Part shown: piece by piece, positions 1 through 64,000 of the stretch | How the letters are laid out: the number at the start of each line of letters is the position of its first letter | Numbering within the stretch: the first letter of the stretch is position 1 | NCBI RefSeq assembly: GCF_003337305.1 | Contig: NZ_QPJO01000003.1 | Span: 434,001-498,000 of the forward strand | From: Winogradskyella arenosi | GTDB lineage: Bacteria; Bacteroidota; Bacteroidia; Flavobacteriales; Flavobacteriaceae | Length of the DNA stretch: 64,000 nt | Direction: 5' to 3' | Position numbers and translations under genes: made by a program | Notes under the pieces: generated by a model | What the model was told of the DNA's origin: nothing | What the model saw: the letters and a program-made list of their open reading frames with translations, nothing else | Database searches by the model: none

Positions 1-365
1 TCTTGTGGACCAATACCATCCATCGGTGAAATTTTCCCTCCAAGCACGTGATAGAGTCCCTTAAAAGAACTGGTATTCTCTACAGCCATGACATCTCTAA
101 TATCTTCAACCACACAAATTAATTCGCTATTACGACTAGGGTTGGCGCAGATTTCACACAAAATAGTATCACTAATATTATGACAGGATTTACAGAAGTT
201 AATTTCTGAACGCACTTTAGTTAAAGCCTTGGCCAATTGAAAAGTTTGATTCTCGGGTTGTCGTAACATATGCAAAACCAAACGCAATGCGGTACGCTTA
301 CCAATGCCTGGTAATTGCGCCATTTCATTAACCGCATTCTCTAAGAGTTTAGATGAAAATTCCAT
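1..365 (-). CDS. recR: Recombination mediator RecR, N-terminal part (cut by window edge)
   Basis: The first 121 residues of RecR are visible, and the C-terminus lies outside the window. RecR acts with RecO (and RecF) to load RecA onto SSB-coated single-stranded DNA during gap repair. The N-terminal helix-hairpin-helix region contains the [13 protein letters not shown] motif near residues 16-28. It is followed by a four-cysteine zinc finger (CKSC and CEIC, about residues 58-76) and the start of the Toprim domain ([10 protein letters not shown]). The start is the ATG at 363-365, giving [11 protein letters not shown]. The gene is divergent from the downstream symporter. Identification is firm from these family-specific motifs; only the truncation by the window edge limits it. 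Confidence 0.95.
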
Positions 366-533
366 AGCCGCGAAGGTACTGATTTTTACAGATAAAAAAG
401 TAACCCATTTAAAAGTCTCTTAACCCCATTAAAATTTAAAAGACGACACTTTTTTAATAATTAAGTCTGTTTTTTAAGATTCCTTTTTTACAAATACATT
501 ACTTTCATACTTTATTTTAAAAATTAGATCCGC

Positions 534-1997
534 ATGTCTCCAACCGCCATACTCTTCTTAATTGTATGCTATTTTGCTATCCTTATCGTCGTCTCTTATT
601 TCACCGGAAAAGAAGACTCTAATGCCGCTTTTTTTAAGGCCAATAAATCAGCACCATGGTATTTGGTAGCTTTCGGAATGATTGGCGCCTCCTTATCTGG
701 AGTTACCTTTATCTCGGTTCCAGGAGCCATAGCCACAAAACAATTTGGGTATTTACAAGTAGTGTTTGGCTACTTTTTTGGGTATTTAATAATCGCTTAT
801 GTTCTGCTTCCGCTTTATTATAGACTGAATCTCACCTCTATATATACCTATTTAAAAGATCGCTTTGGTATTACCAGTTATAAAACAGGCTCTGTAGCAT
901 TTCTTATTTCTAGAACTGTGGGTGCCGCATTTAGACTCTTTTTAGTCGCTAAGGTCTTGCAACTTCTTGTTTTTGATCTCTTTCATATTCCTTTTACAAT
1001 TACGGTAATGATTACAATTGCCTTAATTTGGCTCTACACCTTTAAAGGCGGTATTAAGACCATTATTTTTACAGATACACTACAAACACTTTTTATGTTG
1101 GTTTCTGTAGTGGTTACTATTGTGTTTTTAGCTTCAGCCTTAGACTTTAATAGTATTGGAGAACTTGTAACGTTTACACAAGACAGCTCTTTGAGCAAAG
1201 TTTTCTTTTTTGAAGACAGCAATGATGCACAGTATTTCTGGAAGAGCTTCTTATCTGGTATATTTATCACCATCACTATGACGGGTTTAGACCAAGATAT
1301 GATGCAAAAAAACTTAACCTGTAGAACCCTTAAAGATGCACAGAAGAATATGATCACTTTTAGTGTGGTTCTTATTTTTGTTAACATCTTGTTCTTAGTC
1401 TTAGGGTTAATGCTCACCGAATACGCCGCAGCCAATGGCATCACGGCTTCAAAAGACGACCTTTTCCCTACCATTGCAATGCTGCCAGAAATAGGTATCG
1501 TAACGTCTGCTTTTTTCTTACTTGGTTTAATTGCAGCTGCTTATTCTAGTGCCGATTCGGCATTAACCTCATTAACCACAGCATTTTGTTTTGACATATT
1601 AGACATTGAAAATAAAAAAGAAACCCAGCGTAAAAGCTTAAGAAAACAGGTCCATATTGGATTTAGTATTGCCCTCATTTTAGTCATCCTATTATTCGAC
1701 TTTATTTTTACTGATGTTTCAGTGATTTGGGAACTATTTAAAGCTGCAGGTTATACCTATGGTCCTTTATTAGGTTTATTTGCTTTTGGATTATTAACAA
1801 AATTTCAAATCAAAGATCGTTGGGTCTGGGTTATTGCCATTGCAGCGCCTTTAATTTCCTACTTCTTAAACCTGTATTCTAAAGAATTATTCAACGGTCA
1901 TGAAATCGGATTCGAAATCCTAATTTATAATGGATTTTTGATGTTTTTAGGACTATTATTGATAAAAACTAATAAAAAAGAAAAACATACTGATTAA
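534..1997 (+). CDS. Sodium:solute symporter (SSS family) permease
   Basis: A 487-residue polytopic inner-membrane protein with about 13 hydrophobic segments, the usual size and topology of the SSS family, which couples sodium influx to solute uptake. The N-terminal helix is followed by GASLSGVTFISVPG (about residues 51-64), a typical first-helices signature. A GLDQDMMQKNLTCR stretch near residue 250 is characteristic of the family in Bacteroidota. The substrate cannot be read from the sequence; sugar, sialic acid, amino acid and other substrates all occur in this family. The gene is divergent from recR and ends about 140 bases before a lipoprotein operon on the same strand. A functional link to that operon is possible but not shown. 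Confidence 0.88.
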   Translation: MSPTAILFLIVCYFAILIVVSYFTGKEDSNAAFFKANKSAPWYLVAFGMIGASLSGVTFISVPGAIATKQFGYLQVVFGYFFGYLIIAYVLLPLYYRLNLTSIYTYLKDRFGITSYKTGSVAFLISRTVGAAFRLFLVAKVLQLLVFDLFHIPFTITVMITIALIWLYTFKGGIKTIIFTDTLQTLFMLVSVVVTIVFLASALDFNSIGELVTFTQDSSLSKVFFFEDSNDAQYFWKSFLSGIFITITMTGLDQDMMQKNLTCRTLKDAQKNMITFSVVLIFVNILFLVLGLMLTEYAAANGITASKDDLFPTIAMLPEIGIVTSAFFLLGLIAAAYSSADSALTSLTTAFCFDILDIENKKETQRKSLRKQVHIGFSIALILVILLFDFIFTDVSVIWELFKAAGYTYGPLLGLFAFGLLTKFQIKDRWVWVIAIAAPLISYFLNLYSKELFNGHEIGFEILIYNGFLMFLGLLLIKTNKKEKHTD

Positions 1998-2139
1998 ATA
2001 TCACAATCGACTTGACTATTTTCAGAAAAATCAATAATTTTAACAACACTTTTTTAAAAATTCAGCAAATGTTAAAGCTATGTTAAATAAACGTTAATAA
2101 AAGTGTTATTTTTATCGCATTGACCAACTCAAACCAGCA

Positions 2140-5100
2140 ATGCGTAAATTAATATTTGCTTTATCAACACTTGCACTTTTATCTGCTTGTACAGAACAGC
2201 AACCCACAAAAGTTTCACCACATATACTTCAAAATTTAAGCCCTTTAGATACTGGGGTTGATTTTGCTAATATGGTATCTGAAGATGCCGAACATAGCAT
2301 CATCAACTACATCTATTATTATAACGGTGGCGGCGTTGCTTCTGGTGATGTTAACAATGATGGACTTCCTGATTTATATTTTGTTTCTAATACAGGTGAA
2401 AACAAACTCTACCTCAACCTTGGCGATTTAAAATTTAAAGATGTCTCAAAGACAGCTCAGATTAGCGGGAATTCAAGCTGGAATACAGGAGTTACTATGG
2501 TTGATATTAATAATGATGGGTTATTAGACATCTATGTTTGTGCCGTTTCTGGACTTCTAGATTTTGAAGGGCATAATGAACTCTTTATTAACAATGGCGA
2601 TGGTACCTTCACAGAAAATGCCAAAGCTTACGGCCTCGATTTTAAAGGTTACTCTACCCAAGCCTACTTCTTTGATTATGATAAAGACGATGACTTGGAT
2701 GTTTATATTGTTAACCACGCGGTGCACACCACACTATCACATGGTAAAGCAGAATTAAGACACGAGAGAAAACCTTTAGTAGGTGATGTTTTACTCAATA
2801 ATAACAACGGTGTTTTTGAAGATGTCAGCGAGACTGCAAAAATCTTTGGTGGTGAAAATGGGTACGGCCTAAGCGCCTCCATCGCAGATTTCAATAATGA
2901 TGGTTGGGACGACATCTATGTCTGTAACGACTTTCATGAAGATGATTATTATTACCTCAACAACCAAGACGGCACATTTTCTGAAGAACTTGGAAAAGCC
3001 TTTAGTACTATAAGCCGCTTTTCAATGGGCAGCGATGTGGCCGATATTAATGGGGATGGTTACCAAGACCTCATTACCTTAGATATGCTCCCTAATGACG
3101 AGCGTACCTTAAAAGAAACAGAAGGCGATGATGTTATGTTTAATATACAGGCGCACTTAAAAAAACTAGGCTATAAAGATCAATATGCCCGAAATATGCT
3201 TCAGCTTAATCATCAGGGGCAATATTTCCAAGAAACAGCATTATTTAACAAAGTTGCTGCAACAGATTGGAGTTGGTCCCCCCTTTTTGCCGATTTTAAT
3301 AATGACGGGCATCAAGATTTATTTATAACCAACGGAATCTTTAGACGCCCTAATAGTTTAGATTTTAAAAAATATGTTTCCAATGCTTTTAGAGGACGTT
3401 CTGAACATGAAGCTTTAGCATGGCTTTATAATTCTATTGGGGAAATGCCAAGTGGTAAAGTCACCAACGAAATTTACCAGGGCAACTCAAAACAATTTGA
3501 ACGCCAAACCGGTCAGTGGATTGAAGACACACCTAGCCTTTCTAATGGCTCTATTTATGTAGATTTGGATGGAGACGGTGATTTAGAACTGATAACTAAC
3601 AATTTTGGTGCTGCCGCAAGTATATACAAAAATAATACCGACACCTCTAAAAACTATATCGCATTAGACTTTAAGTATAAAGGCGCTAACCAAGAAGGCA
3701 TTGGCCTTAAAGCCACAATTTATAGCAACAATAAATCACAATTAAAACAATTATTTAGATCTCGCGGCTTCTCCTCTTCGGTCAACAACCAACTCCACTT
3801 TGGACTAAACGAAGCCACAACTATCGATTCTCTCGTAATCGTATGGCCCAACCAAAAGGTTCAGACAATTAAAAACCCTAAAATTAATCAAACTTTAACG
3901 GTGAATTATTCCGAACAGAGTCGAACGTATCACCCAGAATCCCCTTCAGATTTAGCAAGCACATTTAAGAAAGCGTCTTTTATAGACTTCACCCATCAAG
4001 AAGATCATTACAATGATTTCTCTGAGGAAAAACTAATCCCTTATAGGATTTCGACCTTAGGACCGGCTCTAGCTAAAGCTGATATTGACAATAACGGTTA
4101 TGAAGATATTTTTATAGGGAATAGCTCCGGAAAGAAAGCTCAATTATTTCTGAACAACGGGCATCATTTTACCCCTTTACATATGAAAGCTATAGAAAAT
4201 GATTCGCTTTTTGAAGATAACGATGCCGAATTTTTCGATGCTGATAATGATGGTGATTTGGATCTTTACATCGCCTCTGGAATCCAAGAAGAACAGCTTG
4301 AAGAATTTCAGGTAGACCGACTGTACATCAATGACAACGGGCAGTTTAAACGCTCTCAGTCTCAAATTCCTTTAAATCCTCTAGTAACCACAGTTGTGAG
4401 CGCGTATGATTTTGATTCCGATAACGACATGGATCTTTTTATAGGAAACCACTCTGATGCCCATGATTTTGGACAAGCCGTCTCCTCGTATATTTTAGTT
4501 AACGACGGAACAGGGCATTTTACAAAACAGCCTAATTTTGAAGTAGAATCTAAAGTTACCAGCGCGCGTTGGGAAGACATTAATGGCGACCAATTAAAAG
4601 ACTTATTAGTTGCTACGGAATGGGATGCACCCAAAATTTTCTTAAACCAAAGCGGAACCTTAACCCCAACCATCGTACCTCAGCAGCTTAATGGTCTGTG
4701 GCAAACCGTTAGCACTTACGATATAGACAAAGATGGCGACCAAGATATTTTATTAGGTAATTGGGGCTTAAATACTAAATTCAACCTCAACTTTGATGGT
4801 CCATTACAGCTTTATCATTCTGACTTTGATCAAAATGGAAAAAATGAAACGCTTTTAGCCTACAATAAAGGAGGCTACTACTACCCGTTAAACACTAAAG
4901 ACGAACTCGCCTCGCAGATGAATGTGATTAATAGAATTTACACGAAACATAAAAGTTATGCTGGTAAAACCATTGAAGAAGCCCTGACTAAAACCACTAT
5001 CAATAGTGCTAAAAAGTTTGAAGTGCACCAATTAGCTTCAGGCTATATAAGAAATGACCATGGGCAGTTTAATACGTTTATTCCTTTTGACGATGCTTTA

Positions 5101-5382
5101 CAATTAGCCCCGATTACCATATTTTTAAATGTCAACGTAAAGAATGAATCACAGCTTATGGTGGCCGGAAACTCTACTAAGCTAAACAGCTATCACGGTG
5201 CTTACACGGCTTTAAAAGGCCTTTTATTAAAAAATGAAAATGATTATAAATTGATTTCAGACTACGGAATGGCTCCGATACATACGCAAGTAAAACAATT
5301 AGAAACTCTAAAGATGAAGGATGAAAATTTAATCTTAATCCTTTCTAACGACGATAATTTACTACTTTATACCTACAAGTAA
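2140..5382 (+). CDS. FG-GAP/VCBS repeat lipoprotein with ASPIC/UnbV domain
   Basis: A 1080-residue exported lipoprotein; the signal ends in the lipobox LLSAC (Cys16). At least twelve calcium-binding-type motifs of the form DxNxDGxxD can be read, in two blocks at about residues 70-490 and 640-890, as expected of FG-GAP/VCBS beta-propeller blades. Between them at about residues 500-585 lies an ASPIC/UnbV-like segment with RGFSSSVNNQLHFGL and DSLVIVWPNQ. Such proteins are common in marine Bacteroidota, but their function is poorly defined; surface binding or carbohydrate and matrix association are inferences. The haloperoxidase-type gene starts 5 bases after the stop, so the two very probably form an operon. 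The C-terminal 190 residues match no domain I recognise. Confidence 0.85.
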   Translation: MRKLIFALSTLALLSACTEQQPTKVSPHILQNLSPLDTGVDFANMVSEDAEHSIINYIYYYNGGGVASGDVNNDGLPDLYFVSNTGENKLYLNLGDLKFKDVSKTAQISGNSSWNTGVTMVDINNDGLLDIYVCAVSGLLDFEGHNELFINNGDGTFTENAKAYGLDFKGYSTQAYFFDYDKDDDLDVYIVNHAVHTTLSHGKAELRHERKPLVGDVLLNNNNGVFEDVSETAKIFGGENGYGLSASIADFNNDGWDDIYVCNDFHEDDYYYLNNQDGTFSEELGKAFSTISRFSMGSDVADINGDGYQDLITLDMLPNDERTLKETEGDDVMFNIQAHLKKLGYKDQYARNMLQLNHQGQYFQETALFNKVAATDWSWSPLFADFNNDGHQDLFITNGIFRRPNSLDFKKYVSNAFRGRSEHEALAWLYNSIGEMPSGKVTNEIYQGNSKQFERQTGQWIEDTPSLSNGSIYVDLDGDGDLELITNNFGAAASIYKNNTDTSKNYIALDFKYKGANQEGIGLKATIYSNNKSQLKQLFRSRGFSSSVNNQLHFGLNEATTIDSLVIVWPNQKVQTIKNPKINQTLTVNYSEQSRTYHPESPSDLASTFKKASFIDFTHQEDHYNDFSEEKLIPYRISTLGPALAKADIDNNGYEDIFIGNSSGKKAQLFLNNGHHFTPLHMKAIENDSLFEDNDAEFFDADNDGDLDLYIASGIQEEQLEEFQVDRLYINDNGQFKRSQSQIPLNPLVTTVVSAYDFDSDNDMDLFIGNHSDAHDFGQAVSSYILVNDGTGHFTKQPNFEVESKVTSARWEDINGDQLKDLLVATEWDAPKIFLNQSGTLTPTIVPQQLNGLWQTVSTYDIDKDGDQDILLGNWGLNTKFNLNFDGPLQLYHSDFDQNGKNETLLAYNKGGYYYPLNTKDELASQMNVINRIYTKHKSYAGKTIEEALTKTTINSAKKFEVHQLASGYIRNDHGQFNTFIPFDDALQLAPITIFLNVNVKNESQLMVAGNSTKLNSYHGAYTALKGLLLKNENDYKLISDYGMAPIHTQVKQLETLKMKDENLILILSNDDNLLLYTYK

Positions 5383-5387
5383 TCCCT

Positions 5388-6719
5388 ATGAAACAGTTTT
5401 ATTTCTCCCTTTCGTTATTAATTGTAGTGCTCTTTTCATCATGTAACACAGAAAACCCTACTATTGAAATTTCTAGTGAAGATTACCACCATGCTGTAGA
5501 TAAACTCACCCAAATTATGGTACATGATATATTTTCTCCTCCTGTAGCGAGCAGAATTTACACCTATTCTAATATTGCGGCCTATGAAACCTTAAACCAA
5601 GAGAGTTCCAACTATCATTCTTTAAGCGATCAACTAAACAACTTGTCGGTCATTAATCCAACAAAAACGAACGATAAAGTGAATTTAAAATTAGCGTCAC
5701 TCATTGCGTATTTAGACGTTGCTAAAGATTTGGTGTTTTCAAAAGAAGCGATTACCACTTACAGAGATAGCTTATACCAACATTGGAATACGCTTAATCC
5801 TGATGAATTAGAAGCTGCTCAAACTTATGGCACAACCATCTCCCAACAAGTAACAACTTGGATGCAAAAAGACCAGTATGCCGAAACCCGCACCATGCCT
5901 AACTACAACATTTACTCTGATGATCCTTCGAGATGGCAACCTACACCTCCTTCATACACCACAGGCATAGAGCCCCATTGGAGTAAAATTAGACCTTTTG
6001 TTTTAGATTCTGCAGCGCAATTTAAACCTCAAAGACATCCTGAGTTTTCATTAGAGAAAGACAGTCCGTTTTACAAAGAGGTTATGGAGGTATACACGGT
6101 TAATCGTGAGATGTCACAAAAAGGCGACGAGAGCCCAGAGGTTCTTATTGCTAAGTTTTGGGACTGTAATCCTTTTGTTTCTGTAAATAAAGGCCACTTT
6201 ATGTTTGCGGTAAAGAAAATTACACCCGGAGCGCATTGGGTAGGCATCTGTAAAATTGCCTGCAGACAAACAAAGACCGATTTTGAAAAAACCGTTTACG
6301 CCTACACCAAAATCTCATTAGGTATTGCCGATGCCTTTATAAGTTGCTGGGATGAAAAATACCGAAGCAATTTGGTACGTCCTGAAACATTAATCAACGC
6401 TTATATAGACAAATCTTGGGCGCCGGTCTTGCAAACTCCTCCCTTTCCGGAATATACCAGCGGGCATTCGGTGGTCTCAGGGGCATCTTCAGAAATATTA
6501 ACCTCTATTTTTGGTGAGGATTTTTATTTTGAAGACCTCACGGAAGTACAATACGGTTTACCCATTAGACCTTTCAATTCCTTTAGAGCAGCAGCCCAAG
6601 AGGCGGCGTTGAGTCGGCTTTACGGAGGTATTCATTATAGATCCGCTATAGATATTGGCCTTGATCAAGGGATTAAAGTGGGGACTTTAGTAAATACCAA
6701 AGTTAAATTTCTAAAATAA
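5388..6719 (+). CDS. Vanadium-dependent haloperoxidase-type PAP2 superfamily lipoprotein
   Basis: A 443-residue protein with a lipoprotein signal (lipobox VLFSSC). The C-terminal third carries the vanadate/phosphate-binding signature: Lys324 and Arg331-Pro332 spaced as K-x6-RP, Ser358-Gly359-His360, and SR-x5-H with Arg410 and His416. The usual PSGH is TSGH here. These residues are shared by vanadium haloperoxidases and acid phosphatases of the PAP2 superfamily, so the sequence alone does not decide between halide oxidation and phosphatase activity. The length and the N-terminal helical region (about residues 30-170) fit the bacterial haloperoxidase-like group better than short PAP2 phosphatases. 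It is the second gene of an operon with the FG-GAP/ASPIC lipoprotein. Confidence 0.82.
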   Translation: MKQFYFSLSLLIVVLFSSCNTENPTIEISSEDYHHAVDKLTQIMVHDIFSPPVASRIYTYSNIAAYETLNQESSNYHSLSDQLNNLSVINPTKTNDKVNLKLASLIAYLDVAKDLVFSKEAITTYRDSLYQHWNTLNPDELEAAQTYGTTISQQVTTWMQKDQYAETRTMPNYNIYSDDPSRWQPTPPSYTTGIEPHWSKIRPFVLDSAAQFKPQRHPEFSLEKDSPFYKEVMEVYTVNREMSQKGDESPEVLIAKFWDCNPFVSVNKGHFMFAVKKITPGAHWVGICKIACRQTKTDFEKTVYAYTKISLGIADAFISCWDEKYRSNLVRPETLINAYIDKSWAPVLQTPPFPEYTSGHSVVSGASSEILTSIFGEDFYFEDLTEVQYGLPIRPFNSFRAAAQEAALSRLYGGIHYRSAIDIGLDQGIKVGTLVNTKVKFLK

Positions 6720-6723
6720 TAAT

Positions 6724-7086
6724 TTAGTACTGATCTGTAGCCAAAAGCACTAAGGTACACGCCACTTCATAAGGAATATTTTGCTGTTCTAGCACATTAT
6801 AAAATTCAGAATTCTCAGTTCCTGGATTAAAAATTACACGCTTTGGATTTAAGCCCACAATATAATCGTAATATGGTTTTTGACGTTGTGGGTTAAGATA
6901 CAAGGTCACGGTGTGGATATCTTGGTAAGGCATTAATTCGGTATCAATAGGCACCCCTTCCACTTCACCTGATTTTAAACCAAAGGCTTTGACATCGTGT
7001 TGGTAACGTCTTAATCTTTTAATAGCGATATTAGAGTAGCGTTCCGGTTTTAAGGATGCGCCTATAACTAGTGTTCTTTTTGTCAT
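6724..7086 (-). CDS. CoA-binding domain protein (YccU-like)
   Basis: A 120-residue single-domain Rossmann-type protein beginning TLVIGASLKPERYSN, the nucleotide-binding loop of the CoA_binding_2 family. A later VIFNPGTEN segment (about residues 84-92) is also typical of that family. Members bind CoA but have no settled physiological role. The gene is convergent with the haloperoxidase-type gene, with 4 bases between the two stops, and divergent from the TonB-dependent receptor. The length is normal for the family. No partner gene nearby suggests a pathway. Confidence 0.85.
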   Translation of the reverse strand: MTKRTLVIGASLKPERYSNIAIKRLRRYQHDVKAFGLKSGEVEGVPIDTELMPYQDIHTVTLYLNPQRQKPYYDYIVGLNPKRVIFNPGTENSEFYNVLEQQNIPYEVACTLVLLATDQY

Positions 7087-7194
7087 ATTGTTAAAGTCGT
7101 GTTAAGAAAATATATTTAAGTAACATACCCTAAATATAATCGTCTTCTCTTTATCAAACAATCTTAATACCATCAAATTTAATCAATCTAAACA

Positions 7195-9639
7195 ATGAAA
7201 CAGTTTTTACTTATGCTTATAATAGCTTCATCAACTCTTATAAGCGCCCAGCCAGCGGCTCATTCAGCATTAAAGAATGGCGCTGTATACGGTCGCGTTA
7301 TCGACGCTGAACTCAACGAACCCTTGCCATATGTTAATATTGTCATTTCAGATATGACAAAAAAAATTATAACAGGAGGAATCACCGACGACGATGGAAA
7401 ATTCTATATTGATAACCTTCCGGAAGGGAAAATCCTAGTGTCTGTTCAATTTGTAGGCTTTAAAACCACCAACCAAGAAATCACTATTGGAAAAGCAAAT
7501 TATAAAGTAGATTTAGGAACCATACACTTAGAAGAAGCATCCACAGGCTTAGACGAAGTTACTGTTATAGCCGATGTCTCTTCTATTCAACAACGTGTAG
7601 ACCGCAAAGTTATTACCATCGGAAAAGATTTACAAACCGCCGGTGCCACAGCGAGTGAGATAATGAATAATCTTCCAGCCGTAAGCGTAGATCAACAAAC
7701 GGGAGCACTAAGTTTACGTGGCAATCAGAATGTACGCGTTATGGTAGACGGAAAATTATCTAATATTCCGGCGGAACAATTACTAAAACAGATCCCTTCA
7801 ACCTCTATTAAAAGTATTGAGCTTATTACCAATCCTTCAGCAAAATACAATCCTGAAGGGATGAGTGGTATTATTAATATTATCCTCCACAAAAACACAC
7901 AAATTGGCTTTAATGGTAATATTAACGTTGGCTTAGCTTATGATATAGAACCAAAATTCAACAGCTCTATAGACGCCAATTACCGTAACGGGAAATTAAA
8001 TTTCTACGGGTCTTACAGCAATAGTGTGGCTAAAAATGTTAACTACGGACAGATTAATCGTGTGGAACAAAACATTGCACAGAATTTTAATATTTTAAAC
8101 AATAATAAATCGCACCTCTTTAAAGTAGGGCTTGATTATTACCTTAACGACAAGAACACACTTTCAGTTTTTACCAATCAGAATATTTTTGATGCTTGGA
8201 GTGATGTGTATTCGAGTATTGACTACCGTACTAATCCTACTTTAGATGAATCGCAATACACCAGAGGTGATAACGATAACGACTCACAACAATACAATCT
8301 GAATTATAAGCACGACTTTAATGAAGAAGGGCACAATATTGAGTTTGAAGCTGATTTCAATACATACAACGGCCTTACGGACACGAGTAACGCTTTTTAC
8401 AACTCGCAACGCCCTAATTTCATTGAAGAAACCCACACAGACCGAAGCAATACCACATTAAATTTAGATTACGTTAATCCGTTAACGGAGGCTACAAAAT
8501 TAGAGCTTGGCTTACAAGTACGTTTATTTGATACAGAATTATTTTATGAATCTGATGCGCGTGAAACCAATGCCAATGGCGATTACATCCCAACAACCAC
8601 ACGTTTTGATTATACCAGAGATATTTATTCTGCCTATGCCACTTACGGCACTAAAAAAGAAAAATGGAGTTATCAACTTGGCTTAAGGGCGGAATCTGTT
8701 TATGTAGATTCTGATGCTTTTAAACAAGATTTAGCGTCTAATGACGTTTTAAATATTCCTTTTGAAAACAACTATTTTGAGTTGTATCCGTCGGCCTTTT
8801 TCACGTATAGCCCTTCAGAAAAAAACAGCTATCAATTGAGTTATAGCCGACGTATAGATCGTCCGGGGATTGGGCAAGTTAACCCTTTACCAGAATGGAA
8901 TACCCCATTAATATCACAATTTGGAAATCAGGAATTACGTCCACAATTCACGAATTCTATAGAGGCCAACTATACCCGACAGTTAGAAAAAGGTAGCCTT
9001 ACTGCAGGTTTATTTTACAGAATTATTGAAGATGAAATTCAGCAAGCCATTCTTATAGATCGTACAGACATCAACCGATTGATTATGACCAATCTTAATT
9101 TTGACAACAGTACGGCTTACGGAGTTGAAGTATCTTCTAACTACCGTCCAACGTCTTGGTGGAGTGTAAATGCAAGTTTTGATTTGTATGCACAATCTCA
9201 GAAAAGTTTAGCAGAGTCTTTTGATGAAGATCAGAATATTCTATTAAATACGGTGAAGGTTGATAATGTTGCTTGGAGCGCTAGAGCTTTCAATAACTTT
9301 AAAATTAGTAAAAGTTTTAGTCTTTCGGCCTTCGGAATGTATCGCGGAAAAAACCAAAATATACAATTTGAAATGGAAGATATGCTTATGGTTAACTTAG
9401 GGCTTCGTTATACGTTTATGGAGAATAGAGCAAATTTCAGCTTTAGTTATAACGACATTTTTGATACGATGTATGCGGCATTCGAAAGCGCGCGTCCTTA
9501 TGCGCAACAAGGGCAATTTAATTGGGAGAGTCAACAAATCTCTGCACGTTTATCTTACCGTTTTGGAGGGGGTAACTATAGAGCCAAGTCTAGAAAACAA
9601 CGTGATAACGATGTGAAAGAAGGTGGCGGTATGTTTTAA
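7195..9639 (+). CDS. TonB-dependent outer-membrane receptor (beta-barrel family)
   Basis: An 814-residue outer-membrane protein with a signal peptide ending near ISAQ. A carboxypeptidase-regulatory-like beta-sandwich follows (about residues 30-120, YGRVIDAELNEPLPYVNI). The plug domain spans about residues 135-235, with ELITNPSAKYNPEGMSGIINI being typical. The long C-terminal beta-barrel resembles the Bacteroidota outer membrane beta-barrel family. There is no SusD gene next to it, so it is not a SusCD polysaccharide locus. Substrate candidates such as siderophores, metals or peptides cannot be distinguished. The end is basic and glycine-rich (GGGMF) rather than the classical terminal Phe-strand. 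The gene stands alone, with a terminator about 210 bases downstream. Confidence 0.9.
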   Translation: MKQFLLMLIIASSTLISAQPAAHSALKNGAVYGRVIDAELNEPLPYVNIVISDMTKKIITGGITDDDGKFYIDNLPEGKILVSVQFVGFKTTNQEITIGKANYKVDLGTIHLEEASTGLDEVTVIADVSSIQQRVDRKVITIGKDLQTAGATASEIMNNLPAVSVDQQTGALSLRGNQNVRVMVDGKLSNIPAEQLLKQIPSTSIKSIELITNPSAKYNPEGMSGIINIILHKNTQIGFNGNINVGLAYDIEPKFNSSIDANYRNGKLNFYGSYSNSVAKNVNYGQINRVEQNIAQNFNILNNNKSHLFKVGLDYYLNDKNTLSVFTNQNIFDAWSDVYSSIDYRTNPTLDESQYTRGDNDNDSQQYNLNYKHDFNEEGHNIEFEADFNTYNGLTDTSNAFYNSQRPNFIEETHTDRSNTTLNLDYVNPLTEATKLELGLQVRLFDTELFYESDARETNANGDYIPTTTRFDYTRDIYSAYATYGTKKEKWSYQLGLRAESVYVDSDAFKQDLASNDVLNIPFENNYFELYPSAFFTYSPSEKNSYQLSYSRRIDRPGIGQVNPLPEWNTPLISQFGNQELRPQFTNSIEANYTRQLEKGSLTAGLFYRIIEDEIQQAILIDRTDINRLIMTNLNFDNSTAYGVEVSSNYRPTSWWSVNASFDLYAQSQKSLAESFDEDQNILLNTVKVDNVAWSARAFNNFKISKSFSLSAFGMYRGKNQNIQFEMEDMLMVNLGLRYTFMENRANFSFSYNDIFDTMYAAFESARPYAQQGQFNWESQQISARLSYRFGGGNYRAKSRKQRDNDVKEGGGMF

Positions 9640-9848
9640 TCTAAGTCCGCCAAATACACTCTAAATCGGCAATTATCACATTTATGTAATGGACCGTAAT
9701 CGTTTTCTTTATACTGTTAAATACGCGTTAAATGCGAAAAACGATGTAATAAAAATGAATTTCTAACGTCTTAAGCTATATAGTTTTTAAGTAATAAGAT
9801 TATAAATTAATTTTTATAATAGTGTTAGTTAAGGTTGGTTAATAGCTG

Positions 9849-9878
9849 AAAAGCCCAAACGTTTCGTTTGGGCTTTTT
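9849..9878. terminator. Bidirectional intrinsic terminator
   Basis: A 12-bp stem, AAAAGCCCAAAC at 9849-9860 with GTTTGGGCTTTT at 9866-9877, has a 5-base loop and T-runs on both sides. It lies between the convergent TonB-receptor and SDR genes and can serve both. The 200 bases between the receptor stop and this stem show no coding or structural signal. Confidence 0.85.
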
Positions 9879-9899
9879 AAGTTTTAAAAGTGTTGTGTT

Positions 9900-10712
9900 T
9901 TAAACACCACTGTAGGCACTAAACCCACCATCAACCGGAACAACTATTCCGGTTACAAATTTTGAAGCCTCTGAACAGAGGTAATGTATAGCCCCGTTAA
10001 GTTCATCTGCCTCACCAAAACGTCCCATTGGCGTGTTTCTTATAATGGTATGACCTCTATCGGTATAAGTCCCATCTTCATTAGTAAGGAGTGCACGGTT
10101 TTGGTTTCCTATAAAAAATCCTGGTGCTACAGCGTTAACACGCATACCTTCGCCATATTTCTGAGCCAATTCTACTGACATCCATTTTGTAAAATTATCT
10201 ATAGCTGCTTTTGATGCCGAGTAGCCCATTACTCTAGTAATCACCCTATCGGCTGCCATAGAAGACATATTAATAATAGTTCCTTTTTTATGCTTAGACA
10301 TTTCTTTACCAAAGACCAAAGACGGAAGAATACTGCCAAATAAATTCAGATCTATAACCTGTTTAAATTGCTCTATATCTACATCAAAAACTGATTGACC
10401 TGGAGCCACCGTTGCGCCTGGCTTATTACCACCAGCGGCATTAATAAGCACATCAATTTTTCCATATTTAGCCATTATAGTGCTAGCCACTTCTTGAAGA
10501 CTTTCCTCCTCTACCACATTACATACATAGCCATCAACCTTATCACTTATAGCTTTAAATTCATGGATTCGTTCTAATAAAGGAGTTTCCTTATAATGTA
10601 ATAAGATTACGGTTGCCTTATTTTCTAATAAGTATTTTGCAATACCACCACCGAGAACACCACAAGCTCCCGTAACAAGAATTATTTGATCTTCTAAATT
10701 AAATAAATTCAT
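9900..10712 (-). CDS. SDR family oxidoreductase, probably D-mannonate oxidoreductase-type
   Basis: A 270-residue short-chain dehydrogenase/reductase. It has the glycine-rich nucleotide motif TGACGVLGGGIA (about residues 14-25), the NAAGG motif and a catalytic Ser in NMSSMAA. The YSASKAA segment supplies the catalytic Tyr and Lys, and the C-terminal PVDGGFSAYSGV is typical. The NAAGGNKPGATV insertion and overall length resemble the SDR-type mannonate/fructuronate oxidoreductases. That substrate is inferred and other sugar acids are possible. It is the last gene of a minus-strand cassette with a PMI-like cupin 43 bases upstream and an Nramp-fold transporter, suggesting catabolism of an imported sugar or sugar derivative. 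The bidirectional terminator lies directly downstream. Confidence 0.8.
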   Translation of the reverse strand: MNLFNLEDQIILVTGACGVLGGGIAKYLLENKATVILLHYKETPLLERIHEFKAISDKVDGYVCNVVEEESLQEVASTIMAKYGKIDVLINAAGGNKPGATVAPGQSVFDVDIEQFKQVIDLNLFGSILPSLVFGKEMSKHKKGTIINMSSMAADRVITRVMGYSASKAAIDNFTKWMSVELAQKYGEGMRVNAVAPGFFIGNQNRALLTNEDGTYTDRGHTIIRNTPMGRFGEADELNGAIHYLCSEASKFVTGIVVPVDGGFSAYSGV

Positions 10713-10755
10713 TTTATATTTTTATTTTCTTTTGATTTGTGAATTGTTAAGCTGT

Positions 10756-11850
10756 TTAATTTGGCGGGTAACACAGTAAAATTTTAGAAGCGGTGTCTGA
10801 TTTAAACGTGAGCTCTGAAATTGCTGCTGAAATAAAAATCTCATCCCCTTGTGTGTAGGAATAGGTTTTGCCATTACAGATCATTTGTCCTGCACCGGAA
10901 TAAATAACCGCCACATAAAAACAAGCATTACCTTTTATAGTGTGTTCCCCATTTAATAGAAGCTCACTTAAACCAAAGCAATTGGTATGCTTAATATTGA
11001 ATAAGGTTTTAAGCGTATATGCTTCTGTTTGTTCTAAAACTTCAGGTTCAATTTTCCATTCGTTTAAAGCTTCCTCCATAGTAAAGGTGTCGTAGTGAAA
11101 ACATTCTAACATTTTCGCTTCTCCAACCCCTTGATGAATTAACTCCGGGCCAATTTTTAATCCTGCTGGTGTTGTTTTTTCAACACGCATGGTATAATCT
11201 GTAGGCTCTTGTACCTCCATTAAAAAACAACCCGCACCAATAGCATGTGGTACACCACCATAAATCATAAAAGCATCGCCAGGTTGTACTTCTATTTTAT
11301 GCAAACAATCTAGCATTCCTTCAATATCTTGATTTTCAAAATGCGTTTGCCATAGCGCTTTTGTAACATGCTTTTTAAAGCCCATGTACACCACACTTTT
11401 TTTACCATTAATTTCCCTGGTATTCAACACATACCAAGATTCTGTTTTTCCAAATTCAGAATTAAACACGGTTTTAGCATACGCCTTATCCGGATGTACT
11501 TGCACGGTTAAACGTTCCATAGAATCGAGCATTTTTATCAATACGCCAGTAGTGCCGTACTTTTTAGCCAGGCCTTCACCTAAATATAATTCCTTATTGG
11601 CCTTTATTAGTTCTTTTAAAGAAAACGTACCCTCCGGGGTTTCAATTAGAGAAAGGCCTTCATTTTCGGGCCTACCATTTCCACGAGCCGTCACGGTAGA
11701 CATAATCCACTGCTCTGGCATCTGCCCATCTGTTTCAGGGCTATGGTTTTTCCAACGGTCAATTAAGGCACCGCCTTCGTAAGTTCTCCAAACGCGATTA
11801 GACTTTTGTTTTAAAGGTATATGGGCGTATTTCTGTAAATCTTTACTCAT
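10756..11850 (-). CDS. Class I mannose-6-phosphate isomerase-like cupin enzyme
   Basis: A 364-residue protein of the type I phosphomannose isomerase family, which interconverts mannose-6-P and fructose-6-P with a bound zinc. Zinc-site motifs are present: QVHPDKAYAK (about residues 116-125), then GDAFMIYGGVPHAIGAG with the conserved His, followed by an EVQEPTDYTMR stretch. A second cupin-like region lies near the C-terminus. It has a longer N-terminal extension than, and is only distantly similar to, the 324-residue homologue at 34472-35446. It may therefore act on a different sugar. It sits between the Nramp-like gene (24 bases upstream) and the SDR gene, so all three are probably co-transcribed. 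The substrate within the cassette is an inference. Confidence 0.82.
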   Translation of the reverse strand: MSKDLQKYAHIPLKQKSNRVWRTYEGGALIDRWKNHSPETDGQMPEQWIMSTVTARGNGRPENEGLSLIETPEGTFSLKELIKANKELYLGEGLAKKYGTTGVLIKMLDSMERLTVQVHPDKAYAKTVFNSEFGKTESWYVLNTREINGKKSVVYMGFKKHVTKALWQTHFENQDIEGMLDCLHKIEVQPGDAFMIYGGVPHAIGAGCFLMEVQEPTDYTMRVEKTTPAGLKIGPELIHQGVGEAKMLECFHYDTFTMEEALNEWKIEPEVLEQTEAYTLKTLFNIKHTNCFGLSELLLNGEHTIKGNACFYVAVIYSGAGQMICNGKTYSYTQGDEIFISAAISELTFKSDTASKILLCYPPN

Positions 11851-11874
11851 GGGTTTGTAATCTCTTAAAACTTA

Positions 11875-13149
11875 TTAGTGTACAAAATCTATAAATCCAA
11901 CTAAAGCGACATATAACATATAGCAGTTAAAAATAAACGTCGCTCCCAAGGCAAGGTTCATACCTAGCTTAGGCAGATGCGATGTCATCAGTTGAGATTT
12001 ATTCAGTAAAATTATTAAAAACAAGGTGATTAATGGCATAACAAAAGGACTTAGTGCTTGCGAGGCAATTAAAATCCAAACCGGTTTTCCGCCTAAAAAA
12101 GGCACAATTAAACCCGTTAATGCTACGAGCACCACAATACCTTTAAATAATGGTCTTTTCATATTTCGTGGTGTATTGCTATAGTCTGCAATTAACCAAG
12201 GAAATAGTAATAAGTTAGGAAATATTGACGATAAGCCTGCTCCTATGATCCCTAATGTAAATAAGGTGAGAGCAAAATCGCCTGCCCACGGACCTAATGC
12301 TGCCATTAAGTCGGTAGCATCATCAACAGGTGTGCCTTTAAAATACAGGGTTCCTGTAGCACTTATCATTATAGCAAGACTAATTAAAAAAGTCATAACC
12401 ATAGCAGAAAGTGCATCTTTATTTTCTTTCTTTAAATCGTTTAAGCCCCATTTTTCTTCATGGACTAAAATACTACGGGATGCTAAACAAACCCCAGCCA
12501 TTGTGGTACCTACAATCCCGGCAATTATTAAACCTGTATTATCACCGATAGGCAACTCCGGAAAGAAATCTACAATAGACTTCCCAGACTCTTTTATGAC
12601 CATAAAACTGGTAAATACAAAAGCCAAGGCCATAAAGCCCACCATAACACTCATCGCTTTAATAAAATTCTCGTGTTTCCCCGTCCAGAACAAACCTATT
12701 AACAAGGCCGTAAATAAAGCTGCTATAGCAGGTTTGTTTAAAAACGAAATGGATGTTTTTACGGCAATCCATTCCATAGACACCTCTGCCACCACGCCCA
12801 TGACGCCAATAACAGAAGAAATAATAGATACAACTAAGGCGGTAATAATAAATAAGGTTATGGGTTTACCAAAATTCTTTTTAAATAAAAACATCAGCGT
12901 ATCACCTGTAACAATAGTAAGTTTACTAATGGAGATTAAAAGGAAATAGGTAAAAAAACAAGAAAGCAATAAGGCCCAAGAGAGACTTAAGCCAAATTTA
13001 GCCCCAGAGACCACCATGGAGGTGACGCTTCCGGTTCCTACGACATAGCCAATGATAAAAAAGGCAGGGCCAAAATCTTTAATTTTCTTTTTTAATTTAC
13101 TCGCAAAAGTGGGAGGACTCGTATCCATAATTTTGTTGTTCGGGTTCAT
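11875..13149 (-). CDS. Nramp-fold transporter lacking canonical metal-binding motifs
   Basis: A 424-residue polytopic protein with about 11 transmembrane segments and the overall pattern of the Nramp/SLC11 family (FGPAFFIIGYVVGTGSV at the start of helix 1). In Mn/Fe-transporting Nramps helix 1 carries DPGN; here the aligned residues read GTGS. In helix 6 the usual MPH is replaced, the region reading GTTMAGVCLASRS. Both metal-coordinating motifs are therefore absent, so a MntH function should not be assumed. Its position upstream of the PMI-like and SDR genes makes a sugar, sugar acid or other organic substrate conceivable, but this is inference. It is the first gene of the cassette; a perfect-arm palindrome lies about 115 bases upstream. 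Confidence 0.8.
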   Translation of the reverse strand: MNPNNKIMDTSPPTFASKLKKKIKDFGPAFFIIGYVVGTGSVTSMVVSGAKFGLSLSWALLLSCFFTYFLLISISKLTIVTGDTLMFLFKKNFGKPITLFIITALVVSIISSVIGVMGVVAEVSMEWIAVKTSISFLNKPAIAALFTALLIGLFWTGKHENFIKAMSVMVGFMALAFVFTSFMVIKESGKSIVDFFPELPIGDNTGLIIAGIVGTTMAGVCLASRSILVHEEKWGLNDLKKENKDALSAMVMTFLISLAIMISATGTLYFKGTPVDDATDLMAALGPWAGDFALTLFTLGIIGAGLSSIFPNLLLFPWLIADYSNTPRNMKRPLFKGIVVLVALTGLIVPFLGGKPVWILIASQALSPFVMPLITLFLIILLNKSQLMTSHLPKLGMNLALGATFIFNCYMLYVALVGFIDFVH

Positions 13150-13263
13150 TAGTTTATCGTCTTAAAATCACGACACAAAATTTCAATATGCTATTGAAAA
13201 GTAGAGAATGCGTTCGATGTGATTCATTTTCAAGAGGTCAAGATATAAAATTAGAACACAAAA

Positions 13264-13280
13264 ACGATGGTATACATCGT
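13264..13280. promoter_or_regulatory. Palindromic candidate operator upstream of the Nramp-like cassette
   Basis: The arms ACGATG (13264-13269) and CATCGT (13275-13280) are perfect inverted repeats with a 5-base spacer. This size and symmetry fit a LacI- or GntR-type operator. It lies about 115 bases upstream of the Nramp-like start and just before the fabH terminator. No regulator gene is adjacent, so the assignment rests on symmetry and position only. Confidence 0.4.
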
Positions 13281-13293
13281 ATTAATAACAAAT

Positions 13294-13323
13294 AAACCTG
13301 ACCCGTAGAAACAGGTCAGGTTT
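13294..13323 (-). terminator. Intrinsic terminator-like hairpin downstream of fabH
   Basis: The 10-bp stem AAACCTGACC (13294-13303) pairs with GGTCAGGTTT (13314-13323) around a 10-base loop. It lies 46 bases past the stop of the minus-strand ketosynthase gene. The U-tract is short on the minus strand, so termination may be moderate. Confidence 0.65.
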
Positions 13324-13369
13324 GTAAATAGTTTTAGGATAGGTAGAACGCTTACTTATAAAAATTTTC

Positions 13370-14380
13370 TTACCATTTTATAACCGCACTTCCCCAAGTA
13401 AACCCACTACCGAAAGCGGCTAACACAACAGTATCTCCAGTTTTAATTTTTCCTTCTTCCCAAGCTTCGGTTAAAGCAATAGGAATAGACGCTGCTGTTG
13501 TATTTCCATATTTCTGAATGTTATTAAACACTTGGTCATCTGCCAATTTAAATTTCTTCTGAATGAACTGAGCGATACGCAGATTAGCTTGATGCGGAAT
13601 TAACATATCAATAGCCGAAACCTCCATTTTATTTTTGGCTAAGCCTTCCATAATGACTTCGCTAAAACGAATCACGGCATTTTTAAACACAAACTGCCCA
13701 TTCATATGTGGAAAGTAACTTTCATCATTAGGATCATTATCCGCAATAATATCACTTACCCAACGTTTCCCCATTCCGGGTGCAACCAACACTAATTCTT
13801 CAGCATGTTCCCCTTCAGAATGCAGGTGTGTGGATAAAATTCCTTTACTGTTATTCTCTTCTCGGGTTAATACCGCAGCACCAGCTCCGTCACCAAAAAT
13901 TACAGAAACACCTCTTCCTCGAGTGGTTTTATCTAAACCAAAAGAGTGCAACTCACTACCAATAACTAAGATGTTTTTATACATCCCTGTTTTTATAAAA
14001 TTATCAGCGACTGAAATAGCATATATAAATCCAGAACATTGGTTACGGACGTCGAGTGCTCCTACGGTTTTAATTCCTAAAGCATGTTGCACTTGTACCC
14101 CAGGACCAGGAAAATACATATCAGGACTTAAGGTTGCAAAAATAATAAAATCAATATCATCTTTATCAATTCCGGCACGCTCAATAGCCACTTTAGCAGC
14201 TTTTACGCCCATCGTTGCAGTGGTATCGTCACTCCCCTTTTCTACCCAACGACGCTCTTTTATCCCTGTGCGCTCTTGGATCCAAGCATCGTTAGTGTCC
14301 ATCATTTTAGACAAATCGTCATTAGTGACCACGTTGTCGGGCACGTATTTACCTAAACCAATTATTTTTGAATTATACAT
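13370..14380 (-). CDS. fabH: Beta-ketoacyl-ACP synthase III (FabH family)
   Basis: A 336-residue thiolase-fold enzyme that condenses an acyl-CoA primer with malonyl-ACP to start fatty-acid synthesis. The catalytic triad is readable: Cys in NQCSGFIYA, His in PHQANLRI and Asn in YGNTTAASIP. The C-terminal AAFGSGFTWGSAVIKW is typical. I place the start at the ATG at 14378-14380 (MYNSKIIGLGKYVP), because homologues begin there; an in-frame ATG 24 bases upstream (to 14404) adds eight atypical residues. The gene is monocistronic and not linked to plsX or rpmF. A paralogous role, for example in specialised lipids, cannot be excluded. Confidence 0.88.
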   Translation of the reverse strand: MYNSKIIGLGKYVPDNVVTNDDLSKMMDTNDAWIQERTGIKERRWVEKGSDDTTATMGVKAAKVAIERAGIDKDDIDFIIFATLSPDMYFPGPGVQVQHALGIKTVGALDVRNQCSGFIYAISVADNFIKTGMYKNILVIGSELHSFGLDKTTRGRGVSVIFGDGAGAAVLTREENNSKGILSTHLHSEGEHAEELVLVAPGMGKRWVSDIIADNDPNDESYFPHMNGQFVFKNAVIRFSEVIMEGLAKNKMEVSAIDMLIPHQANLRIAQFIQKKFKLADDQVFNNIQKYGNTTAASIPIALTEAWEEGKIKTGDTVVLAAFGSGFTWGSAVIKW

Positions 14381-14535
14381 GTGTCGTTTATTTAAGTTCA
14401 GCAATCGCTCTATTATAATATTCTAAAACAAAGCTAATCTTTTCGGAGTTACCATAGATTTAGTTGGACTTATATTTATTATGCACGCATAATACAAAAC
14501 TTAAGCTTACGGTATATTAACAACACTTTTGTATA

Positions 14536-14548
14536 TGTCATCTTGTCA
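14536..14548 (+). promoter_or_regulatory. TGTCA direct repeat upstream of htpG
   Basis: Two TGTCA elements at 14536-14540 and 14544-14548, spaced by three bases, lie about 70 bases before the htpG start in an otherwise AT-rich 215-base intergenic region. Their position suits a stress-response control element. No consensus is established here, so this is a candidate only. Confidence 0.25.
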
Positions 14549-14619
14549 CAATTATTGTCTTGGTATTTTATTTGACTATAGCTAATCGTTCAAATTAATT
14601 ATACAAAAAACTATATATC

Positions 14620-16533
14620 ATGACAAAAGGAAGTATTAATGTATCGGTAGAGAATATCTTTCCGTTAATTAAAAAGTTCTTATACAGCGATCACGAAATC
14701 TTTTTACGTGAGCTTATTAGTAATGGTACAGATGCCACGCTAAAATTAAAACACCTTACAAGTATAGGGGAATCTAAATCTGAATATGGAAATCCACAAA
14801 TTGAAGTAAAGATTGATAAAGAAGGTAAAAAACTTCATATTATTGATCAAGGTTTAGGAATGACTGCTGAAGAAGTAGAAAAATACATTAATCAAGTGGC
14901 TTTTTCTGGTGCTGAAGAGTTTTTAGATAAGTACAAGGATTCTGCACAAGATTCTGGAATTATAGGTCACTTTGGTCTTGGGTTCTACTCTGCATTTATG
15001 GTTGCTGAGAAGGTAGAGATTATTACAAAATCACATACTGGAGCTGAGGCGGCACATTGGACTTGTGATGGCTCTCCTGAGTTTACTTTAGAACCTTCTG
15101 ATAAAGCAGATAGAGGAACTGAAATTATTCTTCATATTGCTGACGATTCTACTGAGTTTTTAGAAGAACAAAGAATCAGCGCTTTATTAAACAAGTATAA
15201 CAAGTTTATGCCTATTCCAATTAAATTTGGAACTAAGGAAATTAACGATCCAGATTTTACACCGGAAACGACTACAGATGCTGAAGGTAAAGAGACCACT
15301 GAGCCTCATAAACAAATTACTGTTGATAACATTATTAACAACCCTAACCCAGCGTGGACAAAACAACCTACAGAGTTAGAGGCAGAAGACTATAAAGGCT
15401 TCTACAGAGAATTGTACCCAATGCAATTTGAAGAGCCTTTATTCCATATCCATTTAAATGTTGATTATCCGTTCAACTTAACGGGAATTTTATATTTCCC
15501 TAAGATGACCAACGATATGAACATTCAAAAGGATAAAATTCAACTGTATCAAAACCAAGTATACGTAACAGATAATGTTGAAGGTATTGTTCCTGAATTT
15601 TTAACCATGCTTCGTGGTGTTATTGATTCTCCAGACATTCCATTAAACGTATCGCGTTCTTACTTACAAGCCGATGGTGCTGTAAAGAAAATTTCTTCTT
15701 ATATCACGCGCAAGGTTGCAGATAAATTAAAATCACTATTCAACAGCAATAGAGAAGATTTTGAAGCAAAATGGGATGATATAAAAATTGTTATCGAATA
15801 CGGAATGCTTTCTGAAGAAAAATTCTTTGAAAAAGCAGATGCTTTCGCATTATATCCAAGTGTAGATGGTAAGTTCTATACTTACGAAGAATTATATAAT
15901 AAAACTAAAGCGAACCAAACCGATAAAGACGGTAAGCTTGTTATACTTTACGCCTCTAACAAAGACCAACAGCACAGCTATATTGAAGCTGCCAAAGCTA
16001 AAGGTTATGAAGTATTAATGCTAGACTCTCCTATTGTATCGCATTTAATTCAGAAATTAGAATCGTCTAAAGAAAACATTTCTTTTGCACGTGTTGATGG
16101 AGATCATATCGACAACTTAATTAAAAAAGAAGAAACTACGATTTCTAAATTAACGGAAGAGCAACAAACCACTTTAGACACCCTTTTAAAAGAGGTTGTT
16201 CCTTCTGAAAAATTCACGGTACAATTAGAGGCTATGGATAGTGATGCTTCACCATTTATCATTACCCAACCTGAATTTATGCGTAGAATGAAAGAAATGC
16301 AACAGACCGGTGGAGGTGGTGGTATGAATATGTTTGGTAACATGCCAGAGATATACAACCTTATTGTTAACACCAATTCGCCTTTAGTTGGTGATATTTT
16401 AGAAGCGGACTCTAAAGAAGACAAAGAACGTTTAATTACGCAAAGTTTAGACTTAGCACGTTTATCACAAGGTCTTTTAAAAGGTGAAGAGTTAACCAAT
16501 TTTATTAAACGTAGTTACGAATTATTAAAATAA
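14620..16533 (+). CDS. htpG: Molecular chaperone HtpG (Hsp90)
   Basis: A 637-residue cytoplasmic Hsp90 chaperone, the normal bacterial length. The N-terminal GHKL ATPase has ELISNGTDATLKL with the Mg/ATP Asn and Asp, IDQGLGM, and GHFGLGFYSAFMV as the lid region. The middle domain has the conserved SRSYLQ catalytic-arginine segment near residue 345. A glycine-rich stretch (QQTGGGGGMNMFGNM) near residue 570 lies in the C-terminal dimerisation half. The gene is monocistronic, preceded by a 215-base regulatory region and followed by a strong terminator. Confidence 0.96.
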   Translation: MTKGSINVSVENIFPLIKKFLYSDHEIFLRELISNGTDATLKLKHLTSIGESKSEYGNPQIEVKIDKEGKKLHIIDQGLGMTAEEVEKYINQVAFSGAEEFLDKYKDSAQDSGIIGHFGLGFYSAFMVAEKVEIITKSHTGAEAAHWTCDGSPEFTLEPSDKADRGTEIILHIADDSTEFLEEQRISALLNKYNKFMPIPIKFGTKEINDPDFTPETTTDAEGKETTEPHKQITVDNIINNPNPAWTKQPTELEAEDYKGFYRELYPMQFEEPLFHIHLNVDYPFNLTGILYFPKMTNDMNIQKDKIQLYQNQVYVTDNVEGIVPEFLTMLRGVIDSPDIPLNVSRSYLQADGAVKKISSYITRKVADKLKSLFNSNREDFEAKWDDIKIVIEYGMLSEEKFFEKADAFALYPSVDGKFYTYEELYNKTKANQTDKDGKLVILYASNKDQQHSYIEAAKAKGYEVLMLDSPIVSHLIQKLESSKENISFARVDGDHIDNLIKKEETTISKLTEEQQTTLDTLLKEVVPSEKFTVQLEAMDSDASPFIITQPEFMRRMKEMQQTGGGGGMNMFGNMPEIYNLIVNTNSPLVGDILEADSKEDKERLITQSLDLARLSQGLLKGEELTNFIKRSYELLK

Positions 16534-16598
16534 ATAGGTTTTTATTACCTTTATTTTAAATCGATAAATATTCTATTTTAGTAAAACAGTTGTAAAGA

Positions 16599-16630
16599 AA
16601 AAACCACTTTGCTCATGCAAAGTGGTTTTT
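16599..16630 (+). terminator. Intrinsic terminator after htpG
   Basis: A 13-bp stem, AAAAACCACTTTG (16599-16611) with CAAAGTGGTTTTT (16618-16630), has a 6-base loop and a T-run. It lies 66 bases past the htpG stop. Confidence 0.88.
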
Positions 16631-16654
16631 TTATGAGTTAAATAAATGTATTCT

Positions 16655-16735
16655 GCTATGTTCCTGTGAAAACTTGAACTTGCCCGGGCTATAATCGCTG
16701 AGCTAGTTACTGGTGCTATGATATTGACGCTAATT
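16655..16735 (-). other. Possible decayed tRNA fragment in a 300-base gene-free stretch
   Basis: Between the htpG terminator and the Crp/Fnr gene, this short segment is richer in G+C than its flanks. On the minus strand it reads TAGCTCAGCGATTATAGC, which resembles a tRNA D-arm, followed at once by GGGCAAGTTCAAGTTTT, reminiscent of a T-arm. No anticodon arm can be folded and no acceptor stem closes. If it is a tRNA it is a relic. Nothing else is visible in the stretch. Confidence 0.25.
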
Positions 16736-16932
16736 TTTATTACTTAAAAAGAGATGTCTAAGTTTTAAAACTCAGCATATAGTTAACTTTCTAAATTCCC
16801 AAAAAATAATTATCTTTTTTTTAATTGAATTATTCAAATAACTAACAGTTAAACGTATTAAAATATGCATCAACGATACAATAACCTCATTTAAAATTAT
16901 TTACATACCTTAACCTATTAACATAACTAAAA

Positions 16933-17517
16933 GTGCAACACCATCACTCCATCATTCAAGAAATCTTTAAAGGCGTATCACTCTCAAATGATGAACTCGA
17001 TGCTATAGCACCATTATTTGAGAAAGAAACTTACAAAAAAGGGGCTATTATTTTTAAGGCCAATGACACCGTTAACGATCAATACTATATTTATGAAGGC
17101 TGTTTAAGAACATATCATATAGATGATGCAGGAAAAGAACACACGGTTCAATTTGGTATAAAAGACTGGTGGATTACAGATTTTATAGGTTATTTTTCCA
17201 ATTGTAAAGCTATAATGACCCTTGAAGTCATTGAAGATGCTATAGTTTATAAAATCTCTAATAAAAACAAAGACTATTTATACACTAACTTCCCTCAAAT
17301 ACAAAATTTTATCGTCAAAAAACTTGAAGGTGCCTATGCGGCTTTTCAAAAACGAATCATTCTCAGTCTTTCGCAATCAGCAAAAGCACGTTATCTTATT
17401 TTTTTAGATACGCATAGCGATTTAGAAAAGAAATTAAAAAACTACCATATTGCCTCGTATTTAGGTATTACCACAGAAAGCCTGAGTCGCATTAGAAAAG
17501 AGCTTTATAATCATTAA
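16933..17517 (+). CDS. Crp/Fnr family transcriptional regulator
   Basis: A 194-residue protein with an N-terminal cyclic-nucleotide-binding-type beta-roll (about residues 10-120; KKGAIIFKANDTVNDQYYIYEG). The C-terminal helix-turn-helix (YHIASYLGITTESLSRIRKEL) is typical of the Crp/Fnr family in Bacteroidota. There is no cysteine cluster for an iron-sulfur sensor, and the phosphate-binding cassette of Crp is not conserved, so the ligand is unknown. The start is a GTG at 16933, chosen because no better upstream ATG is in frame. The gene is monocistronic, with a candidate small RNA about 60 bases downstream. Confidence 0.85.
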   Translation: MQHHHSIIQEIFKGVSLSNDELDAIAPLFEKETYKKGAIIFKANDTVNDQYYIYEGCLRTYHIDDAGKEHTVQFGIKDWWITDFIGYFSNCKAIMTLEVIEDAIVYKISNKNKDYLYTNFPQIQNFIVKKLEGAYAAFQKRIILSLSQSAKARYLIFLDTHSDLEKKLKNYHIASYLGITTESLSRIRKELYNH

Positions 17518-17563
17518 ATCTAATTTATTAACATACATCAATTTTTTACTAATTAAAAAGTAT

Positions 17564-17571
17564 TAATTTTG
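17564..17571 (+). promoter_or_regulatory. Bacteroidota -7 box (TAnnTTTG) for the candidate small RNA
   Basis: TAATTTTG is an exact match to the Bacteroidota -7 consensus. It lies about 7 bases before the expected start of a short structured transcript. A clear -33 TTTG is not visible. Confidence 0.4.
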
Positions 17572-17576
17572 CCCTT

Positions 17577-17664
17577 GTACAAAACCCTAATAAATTTGTA
17601 CACAGATGTTTCCCTAGGATTAATAGCAAAAAATCGCAAGTTTAAGTTCTTGCGATTTTTTTTT
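17577..17664 (+). ncRNA. Candidate small RNA with 5' hairpin and intrinsic terminator
   Basis: An 80-90 base segment follows a consensus-like -7 box. It contains a hairpin (TGTACAAA at 17576-17583 with TTTGTACA at 17595-17602) and a roughly 25-base single-stranded linker. It ends in a strong terminator (AAAAAATCGCAAG at 17628-17640 with CTTGCGATTTTTT from 17649, then T residues to 17664). No open reading frame with a plausible start fits inside. The Crp/Fnr gene ends 60 bases earlier, so this could instead be its 3' UTR terminator. The separate promoter-like box argues for an independent RNA. The family is not recognised. Confidence 0.45.
17628..17664 (+). terminator. Strong intrinsic terminator
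   Basis: The stem AAAAAATCGCAAG/CTTGCGATTTTTT has an 8-base loop and ends in nine T residues. It terminates the candidate small RNA or the Crp/Fnr transcript. The following 330 bases to 17996 hold no gene I can support. Confidence 0.9.
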
Positions 17665-17996
17665 ACAAGTTATTCTTCTTCCCATATTTTTAAACCATAG
17701 GGCACGGCACATAAGAATTCAATCTTTCTTTGTTATTAAAAAGTCCGTTTGCTTTCTCGTTAAATGCAATGGTCTTAACAGACAGCAACGAATCCCTTCC
17801 GCATAAAACATTTGTAAATCTTACAATTCAGATGCAAAAAAATATCATTCATAGCATTAAACAAGTTCATCTCACTTTATACCACCCAAAATATAACAAA
17901 CTAAAAATCAAGACATAATTTCTTATTTTCAAACCCGATTGATTAATATTTTCCGTAACTTAAAAAAATCGCACATCATAAAATAGACGCTTTTAA

Positions 17997-18663
17997 ATGA
18001 TGAAAATTAAAAAGATATTAGTTGCCAACCGAAGTGAAATTACCATTCGCGTGCTAAGTGCTTATACGGAATTAAATATCGCTACGGTTGCGGTATATAC
18101 CTACGAGGATTGTTATTCTCAGCTCCGGAATAAAGCCGATGAATCTTACCAAATAGGTGAAGACTACGAGCCTTTAAAACCCCATTTAGATATTAAAGAG
18201 ATTATTGGTTTAGCAAAGCGCAAACATGTCGATGCCATCCATCCGGGATATGGTTTTTTATCTGAAAATTCAGAATTTGCTAGACGTTGCGCCGAAAATA
18301 ATATTGTTTTTATAGGACCCGATCCCGAAGTCATGGACGGATGCCTTAGGCTATAAAATAACAGCAAAGAAGATCGCCGTAAAATGTCAAGTCCCTATCA
18401 TAGAAAGCAACCAAAATAGCCTAACCTCATTAAAAGTTGCACTTTATGAAGCCAATACCATTGGTTAACCCCTAATACTTAAAGCCGCATCAGGCGGTGG
18501 TGGTCGTGGAATGCGTGTGGTGCGAAATAACAAAGATTTAGAACAACATTTTGACTCCGCTAAATACGAAGCCTTAAATGCCTTTGGTGATAACACAATG
18601 CTCTCAGAGAAATATATAGAAAACCCAAAGCATATTGAATTTCTATATACGAGTAATTTATAA
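17997..18663 (+). pseudogene. Decayed N-terminal fragment of pyruvate carboxylase (biotin carboxylase domain)
   Basis: Residues 1-115 read as the start of a pyruvate carboxylase biotin-carboxylase domain (KKILVANRSEITIRVLSAY, then HPGYGFLSENSEFARRC and FIGPDPEVMDG). At about 18339 a +1 shift moves the homology into another frame, where it continues as DALGYKITAKKIAVKCQVPI-like sequence. An in-frame TAA at 18466-18468 interrupts it. Homology continues with the glycine-rich KAASGGGGRGMRVVRNN and EKYIENPKHIEF and then ends abruptly at a TAA at 18661-18663. Only about 220 of the roughly 1150 residues of the full enzyme remain. Conserved residues are also altered (SEITIR for the usual GEIAIR). This is a dead duplicate; an intact copy presumably exists elsewhere. 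Confidence 0.88.
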
Positions 18664-18831
18664 GTGACTTTATTATGAAGTTCACCTGAATATTTTCAAG
18701 CAAACACTATAGTCAATTACAAATCAAAACCTTAGTACATAGTGCCACATATTCTAACATTTATTTAACAACAGCATCTTAGCATTGGCAAGACTTTTGA
18801 AATTTAAGCCATATAACCAATACTTATATTT

Positions 18832-19512
18832 ATGACCCTATTAAAAACCTTTCCTTTTTTTATTTTCACAATGATGCTTAGCGCTTGTGGTACTACAAAA
18901 CAAACCACAGAAACCTATTGGGTGAATAGCGCAAAAGTAAATTGTGATGCTGGCGCCGGGAAAACAACTTGCTTACAATGGAGCCAAACTGAAAATTACG
19001 AAAATGCAGAATGGTCTAACTTATATACCCCTATTAAAGGCTTTACTTTTGAACCTGGCTATCTTCAAAAGATTGAAGTTTTAAAAACAACTTTAGATAA
19101 AAGTAGCACGCCTGCAGACGCCTCTTCACTACACTACGAGTTGGTGAAGGTTTTAGAGAAAAAACAAGATCTTAAATTAGCCATTCACGATATTTGGGTG
19201 GCGACCCATATTAATAAAGAAGTCATTACCGCGACTCCAAAAGTTCCAACGCTTGAGATCAATACCACTAAAATGCAAGTCTACGGTACTAATGGCTGTA
19301 ACAATTATACCGGTCAAATTAAAAAGATAAACTCCGACACCATTAATTTTGGCGCCATGGCGTCCACAAAAAAGATGTGTATGAATATGACCATCCCCGA
19401 TCGTTTTGATAAAGCCCTGCAGTCCATTACAACCTACAAAAAGGAAGCTAATACCTTAATTTTTTTCAATGCTTTAGGCGAAGAGGTTTTAAAATTTAAA
19501 AAAGGCGATTAG
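18832..19512 (+). CDS. Lipoprotein with DUF4377 and META domains
   Basis: A 226-residue exported lipoprotein (lipobox MLSAC near residue 19). Residues about 27-85 match DUF4377 (TYWVNSAKVNCDAG, then CLQW and a FEPGY segment). Residues about 115-220 form a META/HslJ-type domain with VYGTNGCNNYTG and a TKKMCMNM segment. META-domain proteins are associated with outer-membrane stress or heat-shock phenotypes, but no biochemical function is established. The gene lies just after the pyruvate carboxylase remnant and stands alone. The domain combination is common in flavobacteria. Confidence 0.82.
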   Translation: MTLLKTFPFFIFTMMLSACGTTKQTTETYWVNSAKVNCDAGAGKTTCLQWSQTENYENAEWSNLYTPIKGFTFEPGYLQKIEVLKTTLDKSSTPADASSLHYELVKVLEKKQDLKLAIHDIWVATHINKEVITATPKVPTLEINTTKMQVYGTNGCNNYTGQIKKINSDTINFGAMASTKKMCMNMTIPDRFDKALQSITTYKKEANTLIFFNALGEEVLKFKKGD

Positions 19513-19584
19513 GATGTTTTCAAATTGAATTTTAAATAATTGGGTTATTTGGGCTAAGGTCTAATAACCCAATTTCTTTTCCAC

Positions 19585-19592
19585 TACCTTTG
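19585..19592 (+). promoter_or_regulatory. Bacteroidota -7 box before rlmF
   Basis: TACCTTTG exactly matches TAnnTTTG and lies 20 bases before the TTG start of rlmF. This implies a very short leader. Confidence 0.5.
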
Positions 19593-19612
19593 TACCTTTA
19601 AATTAACATGTA

Positions 19613-20569
19613 TTGGAAAAGAAAAAACAACATCCACAAGTAAAATCAGAACTTCATCCTAGAAGCCAACACCGCACACGCTATAATTTTGAAGCCTTAA
19701 TAAAGAGCTCACCAGAATTAGCTAAATATGTTGCGCCGAATAAATACGGAGATGAATCTGTAGATTTTTTCAATCCTGCTGCTGTAAAAGCCTTGAATAA
19801 AGCTTTATTAATTCACCATTACGGTTTAGAGTACTGGGATATTCCTGAGCATTATTTGTGTCCTCCAATTCCAGGACGTGCTGACTACATTCATAATATT
19901 GCTGATTTACTTAAAGGCAACCAATCTGAAATTCCTAAAGGAAAACACATTAAAGGTCTAGACATTGGGGTTGGCGCCAATTGCATATACCCTATTATTG
20001 GACAGCATGAATATGGTTGGTCTTTTATAGGTAGTGATACTGATGAAACAGCTATAAGTTCTGCGAAAACTATTGAGCAGAAAAATTACAAACTGCGATC
20101 TACCTTAGAAATAAGACGTCAAGAAAAGTCTAATAACTTTTTTTACGACATTTTAAAACCTGAAGAAAAAGTAGATTTCACCATTTGTAACCCTCCTTTT
20201 CATGCCTCTGCAGAAGACGCGCAAAAAGCAAGCCTTAAAAAGCAAAAAAACTTAAAAGGAAAACGCCCTAATAAAGTCCTTTTAAATTTTGGCGGACAAC
20301 ACAATGAATTATGGACTAAAGGTGGTGAAGCGCGTTTTGTAAAAGACATGATTTATGAAAGTAAACACTTTGGAAAACAATGTTTTTGGTTTACAAGCTT
20401 AATTTCAAAAGAAGCTACTTTAAAACCGACTTATAAAATTTTAGAAAAAGTAAATGCGACTGCCGTAAAAACTATTGAAATGGGACAAGGCCATAAAATT
20501 AGTAGGTTTATCGCTTGGACTTTTTTAACGGAACAAGAACAAAACGACTGGATAAAAGAGCGTTGGTAG
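19613..20569 (+). CDS. rlmF: 23S rRNA (adenine-N6)-methyltransferase RlmF
   Basis: A 318-residue SAM-dependent enzyme that methylates adenine 1618 (E. coli numbering) of 23S rRNA. The N-terminal family signature HPRSQHRTRYNFEAL is followed by the SAM-binding motif GLDIGVGANCIYP (about residues 118-130). The catalytic N6-adenine motif NPPF is in CNPPFHAS (about residue 192). I use the TTG at 19613-19615, because the ATG 5 bases earlier is out of frame and the -7 box sits just upstream. A REP-like repeat follows the stop, then a helicase gene on the same strand with its own promoter. Confidence 0.93.
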   Translation: MEKKKQHPQVKSELHPRSQHRTRYNFEALIKSSPELAKYVAPNKYGDESVDFFNPAAVKALNKALLIHHYGLEYWDIPEHYLCPPIPGRADYIHNIADLLKGNQSEIPKGKHIKGLDIGVGANCIYPIIGQHEYGWSFIGSDTDETAISSAKTIEQKNYKLRSTLEIRRQEKSNNFFYDILKPEEKVDFTICNPPFHASAEDAQKASLKKQKNLKGKRPNKVLLNFGGQHNELWTKGGEARFVKDMIYESKHFGKQCFWFTSLISKEATLKPTYKILEKVNATAVKTIEMGQGHKISRFIAWTFLTEQEQNDWIKERW

Positions 20570-20575
20570 AACGAC

Positions 20576-20650
20576 TTTGTCACTTCGAGTGTTCCGATTT
20601 TTCTATCGGAATGTACCGAGAAGCTATTGAAACAAATTGGTTCTCGATAC
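20576..20650 (+). repeat. REP-like intergenic dyad element
   Basis: The segment CTTCGAGTG, then the hairpin TTCCGAT (20592-20598) with ATCGGAA (20605-20611), then TACCGAGAAG and TTCTCGATAC, fills the gap between rlmF and the helicase gene. The CTTCGAGT and CGAGAAG words resemble short interspersed palindromic elements common between flavobacterial genes. Only this one copy is apparent in the window. Confidence 0.5.
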
Positions 20651-20737
20651 TATATGCTCATATTTCACAAATAACGCAAACTAACGTGATTTGTAATTTT
20701 ACAATTTTTAAATCAAAGTTTGAATTCACAAATATTC

Positions 20738-20745
20738 TACCTTTG
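20738..20745 (+). promoter_or_regulatory. Bacteroidota -7 box before the DEAD-box helicase gene
   Basis: TACCTTTG is a perfect TAnnTTTG match 18 bases before the ATG. A TTTG at 20719-20722 could be the -33 element, though its 15-base spacing is short. Confidence 0.5.
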
Positions 20746-20762
20746 TAATAAATACAAAACCT

Positions 20763-22001
20763 ATGTCATTTAAAGACTTACATCTTATTAAGCCAATCCT
20801 AAAAGCTGTTGAAGCTTCAGGTTATATAGCACCAACTTTAGTACAACAACGTGCTATTCCTTTTATTCTAGATCGTAAAGACGTCATTGTTTCAGCACAA
20901 ACCGGAACCGGAAAAACAGCGGCTTTTGCGTTGCCTATCTTGCAAAATCTTTTTGATAAACAAGATGCGCCTAAGAAAGGTAAAAAAATAAAGGCTTTAA
21001 TTTTAAATCCAACAAGAGAATTAGCTATACAAATTCAAAAGAATTTCAACACCTACGCAGAGTTCACTAATCTCACCTCTTTAGTGGTTTTTGGTGGCGC
21101 TTCCATAGAACCTCAAATTGACGTCCTAAAAAAAGGGATCGATATTTTGGTGGCTACACCAGGGCGTTTGCTCGATTTGCACAAACAAGATTATATTAAT
21201 CTCGACTATGTTGAAACTTTAGTTTTAGATGAAGCCGATCTCATGTTAGACATGGGATTTATAGACGATGTTAAAAAAATTGAGCGTTTGTGTCCTAATG
21301 ACAAACAAAGCTTATTATTCTCGGCAACGATTCCGGATAAAATTGAAGACTTAGCCACCTCAATCTTAAAAACTCCTGAACGTATTGATGTTACACCAAC
21401 CAAATCGGTAGCAAAAGATGTAAGTCAGATCTTGTATTATGTTCCTAAACAAAGTAAAATAGAATTGTGTTTACACTTAATGCGCAATACTATTGAAGGC
21501 AATGTCCTTATTTTTAGACGTACCAAATATGGGGTAGATAAGCTTGAAAAAACGCTATCTAAAAATGGTTATGCTGTAAATAGTATTCATGGGGATAAAA
21601 ATCAAAGCGATAGACAAACCGCTTTAAACAAGTTTAAAAATGGCTATGTAAAAATATTGATTGCTACAGATGTGGCCGCGCGTGGTATTGACATTAATGA
21701 GCTAGATAATGTGCTTAATTTTGATATGCCAAATGTTGCAGAAACCTATGTGCACCGTATAGGACGAACAGGAAGAGCCGGCCATGTTGGCAAGGCTTAT
21801 TCTATGTGCTCTGCAGATGAAAAGACCTATGTAAAAACCATACAAAATGCGATCAATGTTCAAATTCCTGTAGAGACGGAACACCCTTATCCTTTAGATC
21901 CTAAGGCAAAACCTATTGTACACAAAAAGCAAGGTGGCAGTAAATATAAAAAAGGGCGTAAAAGCGAAGCTTCTAAAAAGAAAAAAAAGCGTTGGTATTA
22001 A
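20763..22001 (+). CDS. DEAD-box ATP-dependent RNA helicase (RhlE-like)
   Basis: A 412-residue helicase with all core motifs in order: a Q-motif (PTLVQQRAIP), Walker A AQTGTGKT (about residues 46-53), PTRELA, TPGRLLD, the DEAD box, SAT, then RGIDI and HRIGRTGRAG in the second RecA domain. The C-terminal tail is strongly basic (KYKKGRKSEASKKKKKRW), typical of RhlE-type proteins that remodel rRNA or take part in cold adaptation. The start follows a clear -7 box by 18 bases. A long terminator lies 27 bases downstream. Confidence 0.92.
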   Translation: MSFKDLHLIKPILKAVEASGYIAPTLVQQRAIPFILDRKDVIVSAQTGTGKTAAFALPILQNLFDKQDAPKKGKKIKALILNPTRELAIQIQKNFNTYAEFTNLTSLVVFGGASIEPQIDVLKKGIDILVATPGRLLDLHKQDYINLDYVETLVLDEADLMLDMGFIDDVKKIERLCPNDKQSLLFSATIPDKIEDLATSILKTPERIDVTPTKSVAKDVSQILYYVPKQSKIELCLHLMRNTIEGNVLIFRRTKYGVDKLEKTLSKNGYAVNSIHGDKNQSDRQTALNKFKNGYVKILIATDVAARGIDINELDNVLNFDMPNVAETYVHRIGRTGRAGHVGKAYSMCSADEKTYVKTIQNAINVQIPVETEHPYPLDPKAKPIVHKKQGGSKYKKGRKSEASKKKKKRWY

Positions 22002-22027
22002 ATTAGTTGTTGGTTGTTAATAAAAAA

Positions 22028-22068
22028 AAAACAAAAAGCACTTAGATTTTCTAAGTGCTTTTTGTTTT
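22028..22068. terminator. Bidirectional intrinsic terminator
   Basis: A near-perfect 18-bp stem, AAAACAAAAAGCACTTAG (22028-22045) with CTAAGTGCTTTTTGTTTT (22051-22068), has a 5-base loop. It separates the convergent helicase and DUF4097-like genes. Confidence 0.9.
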
Positions 22069-22084
22069 AAGTAAACATTATTAT

Positions 22085-23242
22085 TTATTCTTCTATCTCA
22101 ATAAAATCCTCAGCAAATCTTATGATACCGTGAACTGAATTAATTTGGATTTTGTTTGGGCTTGTTTCCTCCCCAATTACCATCATTTTTGAAGATTCAT
22201 TTTTACGACTTGGTGGAACATCAGCACTTGTAAAACCCACATTATGAAAGGTATCATGACCAAAGGTTTCAATATAATAATCAATTTCCTCAGGATAAAA
22301 AAGATTGATTTCAGAGTACTCTGTATTCATAATAAATGTACCAAAATCATTAGAAAAATTATGAATCCAAAATTTACTGTTAAAATCAACAATTTTAACA
22401 TCTTCACCTATTTCTCCTATTTTAGTCGTTGAAAATTCACTATCTATAGTTAGATTTTTTATCTCAGCAATTTGAACTTCATCTACATGAGTAAACCTAT
22501 AAGAACCTCTATTTAAAGTATTAGATCTAAAACTTCCATTGACAATATCAAAATTATTTAACGGATTTTGTATACTTTGAAATTTTAAATCTGTGTTTCT
22601 TGCATTTACGTTTATTTGACCTTCTAAGTCTAGTTTAAACGTCATGTTAGAATTAACTGCCATAAGTCTTATATTTAAATGAGAAGGTATTTTTATTGTA
22701 AAATTGGTTCTCAATATTTTTACATGTTTAGAATTAATTTTTCTTTTCTCTCCCTTATCATCAACCTCTCTTAAATTCTTTAGATACTCTTTTAGACTTT
22801 TCCCTCTAGAACTACTATTAATCTCTAAAAAATACTGTTTAGACTTCCTAAACATCTTAGTTGTTGGTTCTTTAAAGTTAATATAATCACCTTCAAAAGT
22901 AATTCCATAAAGTGTTTCTATAGAATAAGTAACATCACCAGATATGTTATTCCCTTTACTTTTAAACTCTAATTTATCATTTACAATTTGTGATTCTGGT
23001 TTAATTACTTTTAAAATTTTATCAATTTCTTTACTTGAATAGTTTTCAAATTCAATGGTATAATCAAAATGAACTTTATTATCGTCGGATGCTCCAATTT
23101 CTACAAAAGTTCCTTCTAAATCTAAAACTAAGTTTTTCAGGTTTGTTGCATCATAGCTCTTTTTAAATATATCCTTAATTTGAGATTGAACAGGTAATGA
23201 TGTGATGAGCATCATAGCCGTAATTTTAAATAGTGTTTTCAT
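22085..23242 (-). CDS. Secreted DUF4097-like beta-rich protein, unknown function
   Basis: A 385-residue protein with a signal peptide (cleavage near LPVQS). It is dominated by short beta-strand repeats of alternating polar and hydrophobic residues, for example KIPSHLNIRLMAVNSNMTFKL and the later NLTIDSEFSTTKIGEIGE. This pattern suggests a DUF4097-type beta-helix. No catalytic motif is visible. It is the third gene of an operon with an ECF sigma factor and a membrane anti-sigma-like protein. Its start overlaps the anti-sigma gene by 17 bases, so it is probably translationally coupled and part of the envelope-sensing output or input. The assignment to DUF4097 is tentative. Confidence 0.65.
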   Translation of the reverse strand: MKTLFKITAMMLITSLPVQSQIKDIFKKSYDATNLKNLVLDLEGTFVEIGASDDNKVHFDYTIEFENYSSKEIDKILKVIKPESQIVNDKLEFKSKGNNISGDVTYSIETLYGITFEGDYINFKEPTTKMFRKSKQYFLEINSSSRGKSLKEYLKNLREVDDKGEKRKINSKHVKILRTNFTIKIPSHLNIRLMAVNSNMTFKLDLEGQINVNARNTDLKFQSIQNPLNNFDIVNGSFRSNTLNRGSYRFTHVDEVQIAEIKNLTIDSEFSTTKIGEIGEDVKIVDFNSKFWIHNFSNDFGTFIMNTEYSEINLFYPEEIDYYIETFGHDTFHNVGFTSADVPPSRKNESSKMMVIGEETSPNKIQINSVHGIIRFAEDFIEIEE

Positions 23243-23747
23243 ACTGTTCGTTGTTTTGATTTAATATTCTGATGTGATTCTGTATATCTTTCAAAATTTG
23301 AAGTCGCGTTTGAAGGTTTTCGACTAAGGCTTCAATGACTAAAATGTTATTTGAATCGTCTTTAAATTGAACAGATATCGCTTTATAATCTGCATCTAAA
23401 TCTTTCAGTTTTTTTCTAAACCGTTCTACCAAAACAGGATCATCTGACAGAGCTATAAAATTTTGCCATTCGGTTTCAATATCAGCCAAATATTCAGCTT
23501 CTACGGACTCAATCTGTGCTACAATTGGTGACGGTGAATCTTGGTTGACATAGGATTCTATATCCACCACATTAAAGCCAATGGTTAAGGCGATAATTAA
23601 AATAACCGCTACACCTAACCACGCATAAGGATGTTGTTTGGGTTGGGACTGTTTTTTAAGCTTATCGGAAAATTCTGTTCTATGATGTTTAGGAAGCGTT
23701 TTTAAATCGTCTTCCTCACTAAATAAGGTTCTAATATCTTGCTTCAT
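23226..23747 (-). CDS. Membrane anti-sigma-factor-like protein
   Basis: A 173-residue single-pass protein. Residues 1-43 are cytoplasmic and charged, with a transmembrane helix at about residues 44-62 (WLGVAVILIIALTIGF) and a periplasmic helical domain of about 110 residues. The N-terminal sequence MKQDIRTLFSEEDD and the position directly after an ECF sigma gene (17-base overlap) indicate an anti-sigma factor or regulator. There is no zinc-binding HxxxCxxC motif, so it is not a ZAS-type anti-sigma. It overlaps the downstream DUF4097-like gene by another 17 bases. Confidence 0.7.
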   Translation of the reverse strand: MKQDIRTLFSEEDDLKTLPKHHRTEFSDKLKKQSQPKQHPYAWLGVAVILIIALTIGFNVVDIESYVNQDSPSPIVAQIESVEAEYLADIETEWQNFIALSDDPVLVERFRKKLKDLDADYKAISVQFKDDSNNILVIEALVENLQTRLQILKDIQNHIRILNQNNEQYENTI

Positions 23748-24279
23748 TGTACTTGTGTTTTAATAAGTCTTGTAATTTTAACTTGCCACGTCTTAAATGA
23801 GTTCGCGATGTTTTTACGGGAATTTCTAAGATCTCAGAAATCTCTTCGTGATCATAGCCTTCCAGCAAATAAAGTTGCACGACTACCTTATGTTTTTCAT
23901 TGAGTTGAACAATGGCATCTAAAATTTCTTGCTTTGTAATTGCCGCATCAAATTGCCAGTCATCCTCATTTATAATGTCTAATTCTGAAACCTCAACAGC
24001 GTCAAATTCGAGTTTATTTTTCTTTAAAACATCTAAACACTGATTAATGATAATACGCTTTAACCAGGCTCCAAATGTCGCTTCCGGTTTGTATGTTTTT
24101 ATATTTTTAAATGCTTTTAGAAATCCGTCTTGCATCACATCTTTAGCATCTTCTTCATTTTTAAGATAACGACAGGCTATAGTAAACATCGCCTGTGCAT
24201 AGGCATCATAAACTTGCAGTTGCGCAAGGTCATTTCCTTTTTTGCAAAGCGTAATAAGTTTAGGCTCTAATTTTTGCAT
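23731..24279 (-). CDS. ECF RNA polymerase sigma factor
   Basis: A 182-residue sigma-70 family protein with only regions 2 and 4, as in ECF sigma factors. Region 2 contains CRYLKNEEDAKDVMQDGFLKAF and GAWLKRIIINQCLD. Region 4 has the helix-turn-helix EGYDHEEISEILEIPVKTSRTHL. It is the first gene of a three-gene operon with the anti-sigma-like and DUF4097-like genes, a layout common in Bacteroidota envelope-stress circuits. The upstream 200 bases may carry its own autoregulated promoter; no consensus was identified. Confidence 0.9.
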   Translation of the reverse strand: MQKLEPKLITLCKKGNDLAQLQVYDAYAQAMFTIACRYLKNEEDAKDVMQDGFLKAFKNIKTYKPEATFGAWLKRIIINQCLDVLKKNKLEFDAVEVSELDIINEDDWQFDAAITKQEILDAIVQLNEKHKVVVQLYLLEGYDHEEISEILEIPVKTSRTHLRRGKLKLQDLLKHKYNEARY

Positions 24280-24483
24280 TGGTTTGGTTAGCGGTTTCTA
24301 TTTTAAAAACGATAGAAAAGTATTGAGGTTTCAAATTATCATAAAAAAATTCAATTCCTTAAATTTTTCAGAATTTAATAGGCTTTTATTGTAATGCCGA
24401 ATTTATTTCAGCATCTTTAGTCTTTACCCCTAATGATATTGCGCTTGGTAACCCTAGCTTAAAACCTTAAAAAAAAATTCAAT

Positions 24484-25461
24484 ATGTATAAAACACTCGT
24501 CCTATTCCTATGTTTTGGATCTTGCGTATTTGCACAAACCACCATTAAAGACAGTATCACATCGTATCCTGTGAGTTATGCCACCATTTCTTTCGGAAAC
24601 GGCAATGGTCTTTTCGCAGATGATGAAGGCCAGTTTATTTTTACTGAAAAATTATACCCCGATATCGATTCGCTTTTTATATCGGCTTTAGGTTTTAAAG
24701 ACTTAAACATCGCCACGAAAAATCTTCCCAAACAACTCCTTATGCAACCACAGGCCCATTTGTTAGACGCCGTGATTATTGCGAATAAAAAAGATCGAAA
24801 ATATAAAGAGGAAAAGTTAAAACCTTATTTAGATGACGACTACTACAAATGCTGGTTACCCACTATAGAATCTGAAATTGCAGTCTATTTCCCTAAAACC
24901 ACCACTAAAGATCAAAAACTCTCTGAAGTTTTATTTCCTATAGCCTTAGAATCTAAAGATTGGAGCAAGAGAAAACGTTCTAATAGCGAAAAGAAAAAAT
25001 TTTCAACCTTATTTAAAGTCAAATTTTATCAGAATAATAATGGGTTTCCAGGTAAGGTTTTAACGTATGAAACGACTGTCTTTAGAGCCACAGAAAAAGA
25101 GGGTGACGTGTATCAATTAGATGTTGACGACTTAGATATCCATATTCCTGAAGATGGTTTTTTTGTATCACTTCAGGTTTTAGGCTACACCAATAAAGAC
25201 GGTAAGTTATTGCCCAATAAAAAGTATAAGGAAATTGTTTCTAAATCTGGAGATGTGATAAAAATCCCTACTAATTTTAGACCATTATTACCTTTTACAG
25301 ATGAAATTGAGTCGAAAAACACCTTTATTAAACGTGTGTTTATCAATGGAAATAATTGGGTGAAATTTGACAAAGGCAACAAATTCACCTCAACGTTACT
25401 CGATAAAGGTTTGTTTAACTATGGCATTGGTCTTACCTATAAAACGTATAAAGATGAATAA
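24484..25461 (+). CDS. Secreted carboxypeptidase-regulatory-like domain protein
   Basis: A 325-residue exported protein with a signal peptide (cleavage after CVFAQ). A CarboxypepD_reg-like beta-sandwich spans about residues 22-90 (SYPVSYATISFGNGNGLFADDEGQF), and a basic, lysine-rich 230-residue C-terminal domain has no recognised family. Such proteins are usually envelope-located in Bacteroidota, and their function is unknown. The stop overlaps the start of a DoxX-type gene by 8 bases, so these two and probably the following MFS gene form an operon. Confidence 0.7.
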   Translation: MYKTLVLFLCFGSCVFAQTTIKDSITSYPVSYATISFGNGNGLFADDEGQFIFTEKLYPDIDSLFISALGFKDLNIATKNLPKQLLMQPQAHLLDAVIIANKKDRKYKEEKLKPYLDDDYYKCWLPTIESEIAVYFPKTTTKDQKLSEVLFPIALESKDWSKRKRSNSEKKKFSTLFKVKFYQNNNGFPGKVLTYETTVFRATEKEGDVYQLDVDDLDIHIPEDGFFVSLQVLGYTNKDGKLLPNKKYKEIVSKSGDVIKIPTNFRPLLPFTDEIESKNTFIKRVFINGNNWVKFDKGNKFTSTLLDKGLFNYGIGLTYKTYKDE

Positions 25462-25804
25462 TTCCATTATTGGCATGGCCGCCATGTATATCATTGCTGG
25501 CCTAATGCATTTTATAAGACCTAAATCTTATATGCGCATTATGCCTAGATACTTGCCTAACCATAAAGCTTTAGTCTATCTCAGCGGTGCGGCTGAAATA
25601 ATTTTAGGTATTGGCTTGTGCTTTCCCGAACTAAAAAACTATGCGATTTACGGTATCATAGCTATGCTTGCCGTTTTTCTATTGGTGCATTTTTATATGT
25701 TGTCTGGAGAAAAAGCTTCTGCAGGCCTCCCAAAATGGATTTTAATTTTACGTATTCCCCTTCAATTTGGATTGATGTATTGGGCTTGGTATTATCTAAA
25801 TTAA
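25454..25804 (+). CDS. DoxX-like small membrane protein
   Basis: A 116-residue protein with four hydrophobic helices. MAAMYIIAGLMHFIRPKSYM, followed by RYLPNHKALVYLSGAAEI, is typical of the DoxX family, whose roles in redox or small-molecule handling are mostly unassigned. I start it at the ATG at 25454-25456; an upstream in-frame ATG would overlap the previous gene by 95 bases and add a non-homologous leader. It overlaps the previous stop by 8 bases, and the MFS gene follows after 7 bases. Confidence 0.8.
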   Translation: MNNSIIGMAAMYIIAGLMHFIRPKSYMRIMPRYLPNHKALVYLSGAAEIILGIGLCFPELKNYAIYGIIAMLAVFLLVHFYMLSGEKASAGLPKWILILRIPLQFGLMYWAWYYLN

Positions 25805-25811
25805 AAGTGTT

Positions 25812-27038
25812 TTGAAAGCTCAAAAACAGTCGTGGATTTTAGCCATTATTATTGGAGCACAGTTTTGCTGCACCTCATTATGGTTTGCAGGAAACGCTGT
25901 TACAGATAACTTGCTTCAGCATTTTAACCTTAACACAGAAGCATTAGGAAATATGAGTTCTGCCGTGCAATTTGGTTTTATTGCCGGATCCTTTGTTTTT
26001 GCTGTTTTAACCTTAAGTGATCGTTATTCACCATCACGAATTTTCTGTATAAGCGCCTTTTTCGGAGCGCTATGTAATCTAGGATTGCTCTTAGCGAGTA
26101 ACACGATGTTCTCCCTGTTAGCATTTCGGTTTTTCACCGGATTAAGTTTGGCCGGTATCTATCCGGTTGGGATGAAAATTGCCGCAGATCATTTTGAAAA
26201 AGGCTTAGGAAAATCTTTAAGTTTCTTAATTGCCGCATTAGTTTTAGGCACCGCCTTCCCCTACTTTATACAATCTTTTAATGTTAATATTTCTTGGGAA
26301 ACCGTGATTTGGGCGACCTCGTCCTTAGCCACTTTTGGAGGTTTATTAATTCTGTTTTTCGTCCCTAACGGACCTTACCAAAAGCTTGCAAATCAATTTG
26401 AAGTCTCTAAAATCTTTAAGGTCTTTAAAAATTCTAGCTTTCGTTCAGCAGCCTTCGGCTATTTTGGTCATATGTGGGAACTCTATGCTTTTTGGACCTT
26501 TGTCCCTGCTTTGTTAGTGCTGCATCAAAAATTTCAAAATGTAGAATTAAACATCCCGCTGTATGCCTTTCTAATTATAGCTTCTGGAAGCCTATCTTGT
26601 ATCTTAGGCGGTTTTATTTCTAACCGAATTGGTGTTAAAAAAACAGCTGTTTTAGCCTTGAGCCTTTCAGGATTATGTTGCCTACTCTCTCCGCTGTTTA
26701 TCATTTTTACACCAACAGCAGTATTTTTAAGTTTTGTAGTGCTTTGGAGTATGGCGGTTATAGCAGATTCTCCCTTATTTTCCACTTTAGTCGCTAAAAA
26801 TTGTGACGCACAATCCATAGGAACGGCTTTAACTATTGTAAACTGTTTGGGCTACAGCATCACCATTATAAGTATTCAACTTTTAAACCTTCTCATCTTA
26901 AATTCTGAATGGGCACCCTATGCTTTTGTAATCCTAGCATTAGGTCCCGTAATTGGACTCTTTCATTTAAGGCAAAAGCCATTTATTCCACATCAAAATC
27001 AAAATAAGTCTTTGGGTAAGATTCCCAACGCAAAGTAA
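25812..27038 (+). CDS. Major facilitator superfamily transporter
   Basis: A 408-residue permease with 12 hydrophobic segments. The N-terminal half has the region FRFFTGLSLAGIYPVGMKIAADH, close to motifs seen in MFS sugar and drug transporters. The substrate is not inferable. The start is a TTG at 25812-25814, 7 bases after the DoxX stop, giving MKAQKQSW. Its last 56 bases overlap the end of the convergent D-Ala-D-Ala dipeptidase gene, an unusually long tail-to-tail overlap. No terminator lies between the two genes. Confidence 0.85.
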   Translation: MKAQKQSWILAIIIGAQFCCTSLWFAGNAVTDNLLQHFNLNTEALGNMSSAVQFGFIAGSFVFAVLTLSDRYSPSRIFCISAFFGALCNLGLLLASNTMFSLLAFRFFTGLSLAGIYPVGMKIAADHFEKGLGKSLSFLIAALVLGTAFPYFIQSFNVNISWETVIWATSSLATFGGLLILFFVPNGPYQKLANQFEVSKIFKVFKNSSFRSAAFGYFGHMWELYAFWTFVPALLVLHQKFQNVELNIPLYAFLIIASGSLSCILGGFISNRIGVKKTAVLALSLSGLCCLLSPLFIIFTPTAVFLSFVVLWSMAVIADSPLFSTLVAKNCDAQSIGTALTIVNCLGYSITIISIQLLNLLILNSEWAPYAFVILALGPVIGLFHLRQKPFIPHQNQNKSLGKIPNAK

Positions 27039-27663
27039 AATGCCACCACTCTTTAGCATAGCTTCTAAAATTATGTTTTAGCATCACCGTTTGTAATAAC
27101 TGTCGGTTTTTCTTTTGAATTTCGGTTAAAGACTCATGCGTCACCCAAGATTCATGCCCAAAAAAATCATAAGGACTTCCCATATCTAAAGGTTCACCCG
27201 TTTGCCCATCAATAATGGTTAAATCTACTGTACTCCCACGGCTATGTCCGGAGCGTGAAGCGATATACCCCGAATTAAATAAGTTTCTTTTTTTTACTTC
27301 CGGATAAAATTCAGATTTATTAAGCGTATCATTTAAATCGCGTGCCCATCTAATAAAATGATTTACCGCTTTTTGAGGTCTATACCCATCATACACTTTT
27401 AAACACAGGTTTTGCTCTTGCAATTCCTCTTGAACGCGTTTTAATTTTTCAGCTGTACCTTTGGTAAGTATTAATTGGTTAGCATGATACCCATCAATAG
27501 TATCACCAACAAAATTATGAGTGGTATAATACCTTAACTCAACATCTAAATCAGGAATTAGTGAAGACACATAGACAAAACCTTCCGGCAACTTGTTACT
27601 TTTCTGAAAACTAAAGGAGATTCCTATAAAGATCGTGAGATAAATGAGCGTTTTATAATTCAT
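26983..27663 (-). CDS. D-alanyl-D-alanine dipeptidase (M15D, VanX-like)
   Basis: A 226-residue exported zinc peptidase of family M15 that hydrolyses D-Ala-D-Ala, here most likely for peptidoglycan turnover rather than vancomycin resistance. Zinc ligands are in SGHSRGSTVDLTI (SxHxxGxxxD) and the downstream EWWHFTL. A hydrophobic N-terminus (LIYLTIFIGISFSF) acts as a signal. The gene is divergent from alkB, with 32 bases between the starts, and convergent with the MFS gene, overlapping it by 56 bases. There are no VanA- or VanH-like genes nearby, so resistance is not implied. Confidence 0.9.
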   Translation of the reverse strand: MNYKTLIYLTIFIGISFSFQKSNKLPEGFVYVSSLIPDLDVELRYYTTHNFVGDTIDGYHANQLILTKGTAEKLKRVQEELQEQNLCLKVYDGYRPQKAVNHFIRWARDLNDTLNKSEFYPEVKKRNLFNSGYIASRSGHSRGSTVDLTIIDGQTGEPLDMGSPYDFFGHESWVTHESLTEIQKKNRQLLQTVMLKHNFRSYAKEWWHFTLRWESYPKTYFDFDVE

Positions 27664-27695
27664 TGTGAAGCATTAATTTAGTCAAAAATAAAACT

Positions 27696-28310
27696 ATGAA
27701 TCTATTTTCGGAAGCGAAACAACACTTTAAACGACCTCAAGCCGAATTAATTTATGTTCCACAATTTTTTTCTAAAGCAGAAGCAGACCGTTTATTACAA
27801 CAATTGAAAATAGAAATCCCATGGCAACAGGATGACATTACCCTCTTTGGAAAAACCTATAAACAACCCCGTTTAACCGCCTTATACGGTACCACCCAAA
27901 AGCCGTACAGCTATTCTAATATTACTATGCACCCCAAGCCTTTAACCGAGACCTTAGACACTATAAAAACCAAGGTTGAAACGTTTAGTGCTACTCCGTT
28001 TAATACAATTTTAGCCAATTTATACCGCGATGGTAATGACAGCAACGGTTGGCATTCTGATAATGAAAAAGAATTAGGTATTAACCCCGTAATTGCTTCC
28101 CTTAGTTTTGGCGCTGAACGTCCGTTTCATTTTAAACATAAAACGATAAAAACGGAACGTCATAAGCTAGTATTAGAACATGGAAGTTTATTACTCATGA
28201 AAGGTGAAATGCAACACTTTTGGCGACATCAAATTGCTAAGACAAAGCAACCGATTACGGAAAGAATTAATTTAACGTTTAGAGCACTTATAACACCTTC
28301 AGAGCATTAA
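27696..28310 (+). CDS. alkB: AlkB-family 2-oxoglutarate/Fe(II)-dependent dioxygenase
   Basis: A 204-residue oxygenase that repairs alkylated DNA or RNA bases by oxidative demethylation. The iron-binding HxD is in GWHSDNEKELG (about residues 115-125). The distal His lies in the MQHFWRH segment, and the 2-oxoglutarate-binding RINLTFR motif is near the C-terminus. The length and motif spacing fit the ALKBH2/3-like bacterial group. It is divergent from the dipeptidase gene with a compact 32-base intergenic region, and is followed by a terminator. Confidence 0.92.
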   Translation: MNLFSEAKQHFKRPQAELIYVPQFFSKAEADRLLQQLKIEIPWQQDDITLFGKTYKQPRLTALYGTTQKPYSYSNITMHPKPLTETLDTIKTKVETFSATPFNTILANLYRDGNDSNGWHSDNEKELGINPVIASLSFGAERPFHFKHKTIKTERHKLVLEHGSLLLMKGEMQHFWRHQIAKTKQPITERINLTFRALITPSEH

Positions 28311-28343
28311 AATTATCGTGTAAAAAAAAGTGTATAAAAACAA

Positions 28344-28371
28344 AAAACCGAGATCCCTCAATCTCGGTTTT
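28344..28371 (+). terminator. Intrinsic terminator after alkB, within a 400-base gene-free stretch
   Basis: The stem AAAACCGAGAT (28344-28354) with ATCTCGGTTTT (28361-28371) has a 6-base loop. The remaining roughly 340 bases to 28715 are AT-rich and show no gene or clear structure. Confidence 0.82.
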
Positions 28372-28715
28372 CGTTTATTTGCTTTATAATATGCTGGTAG
28401 ATTCAGGGTCTCTAAGCCATCGCAACATACGGCAAATATTAATTAATTAATCCATTGAACTAAAACTAAATCTTAGTACGAGTCAAATATATAATTCATT
28501 TCGTTGCGCGCAGATAAAAAACATATTTAATCGATGAAATACATATAATTTTAACAACTTACGACCAAATAACCTATTTTACCGATAAAAAGTAACTCAA
28601 CAAAATTGAATATAGAGTTAAAAATGTGCTTATAAGTTCTTAAAAAAATGAAAACTTTGCATAAAATTCACCCGTTATCAATTAACTTTAAACACTCATT
28701 AAAACATTATAATAA

Positions 28716-29645
28716 ATGAAAGCTTATATATTTTTTATTTGTATTGTTCTAAGTCGTTTGGTATTTAGCCAAGAGCCCCCGTTTACTGAAGAAGAATTAT
28801 CCATTTCGCACTGGATTGATGGGACTCTGTTAACACCAAAAGAAACAGAAGCATCTAACTTAGCGATTATAATTGCAGGATCTGGTCCTACCAATAGAGA
28901 TGGCAACCAAAATTTCCTTAAAAACAATGCTTTAAAAAAATTAGCAGAAGAACTCAGCAAACAAGGCATTGCTACTTTTAGATTTGATAAACGAGTGGTG
29001 AAACAAATTAGACAGAATAATGTAGATAACAACATGATGTTTGACGATTTTGTAACTGATGCCACAGATGTTCTCGATTATTTCATAGAAAAAAACAGCT
29101 ATAACAATATTTATATTATAGGTCACAGTCAAGGCAGCCTAGTAGGAATGCTAGCTGCTAAAAACAAAGCCGACGGTTTTATTTCGTTAGCCGGGGCCGG
29201 GAATAATATTGGGGACGTATTAGTAGAACAAATTACAAAAACAGCTCCGATGTTTACTGTAGATACAAAACGTGTCGTTGACAGTTTAAAGGCCGGAAAA
29301 ACCACTACAGATTATCCCGTAGCTTTAGCCTCAATTTTTAATGCCGATTTACAACCCTTTATGATAAATTGGATATCTTATTCGCCTACCGAAATTCTAA
29401 AAGACCTTGATATGCCTATACTTATTATTAACGGCACTAAAGACCTTCAAGTATCAGTAGATGAAGCCGAGCTTTTAAAAGCGGCAAACCCTAAAGCAGA
29501 ATTGGTCCTTATTGAAAACATGAACCATGTCTTATTTGAAATCGAAGGTGGTGATTTAGAAAACTCTAAATCTTACAATGAATCGTTTAGACCAATCTCA
29601 CCACAACTCATTGAACAGATTAGTAATTTTATAAGTAAGAAATAA
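28716..29645 (+). CDS. Secreted alpha/beta hydrolase
   Basis: A 309-residue protein with a signal peptide (cleavage near LVFSQ) and an alpha/beta-hydrolase fold. The nucleophile elbow is GHSQGS (about residue 143). The acid is probably the Asp in INGTKDLQV and the base the His in NMNHVLF. The oxyanion region is IAGSGPTNRDGN near residue 51, seen in serine esterases or peptidases of this group. The substrate is unknown; an ester or peptide in the envelope is likely. The gene is monocistronic, with a terminator 30 bases downstream. Confidence 0.85.
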   Translation: MKAYIFFICIVLSRLVFSQEPPFTEEELSISHWIDGTLLTPKETEASNLAIIIAGSGPTNRDGNQNFLKNNALKKLAEELSKQGIATFRFDKRVVKQIRQNNVDNNMMFDDFVTDATDVLDYFIEKNSYNNIYIIGHSQGSLVGMLAAKNKADGFISLAGAGNNIGDVLVEQITKTAPMFTVDTKRVVDSLKAGKTTTDYPVALASIFNADLQPFMINWISYSPTEILKDLDMPILIINGTKDLQVSVDEAELLKAANPKAELVLIENMNHVLFEIEGGDLENSKSYNESFRPISPQLIEQISNFISKK

Positions 29646-29674
29646 AGCTTATTAACATTCTATAATCATAACAA

Positions 29675-29702
29675 AAAAAGCATCACTCTAGTGATGCTTT
29701 TT
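29675..29702 (+). terminator. Intrinsic terminator after the hydrolase gene
   Basis: AAAAAGCATCAC (29675-29686) pairs with GTGATGCTTTTT (29691-29702) around a 4-base loop. The 210 bases that follow, up to the SPFH gene, show nothing else. Confidence 0.85.
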
Positions 29703-29914
29703 CTAACTAACCAACCATAATAATGTTACGATATTGTATAGGTTACACTTTGGTAACTATCATAATTCACATTATATCATATAGTAAGCAAACGCCGTGC
29801 CACATTTTTACACTAGTGTAACAAATCTAAAAAGTTGTAGACTAACAAATAAAAGCATATCTTTATGATACCATTTTAATATCACATTAAATCCTAACTT
29901 AAACCCACCTCACT

Positions 29915-30775
29915 ATGAAAGAAGAAAAAATTATAGTTCCTGCTAACGGATATTTAATGCTCTTTTTATTTGTCTTACTCTTCTCTGGAAGTATCGTTGG
30001 CATAGCCGTGTTAAAAACAGGATGGCCTGTATTTACAATGGTTATTTCTTTAGCCTTAGCCTTTGGATTTTTAATGGTACAACCTAATGGTTCTCGGGTT
30101 CTGCTCCTATTTGGAAAATATGTAGGCACGGTAAAAAAGAACGGGTTCTATTGGGTAAATCCATTTTACACCAAAAAGAAAATATCATTAAGAGCCAGTA
30201 ACTTTGATAGTGAACGTTTAAAAGTAAACGACAAATTGGGTAATCCTGTAATGATTAGTACCATTTTAGTTTGGCGAGTTCAAAACACCTACAAAGCAGC
30301 CTTTGATGTTGATAATTATGAAAACTTTGTCCGTGTACAAACCGATGCAGCCGTCCGTAAGCTCGCCAGTATGTATCCTTATGATAATTTTGCAGATGAA
30401 GGTGTTGATGAAGATATCACCTTACGATCTAGTGTTAATGAAGTTAGTAATGCTTTAGAAAAAGAAATTGACGAACGTCTAACAATCGCGGGTATAGAAG
30501 TGCTTGAAGCCCGAATTGGTTATTTAGCCTATTCTAATGAAATTGCTAACGCGATGTTGAAACGCCAACAAGCTACAGCCATTGTTGCAGCACGACATAA
30601 AATTGTTGAAGGGGCCGTAAGTATGGTCGAAATGGCTATTGAACAATTGAACGAGAAACAAGTTGTGGACTTAGATGAAGAGCGCAAAGCCGCTATGGTG
30701 AGTAATCTTATGGTAGTGCTTTGTGGGGATAGAGATGCTTCTCCGGTCTTAAACACGGGAACCTTAAATCATTAA
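29915..30775 (+). CDS. SPFH/band-7 domain membrane protein
   Basis: A 286-residue protein with two N-terminal transmembrane segments (about residues 11-30 and 36-56) and an SPFH/band-7 domain (about residues 60-260). The domain has FGKYVGTVKKNGFYWVNPF and ISTILVWRVQNTYKAAFDV. SPFH proteins oligomerise and organise membrane microdomains or regulate proteases. The C-terminal region has a coiled-coil-prone stretch (AMLKRQQATAIVAARHKIVEGA). It is followed by a PH-like membrane gene and a ribbon-helix-helix gene on the same strand, a small operon with a shared terminator. Confidence 0.9.
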   Translation: MKEEKIIVPANGYLMLFLFVLLFSGSIVGIAVLKTGWPVFTMVISLALAFGFLMVQPNGSRVLLLFGKYVGTVKKNGFYWVNPFYTKKKISLRASNFDSERLKVNDKLGNPVMISTILVWRVQNTYKAAFDVDNYENFVRVQTDAAVRKLASMYPYDNFADEGVDEDITLRSSVNEVSNALEKEIDERLTIAGIEVLEARIGYLAYSNEIANAMLKRQQATAIVAARHKIVEGAVSMVEMAIEQLNEKQVVDLDEERKAAMVSNLMVVLCGDRDASPVLNTGTLNH

Positions 30776-30886
30776 GAATTCAATATGTGTACATAACGGA
30801 ATACATCACCTAAATACCACTGAAATGACGCCTTAATAATTTAATCCCAAAAGAGTAATACCGCCTTTGAATAATAACAAGAGACC

Positions 30887-31393
30887 ATGAGAATTTTTAA
30901 AGAAGAACAACGTTTTAATCAAACCTGGCTTATTGTGCTTATGCTCATATCTAGCCTTGTACCATTAGCCCTTTTTATTAATGATTATCTTAAGAATCCT
31001 GAAACCTATTCCGTAACAGAATTGTTACTCCTTTTAAGTATTCTTATTTTTGTTGGCTGTTTTATCTTTTTTATAAAACTTAGTACTAAAATAGACCAGC
31101 ACGGTATCCACTACAAATTCTTTCCCATCCATAGGAGTTTTAAGATCATTCCCTGGACGGCTATAGAACGTATCCATGTAAAAACCTACGATCCTATAAG
31201 CGATTATGGAGGTTGGGGATTTAAAGGAGGTGCACTTTGGAACCGATCTAAAGGGCAATCCATAACCGTCTCTGGAGATATTGGGATACAAATAATCCTA
31301 AAAAATGGTAAAAAATTATTAATCGGAACGCAACAACCGCAAGCCGCCGAGCGCAGTATTGCTTATTACAAATCAAAATATAAACAGCTATAA
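30887..31393 (+). CDS. PH-like-domain membrane protein of unknown function
   Basis: A 168-residue protein with two transmembrane helices (about residues 14-32 and 44-63). A soluble C-terminal beta-rich domain (IDQHGIHYKFFPIHRSFKIIPWTAIERI, then VSGDIGIQIILKNGKKLLIGTQ) resembles bacterial PH-like domains. No catalytic residues are seen. It lies 111 bases after the SPFH gene, and its stop overlaps the start of the 58-residue ribbon-helix-helix gene (TAATG), so translation of the two is coupled. The family name is uncertain; the domain reading is by fold pattern only. Confidence 0.65.
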   Translation: MRIFKEEQRFNQTWLIVLMLISSLVPLALFINDYLKNPETYSVTELLLLLSILIFVGCFIFFIKLSTKIDQHGIHYKFFPIHRSFKIIPWTAIERIHVKTYDPISDYGGWGFKGGALWNRSKGQSITVSGDIGIQIILKNGKKLLIGTQQPQAAERSIAYYKSKYKQL

Positions 31394-31569
31394 TGTCTAA
31401 AAAGAAAGCCTTTGCATTACGATTAAATGAAGAGATGCTGAAATCTATTGAAAAATGGGCTTCAGACGAGTTTCGTAGTACTAACGGTCAAATAGAATGG
31501 ATACTCATGCAAGCTCTAAAAAAACATCATAGACAACCAAAATCTGACCATAGTACCGAAGAAAAGTGA
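31393..31569 (+). CDS. Small Arc-like ribbon-helix-helix DNA-binding protein
   Basis: A 58-residue protein beginning MSKKKAFALRLNEEMLKSIEKWASDEF. The ALRLNEEM beta-strand followed by two helices fits the Arc/MetJ ribbon-helix-helix family, which binds DNA as dimers. The ATG overlaps the preceding stop by one base (TAATG), which strongly supports translation. Its last codons form the first arm of the downstream terminator hairpin. It may autoregulate the SPFH operon. It is not obviously an antitoxin, because no toxin gene is adjacent. Confidence 0.82.
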   Translation: MSKKKAFALRLNEEMLKSIEKWASDEFRSTNGQIEWILMQALKKHHRQPKSDHSTEEK

Positions 31570-31590
31570 TCCGTAAGGCTCACTTTTTTT
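31562..31590 (+). terminator. Intrinsic terminator of the SPFH operon
   Basis: AAAAGTGA (31562-31569) pairs with TCACTTTT (31580-31587), with an inner CC/GG pair, and is followed by T residues. The stem begins inside the last codons of the ribbon-helix-helix gene. Confidence 0.75.
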
Positions 31591-31635
31591 AGTTTTAATT
31601 TTTTGTATTTTGCGTCCTCTAAACAAACAACTTCT

Positions 31636-32946
31636 ATGGATAATACTCCCATTTTTACTGATGATACTATTGTATTTGGACTTTTAATGCTAGCTCTTGG
31701 TTTTGTGTTTATTACAGAATCTATACAAACAGGGTTTTGGCCTAAATTTTATAAAATTGTTCCGGGACTTTTTATGGCTTATATGCTCCCTGCTGTACTT
31801 ACAACAACAGGATTAATCTCACCCGAATGGACTACGGTTTCAGAAACTGGTGTTATTACCGAACATAGTTCTAGCTTATATTACGTGGCTAGCCGCTACT
31901 TACTCCCTGCAGCTTTAGTCCTAATGACCTTAAGTATTGATTTAAAAGCCGTATTTAATTTGGGATGGAAAGCCTTAGTTATGTTTTTTACAGGTACTCT
32001 TGGTATTGTTATCGGTGGCCCTATTGCCATACTTTTAATTGCAAGTGTATCGCCAAGTACAGTTGGTGGTATTGGTCCTGATGCCGTATGGAGAGGACTC
32101 TCTACCTTGGCAGGAAGTTGGATTGGTGGTGGCGCTAACCAAACAGCCATGCTAGAAATTTACGGGTATAACCAAGCCAAATATGGCGGTATGGTATTTG
32201 TTGATATTGTCGTGGCTAATATTTGGATGGCCGTGATTCTTATTGGTATAGGAAAACGTAATCGTATTAACAAGTGGTTAAAAGCGGATACCTCTTCTAT
32301 TGAAGAATTAAAAGAAAAAATGTCTACCTTTTCTGAAAAGGTGAAACGTAACCCATCGCTTACAGACATTATGATTATCTGCGCTATTGCCTTCGGAACG
32401 GTAAGCATCGCTCATTTAAGTGCTAGTTATTTAGCACCATTTTTTGAAACTTTAGTCTCCGGAATTGCCTCAGCAACCACCAGAAACATTTTTACCTTCT
32501 TAGGCTCTAAATTCTTTTGGATGATTAGTGTCTCTACATTAATTGCTATTTTATTATCAAATACAAAAGCCAAAAACTATGAAGGCGCTGGCGCTAGTAA
32601 ATTTGGAAGCGTCTTTATCTATATTTTGGTCGCTAGTATTGGTATGAAAATGGATTTAACAATGATCTTTGATAATATGGGACTTATTGCCATTGGTGTA
32701 GTATGGATGACTATCCATGCCCTACTTTTAATTGTGATTGCCAAAATTATTAAAGCGCCCTATTTTTTCCTCGCTGTGGGAAGTCAGGCCAATGTTGGTG
32801 GAGCAGCGTCTGCGCCTATCGTCGCTTCAGCCTTTCACCCTTCACTAGCTACCGTAGGAGTTCTGCTCGCTGTTTTCGGTTATGCTGTAGGAACTATTGC
32901 CGCTATTGGTTGTACAATTTTAATGGAATTAGCTTCTATCAGCTAG
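31636..32946 (+). CDS. DUF819 family membrane protein (YjcL-like)
   Basis: A 436-residue polytopic protein with about 11 transmembrane segments. It is recognised as DUF819 from TDDTIVFGLLMLALGFVF at the start, GPIAILLIASVSP, and the conserved GSWIGGGANQTAM near residue 165. Glycine-rich inverted-repeat halves suggest a transporter, but no substrate is established. I start at the ATG at 31636-31638 (MDNTPIF); an in-frame ATG 33 bases upstream would add a leader overlapping the promoter region just after the SPFH terminator. A DUF4369 lipoprotein gene follows 53 bases later. Confidence 0.85.
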   Translation: MDNTPIFTDDTIVFGLLMLALGFVFITESIQTGFWPKFYKIVPGLFMAYMLPAVLTTTGLISPEWTTVSETGVITEHSSSLYYVASRYLLPAALVLMTLSIDLKAVFNLGWKALVMFFTGTLGIVIGGPIAILLIASVSPSTVGGIGPDAVWRGLSTLAGSWIGGGANQTAMLEIYGYNQAKYGGMVFVDIVVANIWMAVILIGIGKRNRINKWLKADTSSIEELKEKMSTFSEKVKRNPSLTDIMIICAIAFGTVSIAHLSASYLAPFFETLVSGIASATTRNIFTFLGSKFFWMISVSTLIAILLSNTKAKNYEGAGASKFGSVFIYILVASIGMKMDLTMIFDNMGLIAIGVVWMTIHALLLIVIAKIIKAPYFFLAVGSQANVGGAASAPIVASAFHPSLATVGVLLAVFGYAVGTIAAIGCTILMELASIS

Positions 32947-32999
32947 TAAAATTAAAACTAATATAAGATATTTGCCCACCTAAAATTACACTCTATAAC

Positions 33000-33710
33000 A
33001 TGACAAAATTAAATAAGATCTTAAGTTTAACCTTTATCGTGGCTTTAGCGTTTTCATGCAGCCAAAGTCCAAATACCAACTTTACACTTAAAGGACGTAT
33101 TAAAGGTTTAAAAAAAGGGATGGTTTATCTTCAAAAGGATGGCGATTCTAGTATTGTAAATCTGGACTCCGTAGCCATTTCTGGACAGTCTGAATTTAGC
33201 TTACATACCGATCTTGAAGAACCAGAGATTCTTTATCTCAAACTGTTTAAAAATGACAAAGACGAGCATTACATTCCGTTTTTTGCTGATCAAGGTGTTA
33301 CTGAAATCTCTACAACATTAAAAAACTTTAATTACGACTCTAAAATTAAAGGTTCTGAGCAGCAAAATCTATTAAATGAGTACACCAGTGTGGTCTCTAA
33401 ATACAATTCTAAAAATTTAGATTTAATTGAAGCGAGTTTTATCGCTCAAAAAGCGAACGATTCGGTTACTGCAGATTCTTTAAACCGAGCTTCAGATAAA
33501 CTTATAAAACGTAAATACGCTTATACCATTCAGTATGCCTTAAATCATAAAGATAACGAGATTGCACCGTATTTGGCTTTGTATGAAACTAGAAACGTAA
33601 ATCCTGTTTTTATAGACTCCATTTATAAAAGCCTTAGTCCAGAGGTTAAGACTTCGCTTTATGGTAAAAAGCTGGCAGAAACAATTGCAGCTCGTAAGGA
33701 AGCCAATTAA
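33000..33710 (+). CDS. DUF4369 domain lipoprotein
   Basis: A 236-residue lipoprotein (lipobox ALAFSC near residue 20). It has an N-terminal DUF4369 domain (FTLKGRIKGLKKGMVYLQK at about residues 28-46, then the SIVNLDSVAISGQSEF segment). The helical C-terminal half is rich in Ala, Asn and Lys. In other Bacteroidota proteins this domain precedes a thioredoxin-like domain, but none is present here, so this is the domain with a short helical tail. The function is unknown. It follows the DUF819 gene closely and is ended by a terminator 20 bases downstream. Confidence 0.8.
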   Translation: MTKLNKILSLTFIVALAFSCSQSPNTNFTLKGRIKGLKKGMVYLQKDGDSSIVNLDSVAISGQSEFSLHTDLEEPEILYLKLFKNDKDEHYIPFFADQGVTEISTTLKNFNYDSKIKGSEQQNLLNEYTSVVSKYNSKNLDLIEASFIAQKANDSVTADSLNRASDKLIKRKYAYTIQYALNHKDNEIAPYLALYETRNVNPVFIDSIYKSLSPEVKTSLYGKKLAETIAARKEAN

Positions 33711-33730
33711 AACCTTTTTATAATACATCA

Positions 33731-33763
33731 AAAAAAATCCAATCAGTTGATTGGATTTTTTTT
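33731..33763 (+). terminator. Intrinsic terminator after the DUF4369 gene
   Basis: AAAAAAATCCAATC (33731-33744) pairs with GATTGGATTTTTTT from 33749 around a 4-base loop. The next 170 bases show no gene. Confidence 0.85.
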
Positions 33764-33936
33764 GATTCTCGCTTAAAGATTTCTTCATTAAACAGAAACT
33801 TCTAACCAACCTTATCATCCTAATAGTCGTCATTCCTGTAATAACAATGCGATTTCAGAAGCTTAGGATCAATTAAGACGACCATCTAAGACAGCTTAAA
33901 TAGGAAGCCTTTAAACGTGTTAAAACAAGAGCAAAA

Positions 33937-33974
33937 AAAAACTCTAATCACTTTAAAAAAGTGTTAGAGTTTTT
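33937..33974 (-). terminator. Intrinsic terminator downstream of tRNA-Thr
   Basis: AAAAACTCTAA (33937-33947) and CAC (33949-33951) pair with GTG and TTAGAGTTTTT (33961-33974). The A-run on the plus strand gives a U-tract to the minus-strand tRNA transcript. Confidence 0.8.
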
Positions 33975-33980
33975 ATAAAG

Positions 33981-34054
33981 AGCCGATGGAGGGACTCGAA
34001 CCCACGACCTGCTGATTACAAATCAGCTGCTCTAGCCAGCTGAGCTACATCGGC
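33981..34054 (-). tRNA. tRNA-Thr (anticodon TGT)
   Basis: A 74-base minus-strand cloverleaf. The acceptor GCCGATG pairs with CATCGGC, discriminator T. The D-arm is TAGCTCAGCTGG, the anticodon loop TTTGTAA reads TGT, and the T-arm is GTGGGTTCGAGTCCC. The sequence is identical to the copy at 63334-63407. CCA is not encoded. Confidence 0.97.
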
Positions 34055-34122
34055 AACAATTGCTTACTTATATCGGTAAGCGAGCGCAAATTTAAGATAG
34101 ATTTTTAAATCTGCAAATAAAT

Positions 34123-34392
34123 TTATTTTAATTTATTTATTTTTTCAATAAGTACTCTCCCTTTAGACTCAAGGTCAGCGTTTATCGCTTTAAAGTGTGC
34201 CTTTTTATTTTCTACACTACGGTCATTAACACGAGCAATTAACTCATCAAAAGTAACAATAGCCTCGTCAATAACAGCTTCACTCTCTTTTGTTGGTTTC
34301 TCTGCATTGGTCAATTCCCAAACGTAAACTGCTTCAATAATATCTCCTAGTACGTAATTGATATCTTTTTTTAATTCTCTTTTATTAGCCAT
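34123..34392 (-). CDS. Small conserved hypothetical protein
   Basis: An 89-residue, mostly helical, charged cytoplasmic protein beginning MANKRELKKDINYVLGDIIEAVY. It has no signal, transmembrane segment or cysteines. It resembles short flavobacterial proteins of unknown function. It lies between tRNA-Thr and the phosphomannose isomerase gene on the same strand, about 80 bases downstream of the latter. No function is proposed. Confidence 0.7.
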   Translation of the reverse strand: MANKRELKKDINYVLGDIIEAVYVWELTNAEKPTKESEAVIDEAIVTFDELIARVNDRSVENKKAHFKAINADLESKGRVLIEKINKLK

Positions 34393-34471
34393 GATAATTT
34401 TATTTTAATAACTGCAAAAATACTAAATCCATTTAGTTAATGAATTGCATTTTCTTAATTTATCTTAAGTT

Positions 34472-35446
34472 TTAAACGTAAACCTCCAAAAGCTTCCCGT
34501 ATTCAGACTTTAAACTAAAGTCTTTAACGGCTGCTGGAATCAATATTGTTTCGCCTTTAGAAATCTTAATTGTAATGCTATCCGTTATAATTTCAACATC
34601 ACCATCAACACACATATAAATTAGAAAAGAATCCCATTGATTATGCTTTTCAATTTTAGAATCTATTGTTATAAAATTGGTTGTAAAATAAGGACAGGTT
34701 ACCATAGTATTAGAGACATTCTTATCCTTCTTGTAAGACACTCTATAATCGTCTTCCATGTTAAAATCAAAGGCATCAATGGCAATATCATTATGCAATT
34801 CACGCTCCTTACCGTTAGCATCAACACGGTCCCAATCATACACTCGGTAGGTTACATCACTAGTCTGCTGTATCTCTGCTAAAAGGACACCCGCCCCAAT
34901 AGCATGGACTCTACCCGCTTCAATAAAATAGGTATCGCCTTCTTTTACGGTATCAAAATTTAAAATTTTGGTGAGGCGTTTTTCATCCAAATGCTTTAAG
35001 TAAATTTCTTTATTTACTTTTTTATTAAAACCTACAATTAAGTTAGCGGCTTCATCAGCTTGCATCACGTACCACATTTCTGTCTTTCCGAAGGAATTGT
35101 GACGTTTTTTAGCCAGTTCATCATTAGGATGCAGTTGAATGCTTAGATCTTGTTTAGCATCTATAAATTTAATAAGCAATGGAAAGGCCTTACCAAAACG
35201 TTCCCAATTTTTTTCACCTAATAAAGCTGATTGATGCTCATTGACTAAATCTTGTAAAGACTGCCCAGATAAGGCTCCGTTAGAAACAATAGAAACAGCT
35301 TCTGGAACGGTACTAATCTCCCAACTTTCGCCCAAAACTTTCGACTCAGAAGCTTTGTTAAAGTATTCATGTAATTTGCTTCCTCCCCAGATTTTATCTT
35401 TTAATATAGGTTGAAACTTTAATGGGTATAAACTTGATTTCATCAT
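34472..35446 (-). CDS. manA: Type I mannose-6-phosphate isomerase
   Basis: A 324-residue zinc enzyme interconverting mannose-6-P and fructose-6-P, supplying GDP-mannose for surface polysaccharides. Family motifs are LKDKIWGGSKL near residue 15, QLHPNDELAKK (zinc-binding) and EAGRVHAIGAGVLLAEIQQ. It is a short-form PMI as in Bacillus and many Bacteroidota. The start codon overlaps the stop of the QueD-like gene by one base, indicating an operon with that gene and idi upstream. This is the more canonical of the two PMI-like genes in the window and is the likely housekeeping copy. Confidence 0.88.
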   Translation of the reverse strand: MMKSSLYPLKFQPILKDKIWGGSKLHEYFNKASESKVLGESWEISTVPEAVSIVSNGALSGQSLQDLVNEHQSALLGEKNWERFGKAFPLLIKFIDAKQDLSIQLHPNDELAKKRHNSFGKTEMWYVMQADEAANLIVGFNKKVNKEIYLKHLDEKRLTKILNFDTVKEGDTYFIEAGRVHAIGAGVLLAEIQQTSDVTYRVYDWDRVDANGKERELHNDIAIDAFDFNMEDDYRVSYKKDKNVSNTMVTCPYFTTNFITIDSKIEKHNQWDSFLIYMCVDGDVEIITDSITIKISKGETILIPAAVKDFSLKSEYGKLLEVYV

Positions 35447-35856
35447 TAGTTTCCGGAATAAGTTACAAAATTACGTGGTGTTTCATAAAGTGTAATTTCT
35501 AGCTGAAATTTAGCATTGAGTTTCGCTTTAAGTTTGTTGTAAATCACCACTACAATATTTTCTGCTGTAGGATTTAAGTCTTGAAATTCTGGGACGTCAA
35601 GGTTAAGGTTTTTATGATCAAAAGCATCTTCCACCTCAGACTTGATAAGGCCCTTCAACGTTTTTATATCAATAACGTAGCCTGTTTCAGGATCTATTTC
35701 TCCTGTTACACTAGCAATCATTTCGTAATTATGACCATGAAAGTTAGGATTATTACATAATCCAAATACCGCCTGATTCTTCTCAGCACTCCAATCCTTA
35801 CGATAAAGTCTATGAGCCGCATTAAAATGTGCTTTTCGATGTACGGTAACTTGCAT
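35446..35856 (-). CDS. queD: 6-pyruvoyl-tetrahydropterin synthase / QueD family protein
   Basis: A 136-residue protein of the PTPS/QueD fold. The zinc-binding histidines are in RKAHFNAAHRL and PNFHGHNYEM. A DHKNLNLDVP segment and the C-terminal VTLYETPRN-type catalytic glutamate region (ITLYETPRNF) are typical. In bacteria this family makes 6-carboxytetrahydropterin for queuosine, and that is the probable role. Gene order is idi, queD, manA on the minus strand, with the queD stop overlapping the manA start by one base and only 2 bases to idi. Confidence 0.88.
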   Translation of the reverse strand: MQVTVHRKAHFNAAHRLYRKDWSAEKNQAVFGLCNNPNFHGHNYEMIASVTGEIDPETGYVIDIKTLKGLIKSEVEDAFDHKNLNLDVPEFQDLNPTAENIVVVIYNKLKAKLNAKFQLEITLYETPRNFVTYSGN

Positions 35857-35858
35857 GA

Positions 35859-36380
35859 TTAACTAACGTTTATAAATTCATAAAATTTTTCAAAAATAAT
35901 TTTAAACCAAGCGGTATAAAGTTCTGGATGCGCTGAAATATCTTTTCGTACAGCTTCTAAACTCATCCATTTCCAATCAGCAACTTCATCAGGATTAATT
36001 TGAGGAACACTATTATAATACCCAACCATAATATGATCAAATTCGTGCTCCGTTAATCCATTTTCAAAAGGTGCTTTATAAATAAAAGCTGTTTTTTCTT
36101 CCAATTCGGTTACAAACCCCATTTCTTCTTGAAGGCGGCGCTTACCGGCTTCAAGATTAGACTCACCATCGCGCTGATGACTACAACAGGTATTGGTCCA
36201 CAAGCCTGGCGTGTGGTATTTGTGTAACGCACGTTGCTGAAGCATTAATTCATTTTTGTCATTAAATACAAATACCGAAAAGGCGCGATGTAGCAATGCT
36301 TTTTCATGCGCTTCCATTTTTGGCATTAATCCAATCTTATTATCGTTTTCATCAACGAGGATCACTTGTTCTTCTGTCAT
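35859..36380 (-). CDS. idi: Isopentenyl-diphosphate delta-isomerase, type I
   Basis: A 173-residue Nudix-fold enzyme converting IPP to DMAPP for isoprenoid synthesis (menaquinone, carotenoids). It has the catalytic Cys in WTNTCCSHQRDGE, the Nudix-like EAGKRRLQEEMG helix and the conserved EHEFDHIMVGYY segment. The length is typical of bacterial type I enzymes. It is the first gene of the idi-queD-manA operon. A TATTTTTA-like -7 element is seen just upstream, too weak to call. Confidence 0.93.
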   Translation of the reverse strand: MTEEQVILVDENDNKIGLMPKMEAHEKALLHRAFSVFVFNDKNELMLQQRALHKYHTPGLWTNTCCSHQRDGESNLEAGKRRLQEEMGFVTELEEKTAFIYKAPFENGLTEHEFDHIMVGYYNSVPQINPDEVADWKWMSLEAVRKDISAHPELYTAWFKIIFEKFYEFINVS

Positions 36381-36452
36381 GCCGTAAAAATACCAAGTTA
36401 AACTTTAAAATGCATTAATCTTTTCATAAAAAGGCCATATTACAACTAAAAA

Positions 36453-36481
36453 CATCTTGTTTACAAGCCGTAAACAAGATG
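36453..36481 (-). terminator. Terminator of the T9SS adhesin operon
   Basis: An 11-bp stem, CATCTTGTTTA (36453-36463) with TAAACAAGATG (36471-36481), has a 7-base loop. On the minus strand it is followed by a U-tract. It lies 27 bases past the OmpA-PD40 stop. Confidence 0.88.
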
Positions 36482-36507
36482 CTTTTCCACAAATAATCCA
36501 ACCCCAA

Positions 36508-38463
36508 TTAGTCCTTAATAATAAACATTGATCGCCTATTAAGTTGATGTTTTTCTTCGCTACAATCTACTCCATTTGCGCATTCATTAATTAACTGCGA
36601 TTCTCCATAGCCCTTTGCAGACAGTCTACTTTTAGTCACTCCTTTATCATAGAACCATTGCATTGTAGATTTTGCGCGACGTTGCGATAATTTAAGATTA
36701 TAAGCATCTCGACCTCTTGAATCTGTATGAGATTCTATATGTATTTTTAGTTCTGGATATTGCTTTAATGCTGCTAATATTTTAGCCAACTCTACCTCAG
36801 CATCTGCACGGATATTAGATTTATCATAATCAAAATATATAGGTTGTAAGGTTAACTTACAGCCAAGGTCATTAGGTAAACAAGGATCCATAACTTTTAA
36901 GGTTAAAGGCATATTTAATACAATTGGCATTACAATTGTTTTGGGATTCTTAGGAGTTTCAAAAATTTCTTCTTTAGGATTATAGCCTTCTTTTTTAGCC
37001 CTTATGATATACTGTTGGTTACAATCTAAGTTGAAAGTAAAAAGACCATCTTCCTTAAGAATCACCGACTGAATAACTTCATTATTACTATCTAAAAGCG
37101 TCACCTCGGTATCTGGCAGTAACTCGCCAGTATCCGCATCGGTTACAGGACCTTGAATTGTAATTTCACAACGTTCCCAAATTTGATAAATATCATCACT
37201 TTTACTCCCCTCATCCCCATCTCTATTGGATGTAAAATAACCTATCCGACCTTCTTTGATAATAAAACTAAAATCATCTTTACTACTGTTAATTGGAGCA
37301 CCAAACGTTGCAATTTCTCCATGATCATCTGCATTGAGTTTGGTTACAAAAATATCTAAGCCTCCTAAACCTTTAAGGCCATCACTAGAAAAGTATAAAT
37401 TGTTTTTGGTACTTATAAAAGGAAATGTTTCCCTAGCCACCGTATTGATAGTGCTCCCCATATTTACAGGAGTGGAATAGGTATCATTATCTAAAATATC
37501 TACATACCAAAGGTCAGACATACCAATGGTACCCGGCATATCTGAAGCAAAGTACAATCTATTTTCCTCAGGGTTCAATGCCGGATGTCCTACGGAATAA
37601 CTATCGCTATTAAAAGGGAGTTCTTTTATATGGTCCCAAGTGTCCCCTACTTTTGTAGCCTTGTATATTTTAAGTCGAATAACAAAATCTTTGTCTCGTC
37701 GTTTTTTTCCGTCTAAAAAATTATTTCTCGTAAAGTACATCGTACTTCCATCTTTAGAAAACGCGGGTGTAGACTCGTGATACTTGGTATTAATATCACC
37801 TTTTAAGGGTTCTACTTCTTTTAAGTTCATTTCATCATCCACCTCAACTTGATACAAATCAAGAAAAGGTTGTTTATCCCAACCGGCAAGATCAACAGCT
37901 TCTGTATCAAAATTCTCACTCGCATTATCACTTGAAGCGAATACTATTTTATTGTCATAGAAAGCCGGTCCAAAATCTGAATGTTCAGTATTGGCGCTAA
38001 TTTTATCGATTTCAAACAGCTTATCGTCCACGCCTTTTTCAAATAAGGTATCGGCAACATTTTTATAAGACGCTATAGTTAAAGCTTTACCACCTTTAGC
38101 CTTATAGGTTTCCATTAAGCGTTCTGCCTCGCGCAATTCACCTGTACTTTTTAAACATTGTGCAGCGCGGAAATAATCAATTGGCTGAACGTCATCAGGA
38201 AATTCATTTAACAATTTATAATACCATTTTGAGGCGCCCGCATATTCACTATTAAAATAATAAGTGTCGCAGAGTTTTCTATACACCTCAGCCGATCGAT
38301 ACCCATTAGCCACAACTTCTAAGTAAATTTCTCGGGCATCGATATAGTGGTATTTATCATATTTTGCCTTGGCTTTTTCTAATTTCCCTATTTGGGCCAA
38401 AGAACTTGCCGAAAACGTCAGTGCAAAAAAACAGAGTATTAATTTATATATATGTAGATTCAT
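36508..38463 (-). CDS. OmpA-family protein with TPR, PD40 and regulatory-like domains
   Basis: A 651-residue exported protein. After the signal (cleavage near SSLAQ) come TPR-like helices (about residues 25-150). A WD40-like PD40 propeller follows (about residues 165-420; YHESTPAFSKDGSTMYFTRN, LNPEENRLYFASD). Then come a CarboxypepD_reg-like domain (about residues 435-510) and a C-terminal OmpA peptidoglycan-binding domain (about residues 535-650; KIHIESHTDSRGRD, KLSQRRAKS). This architecture is standard in T9SS adhesin clusters, where it may tether secretion or adhesin components to peptidoglycan. It is the last gene of the operon, 12 bases after the PorP/SprF gene. Confidence 0.9.
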   Translation of the reverse strand: MNLHIYKLILCFFALTFSASSLAQIGKLEKAKAKYDKYHYIDAREIYLEVVANGYRSAEVYRKLCDTYYFNSEYAGASKWYYKLLNEFPDDVQPIDYFRAAQCLKSTGELREAERLMETYKAKGGKALTIASYKNVADTLFEKGVDDKLFEIDKISANTEHSDFGPAFYDNKIVFASSDNASENFDTEAVDLAGWDKQPFLDLYQVEVDDEMNLKEVEPLKGDINTKYHESTPAFSKDGSTMYFTRNNFLDGKKRRDKDFVIRLKIYKATKVGDTWDHIKELPFNSDSYSVGHPALNPEENRLYFASDMPGTIGMSDLWYVDILDNDTYSTPVNMGSTINTVARETFPFISTKNNLYFSSDGLKGLGGLDIFVTKLNADDHGEIATFGAPINSSKDDFSFIIKEGRIGYFTSNRDGDEGSKSDDIYQIWERCEITIQGPVTDADTGELLPDTEVTLLDSNNEVIQSVILKEDGLFTFNLDCNQQYIIRAKKEGYNPKEEIFETPKNPKTIVMPIVLNMPLTLKVMDPCLPNDLGCKLTLQPIYFDYDKSNIRADAEVELAKILAALKQYPELKIHIESHTDSRGRDAYNLKLSQRRAKSTMQWFYDKGVTKSRLSAKGYGESQLINECANGVDCSEEKHQLNRRSMFIIKD

Positions 38464-38475
38464 AGTTTTTAAGGT

Positions 38476-39411
38476 TTAGAAAAATCTAGGCGTTAGTATA
38501 CGTTCAACATTTTTAAGGACATCAAATTTGATAAAGACCTCATACGAACCATCACTATAGGTTTCAATGTCTGTGGTCTGATAATCATATCCCATCCCTA
38601 TAAATAATCTGTTTGTAATCTGAAAACCTGCCATGGCTGTTACGGCAGCATCAAAACGATAAGCCGCACCAAGCGTAATTTTTTCATTAATGAGAAAATT
38701 AGCCGAGATATCCGCCTGAATAGGAGAACCATCCACCAATTTCACCATGGTGGCTGGTTTAAATTTTAGATTTTCATTGAGATCAAACACATACCCCCCA
38801 ATTAAGAAATAGTGTAGACGTTCTATCGCAAATTCATCGACATTAATATCATCGATATTATCCGTGTTATAATGTTTTGAATTCAGCAAATTAGGCACTG
38901 ATAACCCGACGTACATTTTATCGGTGTTATAAAAAATTCCGGCGCCTATTTGCGGATAGAGTTTATTGTTGATGTTCTCTGAAAACTGCGAATCATTAGT
39001 GTCATAAATATTAAGTTTTGTATAATCTACATCTAGAATATTAACCCCTGCTTTTATACCAAAAGACAATTTAGATACTCGAGAAAACATTAAGGCATAA
39101 GCATAATCTACAACGATATTTGTCTCTGTAGATGGACCGATTTGATCATTAACAATAGATAGCCCAAGTCCCATTTTTTTAGCTTCACCAATTGGGGAGC
39201 TTAGGGTAAATGTTCCTGTTTCAGGGGCGCCATCAAATCCAACCCATTGCGACCTATACAACAGCCCAAAACTAAGCACGTCTTTAGAGCCTATATAACC
39301 TGGGTTAATAACCTGGGTGTTATACATGTATTGCGTGTATTGCGAATCTTGCTGAGAAAAGCTTAAACTAATACTCATAAAAACTAGCAGTATTAAAATA
39401 TAATATTTCAT
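38476..39411 (-). CDS. PorP/SprF family T9SS outer-membrane protein
   Basis: A 311-residue outer-membrane beta-barrel protein with a signal peptide (ISLSFSQ). The PorP/SprF signature begins with DSQYTQYMYNTQVINPGYIG and continues with LLYRSQWVGFDGAPETGTF. PorP/SprF proteins are needed for surface delivery of the partner T9SS cargo encoded next to them. Here that is the giant adhesin upstream, 13 bases away. The C-terminus DVLKNVERILTPRFF is typical. Homologues occur in several copies per genome, each linked to its own adhesin. Confidence 0.93.
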   Translation of the reverse strand: MKYYILILLVFMSISLSFSQQDSQYTQYMYNTQVINPGYIGSKDVLSFGLLYRSQWVGFDGAPETGTFTLSSPIGEAKKMGLGLSIVNDQIGPSTETNIVVDYAYALMFSRVSKLSFGIKAGVNILDVDYTKLNIYDTNDSQFSENINNKLYPQIGAGIFYNTDKMYVGLSVPNLLNSKHYNTDNIDDINVDEFAIERLHYFLIGGYVFDLNENLKFKPATMVKLVDGSPIQADISANFLINEKITLGAAYRFDAAVTAMAGFQITNRLFIGMGYDYQTTDIETYSDGSYEVFIKFDVLKNVERILTPRFF

Positions 39412-39424
39412 AAGATTATGGGGT

Positions 39425-42400
39425 TTAATTATTTTTTATATATAAATATCCTTGATTCGTTAAGGTCTCTCTCCCTACAAATCGTCTTAATATATAGAAG
39501 TAGGTTCCTGTTGGTAATTCTTCATCTTTATTAATGGTACCACGACCGTCAGAGACTCCGGTAAATACCTTACCGTTGATGCCGTAGCCATCCATATCAT
39601 AAATTAACACACCCCAACGGTTATAGATTTTCAAATTATTTTGAGGATAATCTTCTATTCCTATAATTCTGAAGAAATTATTATCACTATCACCATCTGG
39701 TGTAATAGCATTAAATATTTCGAATTGCGCATTTAAGATTTCTGGCAAATCCGTAACTGTAGGATCATCGGGTTCATTATCATCATTAAGGTCTATATCG
39801 TCAAAATTATTAGGATCATCGGAGGTGTCCGTGTAGGTCACTCCATCTGCTCCGGTTGCCGTAACAATAGCTTGATTGGTGACATGACCGTTGGCAATAT
39901 CTTCTTCAGTAAGCGTGTAAGTCGCTACAAAAGTGAAGTCATCTATTCCACCTGCTTCTAATTCGGCAATAGGACCGCCTTCGATGATAATACCTGGAAG
40001 AGGATCCTCAATGGTTATATCATAAAGCGTTATGAACCCAGTGTTGTAAACCGTAAAGGTGTAGCTTAACGTTTCACCAACTTCTGGAACACCACTTCCG
40101 TTTTCATCATTAAAAACTCCCACTTTTTCTAGGGACAGTCCTCCAGATAGACAGATGGCCGTAATGGTAACATCATCTTCCATGGTGCTATCATCATCCG
40201 ATAAATCCATCAACATGGTTCCGTCCATCAAATTCATTCCTGTAAGCATAGCTTGATTATTAACGATACCAGCTTCAATATCAGTTTCAGTAAGTGTGTA
40301 ATCTGCGGTATACCACCACGTTTCATTTACATCTAACTCAGTATCGGCATCATCATCTCCAGAAGCAAGCGTCATAACACCGCCAAGCATACTATCTGTT
40401 AATTCTACTAAAGGCACACTTAAATTACCTTCATTGGTAACTTGGAATGTATAAGAAATTGTTTCACCTATATTTCCACATCCATCAGAATTATCGTCAT
40501 TAAAAACACCGGTTTTCACTACTGCGATTGCTGCTTTTTGGCATAAAATCATTTCAGTGATATCATCTTCTGAAGCACTATCATCATCCGATAGATCCAT
40601 CACAGCAGAACCATCACTAACAGTAATACCTGTAACCGTTGCTTGGTTGTATATAATTCCTATATCAATATCAGATTGGGTAATGGTATAATCGGCAACA
40701 TAGGTCCACGTTTCATCACTATCTAATTGGCTGTCGCCGTCTGTATCTCCTGAAGCTAAATCCATAAGACCTCCTAGCATCACATCTGTTAATTCTACCG
40801 ATGCTATACTTGAATCGCCTTCATTAGTCACTGTGAACGTATAAGTAATGGTTTCACCGATATTAGCACAATCATCTGCGTTAAGATCATTATAAACCCC
40901 CGATTTGACTACTGCTATTGCTCCAGGCGATAGGCACACTTGTGTTTCTGTTGCATCATCTTCTAATACACTATCGTCATCCGATAAATCTGTAAGTATA
41001 GTGCCATCTATTGCACTTATACCATTTACTGTGGCTTGATTACTCACCATTCCTGCATCAATATCAGCTTGAATTAAGGTGTAGTCCGCGGTATAAACCC
41101 AGATTTCATTAACATCGAGTTGATTGTCAGCATCTATATCTCCTGATGTAAGCGCGATGAGACCACCAAGCATGGTATCCGTCAACTCTACATTAGTAAT
41201 GCTAGTGTTTCCTTCATTAGTGACGTTGAACGTATAAGAAATCGTTTCTCCGGCGTCACCACAACTATTGCTATTCTCGTCGTTAACTTCGGCCGTTTTT
41301 ATAAGTGCTATCGCTGCAGGTAATTGACATACCTCGGTTTCTGTGGCATCATCTTCTAAAACGCTATCATCATCCGATAAATCTGTAAGTGTTACACCAT
41401 CAATAATGTTTATTCCACTTACTGTGGCTTGATTGCTCACCATTCCTGCATCGATATCAGCTTGTAATAAAGTGTAATCTGCGGTGTAGATCCATATTTC
41501 ATCAACATCTAACTCATTGTCGGCATCGGTATCTCCTGAAGCTAACGTTAAGAGACCTCCTAACATCGTATCTGTTAATTCAACATTGGTGATGCTTGTG
41601 TTTCCTTCATTAGTGACGTTGAACGTGTAAGAAATGGTTTCTCCTGCATCGCTACAACTGTTGTTATTTTCGTCATTAACTTCGGCCGTTTTTATAAGTG
41701 CTATACCTGATTCTAATGGCAAGATGAGATCGGTAATATCATCTTCTAAAACGGTATCATCATCCGAAAGGTCTTCTAGCGTTGAACCGTCAATGCTACT
41801 TGTTCCGGTTACTACAGCTTGATTACTTACGATGCCTGCATCAATATCTGATTGTGTGATACTATAACTTGCAGCATACAACCAAACTTCATCGACATCT
41901 AGGATGTTATCACTATTGTCGTCTCCTGAGGCTAAAGTGAGTTCTCCGCCTAACATAGCATCTGTAAGAACAACATCTGTTATCGTGGCTTGCCCTTGGT
42001 TGGTGACTGTAAAACTGTAGGTTATAGTTTCTCCTAAGTTTGCATAACCATCACTATTTTCATCATTAAAAACTGCCGTTTTTATCACTGCGATGCCTGA
42101 TTCTAATGGCAAGATTAAATCGGTAATATCATCTTCTAAAACGGTGTCATCATCCGAAAGGTCTTCTAGCGTTGAACCGTCAATGCTACTTGTTCCGGTT
42201 ACTACAGCTTGATTACTTACGATGCCTGCATCAATATCTGATTGTGTGATACTATAACTTGCAGCATACAACCAAACTTCATCGACATCTAAGATGTTAT
42301 CATTATTGTCGTCTCCTGAGGCTAAGGTGAGTTCTCCGCCTAACATAGCATCTGTAAGAACAACATCTGTTATCGTGGCTTGTCCTTGGTTGGTGACTGT

Positions 42401-45400
42401 AAAACTGTAGGTTATAGTTTCTCCTAAGTTTGCATAACCATCACTATTTTCATCATTAAAAACTGCCGTTTTTATCACTGCGATGCCTGATTCTAATGGC
42501 AAGATGAGATCGGTAATATCATCTTCTAAAACGGTATCATCATCCGAAAGGTCTTCTAGCGTTGAACCGTCAATGCTACTTGTTCCGGTTACTACAGCTT
42601 GATTACTTACGATGCCTGCATCAATATCTGATTGTGTGATACTATAACTTGCAGCATACAACCAAACTTCATCGACATCTAGGATGTTATCATTATTGTC
42701 GTCTCCGGAGGCTAGTGTTAATTCTCCGCCTAACATAGCATCTGTAAGAACAACATCTGTTATCGTGGCTTGTCCTTGGTTGGTGACTGTAAAACTGTAG
42801 GTTATGGTTTCTCCTACATTTGCATAACCATCGCTATTTTCATCATTAAAGAGTACCGTTTTTATCACTGCGATGCCTGATTCTAATGGCAATATTAAAT
42901 CGGTAATATCATCTTCTAAAACGGTGTCATCATCCGAAAGGTCTTCTAGCGTTGAACCGTCAATGCTACTTGTTCCGGTTACTACAGCTTGATTACTTAC
43001 GATGCCTGCATCAATATCTGATTGTGTAATACTATAACTTGCAGCATACAACCAAACTTCATCGACATCTAAGATGTTATCATTATTGTCGTCTCCTGAG
43101 GCTAAGGTGAGTTCTCCGCCTAACATAGCATCTGTTAATGTCACATCTGTAATACTCGTAGTTCCTTCGTTGGTAACTGTAAAATTATAGGTGATTGTTT
43201 CGCCGACATTAGCATAACCATCGTTATTTTCATCATTAAAATCGGCTATTTTAATCACGGCAACTTCTGCAGACTGCGGCAAGTCAATTACCGTAAAATC
43301 ATCTTCAAAAACAGAGTCGTCATCCGAAAGGTCACTTTCTTCTGTTCCATCATCAACATTAACGGATGTAATGCTTGCTTGGTTACTAACTGAACCTGTA
43401 TCTACATCGGCTTGTGTAAGCGTGTAGCTCGCAGAATACAACCATATCTCATCGACATCCAATTCATTATCACCATCTGTATCACCAGAAACCAAAGTTA
43501 ATTCGCCACCCAGCATAGTATCCGTTAACACCACATCGGATAAATCTACGCTACCTTCATTTGTTACGGTAAAGTCATAAGTCAAAGTTTCTCCAACTTC
43601 AGCAAATCCATCTGTATTTTCATCATTAAATTCTACTGTTTTAATTACAGCAATATTGGCCGTATCACACAAATTTGAATTTGTTGCATCGATATACCCA
43701 CCATAGACTTCTATAGAATTAATAACACTAGCGAGTGAGCCTACCGTAATTTGAATTTCATCAAAACTTAAAGTCGTATTAAAAGCCACAACATATAAGC
43801 CATTTGTAGTTAATGGCGTTATATTAATTAAACCTAAAGCTTCTAAAGTCAATAAATTACTTGCTGTTTTTTGCTCGCGTTGCAGACCGTTTAAATAGGT
43901 GGTTAAGGTTATTGAATTTAACAGATCGACTTCTAATAAATCGTTTGTATCTCTAATAACGAACCCTGCTCTTGTTCCTGCAGGATATTCTAAAAGCACA
44001 TCTTGTACAGAAAGCGATGCGCTTCCCGCAACCCCTGCTACAATATTGATTAATGCAAAATCACTCCCCTCTTGCGTCAATACATTTTGAGAATTATCAA
44101 CCTCACAAGCTACGCAGGCCAAACCATCGGTTCCTGTTCTGAAAGAATTAATAATTACAGAATCATTGGGATTGGCTAATACATAAGGATCTTCACAATC
44201 TATAGTTCCTGCACAGAAAGCTTCTAAAACCACATTATAAATTCGTGTACTTCCTAAATTCACAGACACGAGTTGAGAGAGGCTTATTTGAACCTCATCA
44301 AAAGGGGCAGACGCTACAAATCCAACTCTTATAGCTTCATTACCGGTCAATAACAAACCTGAATTTACAGGTACAAGCTCGGTGGTACCTGTATGAGATT
44401 CTACCAAGGCTCCATTATTATAAGTTGATATGGTAATGGCATCTAACAACTGAGTATTTAATAAACTTGCATTTTCAATATCGAATCCGGCATATGTCAT
44501 TGCTGGGTATTCCGTTAATTCGTCTTTTACGGCTAAGGCTGCAGTTGCTGCAACTCCCGCCAACAAATCTATTGTGGCATAATTTCCTGCATTAGAATCG
44601 AACAAGTTATCTATATTATTAACACTGCCCACCCCGAGTAAACCTCCCGTTCCGGTATGTTCATCTACAATTCTCATTGGAAAATCTGGTTTGATTAAGG
44701 CCGTTGGCGTATTACACGCTAAATCTGGCCCTTCACAAAATCGGTTTGTTACCGCATGATAGACACGCGTAGAGGACAAAACATTTAATAAACTGGCTAT
44801 TGAAATTTCAATAGCATCATAATCCATAGTGGTATAAAACCCTATATAATATTTATCGCTCCCTAATAAAGTACTATTTACAACGGCTAAGGCTGAACTT
44901 GTTTTAGATTCTTGCTCTACACCATCTAAATACGTTTTAATAACAATTGCTTCTAGTAAATCTGCTTGAAGAATAGAACTGTTCTCTATGAGTAGCCCTG
45001 CATAACCACCAGTGGTAAAAAATTCTCCTGCTGTGGCGTCGGTTACTCTAAGCGTATGGGTTGTACCAAGTCCTACTCCTGTAGTGATTGTGGCATAGGT
45101 AGATTCATCTCCGTCGATTAAATGAGCGTCATTATAAATCCCACAACCTAACACGCAAGTCCCTGAAGTATTTGTATTCACTGTTAGATCCGTAAACCCA
45201 GAACTCGTAATTGGCACAGGATCTACTGTATTACAAGGCACCTCATATTGAACCCCATCGGTATTTACAATAAAGGATTCTGTAGCTTCACAACCTAGCG
45301 CATCTGTAACCGTAACCGTATAGGTTCCTGGTGACAATCCTGAAATGGAATTTGTGGTTTCTCCACCCGGACTCCATTCAAAAGTATAAGGCGGTGTACC

Positions 45401-47215
45401 TCCTGATACCGCTACTGATAAGCTACCGTCTGTAATACCGAGTGTAGTTTCATTAATTACTGTACCTTCAATCTGAATAGTAGTATCTACATAACTTCCG
45501 TAAACTTCAATACTATTTATAACAGCAGCTAAAGCACTTACAGAAAGTTTAATTTCATCATAATTGAAGCTGGTTTCAAAACCTACCAATAAGAAACCAT
45601 CCGTTGTTGCTGGTGTAATATTTATAAGTCCTAATGCTTCTAAAGCGAGTAAATTACTGGCTGTTTTAGATTCTAACAATGTCCCGTCTAAATAAGTACT
45701 TACCGTTAAAGAATTTAATAAATCAACTTGTAATAAATCATTGGTATCTCTAATAATAAATCCAGCCGTGCTCCCTAAAGGAAACGTACTTAAGACATTT
45801 TCTACTGCTATTGAAGCGGTATTAACTACACCAGCCACGACATTGATCATGGCAAAATCAGAATTACTTTCACTAATCACATGATTGGCATTATCAACCT
45901 CACACCCTACACAGGCTAATCCTTCTATACCTGTGTTCGTATTATTGATAATTACAGGCTGTGATGGATTACTCAGAACCGTTGCAGAACTACAGGCAAG
46001 TTCTCCTTCACAAAAAGACTTTAAAACTAATCCGTAGACTCTTGTGCTTCCTAAGTTGACAGAAAGCGTTTGGCTTATAGATATTTGTACTTCATCAAAA
46101 GGTAAATTGGTTACAAACCCTACCTGAGAACGTTCAGACCCCGTTAGCAAGAGCGCACTATCTAAAGCTATTAACTCAGAACTTCCTGTTTGACTTTCTT
46201 GTAGTGATCCATTTAAATAGGTTGAAATGGTGACACCATCAAGTAAATCTAAATTAAGAACAGATGTATTTTCAATATCAAAACCTGCATAAGTATGCTC
46301 AGGATACGCTGTAAATTCATCTTTAATAGAGAGACTACCCGTTGCTAACACCCCTAAGGTAAAATCTATACTCGCGTATGAGTTAGCATTAGAATCTACG
46401 GCTGCTGTAGCATCGATAACACTCCCTACACCTAAAACGCCGCCGAATCCAGTGTGTTCCTCCACTATTCTAGCCGGAAAATCGGGTTTTGTTAACGTTG
46501 TTGGTGTATTACAAACCAAGTCTGGTCCGGCACAAAAGCTATTGGTTACGGCATGATAAATTTTAGTGGAAGAAAGTACCCCTGCTAAACTAGACAATGA
46601 AATTTGAATGGCATCAAAATCTTCAGTAGTATAAAAACCTACATAAAACTGATTAGACCCCAACAAGCTCGTATTAATAACCGCTAAGGTATTACTCGAT
46701 TTTGATTCTTGCTCTACCCCATCTAAAAAGGTCTTGACAACAATATTATCGAGCAAATCTACTTGCAATACCGTGCTATTTTCTAATAAAAATCCGGCAT
46801 AATTCCCACTGTTATAAAATTCATCTGTTGTTGTATCTTCAACCTTAATAGTATGTGTTACCCCTAGGCCTACAGCAGTCGTTACTGTGGTATAATTAGT
46901 CTCATCACTATCTACCAAAGCATTTTCGTTACTTATACCACATCCTAGAATACATAAACCAGAAGTATTACTACTTACCGCTATATCCGTATAATTTGAG
47001 GCCGATATAGGTACTGGGCTATCCGTATTACATAGAACGCTTACAGAACTATAGTAAAGATGAGCATCTTTAATAAAAGAATGGAACTCTGAATGTTCGG
47101 GCTCTGACCTCGTAACAGACAACAAACTTAACATCAAAACGATGAGAAATAACATTGATTTAAAACGTACAATAAAGCTTTTCAGAATGTGGAATTGGAA
47201 AGTAGGTCTATCCAT
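39425..47215 (-). CDS. Giant T9SS-secreted adhesin with type B sorting domain
   Basis: A 2596-residue surface protein. The N-terminal signal is hydrophobic (LFLIVLMLSLLSVTRS); an internal Met21 may be the true start. It is followed by two copies of a three-module block (about residues 62-580 and 658-1180), separated by one SprB-type repeat (about 580-655; SGGTPPYTFEWSPGG). Ten DUF11-like repeats follow (about 1183-2470), each with acidic, calcium-loop-like DENSDGYAN and GDDNNDNILDVDE segments. The last 105 residues are a T9SS type B (CHU_C/gliding-associated) sorting domain (FNAITPDGDSDNNFF, KIYNRWGVLIYD). A role in adhesion or gliding is inferred from the family and the adjacent SprF gene. 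It is the first gene of the operon. Confidence 0.9.
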   Translation of the reverse strand: MDRPTFQFHILKSFIVRFKSMLFLIVLMLSLLSVTRSEPEHSEFHSFIKDAHLYYSSVSVLCNTDSPVPISASNYTDIAVSSNTSGLCILGCGISNENALVDSDETNYTTVTTAVGLGVTHTIKVEDTTTDEFYNSGNYAGFLLENSTVLQVDLLDNIVVKTFLDGVEQESKSSNTLAVINTSLLGSNQFYVGFYTTEDFDAIQISLSSLAGVLSSTKIYHAVTNSFCAGPDLVCNTPTTLTKPDFPARIVEEHTGFGGVLGVGSVIDATAAVDSNANSYASIDFTLGVLATGSLSIKDEFTAYPEHTYAGFDIENTSVLNLDLLDGVTISTYLNGSLQESQTGSSELIALDSALLLTGSERSQVGFVTNLPFDEVQISISQTLSVNLGSTRVYGLVLKSFCEGELACSSATVLSNPSQPVIINNTNTGIEGLACVGCEVDNANHVISESNSDFAMINVVAGVVNTASIAVENVLSTFPLGSTAGFIIRDTNDLLQVDLLNSLTVSTYLDGTLLESKTASNLLALEALGLINITPATTDGFLLVGFETSFNYDEIKLSVSALAAVINSIEVYGSYVDTTIQIEGTVINETTLGITDGSLSVAVSGGTPPYTFEWSPGGETTNSISGLSPGTYTVTVTDALGCEATESFIVNTDGVQYEVPCNTVDPVPITSSGFTDLTVNTNTSGTCVLGCGIYNDAHLIDGDESTYATITTGVGLGTTHTLRVTDATAGEFFTTGGYAGLLIENSSILQADLLEAIVIKTYLDGVEQESKTSSALAVVNSTLLGSDKYYIGFYTTMDYDAIEISIASLLNVLSSTRVYHAVTNRFCEGPDLACNTPTALIKPDFPMRIVDEHTGTGGLLGVGSVNNIDNLFDSNAGNYATIDLLAGVAATAALAVKDELTEYPAMTYAGFDIENASLLNTQLLDAITISTYNNGALVESHTGTTELVPVNSGLLLTGNEAIRVGFVASAPFDEVQISLSQLVSVNLGSTRIYNVVLEAFCAGTIDCEDPYVLANPNDSVIINSFRTGTDGLACVACEVDNSQNVLTQEGSDFALINIVAGVAGSASLSVQDVLLEYPAGTRAGFVIRDTNDLLEVDLLNSITLTTYLNGLQREQKTASNLLTLEALGLINITPLTTNGLYVVAFNTTLSFDEIQITVGSLASVINSIEVYGGYIDATNSNLCDTANIAVIKTVEFNDENTDGFAEVGETLTYDFTVTNEGSVDLSDVVLTDTMLGGELTLVSGDTDGDNELDVDEIWLYSASYTLTQADVDTGSVSNQASITSVNVDDGTEESDLSDDDSVFEDDFTVIDLPQSAEVAVIKIADFNDENNDGYANVGETITYNFTVTNEGTTSITDVTLTDAMLGGELTLASGDDNNDNILDVDEVWLYAASYSITQSDIDAGIVSNQAVVTGTSSIDGSTLEDLSDDDTVLEDDITDLILPLESGIAVIKTVLFNDENSDGYANVGETITYSFTVTNQGQATITDVVLTDAMLGGELTLASGDDNNDNILDVDEVWLYAASYSITQSDIDAGIVSNQAVVTGTSSIDGSTLEDLSDDDTVLEDDITDLILPLESGIAVIKTAVFNDENSDGYANLGETITYSFTVTNQGQATITDVVLTDAMLGGELTLASGDDNNDNILDVDEVWLYAASYSITQSDIDAGIVSNQAVVTGTSSIDGSTLEDLSDDDTVLEDDITDLILPLESGIAVIKTAVFNDENSDGYANLGETITYSFTVTNQGQATITDVVLTDAMLGGELTLASGDDNSDNILDVDEVWLYAASYSITQSDIDAGIVSNQAVVTGTSSIDGSTLEDLSDDDTVLEDDITDLILPLESGIALIKTAEVNDENNNSCSDAGETISYTFNVTNEGNTSITNVELTDTMLGGLLTLASGDTDADNELDVDEIWIYTADYTLLQADIDAGMVSNQATVSGINIIDGVTLTDLSDDDSVLEDDATETEVCQLPAAIALIKTAEVNDENSNSCGDAGETISYTFNVTNEGNTSITNVELTDTMLGGLIALTSGDIDADNQLDVNEIWVYTADYTLIQADIDAGMVSNQATVNGISAIDGTILTDLSDDDSVLEDDATETQVCLSPGAIAVVKSGVYNDLNADDCANIGETITYTFTVTNEGDSSIASVELTDVMLGGLMDLASGDTDGDSQLDSDETWTYVADYTITQSDIDIGIIYNQATVTGITVSDGSAVMDLSDDDSASEDDITEMILCQKAAIAVVKTGVFNDDNSDGCGNIGETISYTFQVTNEGNLSVPLVELTDSMLGGVMTLASGDDDADTELDVNETWWYTADYTLTETDIEAGIVNNQAMLTGMNLMDGTMLMDLSDDDSTMEDDVTITAICLSGGLSLEKVGVFNDENGSGVPEVGETLSYTFTVYNTGFITLYDITIEDPLPGIIIEGGPIAELEAGGIDDFTFVATYTLTEEDIANGHVTNQAIVTATGADGVTYTDTSDDPNNFDDIDLNDDNEPDDPTVTDLPEILNAQFEIFNAITPDGDSDNNFFRIIGIEDYPQNNLKIYNRWGVLIYDMDGYGINGKVFTGVSDGRGTINKDEELPTGTYFYILRRFVGRETLTNQGYLYIKNN
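41706..43136 (-). repeat. Near-identical 390-bp tandem repeats inside the adhesin gene
   Basis: Tandem units start at 41706, 42096, 42486 and 42876, an exact 390-bp (130-codon) period; the last unit diverges after about 43136. They encode DUF11-like repeats 2 to 5. Linked variants alternate: aagatgagat at 41721 and 42501, versus aagattaaat or aatattaaat at 42111 and 42891. This suggests a recent duplication of a two-unit block. Confidence 0.95.
45250..45480 (-). other. SprB-type repeat within the adhesin
   Basis: A single module of about 75 residues with SGGTPPYTFEWSPGGETTNS, then GLSPGTYTVTVTDALGC, typical of SprB repeats in gliding and T9SS adhesins. It separates the two large N-terminal block copies. 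Confidence 0.85.
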
Positions 47216-47719
47216 AATGATAATTTTAGAAGATTAATATTATCAGATGAAATTCTAACAAGAAGGAAAGGAGTTGCTCTTGTGAAACTCAGCAGTAGAT
47301 GAATACAATTCTCGGTTTTTAGAAAGGCTATTTTACTACTGTAAACTGAGTAACGGTACGGGGTTTACAATTAAATGTTTGGGACTTTAATCACAAAATA
47401 ATCAGGGGCAACTGGTTAAAAAATGTTAAAATAACACCATAAAATAAACTTAATGTAATTACAATTAAATTTATTAGTGATTTTATATGAAATTAACATA
47501 ATTTATAATAATTTAATAAATATGAGTTTTTTTTCGACCAACTACACGATAATTTAACATTTAACCCCCTGAATATGAGCATAAAAACACACTAATATTC
47601 TGAAAAAAGATGGAAATCCTTAAGATGTTGGCAATTTTAAGAAATTTTAAAATGCCCTACGCTGTTCTATTTTTATTGTTGTTAATAATAGTATCTTCGC
47701 AGTTATTTTTAAGTTTATT
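47216..47719. promoter_or_regulatory. 504-base divergent intergenic region between adhesin and prfC
   Basis: This is a very AT-rich region between divergent genes and must hold both promoters. A TATCTTCG at 47692-47699 is one base from the TAnnTTTG consensus and lies 20 bases before the prfC start. For the adhesin no convincing -7 box was found. The long leader may carry regulatory sequence, but no inverted repeat stands out. Confidence 0.4.
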
Positions 47720-49309
47720 ATGAGTTTTATAGAAGAGATTAACAGACGTAGAACATTTGGAATTATATCGCACCCAGATGCAGGAAAAACAACCTTAACA
47801 GAAAAGTTACTTTTATTTGGTGGTGCTATCCAAGAAGCAGGAGCCGTAAAAAGTAATAAGATTAAGAAAGGCGCTACGAGTGACTTTATGGAAATTGAAC
47901 GTCAGCGTGGAATTTCTGTAGCCACTTCTGTTTTAGCTTTTGAATATAATGGGATAAAAATAAATATTTTAGATACTCCTGGTCACAAAGATTTTGCTGA
48001 AGATACCTTTAGAACTTTAACAGCCGTTGATAGTGTTATTGTCGTTATTGATGTTGCTAAGGGGGTTGAGGAGCAAACGGAAAAACTGGTTGAAGTTTGT
48101 AGAATGCGTAACATCCCAATGATTGTTTTTATCAATAAAATGGATAGAGAGGGAAAAGACGCTTTTGATCTTTTGGATGAAATTGAACAAAAATTAGGCT
48201 TAAAAGTCGTCCCATTAAGTTTCCCTATTGGTATGGGTTATGACTTTAAAGGGATTTATAACATTTGGGAAAAGAATGTTAATTTATTTTCTGGAGATAG
48301 CCGAAAAGATATCGAGGAAACCATTGAAATTTCAGATTTATCATCTTCTGAATTGGATACCTTAGTGGGCGAAAATGCCGCTAACACCTTAAGAGATGAA
48401 ATTGAATTGGTAGAAGGCATCTACCCTATTTTTAACAAAGAAGACTATCTTGATGGAACACAACAACCGGTATTCTTTGGTTCTGCTTTAAATAATTTTG
48501 GTGTCCGTGAGTTATTAGATTGTTTCGTGGATATTGCACCAAAACCGAGACCTAAACATAGTGAAGAACGTTTAGTACAACCTGATGAGAAGGAATTTAG
48601 TGGCTTTGTCTTTAAAATTCACGCCAACATGGATCCTAACCACAGAAATAGACTTGCCTTTATTAAAATTGTATCTGGAGAGTTTAAACGAAACACGGCC
48701 TACCTTCATGTTAGAAACAAAAAGAAATTAAAATTCTCTAGTCCTAATGCTTTCTTTGCTGAAAAGAAAGAGATTGTAGATATCTCTTACCCTGGTGATA
48801 TCGTTGGATTACAAGATACAGGAAGCTTTAAAATTGGAGATACTTTAACTGAAGGCGAAGTGCTTCATTATAAAGGCGTACCGAGTTTTTCACCAGAGCA
48901 TTTTAGATATATTAATAATGCTGATCCTATGAAATCTAAACAACTTTATAAGGGTATAGATCAATTAATGGATGAAGGGGTAGCCCAACTTTTCACACTA
49001 GATTTAAACGGTCGAAAAGTTATTGGTACCGTTGGAGCTTTACAATATGAAGTTATCCAATACCGTTTAGAGCATGAATATGGTGCTAAATGTACTTACG
49101 AAAACTTAAATGTTCAAAAAGCCTGTTGGGTACAAACTGACAATCCTAAAAGTGAAGAATTTCAAGATTTCTTACGTGTAAAACAACGTTTCTTAGCCCG
49201 AGATAAACAAAACCAATTGGTGTTTTTAGCCGATTCTATGTTTACGCTTCAAATGACACAACAGAAGTATCCGAGCATCACTTTTCATATGACCTCTGAA
49301 TTTGATTAA
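47720..49309 (+). CDS. prfC: Peptide chain release factor 3
   Basis: A 529-residue translational GTPase that recycles RF1/RF2 after termination. GTPase motifs are SHPDAGKTT (G1), QRGISVATS (G2), DTPGHKDFAEDTF (G3) and FINKMDREGKD (G4). The RF3-specific KSNKIKKGATSDFMEIE segment and the C-terminal domain (EHEYGAKCTYE) are present. The length is normal. It is monocistronic and divergent from the adhesin, with a terminator about 130 bases downstream. Confidence 0.96.
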   Translation: MSFIEEINRRRTFGIISHPDAGKTTLTEKLLLFGGAIQEAGAVKSNKIKKGATSDFMEIERQRGISVATSVLAFEYNGIKINILDTPGHKDFAEDTFRTLTAVDSVIVVIDVAKGVEEQTEKLVEVCRMRNIPMIVFINKMDREGKDAFDLLDEIEQKLGLKVVPLSFPIGMGYDFKGIYNIWEKNVNLFSGDSRKDIEETIEISDLSSSELDTLVGENAANTLRDEIELVEGIYPIFNKEDYLDGTQQPVFFGSALNNFGVRELLDCFVDIAPKPRPKHSEERLVQPDEKEFSGFVFKIHANMDPNHRNRLAFIKIVSGEFKRNTAYLHVRNKKKLKFSSPNAFFAEKKEIVDISYPGDIVGLQDTGSFKIGDTLTEGEVLHYKGVPSFSPEHFRYINNADPMKSKQLYKGIDQLMDEGVAQLFTLDLNGRKVIGTVGALQYEVIQYRLEHEYGAKCTYENLNVQKACWVQTDNPKSEEFQDFLRVKQRFLARDKQNQLVFLADSMFTLQMTQQKYPSITFHMTSEFD

Positions 49310-49440
49310 GCCCTTGTCTTGTCTTACAATAATGAGACCTAGCATATCTCATGGATATCTCCTTTTTTATTAACTGACAATTTTAGTTTGTTATAGATAT
49401 TCCATTTGTAAGTAAAGCCACCTTACTTCAATCAATTCAT

Positions 49441-49478
49441 AAAAAAAACCTTAGAAAATTAATTCTAAGGTTTTTTTT
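49441..49478. terminator. Bidirectional intrinsic terminator
   Basis: A 16-bp stem, AAAAAAAACCTTAGAA (49441-49456) with TTCTAAGGTTTTTTTT (49463-49478), has a 6-base loop. It lies between convergent prfC and the DUF3467 gene. Confidence 0.88.
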
Positions 49479-49548
49479 ATTCCTTTAAGACCTACTTCAC
49501 ATTAAGATTTAAGTCCCCTAACCTATTTCATTTAGTAAACCGGTCTCA

Positions 49549-49872
49549 TTAAGCTTGCCCAGTTGGTCCAAAATTAAGTGGTATAGGTGCTTGCTCATAA
49601 TCTTTTATTTCGCCATGAGCATTCTCAAAACGCGTTACATTTTCGCCTAAAGCTTTTAATAAACGCTTCGCATGTTGCGGAGTTAAGATAATACGCGACT
49701 TAACTTTACTCTTAGGGGTTCCTGGCATAATGCTCACAAAGTCTACAACAAATTCAGAGACCGAATGATTAATGATTGCCAAGTTAGAATAGGTTCCTTC
49801 TGCAACCTTTTCGTCTAGTTCTATATTTATTTGTCCTTTTTTAGGATTTGGATTATTGGAATCGTCTGCCAT
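49549..49872 (-). CDS. DUF3467 family protein
   Basis: A 107-residue cytoplasmic protein of the DUF3467 family. Its conserved core is GTYSNLAIINHSVSEFVVDFVSIMPG, then SRIILTPQHAKRLLKALGENV. The function is unknown, but it is strongly conserved in Bacteroidota and often found beside rpoC, as here. A terminator between it and rpoC suggests mostly separate transcription, possibly with read-through. The size is normal. Confidence 0.88.
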   Translation of the reverse strand: MADDSNNPNPKKGQINIELDEKVAEGTYSNLAIINHSVSEFVVDFVSIMPGTPKSKVKSRIILTPQHAKRLLKALGENVTRFENAHGEIKDYEQAPIPLNFGPTGQA

Positions 49873-49913
49873 AATAAAACGTATTTATGATTTCTAGTAT
49901 TTACTTTATAATT

Positions 49914-49949
49914 AAAAAAGCCTTCTTGTAAAAATACAAGAAGGCTTTT
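49914..49949 (-). terminator. Terminator of the rpoBC operon
   Basis: AAAAGCCTTCTTGTA ends at 49930 and pairs with TACAAGAAGGCTTTT (49935-49949) around a 4-base loop. It lies 35 bases past the rpoC stop and has a strong U-tract on the minus strand. Confidence 0.9.
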
Positions 49950-49983
49950 AATTCAATTGTTATTTTGAAACAAAATTCACGAA

Positions 49984-52900
49984 TTAGTTAAAATTCATTT
50001 CTTCTTTTGCTTTCATCATTTCATTAAATTCTTCTCTAGAACCTACGATGATGTTATCGTATTCTCTAACACCTGTTCCTGCTGGAATTCTATGTCCAAC
50101 AATTACATTTTCTTTAAGTCCTTCAAGAGAATCTACTTTACCGTTAACGGCAGCTTCATTAAGTACTTTCGTTGTTTCCTGGAACGATGCCGCAGAGATA
50201 AACGATTTAGTTTGTAATGAGGCTCTTGTAATACCTTGTAAGATTGGCGTTGCAGTAGCCGGACTTGCGTCTCTAGCTGTTACAAGGTTCTTATCTTCGC
50301 GACGTAAACTAGAGTTTTCATCTCTTAGATCTCTTACTGTTACAATCTGACCTGATTTTAAATTATCAGAATCACCTGCATCTTCCACCACTTTCATTCC
50401 GAAAATTTTATCATTTTCTTCAATGAAATCAGACTTATGCACCAATTGGTTTTCTAAGAAAATCGTATCACCAGAATCAATAATTCTAACTTTACGCATC
50501 ATTTGTCTTACAACCACCTCGAAGTGCTTATCATTAATCTTCACCCCTTGTAAACGATATACTTCTTGTACTTCATTTACTAAGTACTGTTGTACCGCTG
50601 ATGGGCCTTTAATGTTAAGAATATCGTTTGGTGTTATAGAACCATCTGATAAAGGCATACCTGCTTTTACGTAATCATTTTCTTGTACAAGAATCTGATT
50701 CGATAATTTCACTAAGTATTTCTTAACTTCACCAAGCTTAGACTCAATAATAATTTCACGGTTACCACGCTTAATCTTACCGAAAGAAACAACACCATCA
50801 ATCTCACTTACTACAGCTGGATTAGAAGGGTTACGTGCTTCAAACAATTCTGTTACACGAGGAAGACCACCGGTAATATCACCCGCCTTAGCAGATTTAC
50901 GAGGTATCTTAACCAAAATCTTACCGATATCAATAGCATCACCATCATCAATCATAATGTGGGCTCCTACTGGTAAATTGTAAGAACGGATAGTTTCTCC
51001 TTTAGAATCTTCAATTAATAATGTTGGTATTAATTTCTTGTTTCTAGATTCTGAAATAACCTTCTCTTGGAAACCTGTTTGTTCATCAATTTCAACTTGA
51101 TAAGTTACCCCTTGTTCGATGTTTTCATACTTCACATTACCTGCAAATTCTGAAATAATAACACCGTTATATGGATCCCAAGAACAAACAACATCACCTT
51201 TCTTAAGTTTATCACCTGGCTTCACATAAATAAATGAACCATAAGGGATATTACTTGTACTTAGTACGATACCCGTTTTAGCATCGATTAATTTTAATTC
51301 TGAAGTTCTAGAGATGACAACATCAACATCTTTTCCTTCATTATCTTTAGACTTAACTGTTTTAAGATCTTCAATTTCAGCAATACCGTCAAACTTAACC
51401 GTTAACTTGTTATCTTCAGAAATGTTACCTGCAATACCTCCCACGTGGAACGTACGTAAGGTTAACTGTGTTCCTGGCTCACCAATTGATTGTGCCGCAA
51501 CAACACCAACAGCTTCACCTCTTTGTACTAATTTACCAGTAGCAAGGTTACGTCCGTAACATTTAACACAAATTCCTTTCTTAGCTTCACAAGATAAAGG
51601 TGAACGAACTTCAATAGAATCTAAAGGAGAATCTCCAATTTTCTTAGCAATAATATCATCGATATGACCACCTGACTCTACTAATAACTCTTCGGTTAAT
51701 GGGTGGTAAACATCATTTAATGACGTTCTACCCACAATTCTATTCTCTAAGCTTTCAACGATCTCTTCGTTTTTCTTAAGTGCAGAAACCTCGATACCTC
51801 TAAGTGTACCACAGTCTTCTTCATAAACAATAACGTCTTGAGAAACATCAACTAAACGACGTGTTAAGTAACCTGCATCGGCCGTTTTAAGAGCCGTATC
51901 CGCAAGACCTTTACGTGCACCGTGCGTAGAGATAAAGTATTCTAAAATTGAAAGACCTTCCTTAAAGTTAGAAAGAATCGGGTTTTCAATAATTTCTCCA
52001 CCACCAGCAGTTGATTTTTTAGGTTTCGCCATTAATCCACGCATACCTGTTAACTGACGAATCTGTTCTTTAGAACCCCTTGCCCCAGAATCAAGCATCA
52101 TAAATACCGAGTTGAATCCTTGTTTATCTTCACGAATTCGCTTCATAGACAATTCAGTCAATTCAGCATTCGTAGACGTCCAAATATCAATAACTTGGTT
52201 ATAACGTTCGTTGTTGGTAATAAGCCCCATATTATAGTTCCCCATAATACCATCAACTTGTTTGTTTGCTGAATCAATCATTCCTTGCTTTTCAGCTGGA
52301 ATAATAATATCACCTAAACTGAATGATAATCCACCTTGGAAGGCAAATTTGTATCCTAAAGTTTTAATTTCATCTAAGAAATCAGCAGTTTCAGGTACAC
52401 TTGTTTTCTTAAGAATACCGTGAATAATTTCTCTTAATGATTTCTTAGTTAAGACTTCATTGATATATCCTGCTGCTGCTGGTACTTTTTCGTTAAAAAG
52501 TACACGTCCAACAGTTGTTTCAATAATTTGAGTTGTTAATTCTCCTTCTTCATTAAAGTCTTGAGTTCTTACTTTAATACCCGCATTTAAGTCAACTTGC
52601 TTTTCATTGTAAGCAATATTTACTTCTTCTGGAGAGTAGAACGTTAAACCTTGTCCTTTTACGGTATACTCTTCATCCGTTTTTCTAAGCTTAGTCATAT
52701 AATATAATCCAAGTACCATATCCTGAGAAGGTACAGTTACTGGAGAACCATTTGCAGGGTTCAGAATATTATGTGAGGCCAACATTAAAAGTTGCGCTTC
52801 TAAAATCGCTTCAGGTCCTAATGGCAAGTGAACCGCCATCTGATCCCCATCGAAATCGGCGTTAAATGCCGTACACACTAATGGGTGTAATTGAATCGCT

Positions 52901-54285
52901 TTACCTTCAATAAGCTTAGGTTGGAATGCTTGGATACCTAAACGGTGTAACGTAGGAGCACGGTTTAATAATACAGGATGTCCTTTAAGAACATTCTCTA
53001 AGATATCCCATACTACAGGCTCTTTTCTATCTATAATCTTCTTAGCAGACTTTACCGTTTTTACAATTCCTCTTTCAATTAATTTTCTAATAACAAAAGG
53101 CTTGTAAAGCTCAGCAGCCATATCTTTAGGAAGACCACATTCAAATAATTTTAATTCTGGTCCTACAACAATTACCGAACGTGCTGAATAATCCACACGC
53201 TTACCAAGTAAGTTTTGACGGAAACGTCCTTGCTTACCTTTAAGAGAATCTGATAATGATTTTAATGGTCTGTTAGAATCTGTTTTTACTGCAGATGATT
53301 TACGTGTGTTATCAAATAATGAATCTACTGATTCTTGTAACATACGTTTTTCATTACGTAAAATCACTTCTGGTGCTTTTATCTCAACTAATCTTTTAAG
53401 ACGGTTGTTACGGATAATTACACGACGGTATAAATCATTTAAATCAGAGGTTGCAAAACGACCACCATCTAAAGGCACTAACGGTCTTAATTCTGGTGGA
53501 ATTACAGGTACAGCCTTCATGATCATCCATTCCGGTCTGTTTTCTCTGTTTAAGTTTGAATCTCTAAACGCTTCAACAACTTGTAAACGTTTTAAAGCTT
53601 CAGTTTTACGTTGCTTAGATGTTTCATTATTAGCTTTGTGTCTTAAATCGTAAGATAACTGATCTAAGTCAATACGCGCTAATAAATCAATCAGACACTC
53701 TGCACCCATCTTAGCGATGAATTTGTTAGGGTCTGAATCATCTAAGTATTGATTTTCTTGAGGAATAGATTCTAAAATATTTAGATACTCTTCTTCGGTT
53801 AAGAAATCCATTTTTTGTACTGGCTCACCTTCTGCATTCATAGCAATACCTGGTTGAATAACCACGTAACGCTCGTAATAGATAATCATATCTAATTTCT
53901 TAGACGGTAATCCAAGAAGGTAACCAATTTTATTAGGTAAAGAACGGAAATACCAAATGTGAGCTACAGGTACCACTAAGTTAATGTGCCCTACACGATC
54001 TCTACGGACTTTCTTTTCTGTTACTTCTACACCACAACGGTCACAAACAATACCTTTGTAACGTATTCTTTTATATTTACCACAAGCACATTCAAAATCC
54101 TTTACAGGACCAAAAATACGCTCACAGAACAAACCATCTCTCTCTGGTTTGTGTGTTCGATAATTAATAGTTTCTGGCTTCAATACCTCACCGCGAGACG
54201 CTCCTAAAACAGACTCAGGTGATGCTAAACCGATAGAAATTTTGTTAAATTTCTGTACTGTATTCTTATCTTGTTTTCTTGCCAT
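49984..54285 (-). CDS. rpoC: RNA polymerase subunit beta-prime
   Basis: The 1433-residue catalytic subunit of RNA polymerase. It has the N-terminal zinc ribbon ([19 protein letters not shown]), the active-site [15 protein letters not shown] with the three magnesium-binding aspartates, and the trigger-loop/bridge-helix region ([24 protein letters not shown]). I start at the ATG at 54283-54285 (MARKQDKN), the usual beginning; an in-frame ATG 27 bases upstream would translate part of an intergenic hairpin loop. It follows rpoB after about 110 bases containing a strong hairpin. Confidence 0.97.
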
Positions 54286-54302
54286 GTTATTTTTGTTGTT
54301 TG

Positions 54303-54330
54303 GTATGGGCAACTCTAAAGTTGCCCGTAC
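54303..54330 (-). promoter_or_regulatory. Hairpin in the rpoB-rpoC intergenic region
   Basis: GTATGGGCAACT (54303-54314) faces AGTTGCCCGTAC (54319-54330), giving a stem of 11 pairs with one mismatch and a 4-base loop. On the rpoC mRNA it lies about 18 bases before the start codon and has no U-tract. It is more likely a processing or translational-control structure than a terminator. Confidence 0.7.
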
Positions 54331-54395
54331 ACTGTTTTTTTCGATTGTTCTCTAGGCCATAAAACTATTGCCCTTACGGAAAAATTCTTTTAAAA

Positions 54396-57300
54396 TTATT
54401 CCTCCAATCTAATATCTAATCCTAAACCTTTCAATTCGTGCATAAGTACGTTGAATGATTCTGGAAGTCCCGGTTCTGGCATAGGCTCACCCTTAACGAT
54501 CGCTTCGTAAGTTTTAGCTCTACCAATAACGTCATCTGATTTTACAGTTAAGATCTCACGTAGGGTGCTTGATGCGCCATAAGCCTCAAGTGCCCATACC
54601 TCCATCTCACCAAAACGCTGACCACCAAACTGTGCTTTACCACCTAATGGTTGTTGTGTAATTAATGAGTATGGCCCAATAGAACGTGCGTGCATCTTAT
54701 CATCAATCATGTGTCCAAGTTTAATCATATAGATCACACCAACAGTTGCTGGTTGATCAAAACGATCTCCTGTTCCACCATCATAAAGATAGGTATGACC
54801 AAATCTTGGAATACCAGCTTCATCTGTGTATGCATTAATCTGATCTAATGTTGCACCATCGAAAATTGGCGTTGCATATTTCTTTCCTAAATCTTTACCA
54901 GCCCAACCTAATACAGTTTCATAGATTTGACCGATGTTCATACGTGACGGTACCCCTAATGGGTTTAAGACAATATCAACAGGTGTTCCATCTTCTAAGA
55001 ATGGCATATCTTCTTGACGTACAATACGTGCAACAATACCTTTGTTACCGTGACGTCCTGCCATCTTATCACCTACTTTAAGCTTACGTTTCTTAGCAAT
55101 GTAAATCTTCGCTAATTTGATAATTCCTGCTGGTAATTCATCTCCTACAGAAATTGTAAACTTCTCACGTCTTAAAGATCCTTGTAAATCATTCTCCTTA
55201 ATTTTGTAATTATGGATAAGATCTGCAACAAGCTCGTTAGTATGATCGTCAGTCGTCCATTTTCCTGATGTTAAGTGTGTATAATCATCTACAGCATTTA
55301 ACATTTTTAAGGTATACTTCTTACCTTTTGGAATAATTTCCTCACCTAAATCATTATAGATACCTTGAGCCGTTTTACCGTTAACAATATTGAATAACTT
55401 GTCTACAAGTACATTTTTAAGATCATCGAATCTGTTATCATAAACATCTTCTAACTTTTCGATATCTTCTTTATCTTGTGCTCTCTTACGCTTGTCTTTT
55501 ACCGCTCTAGCGAATAATTTCTTAGCGATAACCACCCCATGAAGTGATGGAGAAGCTTTTAATGAAGCATCTTTAACATCTCCTGCTTTATCACCGAAGA
55601 TGGCTCTTAACAATTTTTCTTCTGGCGTTGGATCTGATTCACCTTTCGGTGTAATCTTACCAATTAAGATATCTCCTGGTTTAATTTCAGCACCGATGCG
55701 AATCATACCATTTTCATCTAAATCTTTAGTTGCTTCTTCAGAAACATTAGGGATATCGTTTGTTAACTCTTCGTTACCTAATTTGGTATCTCTTACTTCT
55801 AAAGAATATTCATCAATATGAATTGATGTAAAGACATCTTCTCTTACTACTTTTTCAGAAATTACAATTGCATCCTCAAAGTTATACCCTTTCCAAGGCA
55901 TAAAGGCTACTTTCATATTTCTACCAAGTGCTAATTCACCATTTTCAGTTGCATAACCTTCACAAAGTACTTGTCCTTTTACAACTTTATCACCTTTTTC
56001 TACTATAGGTTTTAAGTTAATAGACGTTCCTTGGTTGGTTTTTCTAAATTTTACTAAAGGATAAGTTTTAGTATCGCTATCAAAACTAACCATAGCTGCC
56101 TCTTCGCTACGCTCGTAACGAATTGTAATTTTTTGAGCATCTACATACTCTACAGTACCATCACCTTCAGCATTAATTAAAACACGAGAATCTGAAGCTA
56201 CTTGACGCTCTAAACCAGTTCCTACAATCGGAGCTTCAGGACGTAATAAAGGAACGGCCTGACGCATCATGTTAGATCCCATTAACGCACGGTTGGCATC
56301 ATCATGTTCTAAGAAAGGAATTAAAGATGCAGAAATTGACGCAATTTGGTTAGGCGCAACATCTGTATAATTCACATTCACAGGATCAATCACTGGAAAA
56401 TCACCTTCTTGACGTGAAATAATTTTATCTGCTAAAATCTTTCCATCCTCATCGACATTGATAGTTGCTTGCGCAATTAACATATCTTCTTCCTCTTCAG
56501 CACTTAGGTATGTTGGTGTATTTTTAATATCTACAACCCCATCTTCTACTTTACGGTATGGTGTTTCAATGAATCCCATTGCATTTACTTTCGCAAATAC
56601 AGATAAAGAAGAAATTAATCCAATGTTTGGACCTTCAGGAGTTTCAATAGGACATAAACGTCCGTAGTGTGTGTAGTGAACATCACGTACCTCGAACCCT
56701 GCTCTTTCTCTTGATAAACCACCTGGTCCTAATGCTGAAAGACGACGCTTGTGCGTAATCTCTGCAAGAGGATTCGTTTGATCCATAAACTGCGATAACT
56801 GGTTGGTTCCGAAGAAAGAATTAATTACAGACGATAACGTCTTAGCATTAATTAAATCTATAGGTGTAAAGACTTCGTTATCACGAACGTTCATACGCTC
56901 ACGAATGGTACGAGCCATACGTGCTAAACCAACACCAAACTGAGATGATAATTGTTCTCCTACAGTACGTACACGACGGTTAGATAAGTGATCAATATCA
57001 TCAATCTCTGCTTTAGAGTTGATAAGCTCAATTAAATATTTTATGATAGTTATAATATCTTCTTTGGTAAGCACTTGCTTATCCATTCCGATATCTAACT
57101 GTAATTTCTTGTTCATTCTGTAACGTCCAACTTCACCTAAAGAGTAACGTTGATCCGAGAAGAATAATTTGTCTATAATACCACGTGCAGTTTCCTCATC
57201 TGGCGGCTCAGCATTACGTAATTGACGGTAGATATGCTCAACAGCTTCTTTTTCAGAGTTTGTTGGATCCTTTTGTAAGGTATTATGAATAATAGCGTAA

Positions 57301-58208
57301 TCTCCTTGTTGCGCGCTTTCTTTATGTAAAAGAATTGTTTTTACTTCGGCCTCAAGAATTTCTTCTATATTATCTTTATCGATAATGGTATCACGGTCTA
57401 ATACAATTTCGTTACGTTCAATAGAAACTACTTCACCAGTATCTTCATCAACGAAATCTTCATGCCATGTGTTAAGTACACGTGCCGCAAGTTTACGACC
57501 GATAACTTTCTTTAATCCAGATTTTGACACTTTTACTTCTTCAGCAAGGTCAAAAATCTCTAAAATATCTTTATCACGTTCAAACCCAATAGCACGGAAA
57601 AGGGTTGTAACAGGTAATTTTTTCTTTCTATCAATATAAGCATACATTACTTGATTGATATCCGTGGCAAATTCAATCCAAGATCCTTTAAAAGGAATTA
57701 CTCTTGCTGAATATAATTTTGTTCCATTAGCATGGAAAGACTGGCTAAAGAATACACCAGGTGATCTATGCAATTGAGAAACGACAACACGCTCTGCACC
57801 ATTAATACAAAATGTCCCACTAGGAGTCATATAAGGGATGGTTCCTAAATAGACATCTTGAACGATTGTTTCGAAATCCTCGTGTTCTGGATCTGTACAA
57901 TACAATTTCAATCTTGCTTTTAAAGGCACACTATAGGTTAATCCTCTTTCAATACATTCTTCTATTGAGTATCTAGGTGGATCGATAAAGTAATCTAAAA
58001 ATTCTAGTACGAATTGATTACGAGTATCTGTTATGGGGAAGTTCTCCATGAAGGTATTGTACAAACCTTCAGTACCTCTTTCTTCTGACTTTGTTTCTAA
58101 TTGGAAAAAATCCTGGAAGGATTTAATTTGAATATCCAAAAAGTCTGGGTAATCTGTCCTATTTACAATAGAAGAGAAATTAATTCTTTCAGCCTTTTTT
58201 GCTAACAT
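54396..58208 (-). CDS. rpoB: RNA polymerase subunit beta
   Basis: The 1270-residue beta subunit, of normal Bacteroidota length. The rifampicin-binding cluster (about residues 463-495) reads [20 protein letters not shown], then [13 protein letters not shown]; the usual resistance positions (Gln, Asp, His, Arg, Ser) are wild type, so rifampicin sensitivity is expected from this gene. Other conserved parts are [30 protein letters not shown] and the C-terminal [17 protein letters not shown]. It follows rplL in the operon after a hairpin-containing gap of 122 bases. Confidence 0.98.
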
Positions 58209-58272
58209 TGATGAACGAGATTTTTATTAAATAAAAACTAAAAAATGTATATAACGTTTATATACACAAAAG

Positions 58273-58308
58273 GGTTTAGGTCTTAGAGTTTACCTCTAGA
58301 CCTAAACC
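58273..58308 (-). promoter_or_regulatory. rplL-rpoB intergenic hairpin (attenuator/processing candidate)
   Basis: GGTTTAGGTC plus TAGAG (58273-58288, one bulged T) pairs with CTCTA plus GACCTAAACC (58294-58308) around a 5-base loop, for 15 pairs. It sits at the same place as the E. coli rplL-rpoB attenuator and RNase III site. Only a short U-run follows on the minus strand, so partial termination or cleavage is plausible. Confidence 0.75.
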
Positions 58309-58330
58309 ATATATTGTAGATAAGATAAGC

Positions 58331-58705
58331 TTACTTAAGCTCAACTTCAGCTCCTGCCTCTTCTAATTGAGATTTTAAAGCTTCTGCTTCGTCTTTTGTA
58401 ATTCCTTCTTTGATAGCGCTTGGTGCATCATCAACTAATCCTTTTGCTTCTTTTAAACCTAAACCAGTTAATTCTTTAACTAATTTTACAACTGCTAATT
58501 TAGAAGCACCTGCTGCTTTTAAGATTACATCAAATTCAGTTTGCTCTTCAGCAGCGTCTCCACCACCTGCAGCTGGTCCAGCCATAGCTACTGCTGCTGC
58601 AGCAGGCTCAATACCGTACTCATCTTTTAATATAGTTGCTAATTCATTAACTTCTTTTACTGTTAAGTTAACTAATTGTTCTGCGAAATCTTTTAAATCT
58701 GCCAT
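58331..58705 (-). CDS. rplL: 50S ribosomal protein L7/L12
   Basis: A 124-residue stalk protein. It has an N-terminal dimerisation domain ([20 protein letters not shown]), an Ala/Gly-rich hinge ([16 protein letters not shown]), and a C-terminal factor-binding domain ([20 protein letters not shown]). It is 61 bases downstream of rplJ and ends before the hairpin that separates it from rpoB. The higher dose of L7/L12 than RNA polymerase subunits needed by the cell fits partial termination there. Confidence 0.97.
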
Positions 58706-58765
58706 TTTTCTATTGTTTAATAATGTGTGTTATATTTTATTTTCTATTGTGTATATACGATACGA

Positions 58766-59287
58766 TTATCCTTCTCTTTCAGATAATGTTTTAACGATAC
58801 CAGCGATTGTACCACCACTAGATTTAAGTGCTGAAATAACGTTCTTAGCAGGTGATTGTAATAATCCAACAATCTCACCGATAAGCTCTTCTCTAGACTT
58901 AATATCAACTAAGGTATCTAATAACTCGTCGCCAATGTAAACCGCTTCTTCAATGAAAGCACCTTTTAATAAAGGCTTTTCAGACTTCTTACGGAATTCT
59001 TTAATTACTTTAGCAGGACCGTTTCCAGTTTCAGAATACATTACAGATGTATTACCTTTTAAAGTCGTTGGTAACTCACCGAATTCTCTATCCGATGCTT
59101 CCATTGCTTTCTCTAAAAGTGTATTCTTTACTACTGCTAATTTAATATTAGCTTTAAAACAAGCTCTTCTTAAATTTGAAGTTGTTGCTGCATCTAATCC
59201 AGAGATATCTGTTAAATAGATATTTGCATTATCTGCTAACTGAGCAGTCAACTCTTCAATTACTTGGGATTTTTCTTCTCTTGTCAT
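58766..59287 (-). CDS. rplJ: 50S ribosomal protein L10
   Basis: A 173-residue L10 that anchors the L7/L12 stalk to 23S rRNA. Conserved parts are MTREEKSQVIEELTAQ, KNTLLEKAM and the GNTSVMYSETG region. The C-terminal helix binds L7/L12 dimers. It starts 19 bases after the rplA stop, too short for a separate leader with an L10-binding structure as in E. coli. Any autoregulation would therefore use sequence inside rplA. Confidence 0.96.
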   Translation of the reverse strand: MTREEKSQVIEELTAQLADNANIYLTDISGLDAATTSNLRRACFKANIKLAVVKNTLLEKAMEASDREFGELPTTLKGNTSVMYSETGNGPAKVIKEFRKKSEKPLLKGAFIEEAVYIGDELLDTLVDIKSREELIGEIVGLLQSPAKNVISALKSSGGTIAGIVKTLSEREG

Positions 59288-59306
59288 AATATTCTAAGTT
59301 TAACTA

Positions 59307-59996
59307 CTATCCTATTTTTGTATCAATTGCTACACTTGGACTCATTGTACTAGACATATAAATGCTCTTTACATAAGTTCCTTTTGAAGCCGTTGGCTTT
59401 AATTTCATGATTGTAGATAATAATTCTTGAGCATTCCCAACAATTTTATCTGTACTGAAAGATGCTTTTCCTATTGGAGCATGTACAATACCTGTTTTAT
59501 CTACTTTAAAATCAATCTTACCAGCTTTTACTTCAGCAACTGCTTTAGCTACGTCCATAGTAACTGTACCTGTCTTAGGGTTTGGCATAAGACCTCTTGG
59601 TCCCAATACTCTACCTAATGGTCCTAACTTACCCATAATGCTTGGCATAGTAACGATAACGTCTACATCTGTCCAACCCTCTTTAATTTTTTGTAAGTAC
59701 TCATCTAATCCAACGTAATCCGCACCAGCTTCTTTAGCTTCTGCTTCTTTATCTGGAGTTACAAGTGCTAAAACCTTCATGTCTTTACCTGTACCATGTG
59801 GTAATGAAACTACCCCACGAACCATTTGATTGGCTTTACGCGGATCTACACCTAATCTGATTGCTAAATCGATAGAAGCATCAAACTTTGTGTATGTAAT
59901 TTCTTTTAGTAAAGCTGAAGCTTCTTCTAAAGAGTAAATTTTGTTGTTATCAACCTTTGCTCTTGCTTCTTTTTGCTTCTTTGTTAATCTTGCCAT
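59307..59996 (-). CDS. rplA: 50S ribosomal protein L1
   Basis: A 229-residue L1 beginning [15 protein letters not shown] take the ATG at 59994-59996. A longer in-frame reading reaching 60065 would overlap rplK and add an unrelated leader. The conserved [24 protein letters not shown] loop is present (positions about 130-153). L1 contacts tRNA in the E site and can repress the L11-L1 mRNA. It starts 10 bases after the rplK stop. Confidence 0.97.
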
Positions 59997-60006
59997 TTCT
60001 AAAAAT

Positions 60007-60447
60007 TTAGTTTGGAGCTTCTCCTCCTTTAACAGTGATACCCATTGATCTAGCCGTACCTGCAACCATTTTCATAGCTGATGCAAGTTCAAATGCATTT
60101 AGATCTACCATTTTGTCTTCAGCAATTGCTTTAACTTGATCCCAAGTTACTTTTGCTACTTTACGTCGGTTCGGTTCTCCTGATCCTTTTTTTAGTTTGG
60201 CCGCTTCTAATAATTGTACTGCTGCTGGTGGCGTCTTAATTACAAAATCAAATGATTTGTCTTTGTAAACTGAGATTGCCACAGGTAAAACCTTACCTGC
60301 TTTATCTTGAGTTCTCGCATTAAACTGCTTACAGAACTCCATGATGTTAACTCCAGCGGCACCTAAAGCGGGTCCTACCGGTGGCGATGGATTCGCAGCA
60401 CCTCCCCGAACTTGTAGCTTAACTACTTTGTCTATTTCTTTTGCCAT
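60007..60447 (-). CDS. rplK: 50S ribosomal protein L11
   Basis: A 146-residue L11 with [20 protein letters not shown] at the N-terminus and an rRNA-binding C-terminal domain ending [18 protein letters not shown]11 forms the GTPase-associated centre and the thiostrepton-binding site; the proline-rich PPVGPALG helix is intact. It is preceded by nusG with a 66-base gap containing a weak TATCTAT/ATAGATA hairpin (60467-60489), possibly an L1-responsive leader, but that is not convincing. Confidence 0.97.
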
Positions 60448-60513
60448 TTCTTGATGTTTATACGCCTATCTATATTGGAAGCATAGATATAACGCTCTTT
60501 ATTGTAACAATTA

Positions 60514-61059
60514 TTAAACTTTCTCTACTTGCATGTAGCTTAACTCTAATGGTGTTTTTCTTCCAAAAATCTTAACCATAACTTCAAGCTTACGTTTTTC
60601 TTCGTTAATTTTCTCGATTGTACCATCAAAACCATTGAATGGACCATCAATTACCTTAACAGTTTCTCCCTTTGTAAATGGTATCGCCACACTTGCATCT
60701 GCCTCTACAGATAACTCATCTACTTTACCTAACATTCTGTTTACTTCAGACTGTCTCAATGGCACTGGGTCACCACCTTTAGTTTCCCCTAAAAATCCAA
60801 TAACATTAGTTATAGATTTAATAATGTGAGGAACCTCGCCACTTAAGTTGGCTTGTATCATAATGTAACCTGGAAAATAAACCTTTTCTTTGTTGATCTT
60901 TTTCCCATTACGGATTTGTATTACCTTTTCGGTTGGTACTAAAACCTGGTCTACATAATCATCTAAACCTAATCTTGAAATCTCAGTTTCAATATAAGCT
61001 TTAATTTTATTTTCTTGACCGCTTACCGCTCTAACAACATACCACTTTTTATCAGACAT
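60514..61059 (-). CDS. nusG: Transcription termination/antitermination factor NusG
   Basis: A 181-residue NusG with an NGN domain (KWYVVRAVSGQENKIKAYIE, then YFPGYIMIQANL) and a C-terminal KOW domain (FTKGETVKVIDGPFNGFDGT). NusG links RNA polymerase to ribosomes and Rho. Length and motifs are normal, with no sign of a specialised paralogue such as UpxY. It follows secE by 20 bases. Confidence 0.97.
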   Translation of the reverse strand: MSDKKWYVVRAVSGQENKIKAYIETEISRLGLDDYVDQVLVPTEKVIQIRNGKKINKEKVYFPGYIMIQANLSGEVPHIIKSITNVIGFLGETKGGDPVPLRQSEVNRMLGKVDELSVEADASVAIPFTKGETVKVIDGPFNGFDGTIEKINEEKRKLEVMVKIFGRKTPLELSYMQVEKV

Positions 61060-61079
61060 AATCGCTTCTTGTATATTTG

Positions 61080-61274
61080 TTAGTGAATCAATTCAAAATA
61101 AGCCTTTACCGCTCTACTAAAAGTTGTATCAACTCCCCAAATAGCTAAAGAAAATATAATTGAAAACACAGCAACAATCACAGTTAGTTTCTGAGCTTCT
61201 GGCCATGGCGTCCATGACACATTGTTCTTTAACTCTTCAAACGATTCTTTTATATATGTTACTAATCCTGCCAT
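61080..61274 (-). CDS. secE: Preprotein translocase subunit SecE
   Basis: A 64-residue single-pass SecE of the short Bacteroidota form. It has an amphipathic N-terminal helix (VTYIKESFEELKNNVSWTPW) and one transmembrane helix (LTVIVAVFSIIFSLAIWGVD). SecE stabilises SecY in the translocon. It lies between tRNA-Trp and nusG, as in most Bacteroidota. Confidence 0.95.
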   Translation of the reverse strand: MAGLVTYIKESFEELKNNVSWTPWPEAQKLTVIVAVFSIIFSLAIWGVDTTFSRAVKAYFELIH

Positions 61275-61386
61275 TTGATTATTTACTTTATTTAGGACTT
61301 ATAAAATCATCCTTTTAATTTAAACGGGGTTGAGAAACACCTTTACGTTAGTTAAGGCTAGGCTTCTCGCCTCTAAATATTATTTG

Positions 61387-61459
61387 CACGGGTTGAGAGA
61401 CTCGAACTCACGACACCTGGTTTTGGAGACCAGTGCTCTACCAACTGAGCTAAACCCGT
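61387..61459 (-). tRNA. tRNA-Trp (anticodon CCA)
   Basis: A 73-base minus-strand cloverleaf. The acceptor ACGGGTT pairs with AACCCGT, discriminator G. The D-arm is TAGCTCAGTTGGTAGAGC, the anticodon loop CTCCAAA reads CCA, and the T-arm is GTGAGTTCGAGTCTC. It lies between tuf and secE. Confidence 0.97.
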
Positions 61460-61511
61460 ATTCCTGTTTTAAACCTCTTTAGCGGAGGAGTAAAACCTGT
61501 AAACAATAATC

Positions 61512-61539
61512 AAGGCGTCCCGAACCATCGAGACACCTT
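61512..61539 (-). promoter_or_regulatory. tuf 3' hairpin between tuf and tRNA-Trp
   Basis: On the minus-strand RNA, AAGGTGTCTCGA pairs fully with TCGGGACGCCTT around the loop TGGT. The stem is 12 bp with two G-U wobbles that would be C-A mismatches on the other strand. No U-tract follows, so a processing signal releasing tRNA-Trp is more likely than termination. Confidence 0.65.
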
Positions 61540-61565
61540 AATTATAATATTTCAACTATATCAGA

Positions 61566-62753
61566 TTAGTCTAAAATTTCAGTTACCTGACCAGCACCAA
61601 CTGTTCTACCACCTTCACGGATAGCGAAACGTAAACCTACGTTCATTGCAATTGTGTTAATCAACTCAACAGTAATAGTTAAGTTATCACCAGGCATTAC
61701 CATTTCAACTCCATCAGGAAGCGCAATGTTTCCAGTTACGTCAGTTGTACGTACGTAGAACTGTGGACGGTAGTTATTGTGGAATGGTGTGTGACGACCA
61801 CCTTCTTCTTTCTTAAGGATATAAACCTCAGCTTTGAACTTAGAGTGTGGTGTTACAGAACCAGGCTTAACGATTACCATACCTCTAGAGATTTGAGACT
61901 TCTCAATACCTCTTAATAAGATACCAGCGTTATCACCAGCTTCACCTCTATCTAAGATTTGACGGAACATTTCAATACCAGTAATTGTAGATGTTAATTT
62001 CTCAGCACCCATACCGATGATCTCAACAGGATCTCCAGTGTTAGCTACACCAGTTTCAATACGACCAGTTGCAACAGTACCACGACCAGTAATAGAGAAT
62101 ACATCCTCGATAGGCATTAAGAAAGGCTTATCCATATCACGAACAGGCTCCTTAATCCAGTCATCAACAGCTGCCATTAATTCCATAACAGTGTCAACCC
62201 ATTTTTGCTCTCCATTTAAAGCACCTAAAGCAGATCCAGCAATTACAGGTCCATTATCACCATCATATTCGTAGAATGATAATAAATCTCTAATTTCCAT
62301 TTCAACTAACTCAAGTAACTCCTCATCATCAACCATATCCACTTTATTCATGAATACAACGATACTTGGAATACCTACCTGACGTCCTAAAAGGATGTGC
62401 TCACGTGTTTGTGGCATTGGACCATCTGTTGCAGCAACAACTAAAATAGCACCATCCATTTGAGCAGCACCTGTAACCATGTTCTTTACGTAATCCGCGT
62501 GACCTGGACAGTCAACGTGAGCGTAGTGACGATTAGCAGTTGCATATTCTACATGTGAAGTATTAATTGTTATACCTCTTTCTTTTTCTTCTGGTGCGTT
62601 ATCGATTTGATCGAAATCTCTCGCTTCAGATAAACCTGCATCAGCTAATACTTTAGTAATAGCAGCAGTTAAAGTTGTTTTACCGTGATCTACGTGTCCA
62701 ATAGTACCAATGTTTAAGTGTGGTTTTGAACGATCAAAAGTTGCCTTTGCCAT
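61566..62753 (-). CDS. tuf: Elongation factor Tu
   Basis: A 395-residue EF-Tu, which brings aminoacyl-tRNA to the ribosome. GTP-binding motifs are [22 protein letters not shown] and NKVDM; domains 2 and 3 are intact ([28 protein letters not shown]). It is flanked by tRNA genes (Thr-GGT upstream, Trp downstream), the normal Bacteroidota order. Only one copy is in the window. Confidence 0.98.
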
Positions 62754-62829
62754 GTTTAATTTATTTTAATCTTAATTATATTATTAGTGTTCAATTGTAT
62801 ATTCTAAATGTAATTAACTTAGAAAAAAG

Positions 62830-62901
62830 AGCCAATGACGAGAATTGAACTCGTGACCTCTTCCTTACCAAGGAAACGCTCTACCCCTGAGCTACACCGG
62901 C
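62830..62901 (-). tRNA. tRNA-Thr (anticodon GGT)
   Basis: A 72-base minus-strand cloverleaf. The acceptor GCCGGTG pairs with CATTGGC with two G-U pairs, discriminator T. The D-arm is TAGCTCAGGGGTAGAGC, the anticodon loop TTGGTAA reads GGT, and the T-arm is ACGAGTTCAATTCTCGT. It is directly upstream of tuf. Confidence 0.96.
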
Positions 62902-62974
62902 TTTTCATTTACGATTACCGATTTGGTTAGATTTACGAAGCGTCAAACAACGCATCTCAACTCGTAAATTATTG

Positions 62975-63047
62975 AGCGAGAGACCGGGTTCGAACCGGCG
63001 ACATTCAGCTTGGAAGGCTGACGCTCTACCAACTGAGCTACTCTCGC
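62975..63047 (-). tRNA. tRNA-Gly (anticodon TCC)
   Basis: A 73-base minus-strand cloverleaf. The acceptor GCGAGAG pairs with CTCTCGC, discriminator T. The D-arm is TAGCTCAGTTGGTAGAGC, the anticodon loop CTTCCAA reads TCC, and the T-arm is GCCGGTTCGAACCCGGT. Confidence 0.97.
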
Positions 63048-63121
63048 ATTTTTATTAATTAAATCGCTTTAATTAAAGGGTTTCAATATTTCAAATAAAG
63101 ATCATTATTTTACAAATGACC

Positions 63122-63143
63122 TTAGGTTGCTGACACAACCTAA
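63122..63143 (-). promoter_or_regulatory. Hairpin between tRNA-Tyr and tRNA-Gly
   Basis: TTAGGTTG (63122-63129) pairs with CAACCTAA (63136-63143) around a 6-base loop, in the 150-base gap between two tRNA genes. No U-tract follows; it could be a processing element of the tRNA-tuf transcript. Confidence 0.5.
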
Positions 63144-63197
63144 AATTAACAATAGAATCACAACGTTAACTTTGCAATTCTAAAATTTTAAATTTTG

Positions 63198-63279
<82 letters not shown>

Positions 63280-63333
63280 AAAACTTTAATTCAATATTTC
63301 AATTTAAAAACTTTATTTCTAAAGTTTTTAAAG

Positions 63334-63407
63334 AGCCGATGGAGGGACTCGAACCCACGACCTGCTGATTACAAATCAGCTGCTCTAGCCAGCTGAGCTA
63401 CATCGGC
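63334..63407 (-). tRNA. tRNA-Thr (anticodon TGT), second copy
   Basis: A 74-base minus-strand tRNA, identical base for base to the copy at 33981-34054. It is the first tRNA of the Thr-Tyr-Gly-Thr-tuf cluster. Confidence 0.97.
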
Positions 63408-63519
63408 TTTTTGCTACTTTTATATACTTTCAAAACAAGCATAAAAAAGTCCGCTATTTCTAACGGAATGCAAATGTAAAACCTTTTTTCAGTTATTCAA
63501 AACTTTTTTGAAAAAAATT

Positions 63520-63822
63520 TTAAACTTTTGCTCTTAATTTCTCTTTTCGCTTTTTTATTTGACGTTCTAAAGAGGCAATGGCTGCATCTGCCCCCTCTTC
63601 AAAGGTCTTACATTGCTTTTTTACCACAAAAGTATCTCCAGGAACACTCACCTTGGCTTCAAAAATTTTATTCTCTTTATCGCTGGTGTTCTGAACTTTT
63701 AAATAGACATCAGACTGAATGATCTTATCATAGAACAAATCTAATTTGTCCATACGCTTTTGAATAAAGTCAATTAATTTAGTATCTGCTGTGAAATTAA
63801 CGGATTGTGTGTTTACTTTCAT
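63520..63822 (-). CDS. hpf: Ribosome hibernation promoting factor, short form (HPF/RaiA)
   Basis: A 100-residue protein of the HPF/YfiA family that binds the decoding centre of idle ribosomes and promotes their dimerisation or inactivation. It begins MKVNTQSVNFTADTKLIDFI and has the basic C-terminal helix AAIASLERQIKKRKEKLRAK. It is the short form without the C-terminal dimerisation domain of long HPF. It lies between xerC and the tRNA cluster, as in many flavobacteria. Confidence 0.9.
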   Translation of the reverse strand: MKVNTQSVNFTADTKLIDFIQKRMDKLDLFYDKIIQSDVYLKVQNTSDKENKIFEAKVSVPGDTFVVKKQCKTFEEGADAAIASLERQIKKRKEKLRAKV

Positions 63823-63888
63823 GTGATTTGTTTTAGGTTAAAGACTATATAACTTCAACAAGGTTGAACAGGATGCCTATAAAACGAC

Positions 63889-64000
63889 TTAAGATATATT
63901 TCTTGGATGTGCTTTGGCATATACCTTTTTAAGTTCTGTTATACTATTATGAGTATAAACTTGGGTTGCCGCTAAACTTGTATGTCCAAGAAGTTCTTTT
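63889..64000 (-). CDS. xerC: Tyrosine recombinase XerC, C-terminal end (cut by window edge)
   Basis: The last 37 residues of a tyrosine recombinase, reading [17 protein letters not shown] and so on to a stop at 63889-63891. The [14 protein letters not shown] motif contains the conserved histidine and the catalytic tyrosine nucleophile. XerC with XerD resolves chromosome dimers at dif. The gene lies 66 bases upstream of hpf, a common Bacteroidota arrangement, which favours XerC over a phage or transposon integrase. Confidence 0.85.

Follow-up and report, generated by a model that had tools for sequence, protein, structure and literature searches.

An Nramp-fold transporter without metal-binding motifs, encoded with sugar-enzyme genes in Winogradskyella arenosi, as a candidate sugar-acid permease

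What does an Nramp-fold transporter carry when its metal-binding motifs are missing and its gene neighbours resemble enzymes of sugar metabolism? This question is raised by a three-gene unit on the minus strand, at positions 9900-13149 of the 64,000-nucleotide stretch of the Winogradskyella arenosi genome analysed here (the window), in which genes for a transporter, a phosphomannose isomerase (PMI)-like protein and an SDR follow one another with intergenic gaps of 24 and 43 nt in the ORF list (Table 1). We hold with moderate confidence that transporters of the window's branch carry sugar acids (hexuronates) and not metal ions, and that the window protein would serve a route of D-mannuronate uptake. 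A terminator-like hairpin between an upstream gene, FabH-like as judged by eye, and the transporter gene likely forms the border of the unit on the upstream side. Directly after the end of the SDR gene no terminator-like site was called; a hairpin 3' of this gene is visible by eye and was not counted among the parts of the unit. The promoter scan gave no excess over shuffled sequences for the promoter types it covers.

Table 1. Features of the three-gene unit and related elements of the window
Feature	Position	Strand	Size	Remarks
Nramp-fold transporter, GTGS clade	11875..13149	-	424 aa	ORF, profile, model, alignment
Transporter landmarks				TM1 GTGSVT, residues 38-43; TM6 GTT, 214-216; Arg225; Gln364 in TM10
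PMI-like isomerase (type I phosphomannose isomerase fold)	10756..11850	-	364 aa	Adjoins GTGS transporters elsewhere
SDR, D-mannonate oxidoreductase type	9900..10712	-	270 aa	Profile
Terminator-like hairpin	13294..13323	-		13 pairs, 6 of them G-C; T-rich tail
Second PMI homologue, likely ordinary ManA	34472..35446	-		25% identical to PMI-like protein; outside the unit

The transporter matches the Pfam Nramp family (PF01566) with 174.5 bits at a cut-off of 29.8 and also exceeds the cut-off of the NCBIfam model 'Nramp family divalent metal transporter'. Its predicted model (pLDDT 90.6) adopts the LeuT/Nramp fold, and among the matches listed by a structure search are Nramp and NRMT structures with Z scores of up to 43.4, namely DraNramp 8e5s (Z 43.4, 380 residues, 2.7 Å), EleNRMT 7qia (Z 42.5, 391 residues, 3.2 Å, 17% identity), DMT1 9f6n (Z 38.6, 395 residues, 3.6 Å) and BfraNramp 10ky (Z 38.5, 373 residues, 3.1 Å). 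In contrast to canonical Nramp/MntH proteins of the same fold, it lacks both the DxxN motif of TM1 and the A/CxxM motif of TM6: TM1 reads GTGS instead of DPGN, with Gly for Asp and Ser for the motif Asn, and TM6 reads T215xxA218, with Ala for the motif Met and no MPH. The original prediction had described the GTGS replacement and the missing MPH, and the alignment to EleNRMT bears it out (Asp55=Gly38, Gly58=Ser41, Thr224=Thr215, Ala227=Ala218, Gln379=Gln364). With the metal motif absent, a canonical Mn/Fe Nramp can be discarded. EleNRMT, an Mg/Mn transporter, is the closest PDB sequence and shares with the window protein the TxxA of TM6 (TxxA/T in NRMTs) and the Gln of TM10; however, the DxxG expected on TM1 of an NRMT is replaced by Gly38 and Ser41, Glu133 aligns with Val116, and Asn234 corresponds to Arg225 in TM6b. 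Membership of the NRMT family is likewise rejected, as the TM1 Asp and Gly are missing. Asp55 is described as universally conserved in SLC11 and as needed for transport by EleNRMT (PMC8806188).

We define a GTGS clade by GTGS[VI]T in TM1, GTT in TM6 and an Arg in TM6b, all of which are present in the window transporter. In a quick tree with long branches, 114 GTGS rows lie on one side of a single branch (SH-aLRT 100); the positions of EleNRMT, 10ky, L003, L153, L154 and L171 in it are unsure owing to those long branches. Two fragments in G037 and two loci whose transporter was lost by the ORF caller (L103, L105) were dropped, as were L088, L089 and L121, duplicates of L035, L036 and L037. The broader relatives are the best 80 of at least 508, selected with a search pattern containing GTGSVT and ordered by similarity to the window protein, so that the 114 rows consist mostly of its best-ranked relatives and are biased toward the window's own cassette. 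We therefore judge motif conservation only from 38 members of the same family found by whole-protein search, independently of the motif, and from the 17 loci of a phylum search: GTGS and Arg225 are invariant in both sets (38/38 and 17/17). Since it holds in all 38 members found by whole-protein search, the GTGS motif is not a product of chance. Arg225, which lies outside the search pattern and is exempt from this restriction, occurs in 114/114 clade rows, and 61 of them have Ala at position 218. The clade is found in Bacteroidota, Acidobacteriota, Pseudomonadota, Planctomycetota, Calditrichota and others, with many metagenome bins among its sources.

The gene neighbourhoods link this clade to uronate metabolism in the part of the tree around the window. 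A PMI-like, UxuA, UxaC or UxuB-type gene lies at most four genes away from 47 of the 114 transporters, mostly best-ranked relatives of the window protein; a PMI-like gene adjoins 29 of the 114, and in 25 of these it follows immediately downstream in the same orientation. The order transporter-PMI-SDR-UxuA recurs in seven loci (the UxuA identity was set on the cluster representative in L091, with 553 bits at a cut-off of 200), and linkage to PMI-like or UxuA genes spans Bacteroidota, Pseudomonadota and one Pirellulaceae bin. Conversely, a PMI-like protein (E <= 1e-40) was found in 5 of 199 genomes of the family, all five of which encode a GTGS transporter, adjacent in four; in G129 the PMI-like gene lies on a different contig from the transporter. 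Several loci, L035 and L141 among them, have alginate lyases, KdgF and SusC beside transporter and PMI; an MFS transporter is likewise present in some alginate loci (11/117), a point against the sugar-acid reading. The original prediction is partly supported: the conserved isomerase and SDR neighbours on which it depended were recovered among the window's relatives, where the linkage extends further, to mannonate dehydratase and alginate lyases, but the linkage is not general. Within 5 kb of the 38 motif-independent members, PMI-like genes occur in 4, UxuA in 2 and UxaC in 2, alginate genes being common (PL6 in 12/38), while the 17 phylum-search loci contain PMI in none, UxuA in none, UxaC in one, NagA/NagB in four and GH2 in six. 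The link to PMI and UxuA is thus strong near the window only and not clade-wide, and 33 of the 114 transporters have no uronate, alginate or Nag family within 5 kb.

As controls, intended as canonical MntH, we took 20 other Nramp-family matches from genomes of the same family, all of which carry GPGT or GPGS and none DPGN. None of the 20 has PMI, UxuA, UxaC, UxuB, PL6, PL7, PL17, KdgF, KdgK, Eda, NagA or NagB within 5 kb; BT_2158 occurs in three, and SusC, SusD and GH2 in one each. At least one of 14 neighbour families accompanies 84 of 117 GTGS anchors vs 3 of 20 controls, where the family is BT_2158 each time, a difference to be read with the neighbour models having been built from the GTGS loci themselves, the loci being mutually related and one control stretch (L156) spanning only 6 kb. 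A chance association of genes is not supported by this comparison.

Parts of the cassette are exchanged. In L129, L132, L139, L140 and L141 the PMI is 67-82% identical to that of the window and the transporter only 36-37%, so clade transporters swap within one cassette type. The enzymes swap around the transporter as well, UxaC for PMI (UxaC-SDR-transporter-UxuA in L046 and L050) and a UxuB-type gene for the SDR (UxuB-type gene, UxuA, transporter and PMI in L148 and L150). The proposed pathway resembles the UxaC-UxuB-UxuA hexuronate route in its fructuronate reductase and mannonate dehydratase steps and in the sister-locus genes that take the place of PMI or SDR; it differs in the window's PMI-type cupin isomerase and in an Nramp-fold transporter instead of ExuT or TRAP. 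According to the ORF list, the window's unit itself contains no UxuA gene and thus falls short of a hexuronate-to-KDG operon. A UxuA gene is present elsewhere in the genome (G000:C1:527048-528205), as is a TRAP-transporter/UxaC/UxuA/SDR operon in which the TRAP transporter holds the place that the Nramp-like protein takes in the window.

The profile matches agree with the original naming of both downstream partners, the PMI match being a weak one. The isomerase scores 97.8 bits against the ManA equivalog TIGR00218, below its cut-off of 116.2, and matches two PMI-family Pfam domains just above cut-off. Its model shows the cupin fold of type I PMIs (1qwr: Z 33.2, 310 residues, 2.8 Å) and, like ManA, has the candidate metal-site residues Q117, H119, E137 and H202; unlike ManA, it has an N-terminal block of its own, NRVWRTYxGG. 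Given the second PMI homologue in the window, the PMI-like gene is a paralogue, and we propose that its product is a D-mannuronate/D-fructuronate isomerase. The SDR scores 353.4 bits against the D-mannonate oxidoreductase model NF006132 (cut-off 281) and is proposed to act as a fructuronate reductase. An improbable alternative is that the transporter carries a sugar acid while the substrate of both enzymes is DEH, the unsaturated monomer of alginate, which would reach KDG by a KduI/KduD-like route. DEH retains the C2 configuration of mannuronate, and the alginate lyases, KdgF and SusC beside transporter and PMI would suit this alternative; however, the SDR reaches at most 136 bits against KduD models, the mannonate dehydratase UxuA comes next in the seven cassettes, two loci have a UxuB-type gene in place of the SDR, and the alginate locus of this genome has its own SDR-KdgK-Eda set.

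Whether the protein still moves a divalent ion (Mg, Mn, Fe or Ca) in the service of the pathway, as a cofactor of UxuA or PMI or as an ion released from alginate, has to be weighed against these data, and we regard it as unlikely. Both UxuA and PMI being metal enzymes, a metal supplier could have a role here, and the Nramp fold, the proximity to EleNRMT and the TM6 and TM10 residues shared with NRMTs speak for an ion, as does the lack of DPGN in all three Nramp-family proteins of the genome. A further argument is Bacillus subtilis YcsG, a relative that we place outside the GTGS clade and which is claimed to be a Mn importer (PMC10448178). On the other side, the Asp essential in EleNRMT (PMC8806188) is Gly throughout the clade and Arg225 is invariant; the linkage tracks the pathway even as individual enzymes change; and FeoB provides the genome with another metal importer. 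A search of the window, of the Winogradskyella vidalii locus L075 and of L077, L141 and L148 detected no Mg/Mn riboswitch or M-box at Rfam gathering thresholds, a further difference from NRMTs besides the uronate linkage; its eight matches were all tRNAs, which dismisses a riboswitch-controlled metal importer. The original alternatives, a sugar or sugar acid or else a different ion, are accordingly narrowed in favour of the sugar acid by linkage, with the ion retained at low probability. A neutral sugar (mannose or a hexosamine), acids being incidental, we deem distinctly improbable: other clade branches do sit with amino-sugar genes (NagA/NagB) or GH2, but in the region of the tree around the window the neighbouring UxuA, UxaC, UxuB-type and alginate lyase genes indicate acids. 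NagA and NagB act on non-acidic substrates, so a sugar acid cannot account for every branch of the clade.

An organic substrate for an Nramp-family protein has a precedent in PxpT, which belongs to a 5-oxoproline operon and is required for growth on 5-oxoproline, its authors leaving metal transport possible (PMC13274462). PxpT and YcsG resemble the window protein as Nramp-family members of catabolic operons for organic acid use (PMC13274462), and the likely PxpT relative of this genome (L001), whose gene adjoins PxpA, also lacks the Asp (GPGT). The sampled GPGT/S proteins, which stand in for PxpT and YcsG since the tree holds no sequence under either name, form a branch separate from the 114 GTGS rows and differ in TM1 and in having His for Arg225 in 19 of 21. 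In Alteromonas alginolytic systems an Nramp is labelled a metal-ion transporter (PMC6431674), a comparison at the level of names, and a term check of PMC9007349, within the text it covered, found no metal-type transporter in sugar use.

The sugar-acid reading, then, is founded on the lost metal ligands together with the invariant Arg225, on the uronate-gene linkage and the exchange of enzymes and transporters, on the PxpT precedent, on the presence of an alginate locus in the genome and on the TRAP transporter that occupies the equivalent place in the genome's own uronate operon. APC amino-acid transporters offer backbone amides and hydroxyls of a GSG stretch to the substrate carboxylate. We propose the following hypothetical route, in which (i) the transporter would import D-mannuronate, an alginate monomer and the most likely substrate, the unwound GTGS stretch of TM1, without the metal-binding Asp, offering backbone amides and hydroxyls and Arg225 in TM6b a positive charge; (ii) the PMI-like enzyme would turn D-mannuronate into D-fructuronate by the aldose-ketose step that also leads from mannose to fructose; (iii) the SDR would reduce D-fructuronate to D-mannonate; and (iv) UxuA, supplied by a glucuronate operon at another site in the genome, would yield KDG. 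Alginate lyases release free saturated mannuronate only in minor amounts, which counts against mannuronate as the substrate.

More tentatively, this Nramp branch might represent a new type of permease in which the metal site has become a site for an organic sugar or sugar acid (Asp to Gly, Arg in TM6b), the window branch possibly belonging to an undescribed D-mannuronate route from a PMI-type isomerase through fructuronate reductase to UxuA. If so, annotations as Nramp metal transporters would mislead for such proteins, an inner-membrane transporter and an isomerase would be added to marine alginate and uronate catabolism, and the Nramp fold would offer a clear-cut example of a switch from a cation to an organic anion as substrate.

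The three open reading frames of the unit were confirmed in place on the minus strand, with intergenic gaps of 24 and 43 nt and a terminator-like hairpin of 13 pairs between the unit and the upstream gene, and their assignments as Nramp-fold transporter, PMI-like isomerase and D-mannonate oxidoreductase-type SDR hold by profile and, for the first two, also by fold. The transporter scores 174.5 bits against the Pfam Nramp profile (cut-off 29.8), and its predicted model (pLDDT 90.6) finds its best matches among Nramp and NRMT structures (Z up to 43.4), whereas the match to APC amino-acid transporters is weaker (Z of approximately 27–30). Both sequence profiles and structural comparison show the isomerase to be PMI-like, and the SDR scores 353.4 bits with the D-mannonate oxidoreductase model, above its cut-off of 281. 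The original prediction of a sugar, sugar acid or different ion as cargo is partly supported and narrows to hexuronate: the transporter is most likely a putative hexuronate permease, mannuronate foremost, partnered by a proposed PMI-type uronate isomerase.

Metal-transporting Nramps carry the motif DxxN-A/CxxM and NRMTs DxxG-TxxA/T; Asp55 is universally conserved in SLC11, and its mutation strongly impairs transport (PMC8806188). In contrast, the window transporter has GxxS-TxxA. In its phmmer alignment to EleNRMT, from which the correspondences were read, Asp55 becomes Gly38, Gly58 becomes Ser41 and Glu133 aligns with Val116, whereas Thr224, Ala227 and Gln379 are kept as Thr215, Ala218 and Gln364. 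Its only charged residues kept in more than 85% of the clade are E126, R225, D245 and D322. Arg225 is present in 114 of 114 clade rows, whereas 19 of 21 other Nramp-type proteins compared have His at this position. A preprint already states that the known metal and proton motifs are missing from Nramp-related proteins, and gives them no organic substrate in its abstract and early Results (PMC12873925).

A whole-protein search of 199 genomes of the family yielded 38 places in 32 genomes above 200 bits, the next scores being 152 bits (a fragment in G037) and 114; GTGS, GTT and Arg occur in all 38, the window counted. A phylum search of 296 genomes gave matches in 20 genomes at E <= 1e-60, and the transporter, present in 17 of 18 stretches, carries GTGS, GTT and Arg in 17 of 17. 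In a wider contig scan, selected by a motif-containing pattern, the best 80 of at least 508 relatives were kept and span many phyla and many metagenome bins. A quick IQ-TREE analysis placed the 114 rows, mostly the window protein's best-ranked relatives, on one side of a single branch (SH-aLRT 100).

A PMI-like, UxuA, UxaC or UxuB-type gene lies at most four genes from 47 of the 114 transporters; UxuA and UxaC were called on cluster representatives with curated models, at scores above cut-off. The PMI-like gene is the immediate neighbour of 29 transporters; in 25 of these cases it directly follows the transporter gene and shares its strand. Seven loci (L075, L077, L078, L080, L082, L086 and L141) show the order transporter-PMI-SDR-UxuA. 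Because flanking genes on both sides are shared with L075 of Winogradskyella vidalii, the window unit looks like the L075 cassette minus two genes, UxuA and one other.

The strongest argument for a sugar-acid cargo is the exchange of parts. At L129, L132, L139, L140 and L141, the PMI is 67–82% identical to that of the window, the transporter, from another clade branch, 36–37%; at L139 and L141 the SDR is 81–82% identical. A UxuB-type gene occurs at L148 (Alteromonas) and L150 (Paraglaciecola), both without the SDR, and UxuA and PMI adjoin the transporter there; the L148 UxuB-type protein was identified by Pfam Mannitol_dh, its NCBIfam scores all being below cut-off (D-arabinitol 4-dehydrogenase 311 bits, fructuronate reductase 289 bits). 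At L046 and L050, UxaC replaces PMI, and SDR and UxuA are kept. The exchanged enzymes converge on fructuronate and mannonate, and the constant is the transporter type. With losses counted, the tree requires at least 9 changes in PMI linkage and at least 12 in UxuA linkage. In a reverse search of the 199 genomes, the PMI-like protein was found in 5 (E <= 1e-40). Each of these has the transporter as well; the two genes are neighbours in 4 of them and lie on separate contigs in the fifth.

Within 5 kb of the 38 family members, found independently of the motif, neighbour models built from the mutually related GTGS loci themselves detected PL6 (12), PL17 (12), KdgK (12), PL7 (11), gluconokinase/6PGDH (12), Eda (8), KdgF (7), NagA (6), NagB (6), PMI (4), UxuA (2), UxaC (2) and UxuB-type (1) genes. 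Within about 7 genes of the 17 phylum-search transporters, PMI and UxuA were each found in 0 of 17, UxaC in 1, alginate/KDG genes in 3, NagA or NagB in 4 and GH2 in 6. Thus alginate genes are common neighbours, the mannonate branch makes up only part of the GTGS clade, and other branches, judged from neighbour genes, probably serve other sugars. Over the 114 rows, 72 have uronate/alginate genes within 5 kb, 11 Nag genes and 33 none of these. Against a hexuronate cargo throughout, NagA/NagB genes accompany one branch, and GH2, GH20 and NagB genes a second, which suggests an amino-sugar substrate for NagA/NagB/BT_2158-linked branches; NagA, NagB or BT_2158-like dehydrogenase genes occur at L038, L039, L041, L042, L044, L048, L049, L108 and L111. 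The alginate branch often has a fused gluconokinase-6PGDH gene or one of its portions (14 of 117 anchors, before three duplicates were dropped) or an MFS transporter (11 of 117), which fits hexuronate less readily; the cargo there may be a different one. The fusion or its parts stand by the transporter at alginate-lyase loci L058-L063, L065, L066 and L068.

The organism's own UxuA lies in a separate operon with UxaC, a same-type SDR (40% identical) and TRAP transporter genes, likely a glucuronate operon (L212). Its genome also has an alginate locus (PL6, PL17, KdgF, SusC, SusD, MFS, SDR, KdgK, Eda), in which genes besides the lyases were called by models built here. A review of hexuronate catabolism assigns glucuronate to UxaC, UxuB and UxuA and alginate to the DEH route, and passages of it name no mannuronate isomerase (PMC6353982). 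Among open PMC papers, none was found on mannuronate isomerase or mannuronate catabolism, and the sole one found to link Nramp with polysaccharide utilization loci labels the Nramp a metal-ion transporter in a figure legend (PMC6431674).

Features of the window and of the same genome (G000; C, contig)
Feature	Location	Strand	Remark
Transporter, PMI-like isomerase, SDR	window 9900-13149	-	
FG-GAP/ASPIC-UnbV protein, then PAP2-superfamily protein (pair)	window 2140-6719	+	
119-aa ORF, N-terminal domain only of biotin carboxylase	window 17997-18356		134 bits; probably a gene fragment
2596-aa protein, ten DUF7507 stretches and type IX secretion signal domain	window 39425-47215		
TRAP/UxaC/UxuA/D-mannonate oxidoreductase-type SDR operon (L212)	G000:C1:519048-536205		
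Second Nramp-family protein (L001)	G000:C2:906415-910467		IGPGTVT and GTTVVPYNLFLH, without the metal Asp
Third, divergent Nramp-family protein (L003)	G000:C5:57062-61123		49 bits; GVSH/APLD at two helices; neighbour gene lipoyl synthase-like by eye

Uronate, alginate and Nag families were absent within 5 kb in 20 of 20 other Nramp-family hits, which are of the GPGT/S type; one of these control stretches (L156) spans only 6 kb. The organism's second Nramp-family gene, L001, adjoins the gene for 5-oxoprolinase subunit PxpA, an arrangement like that of PxpT of Corynebacterium glutamicum. Growth of C. glutamicum on 5-oxoproline needs PxpT, its authors leaving metal transport possible (PMC13274462), yet the PxpT relative YcsG of B. 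subtilis is a reported Mn importer (PMC10448178); the published literature therefore disagrees on whether the cargo of such Nramp-family proteins is an organic acid or a metal. The GTGS clade offers good ground for resolving that disagreement.
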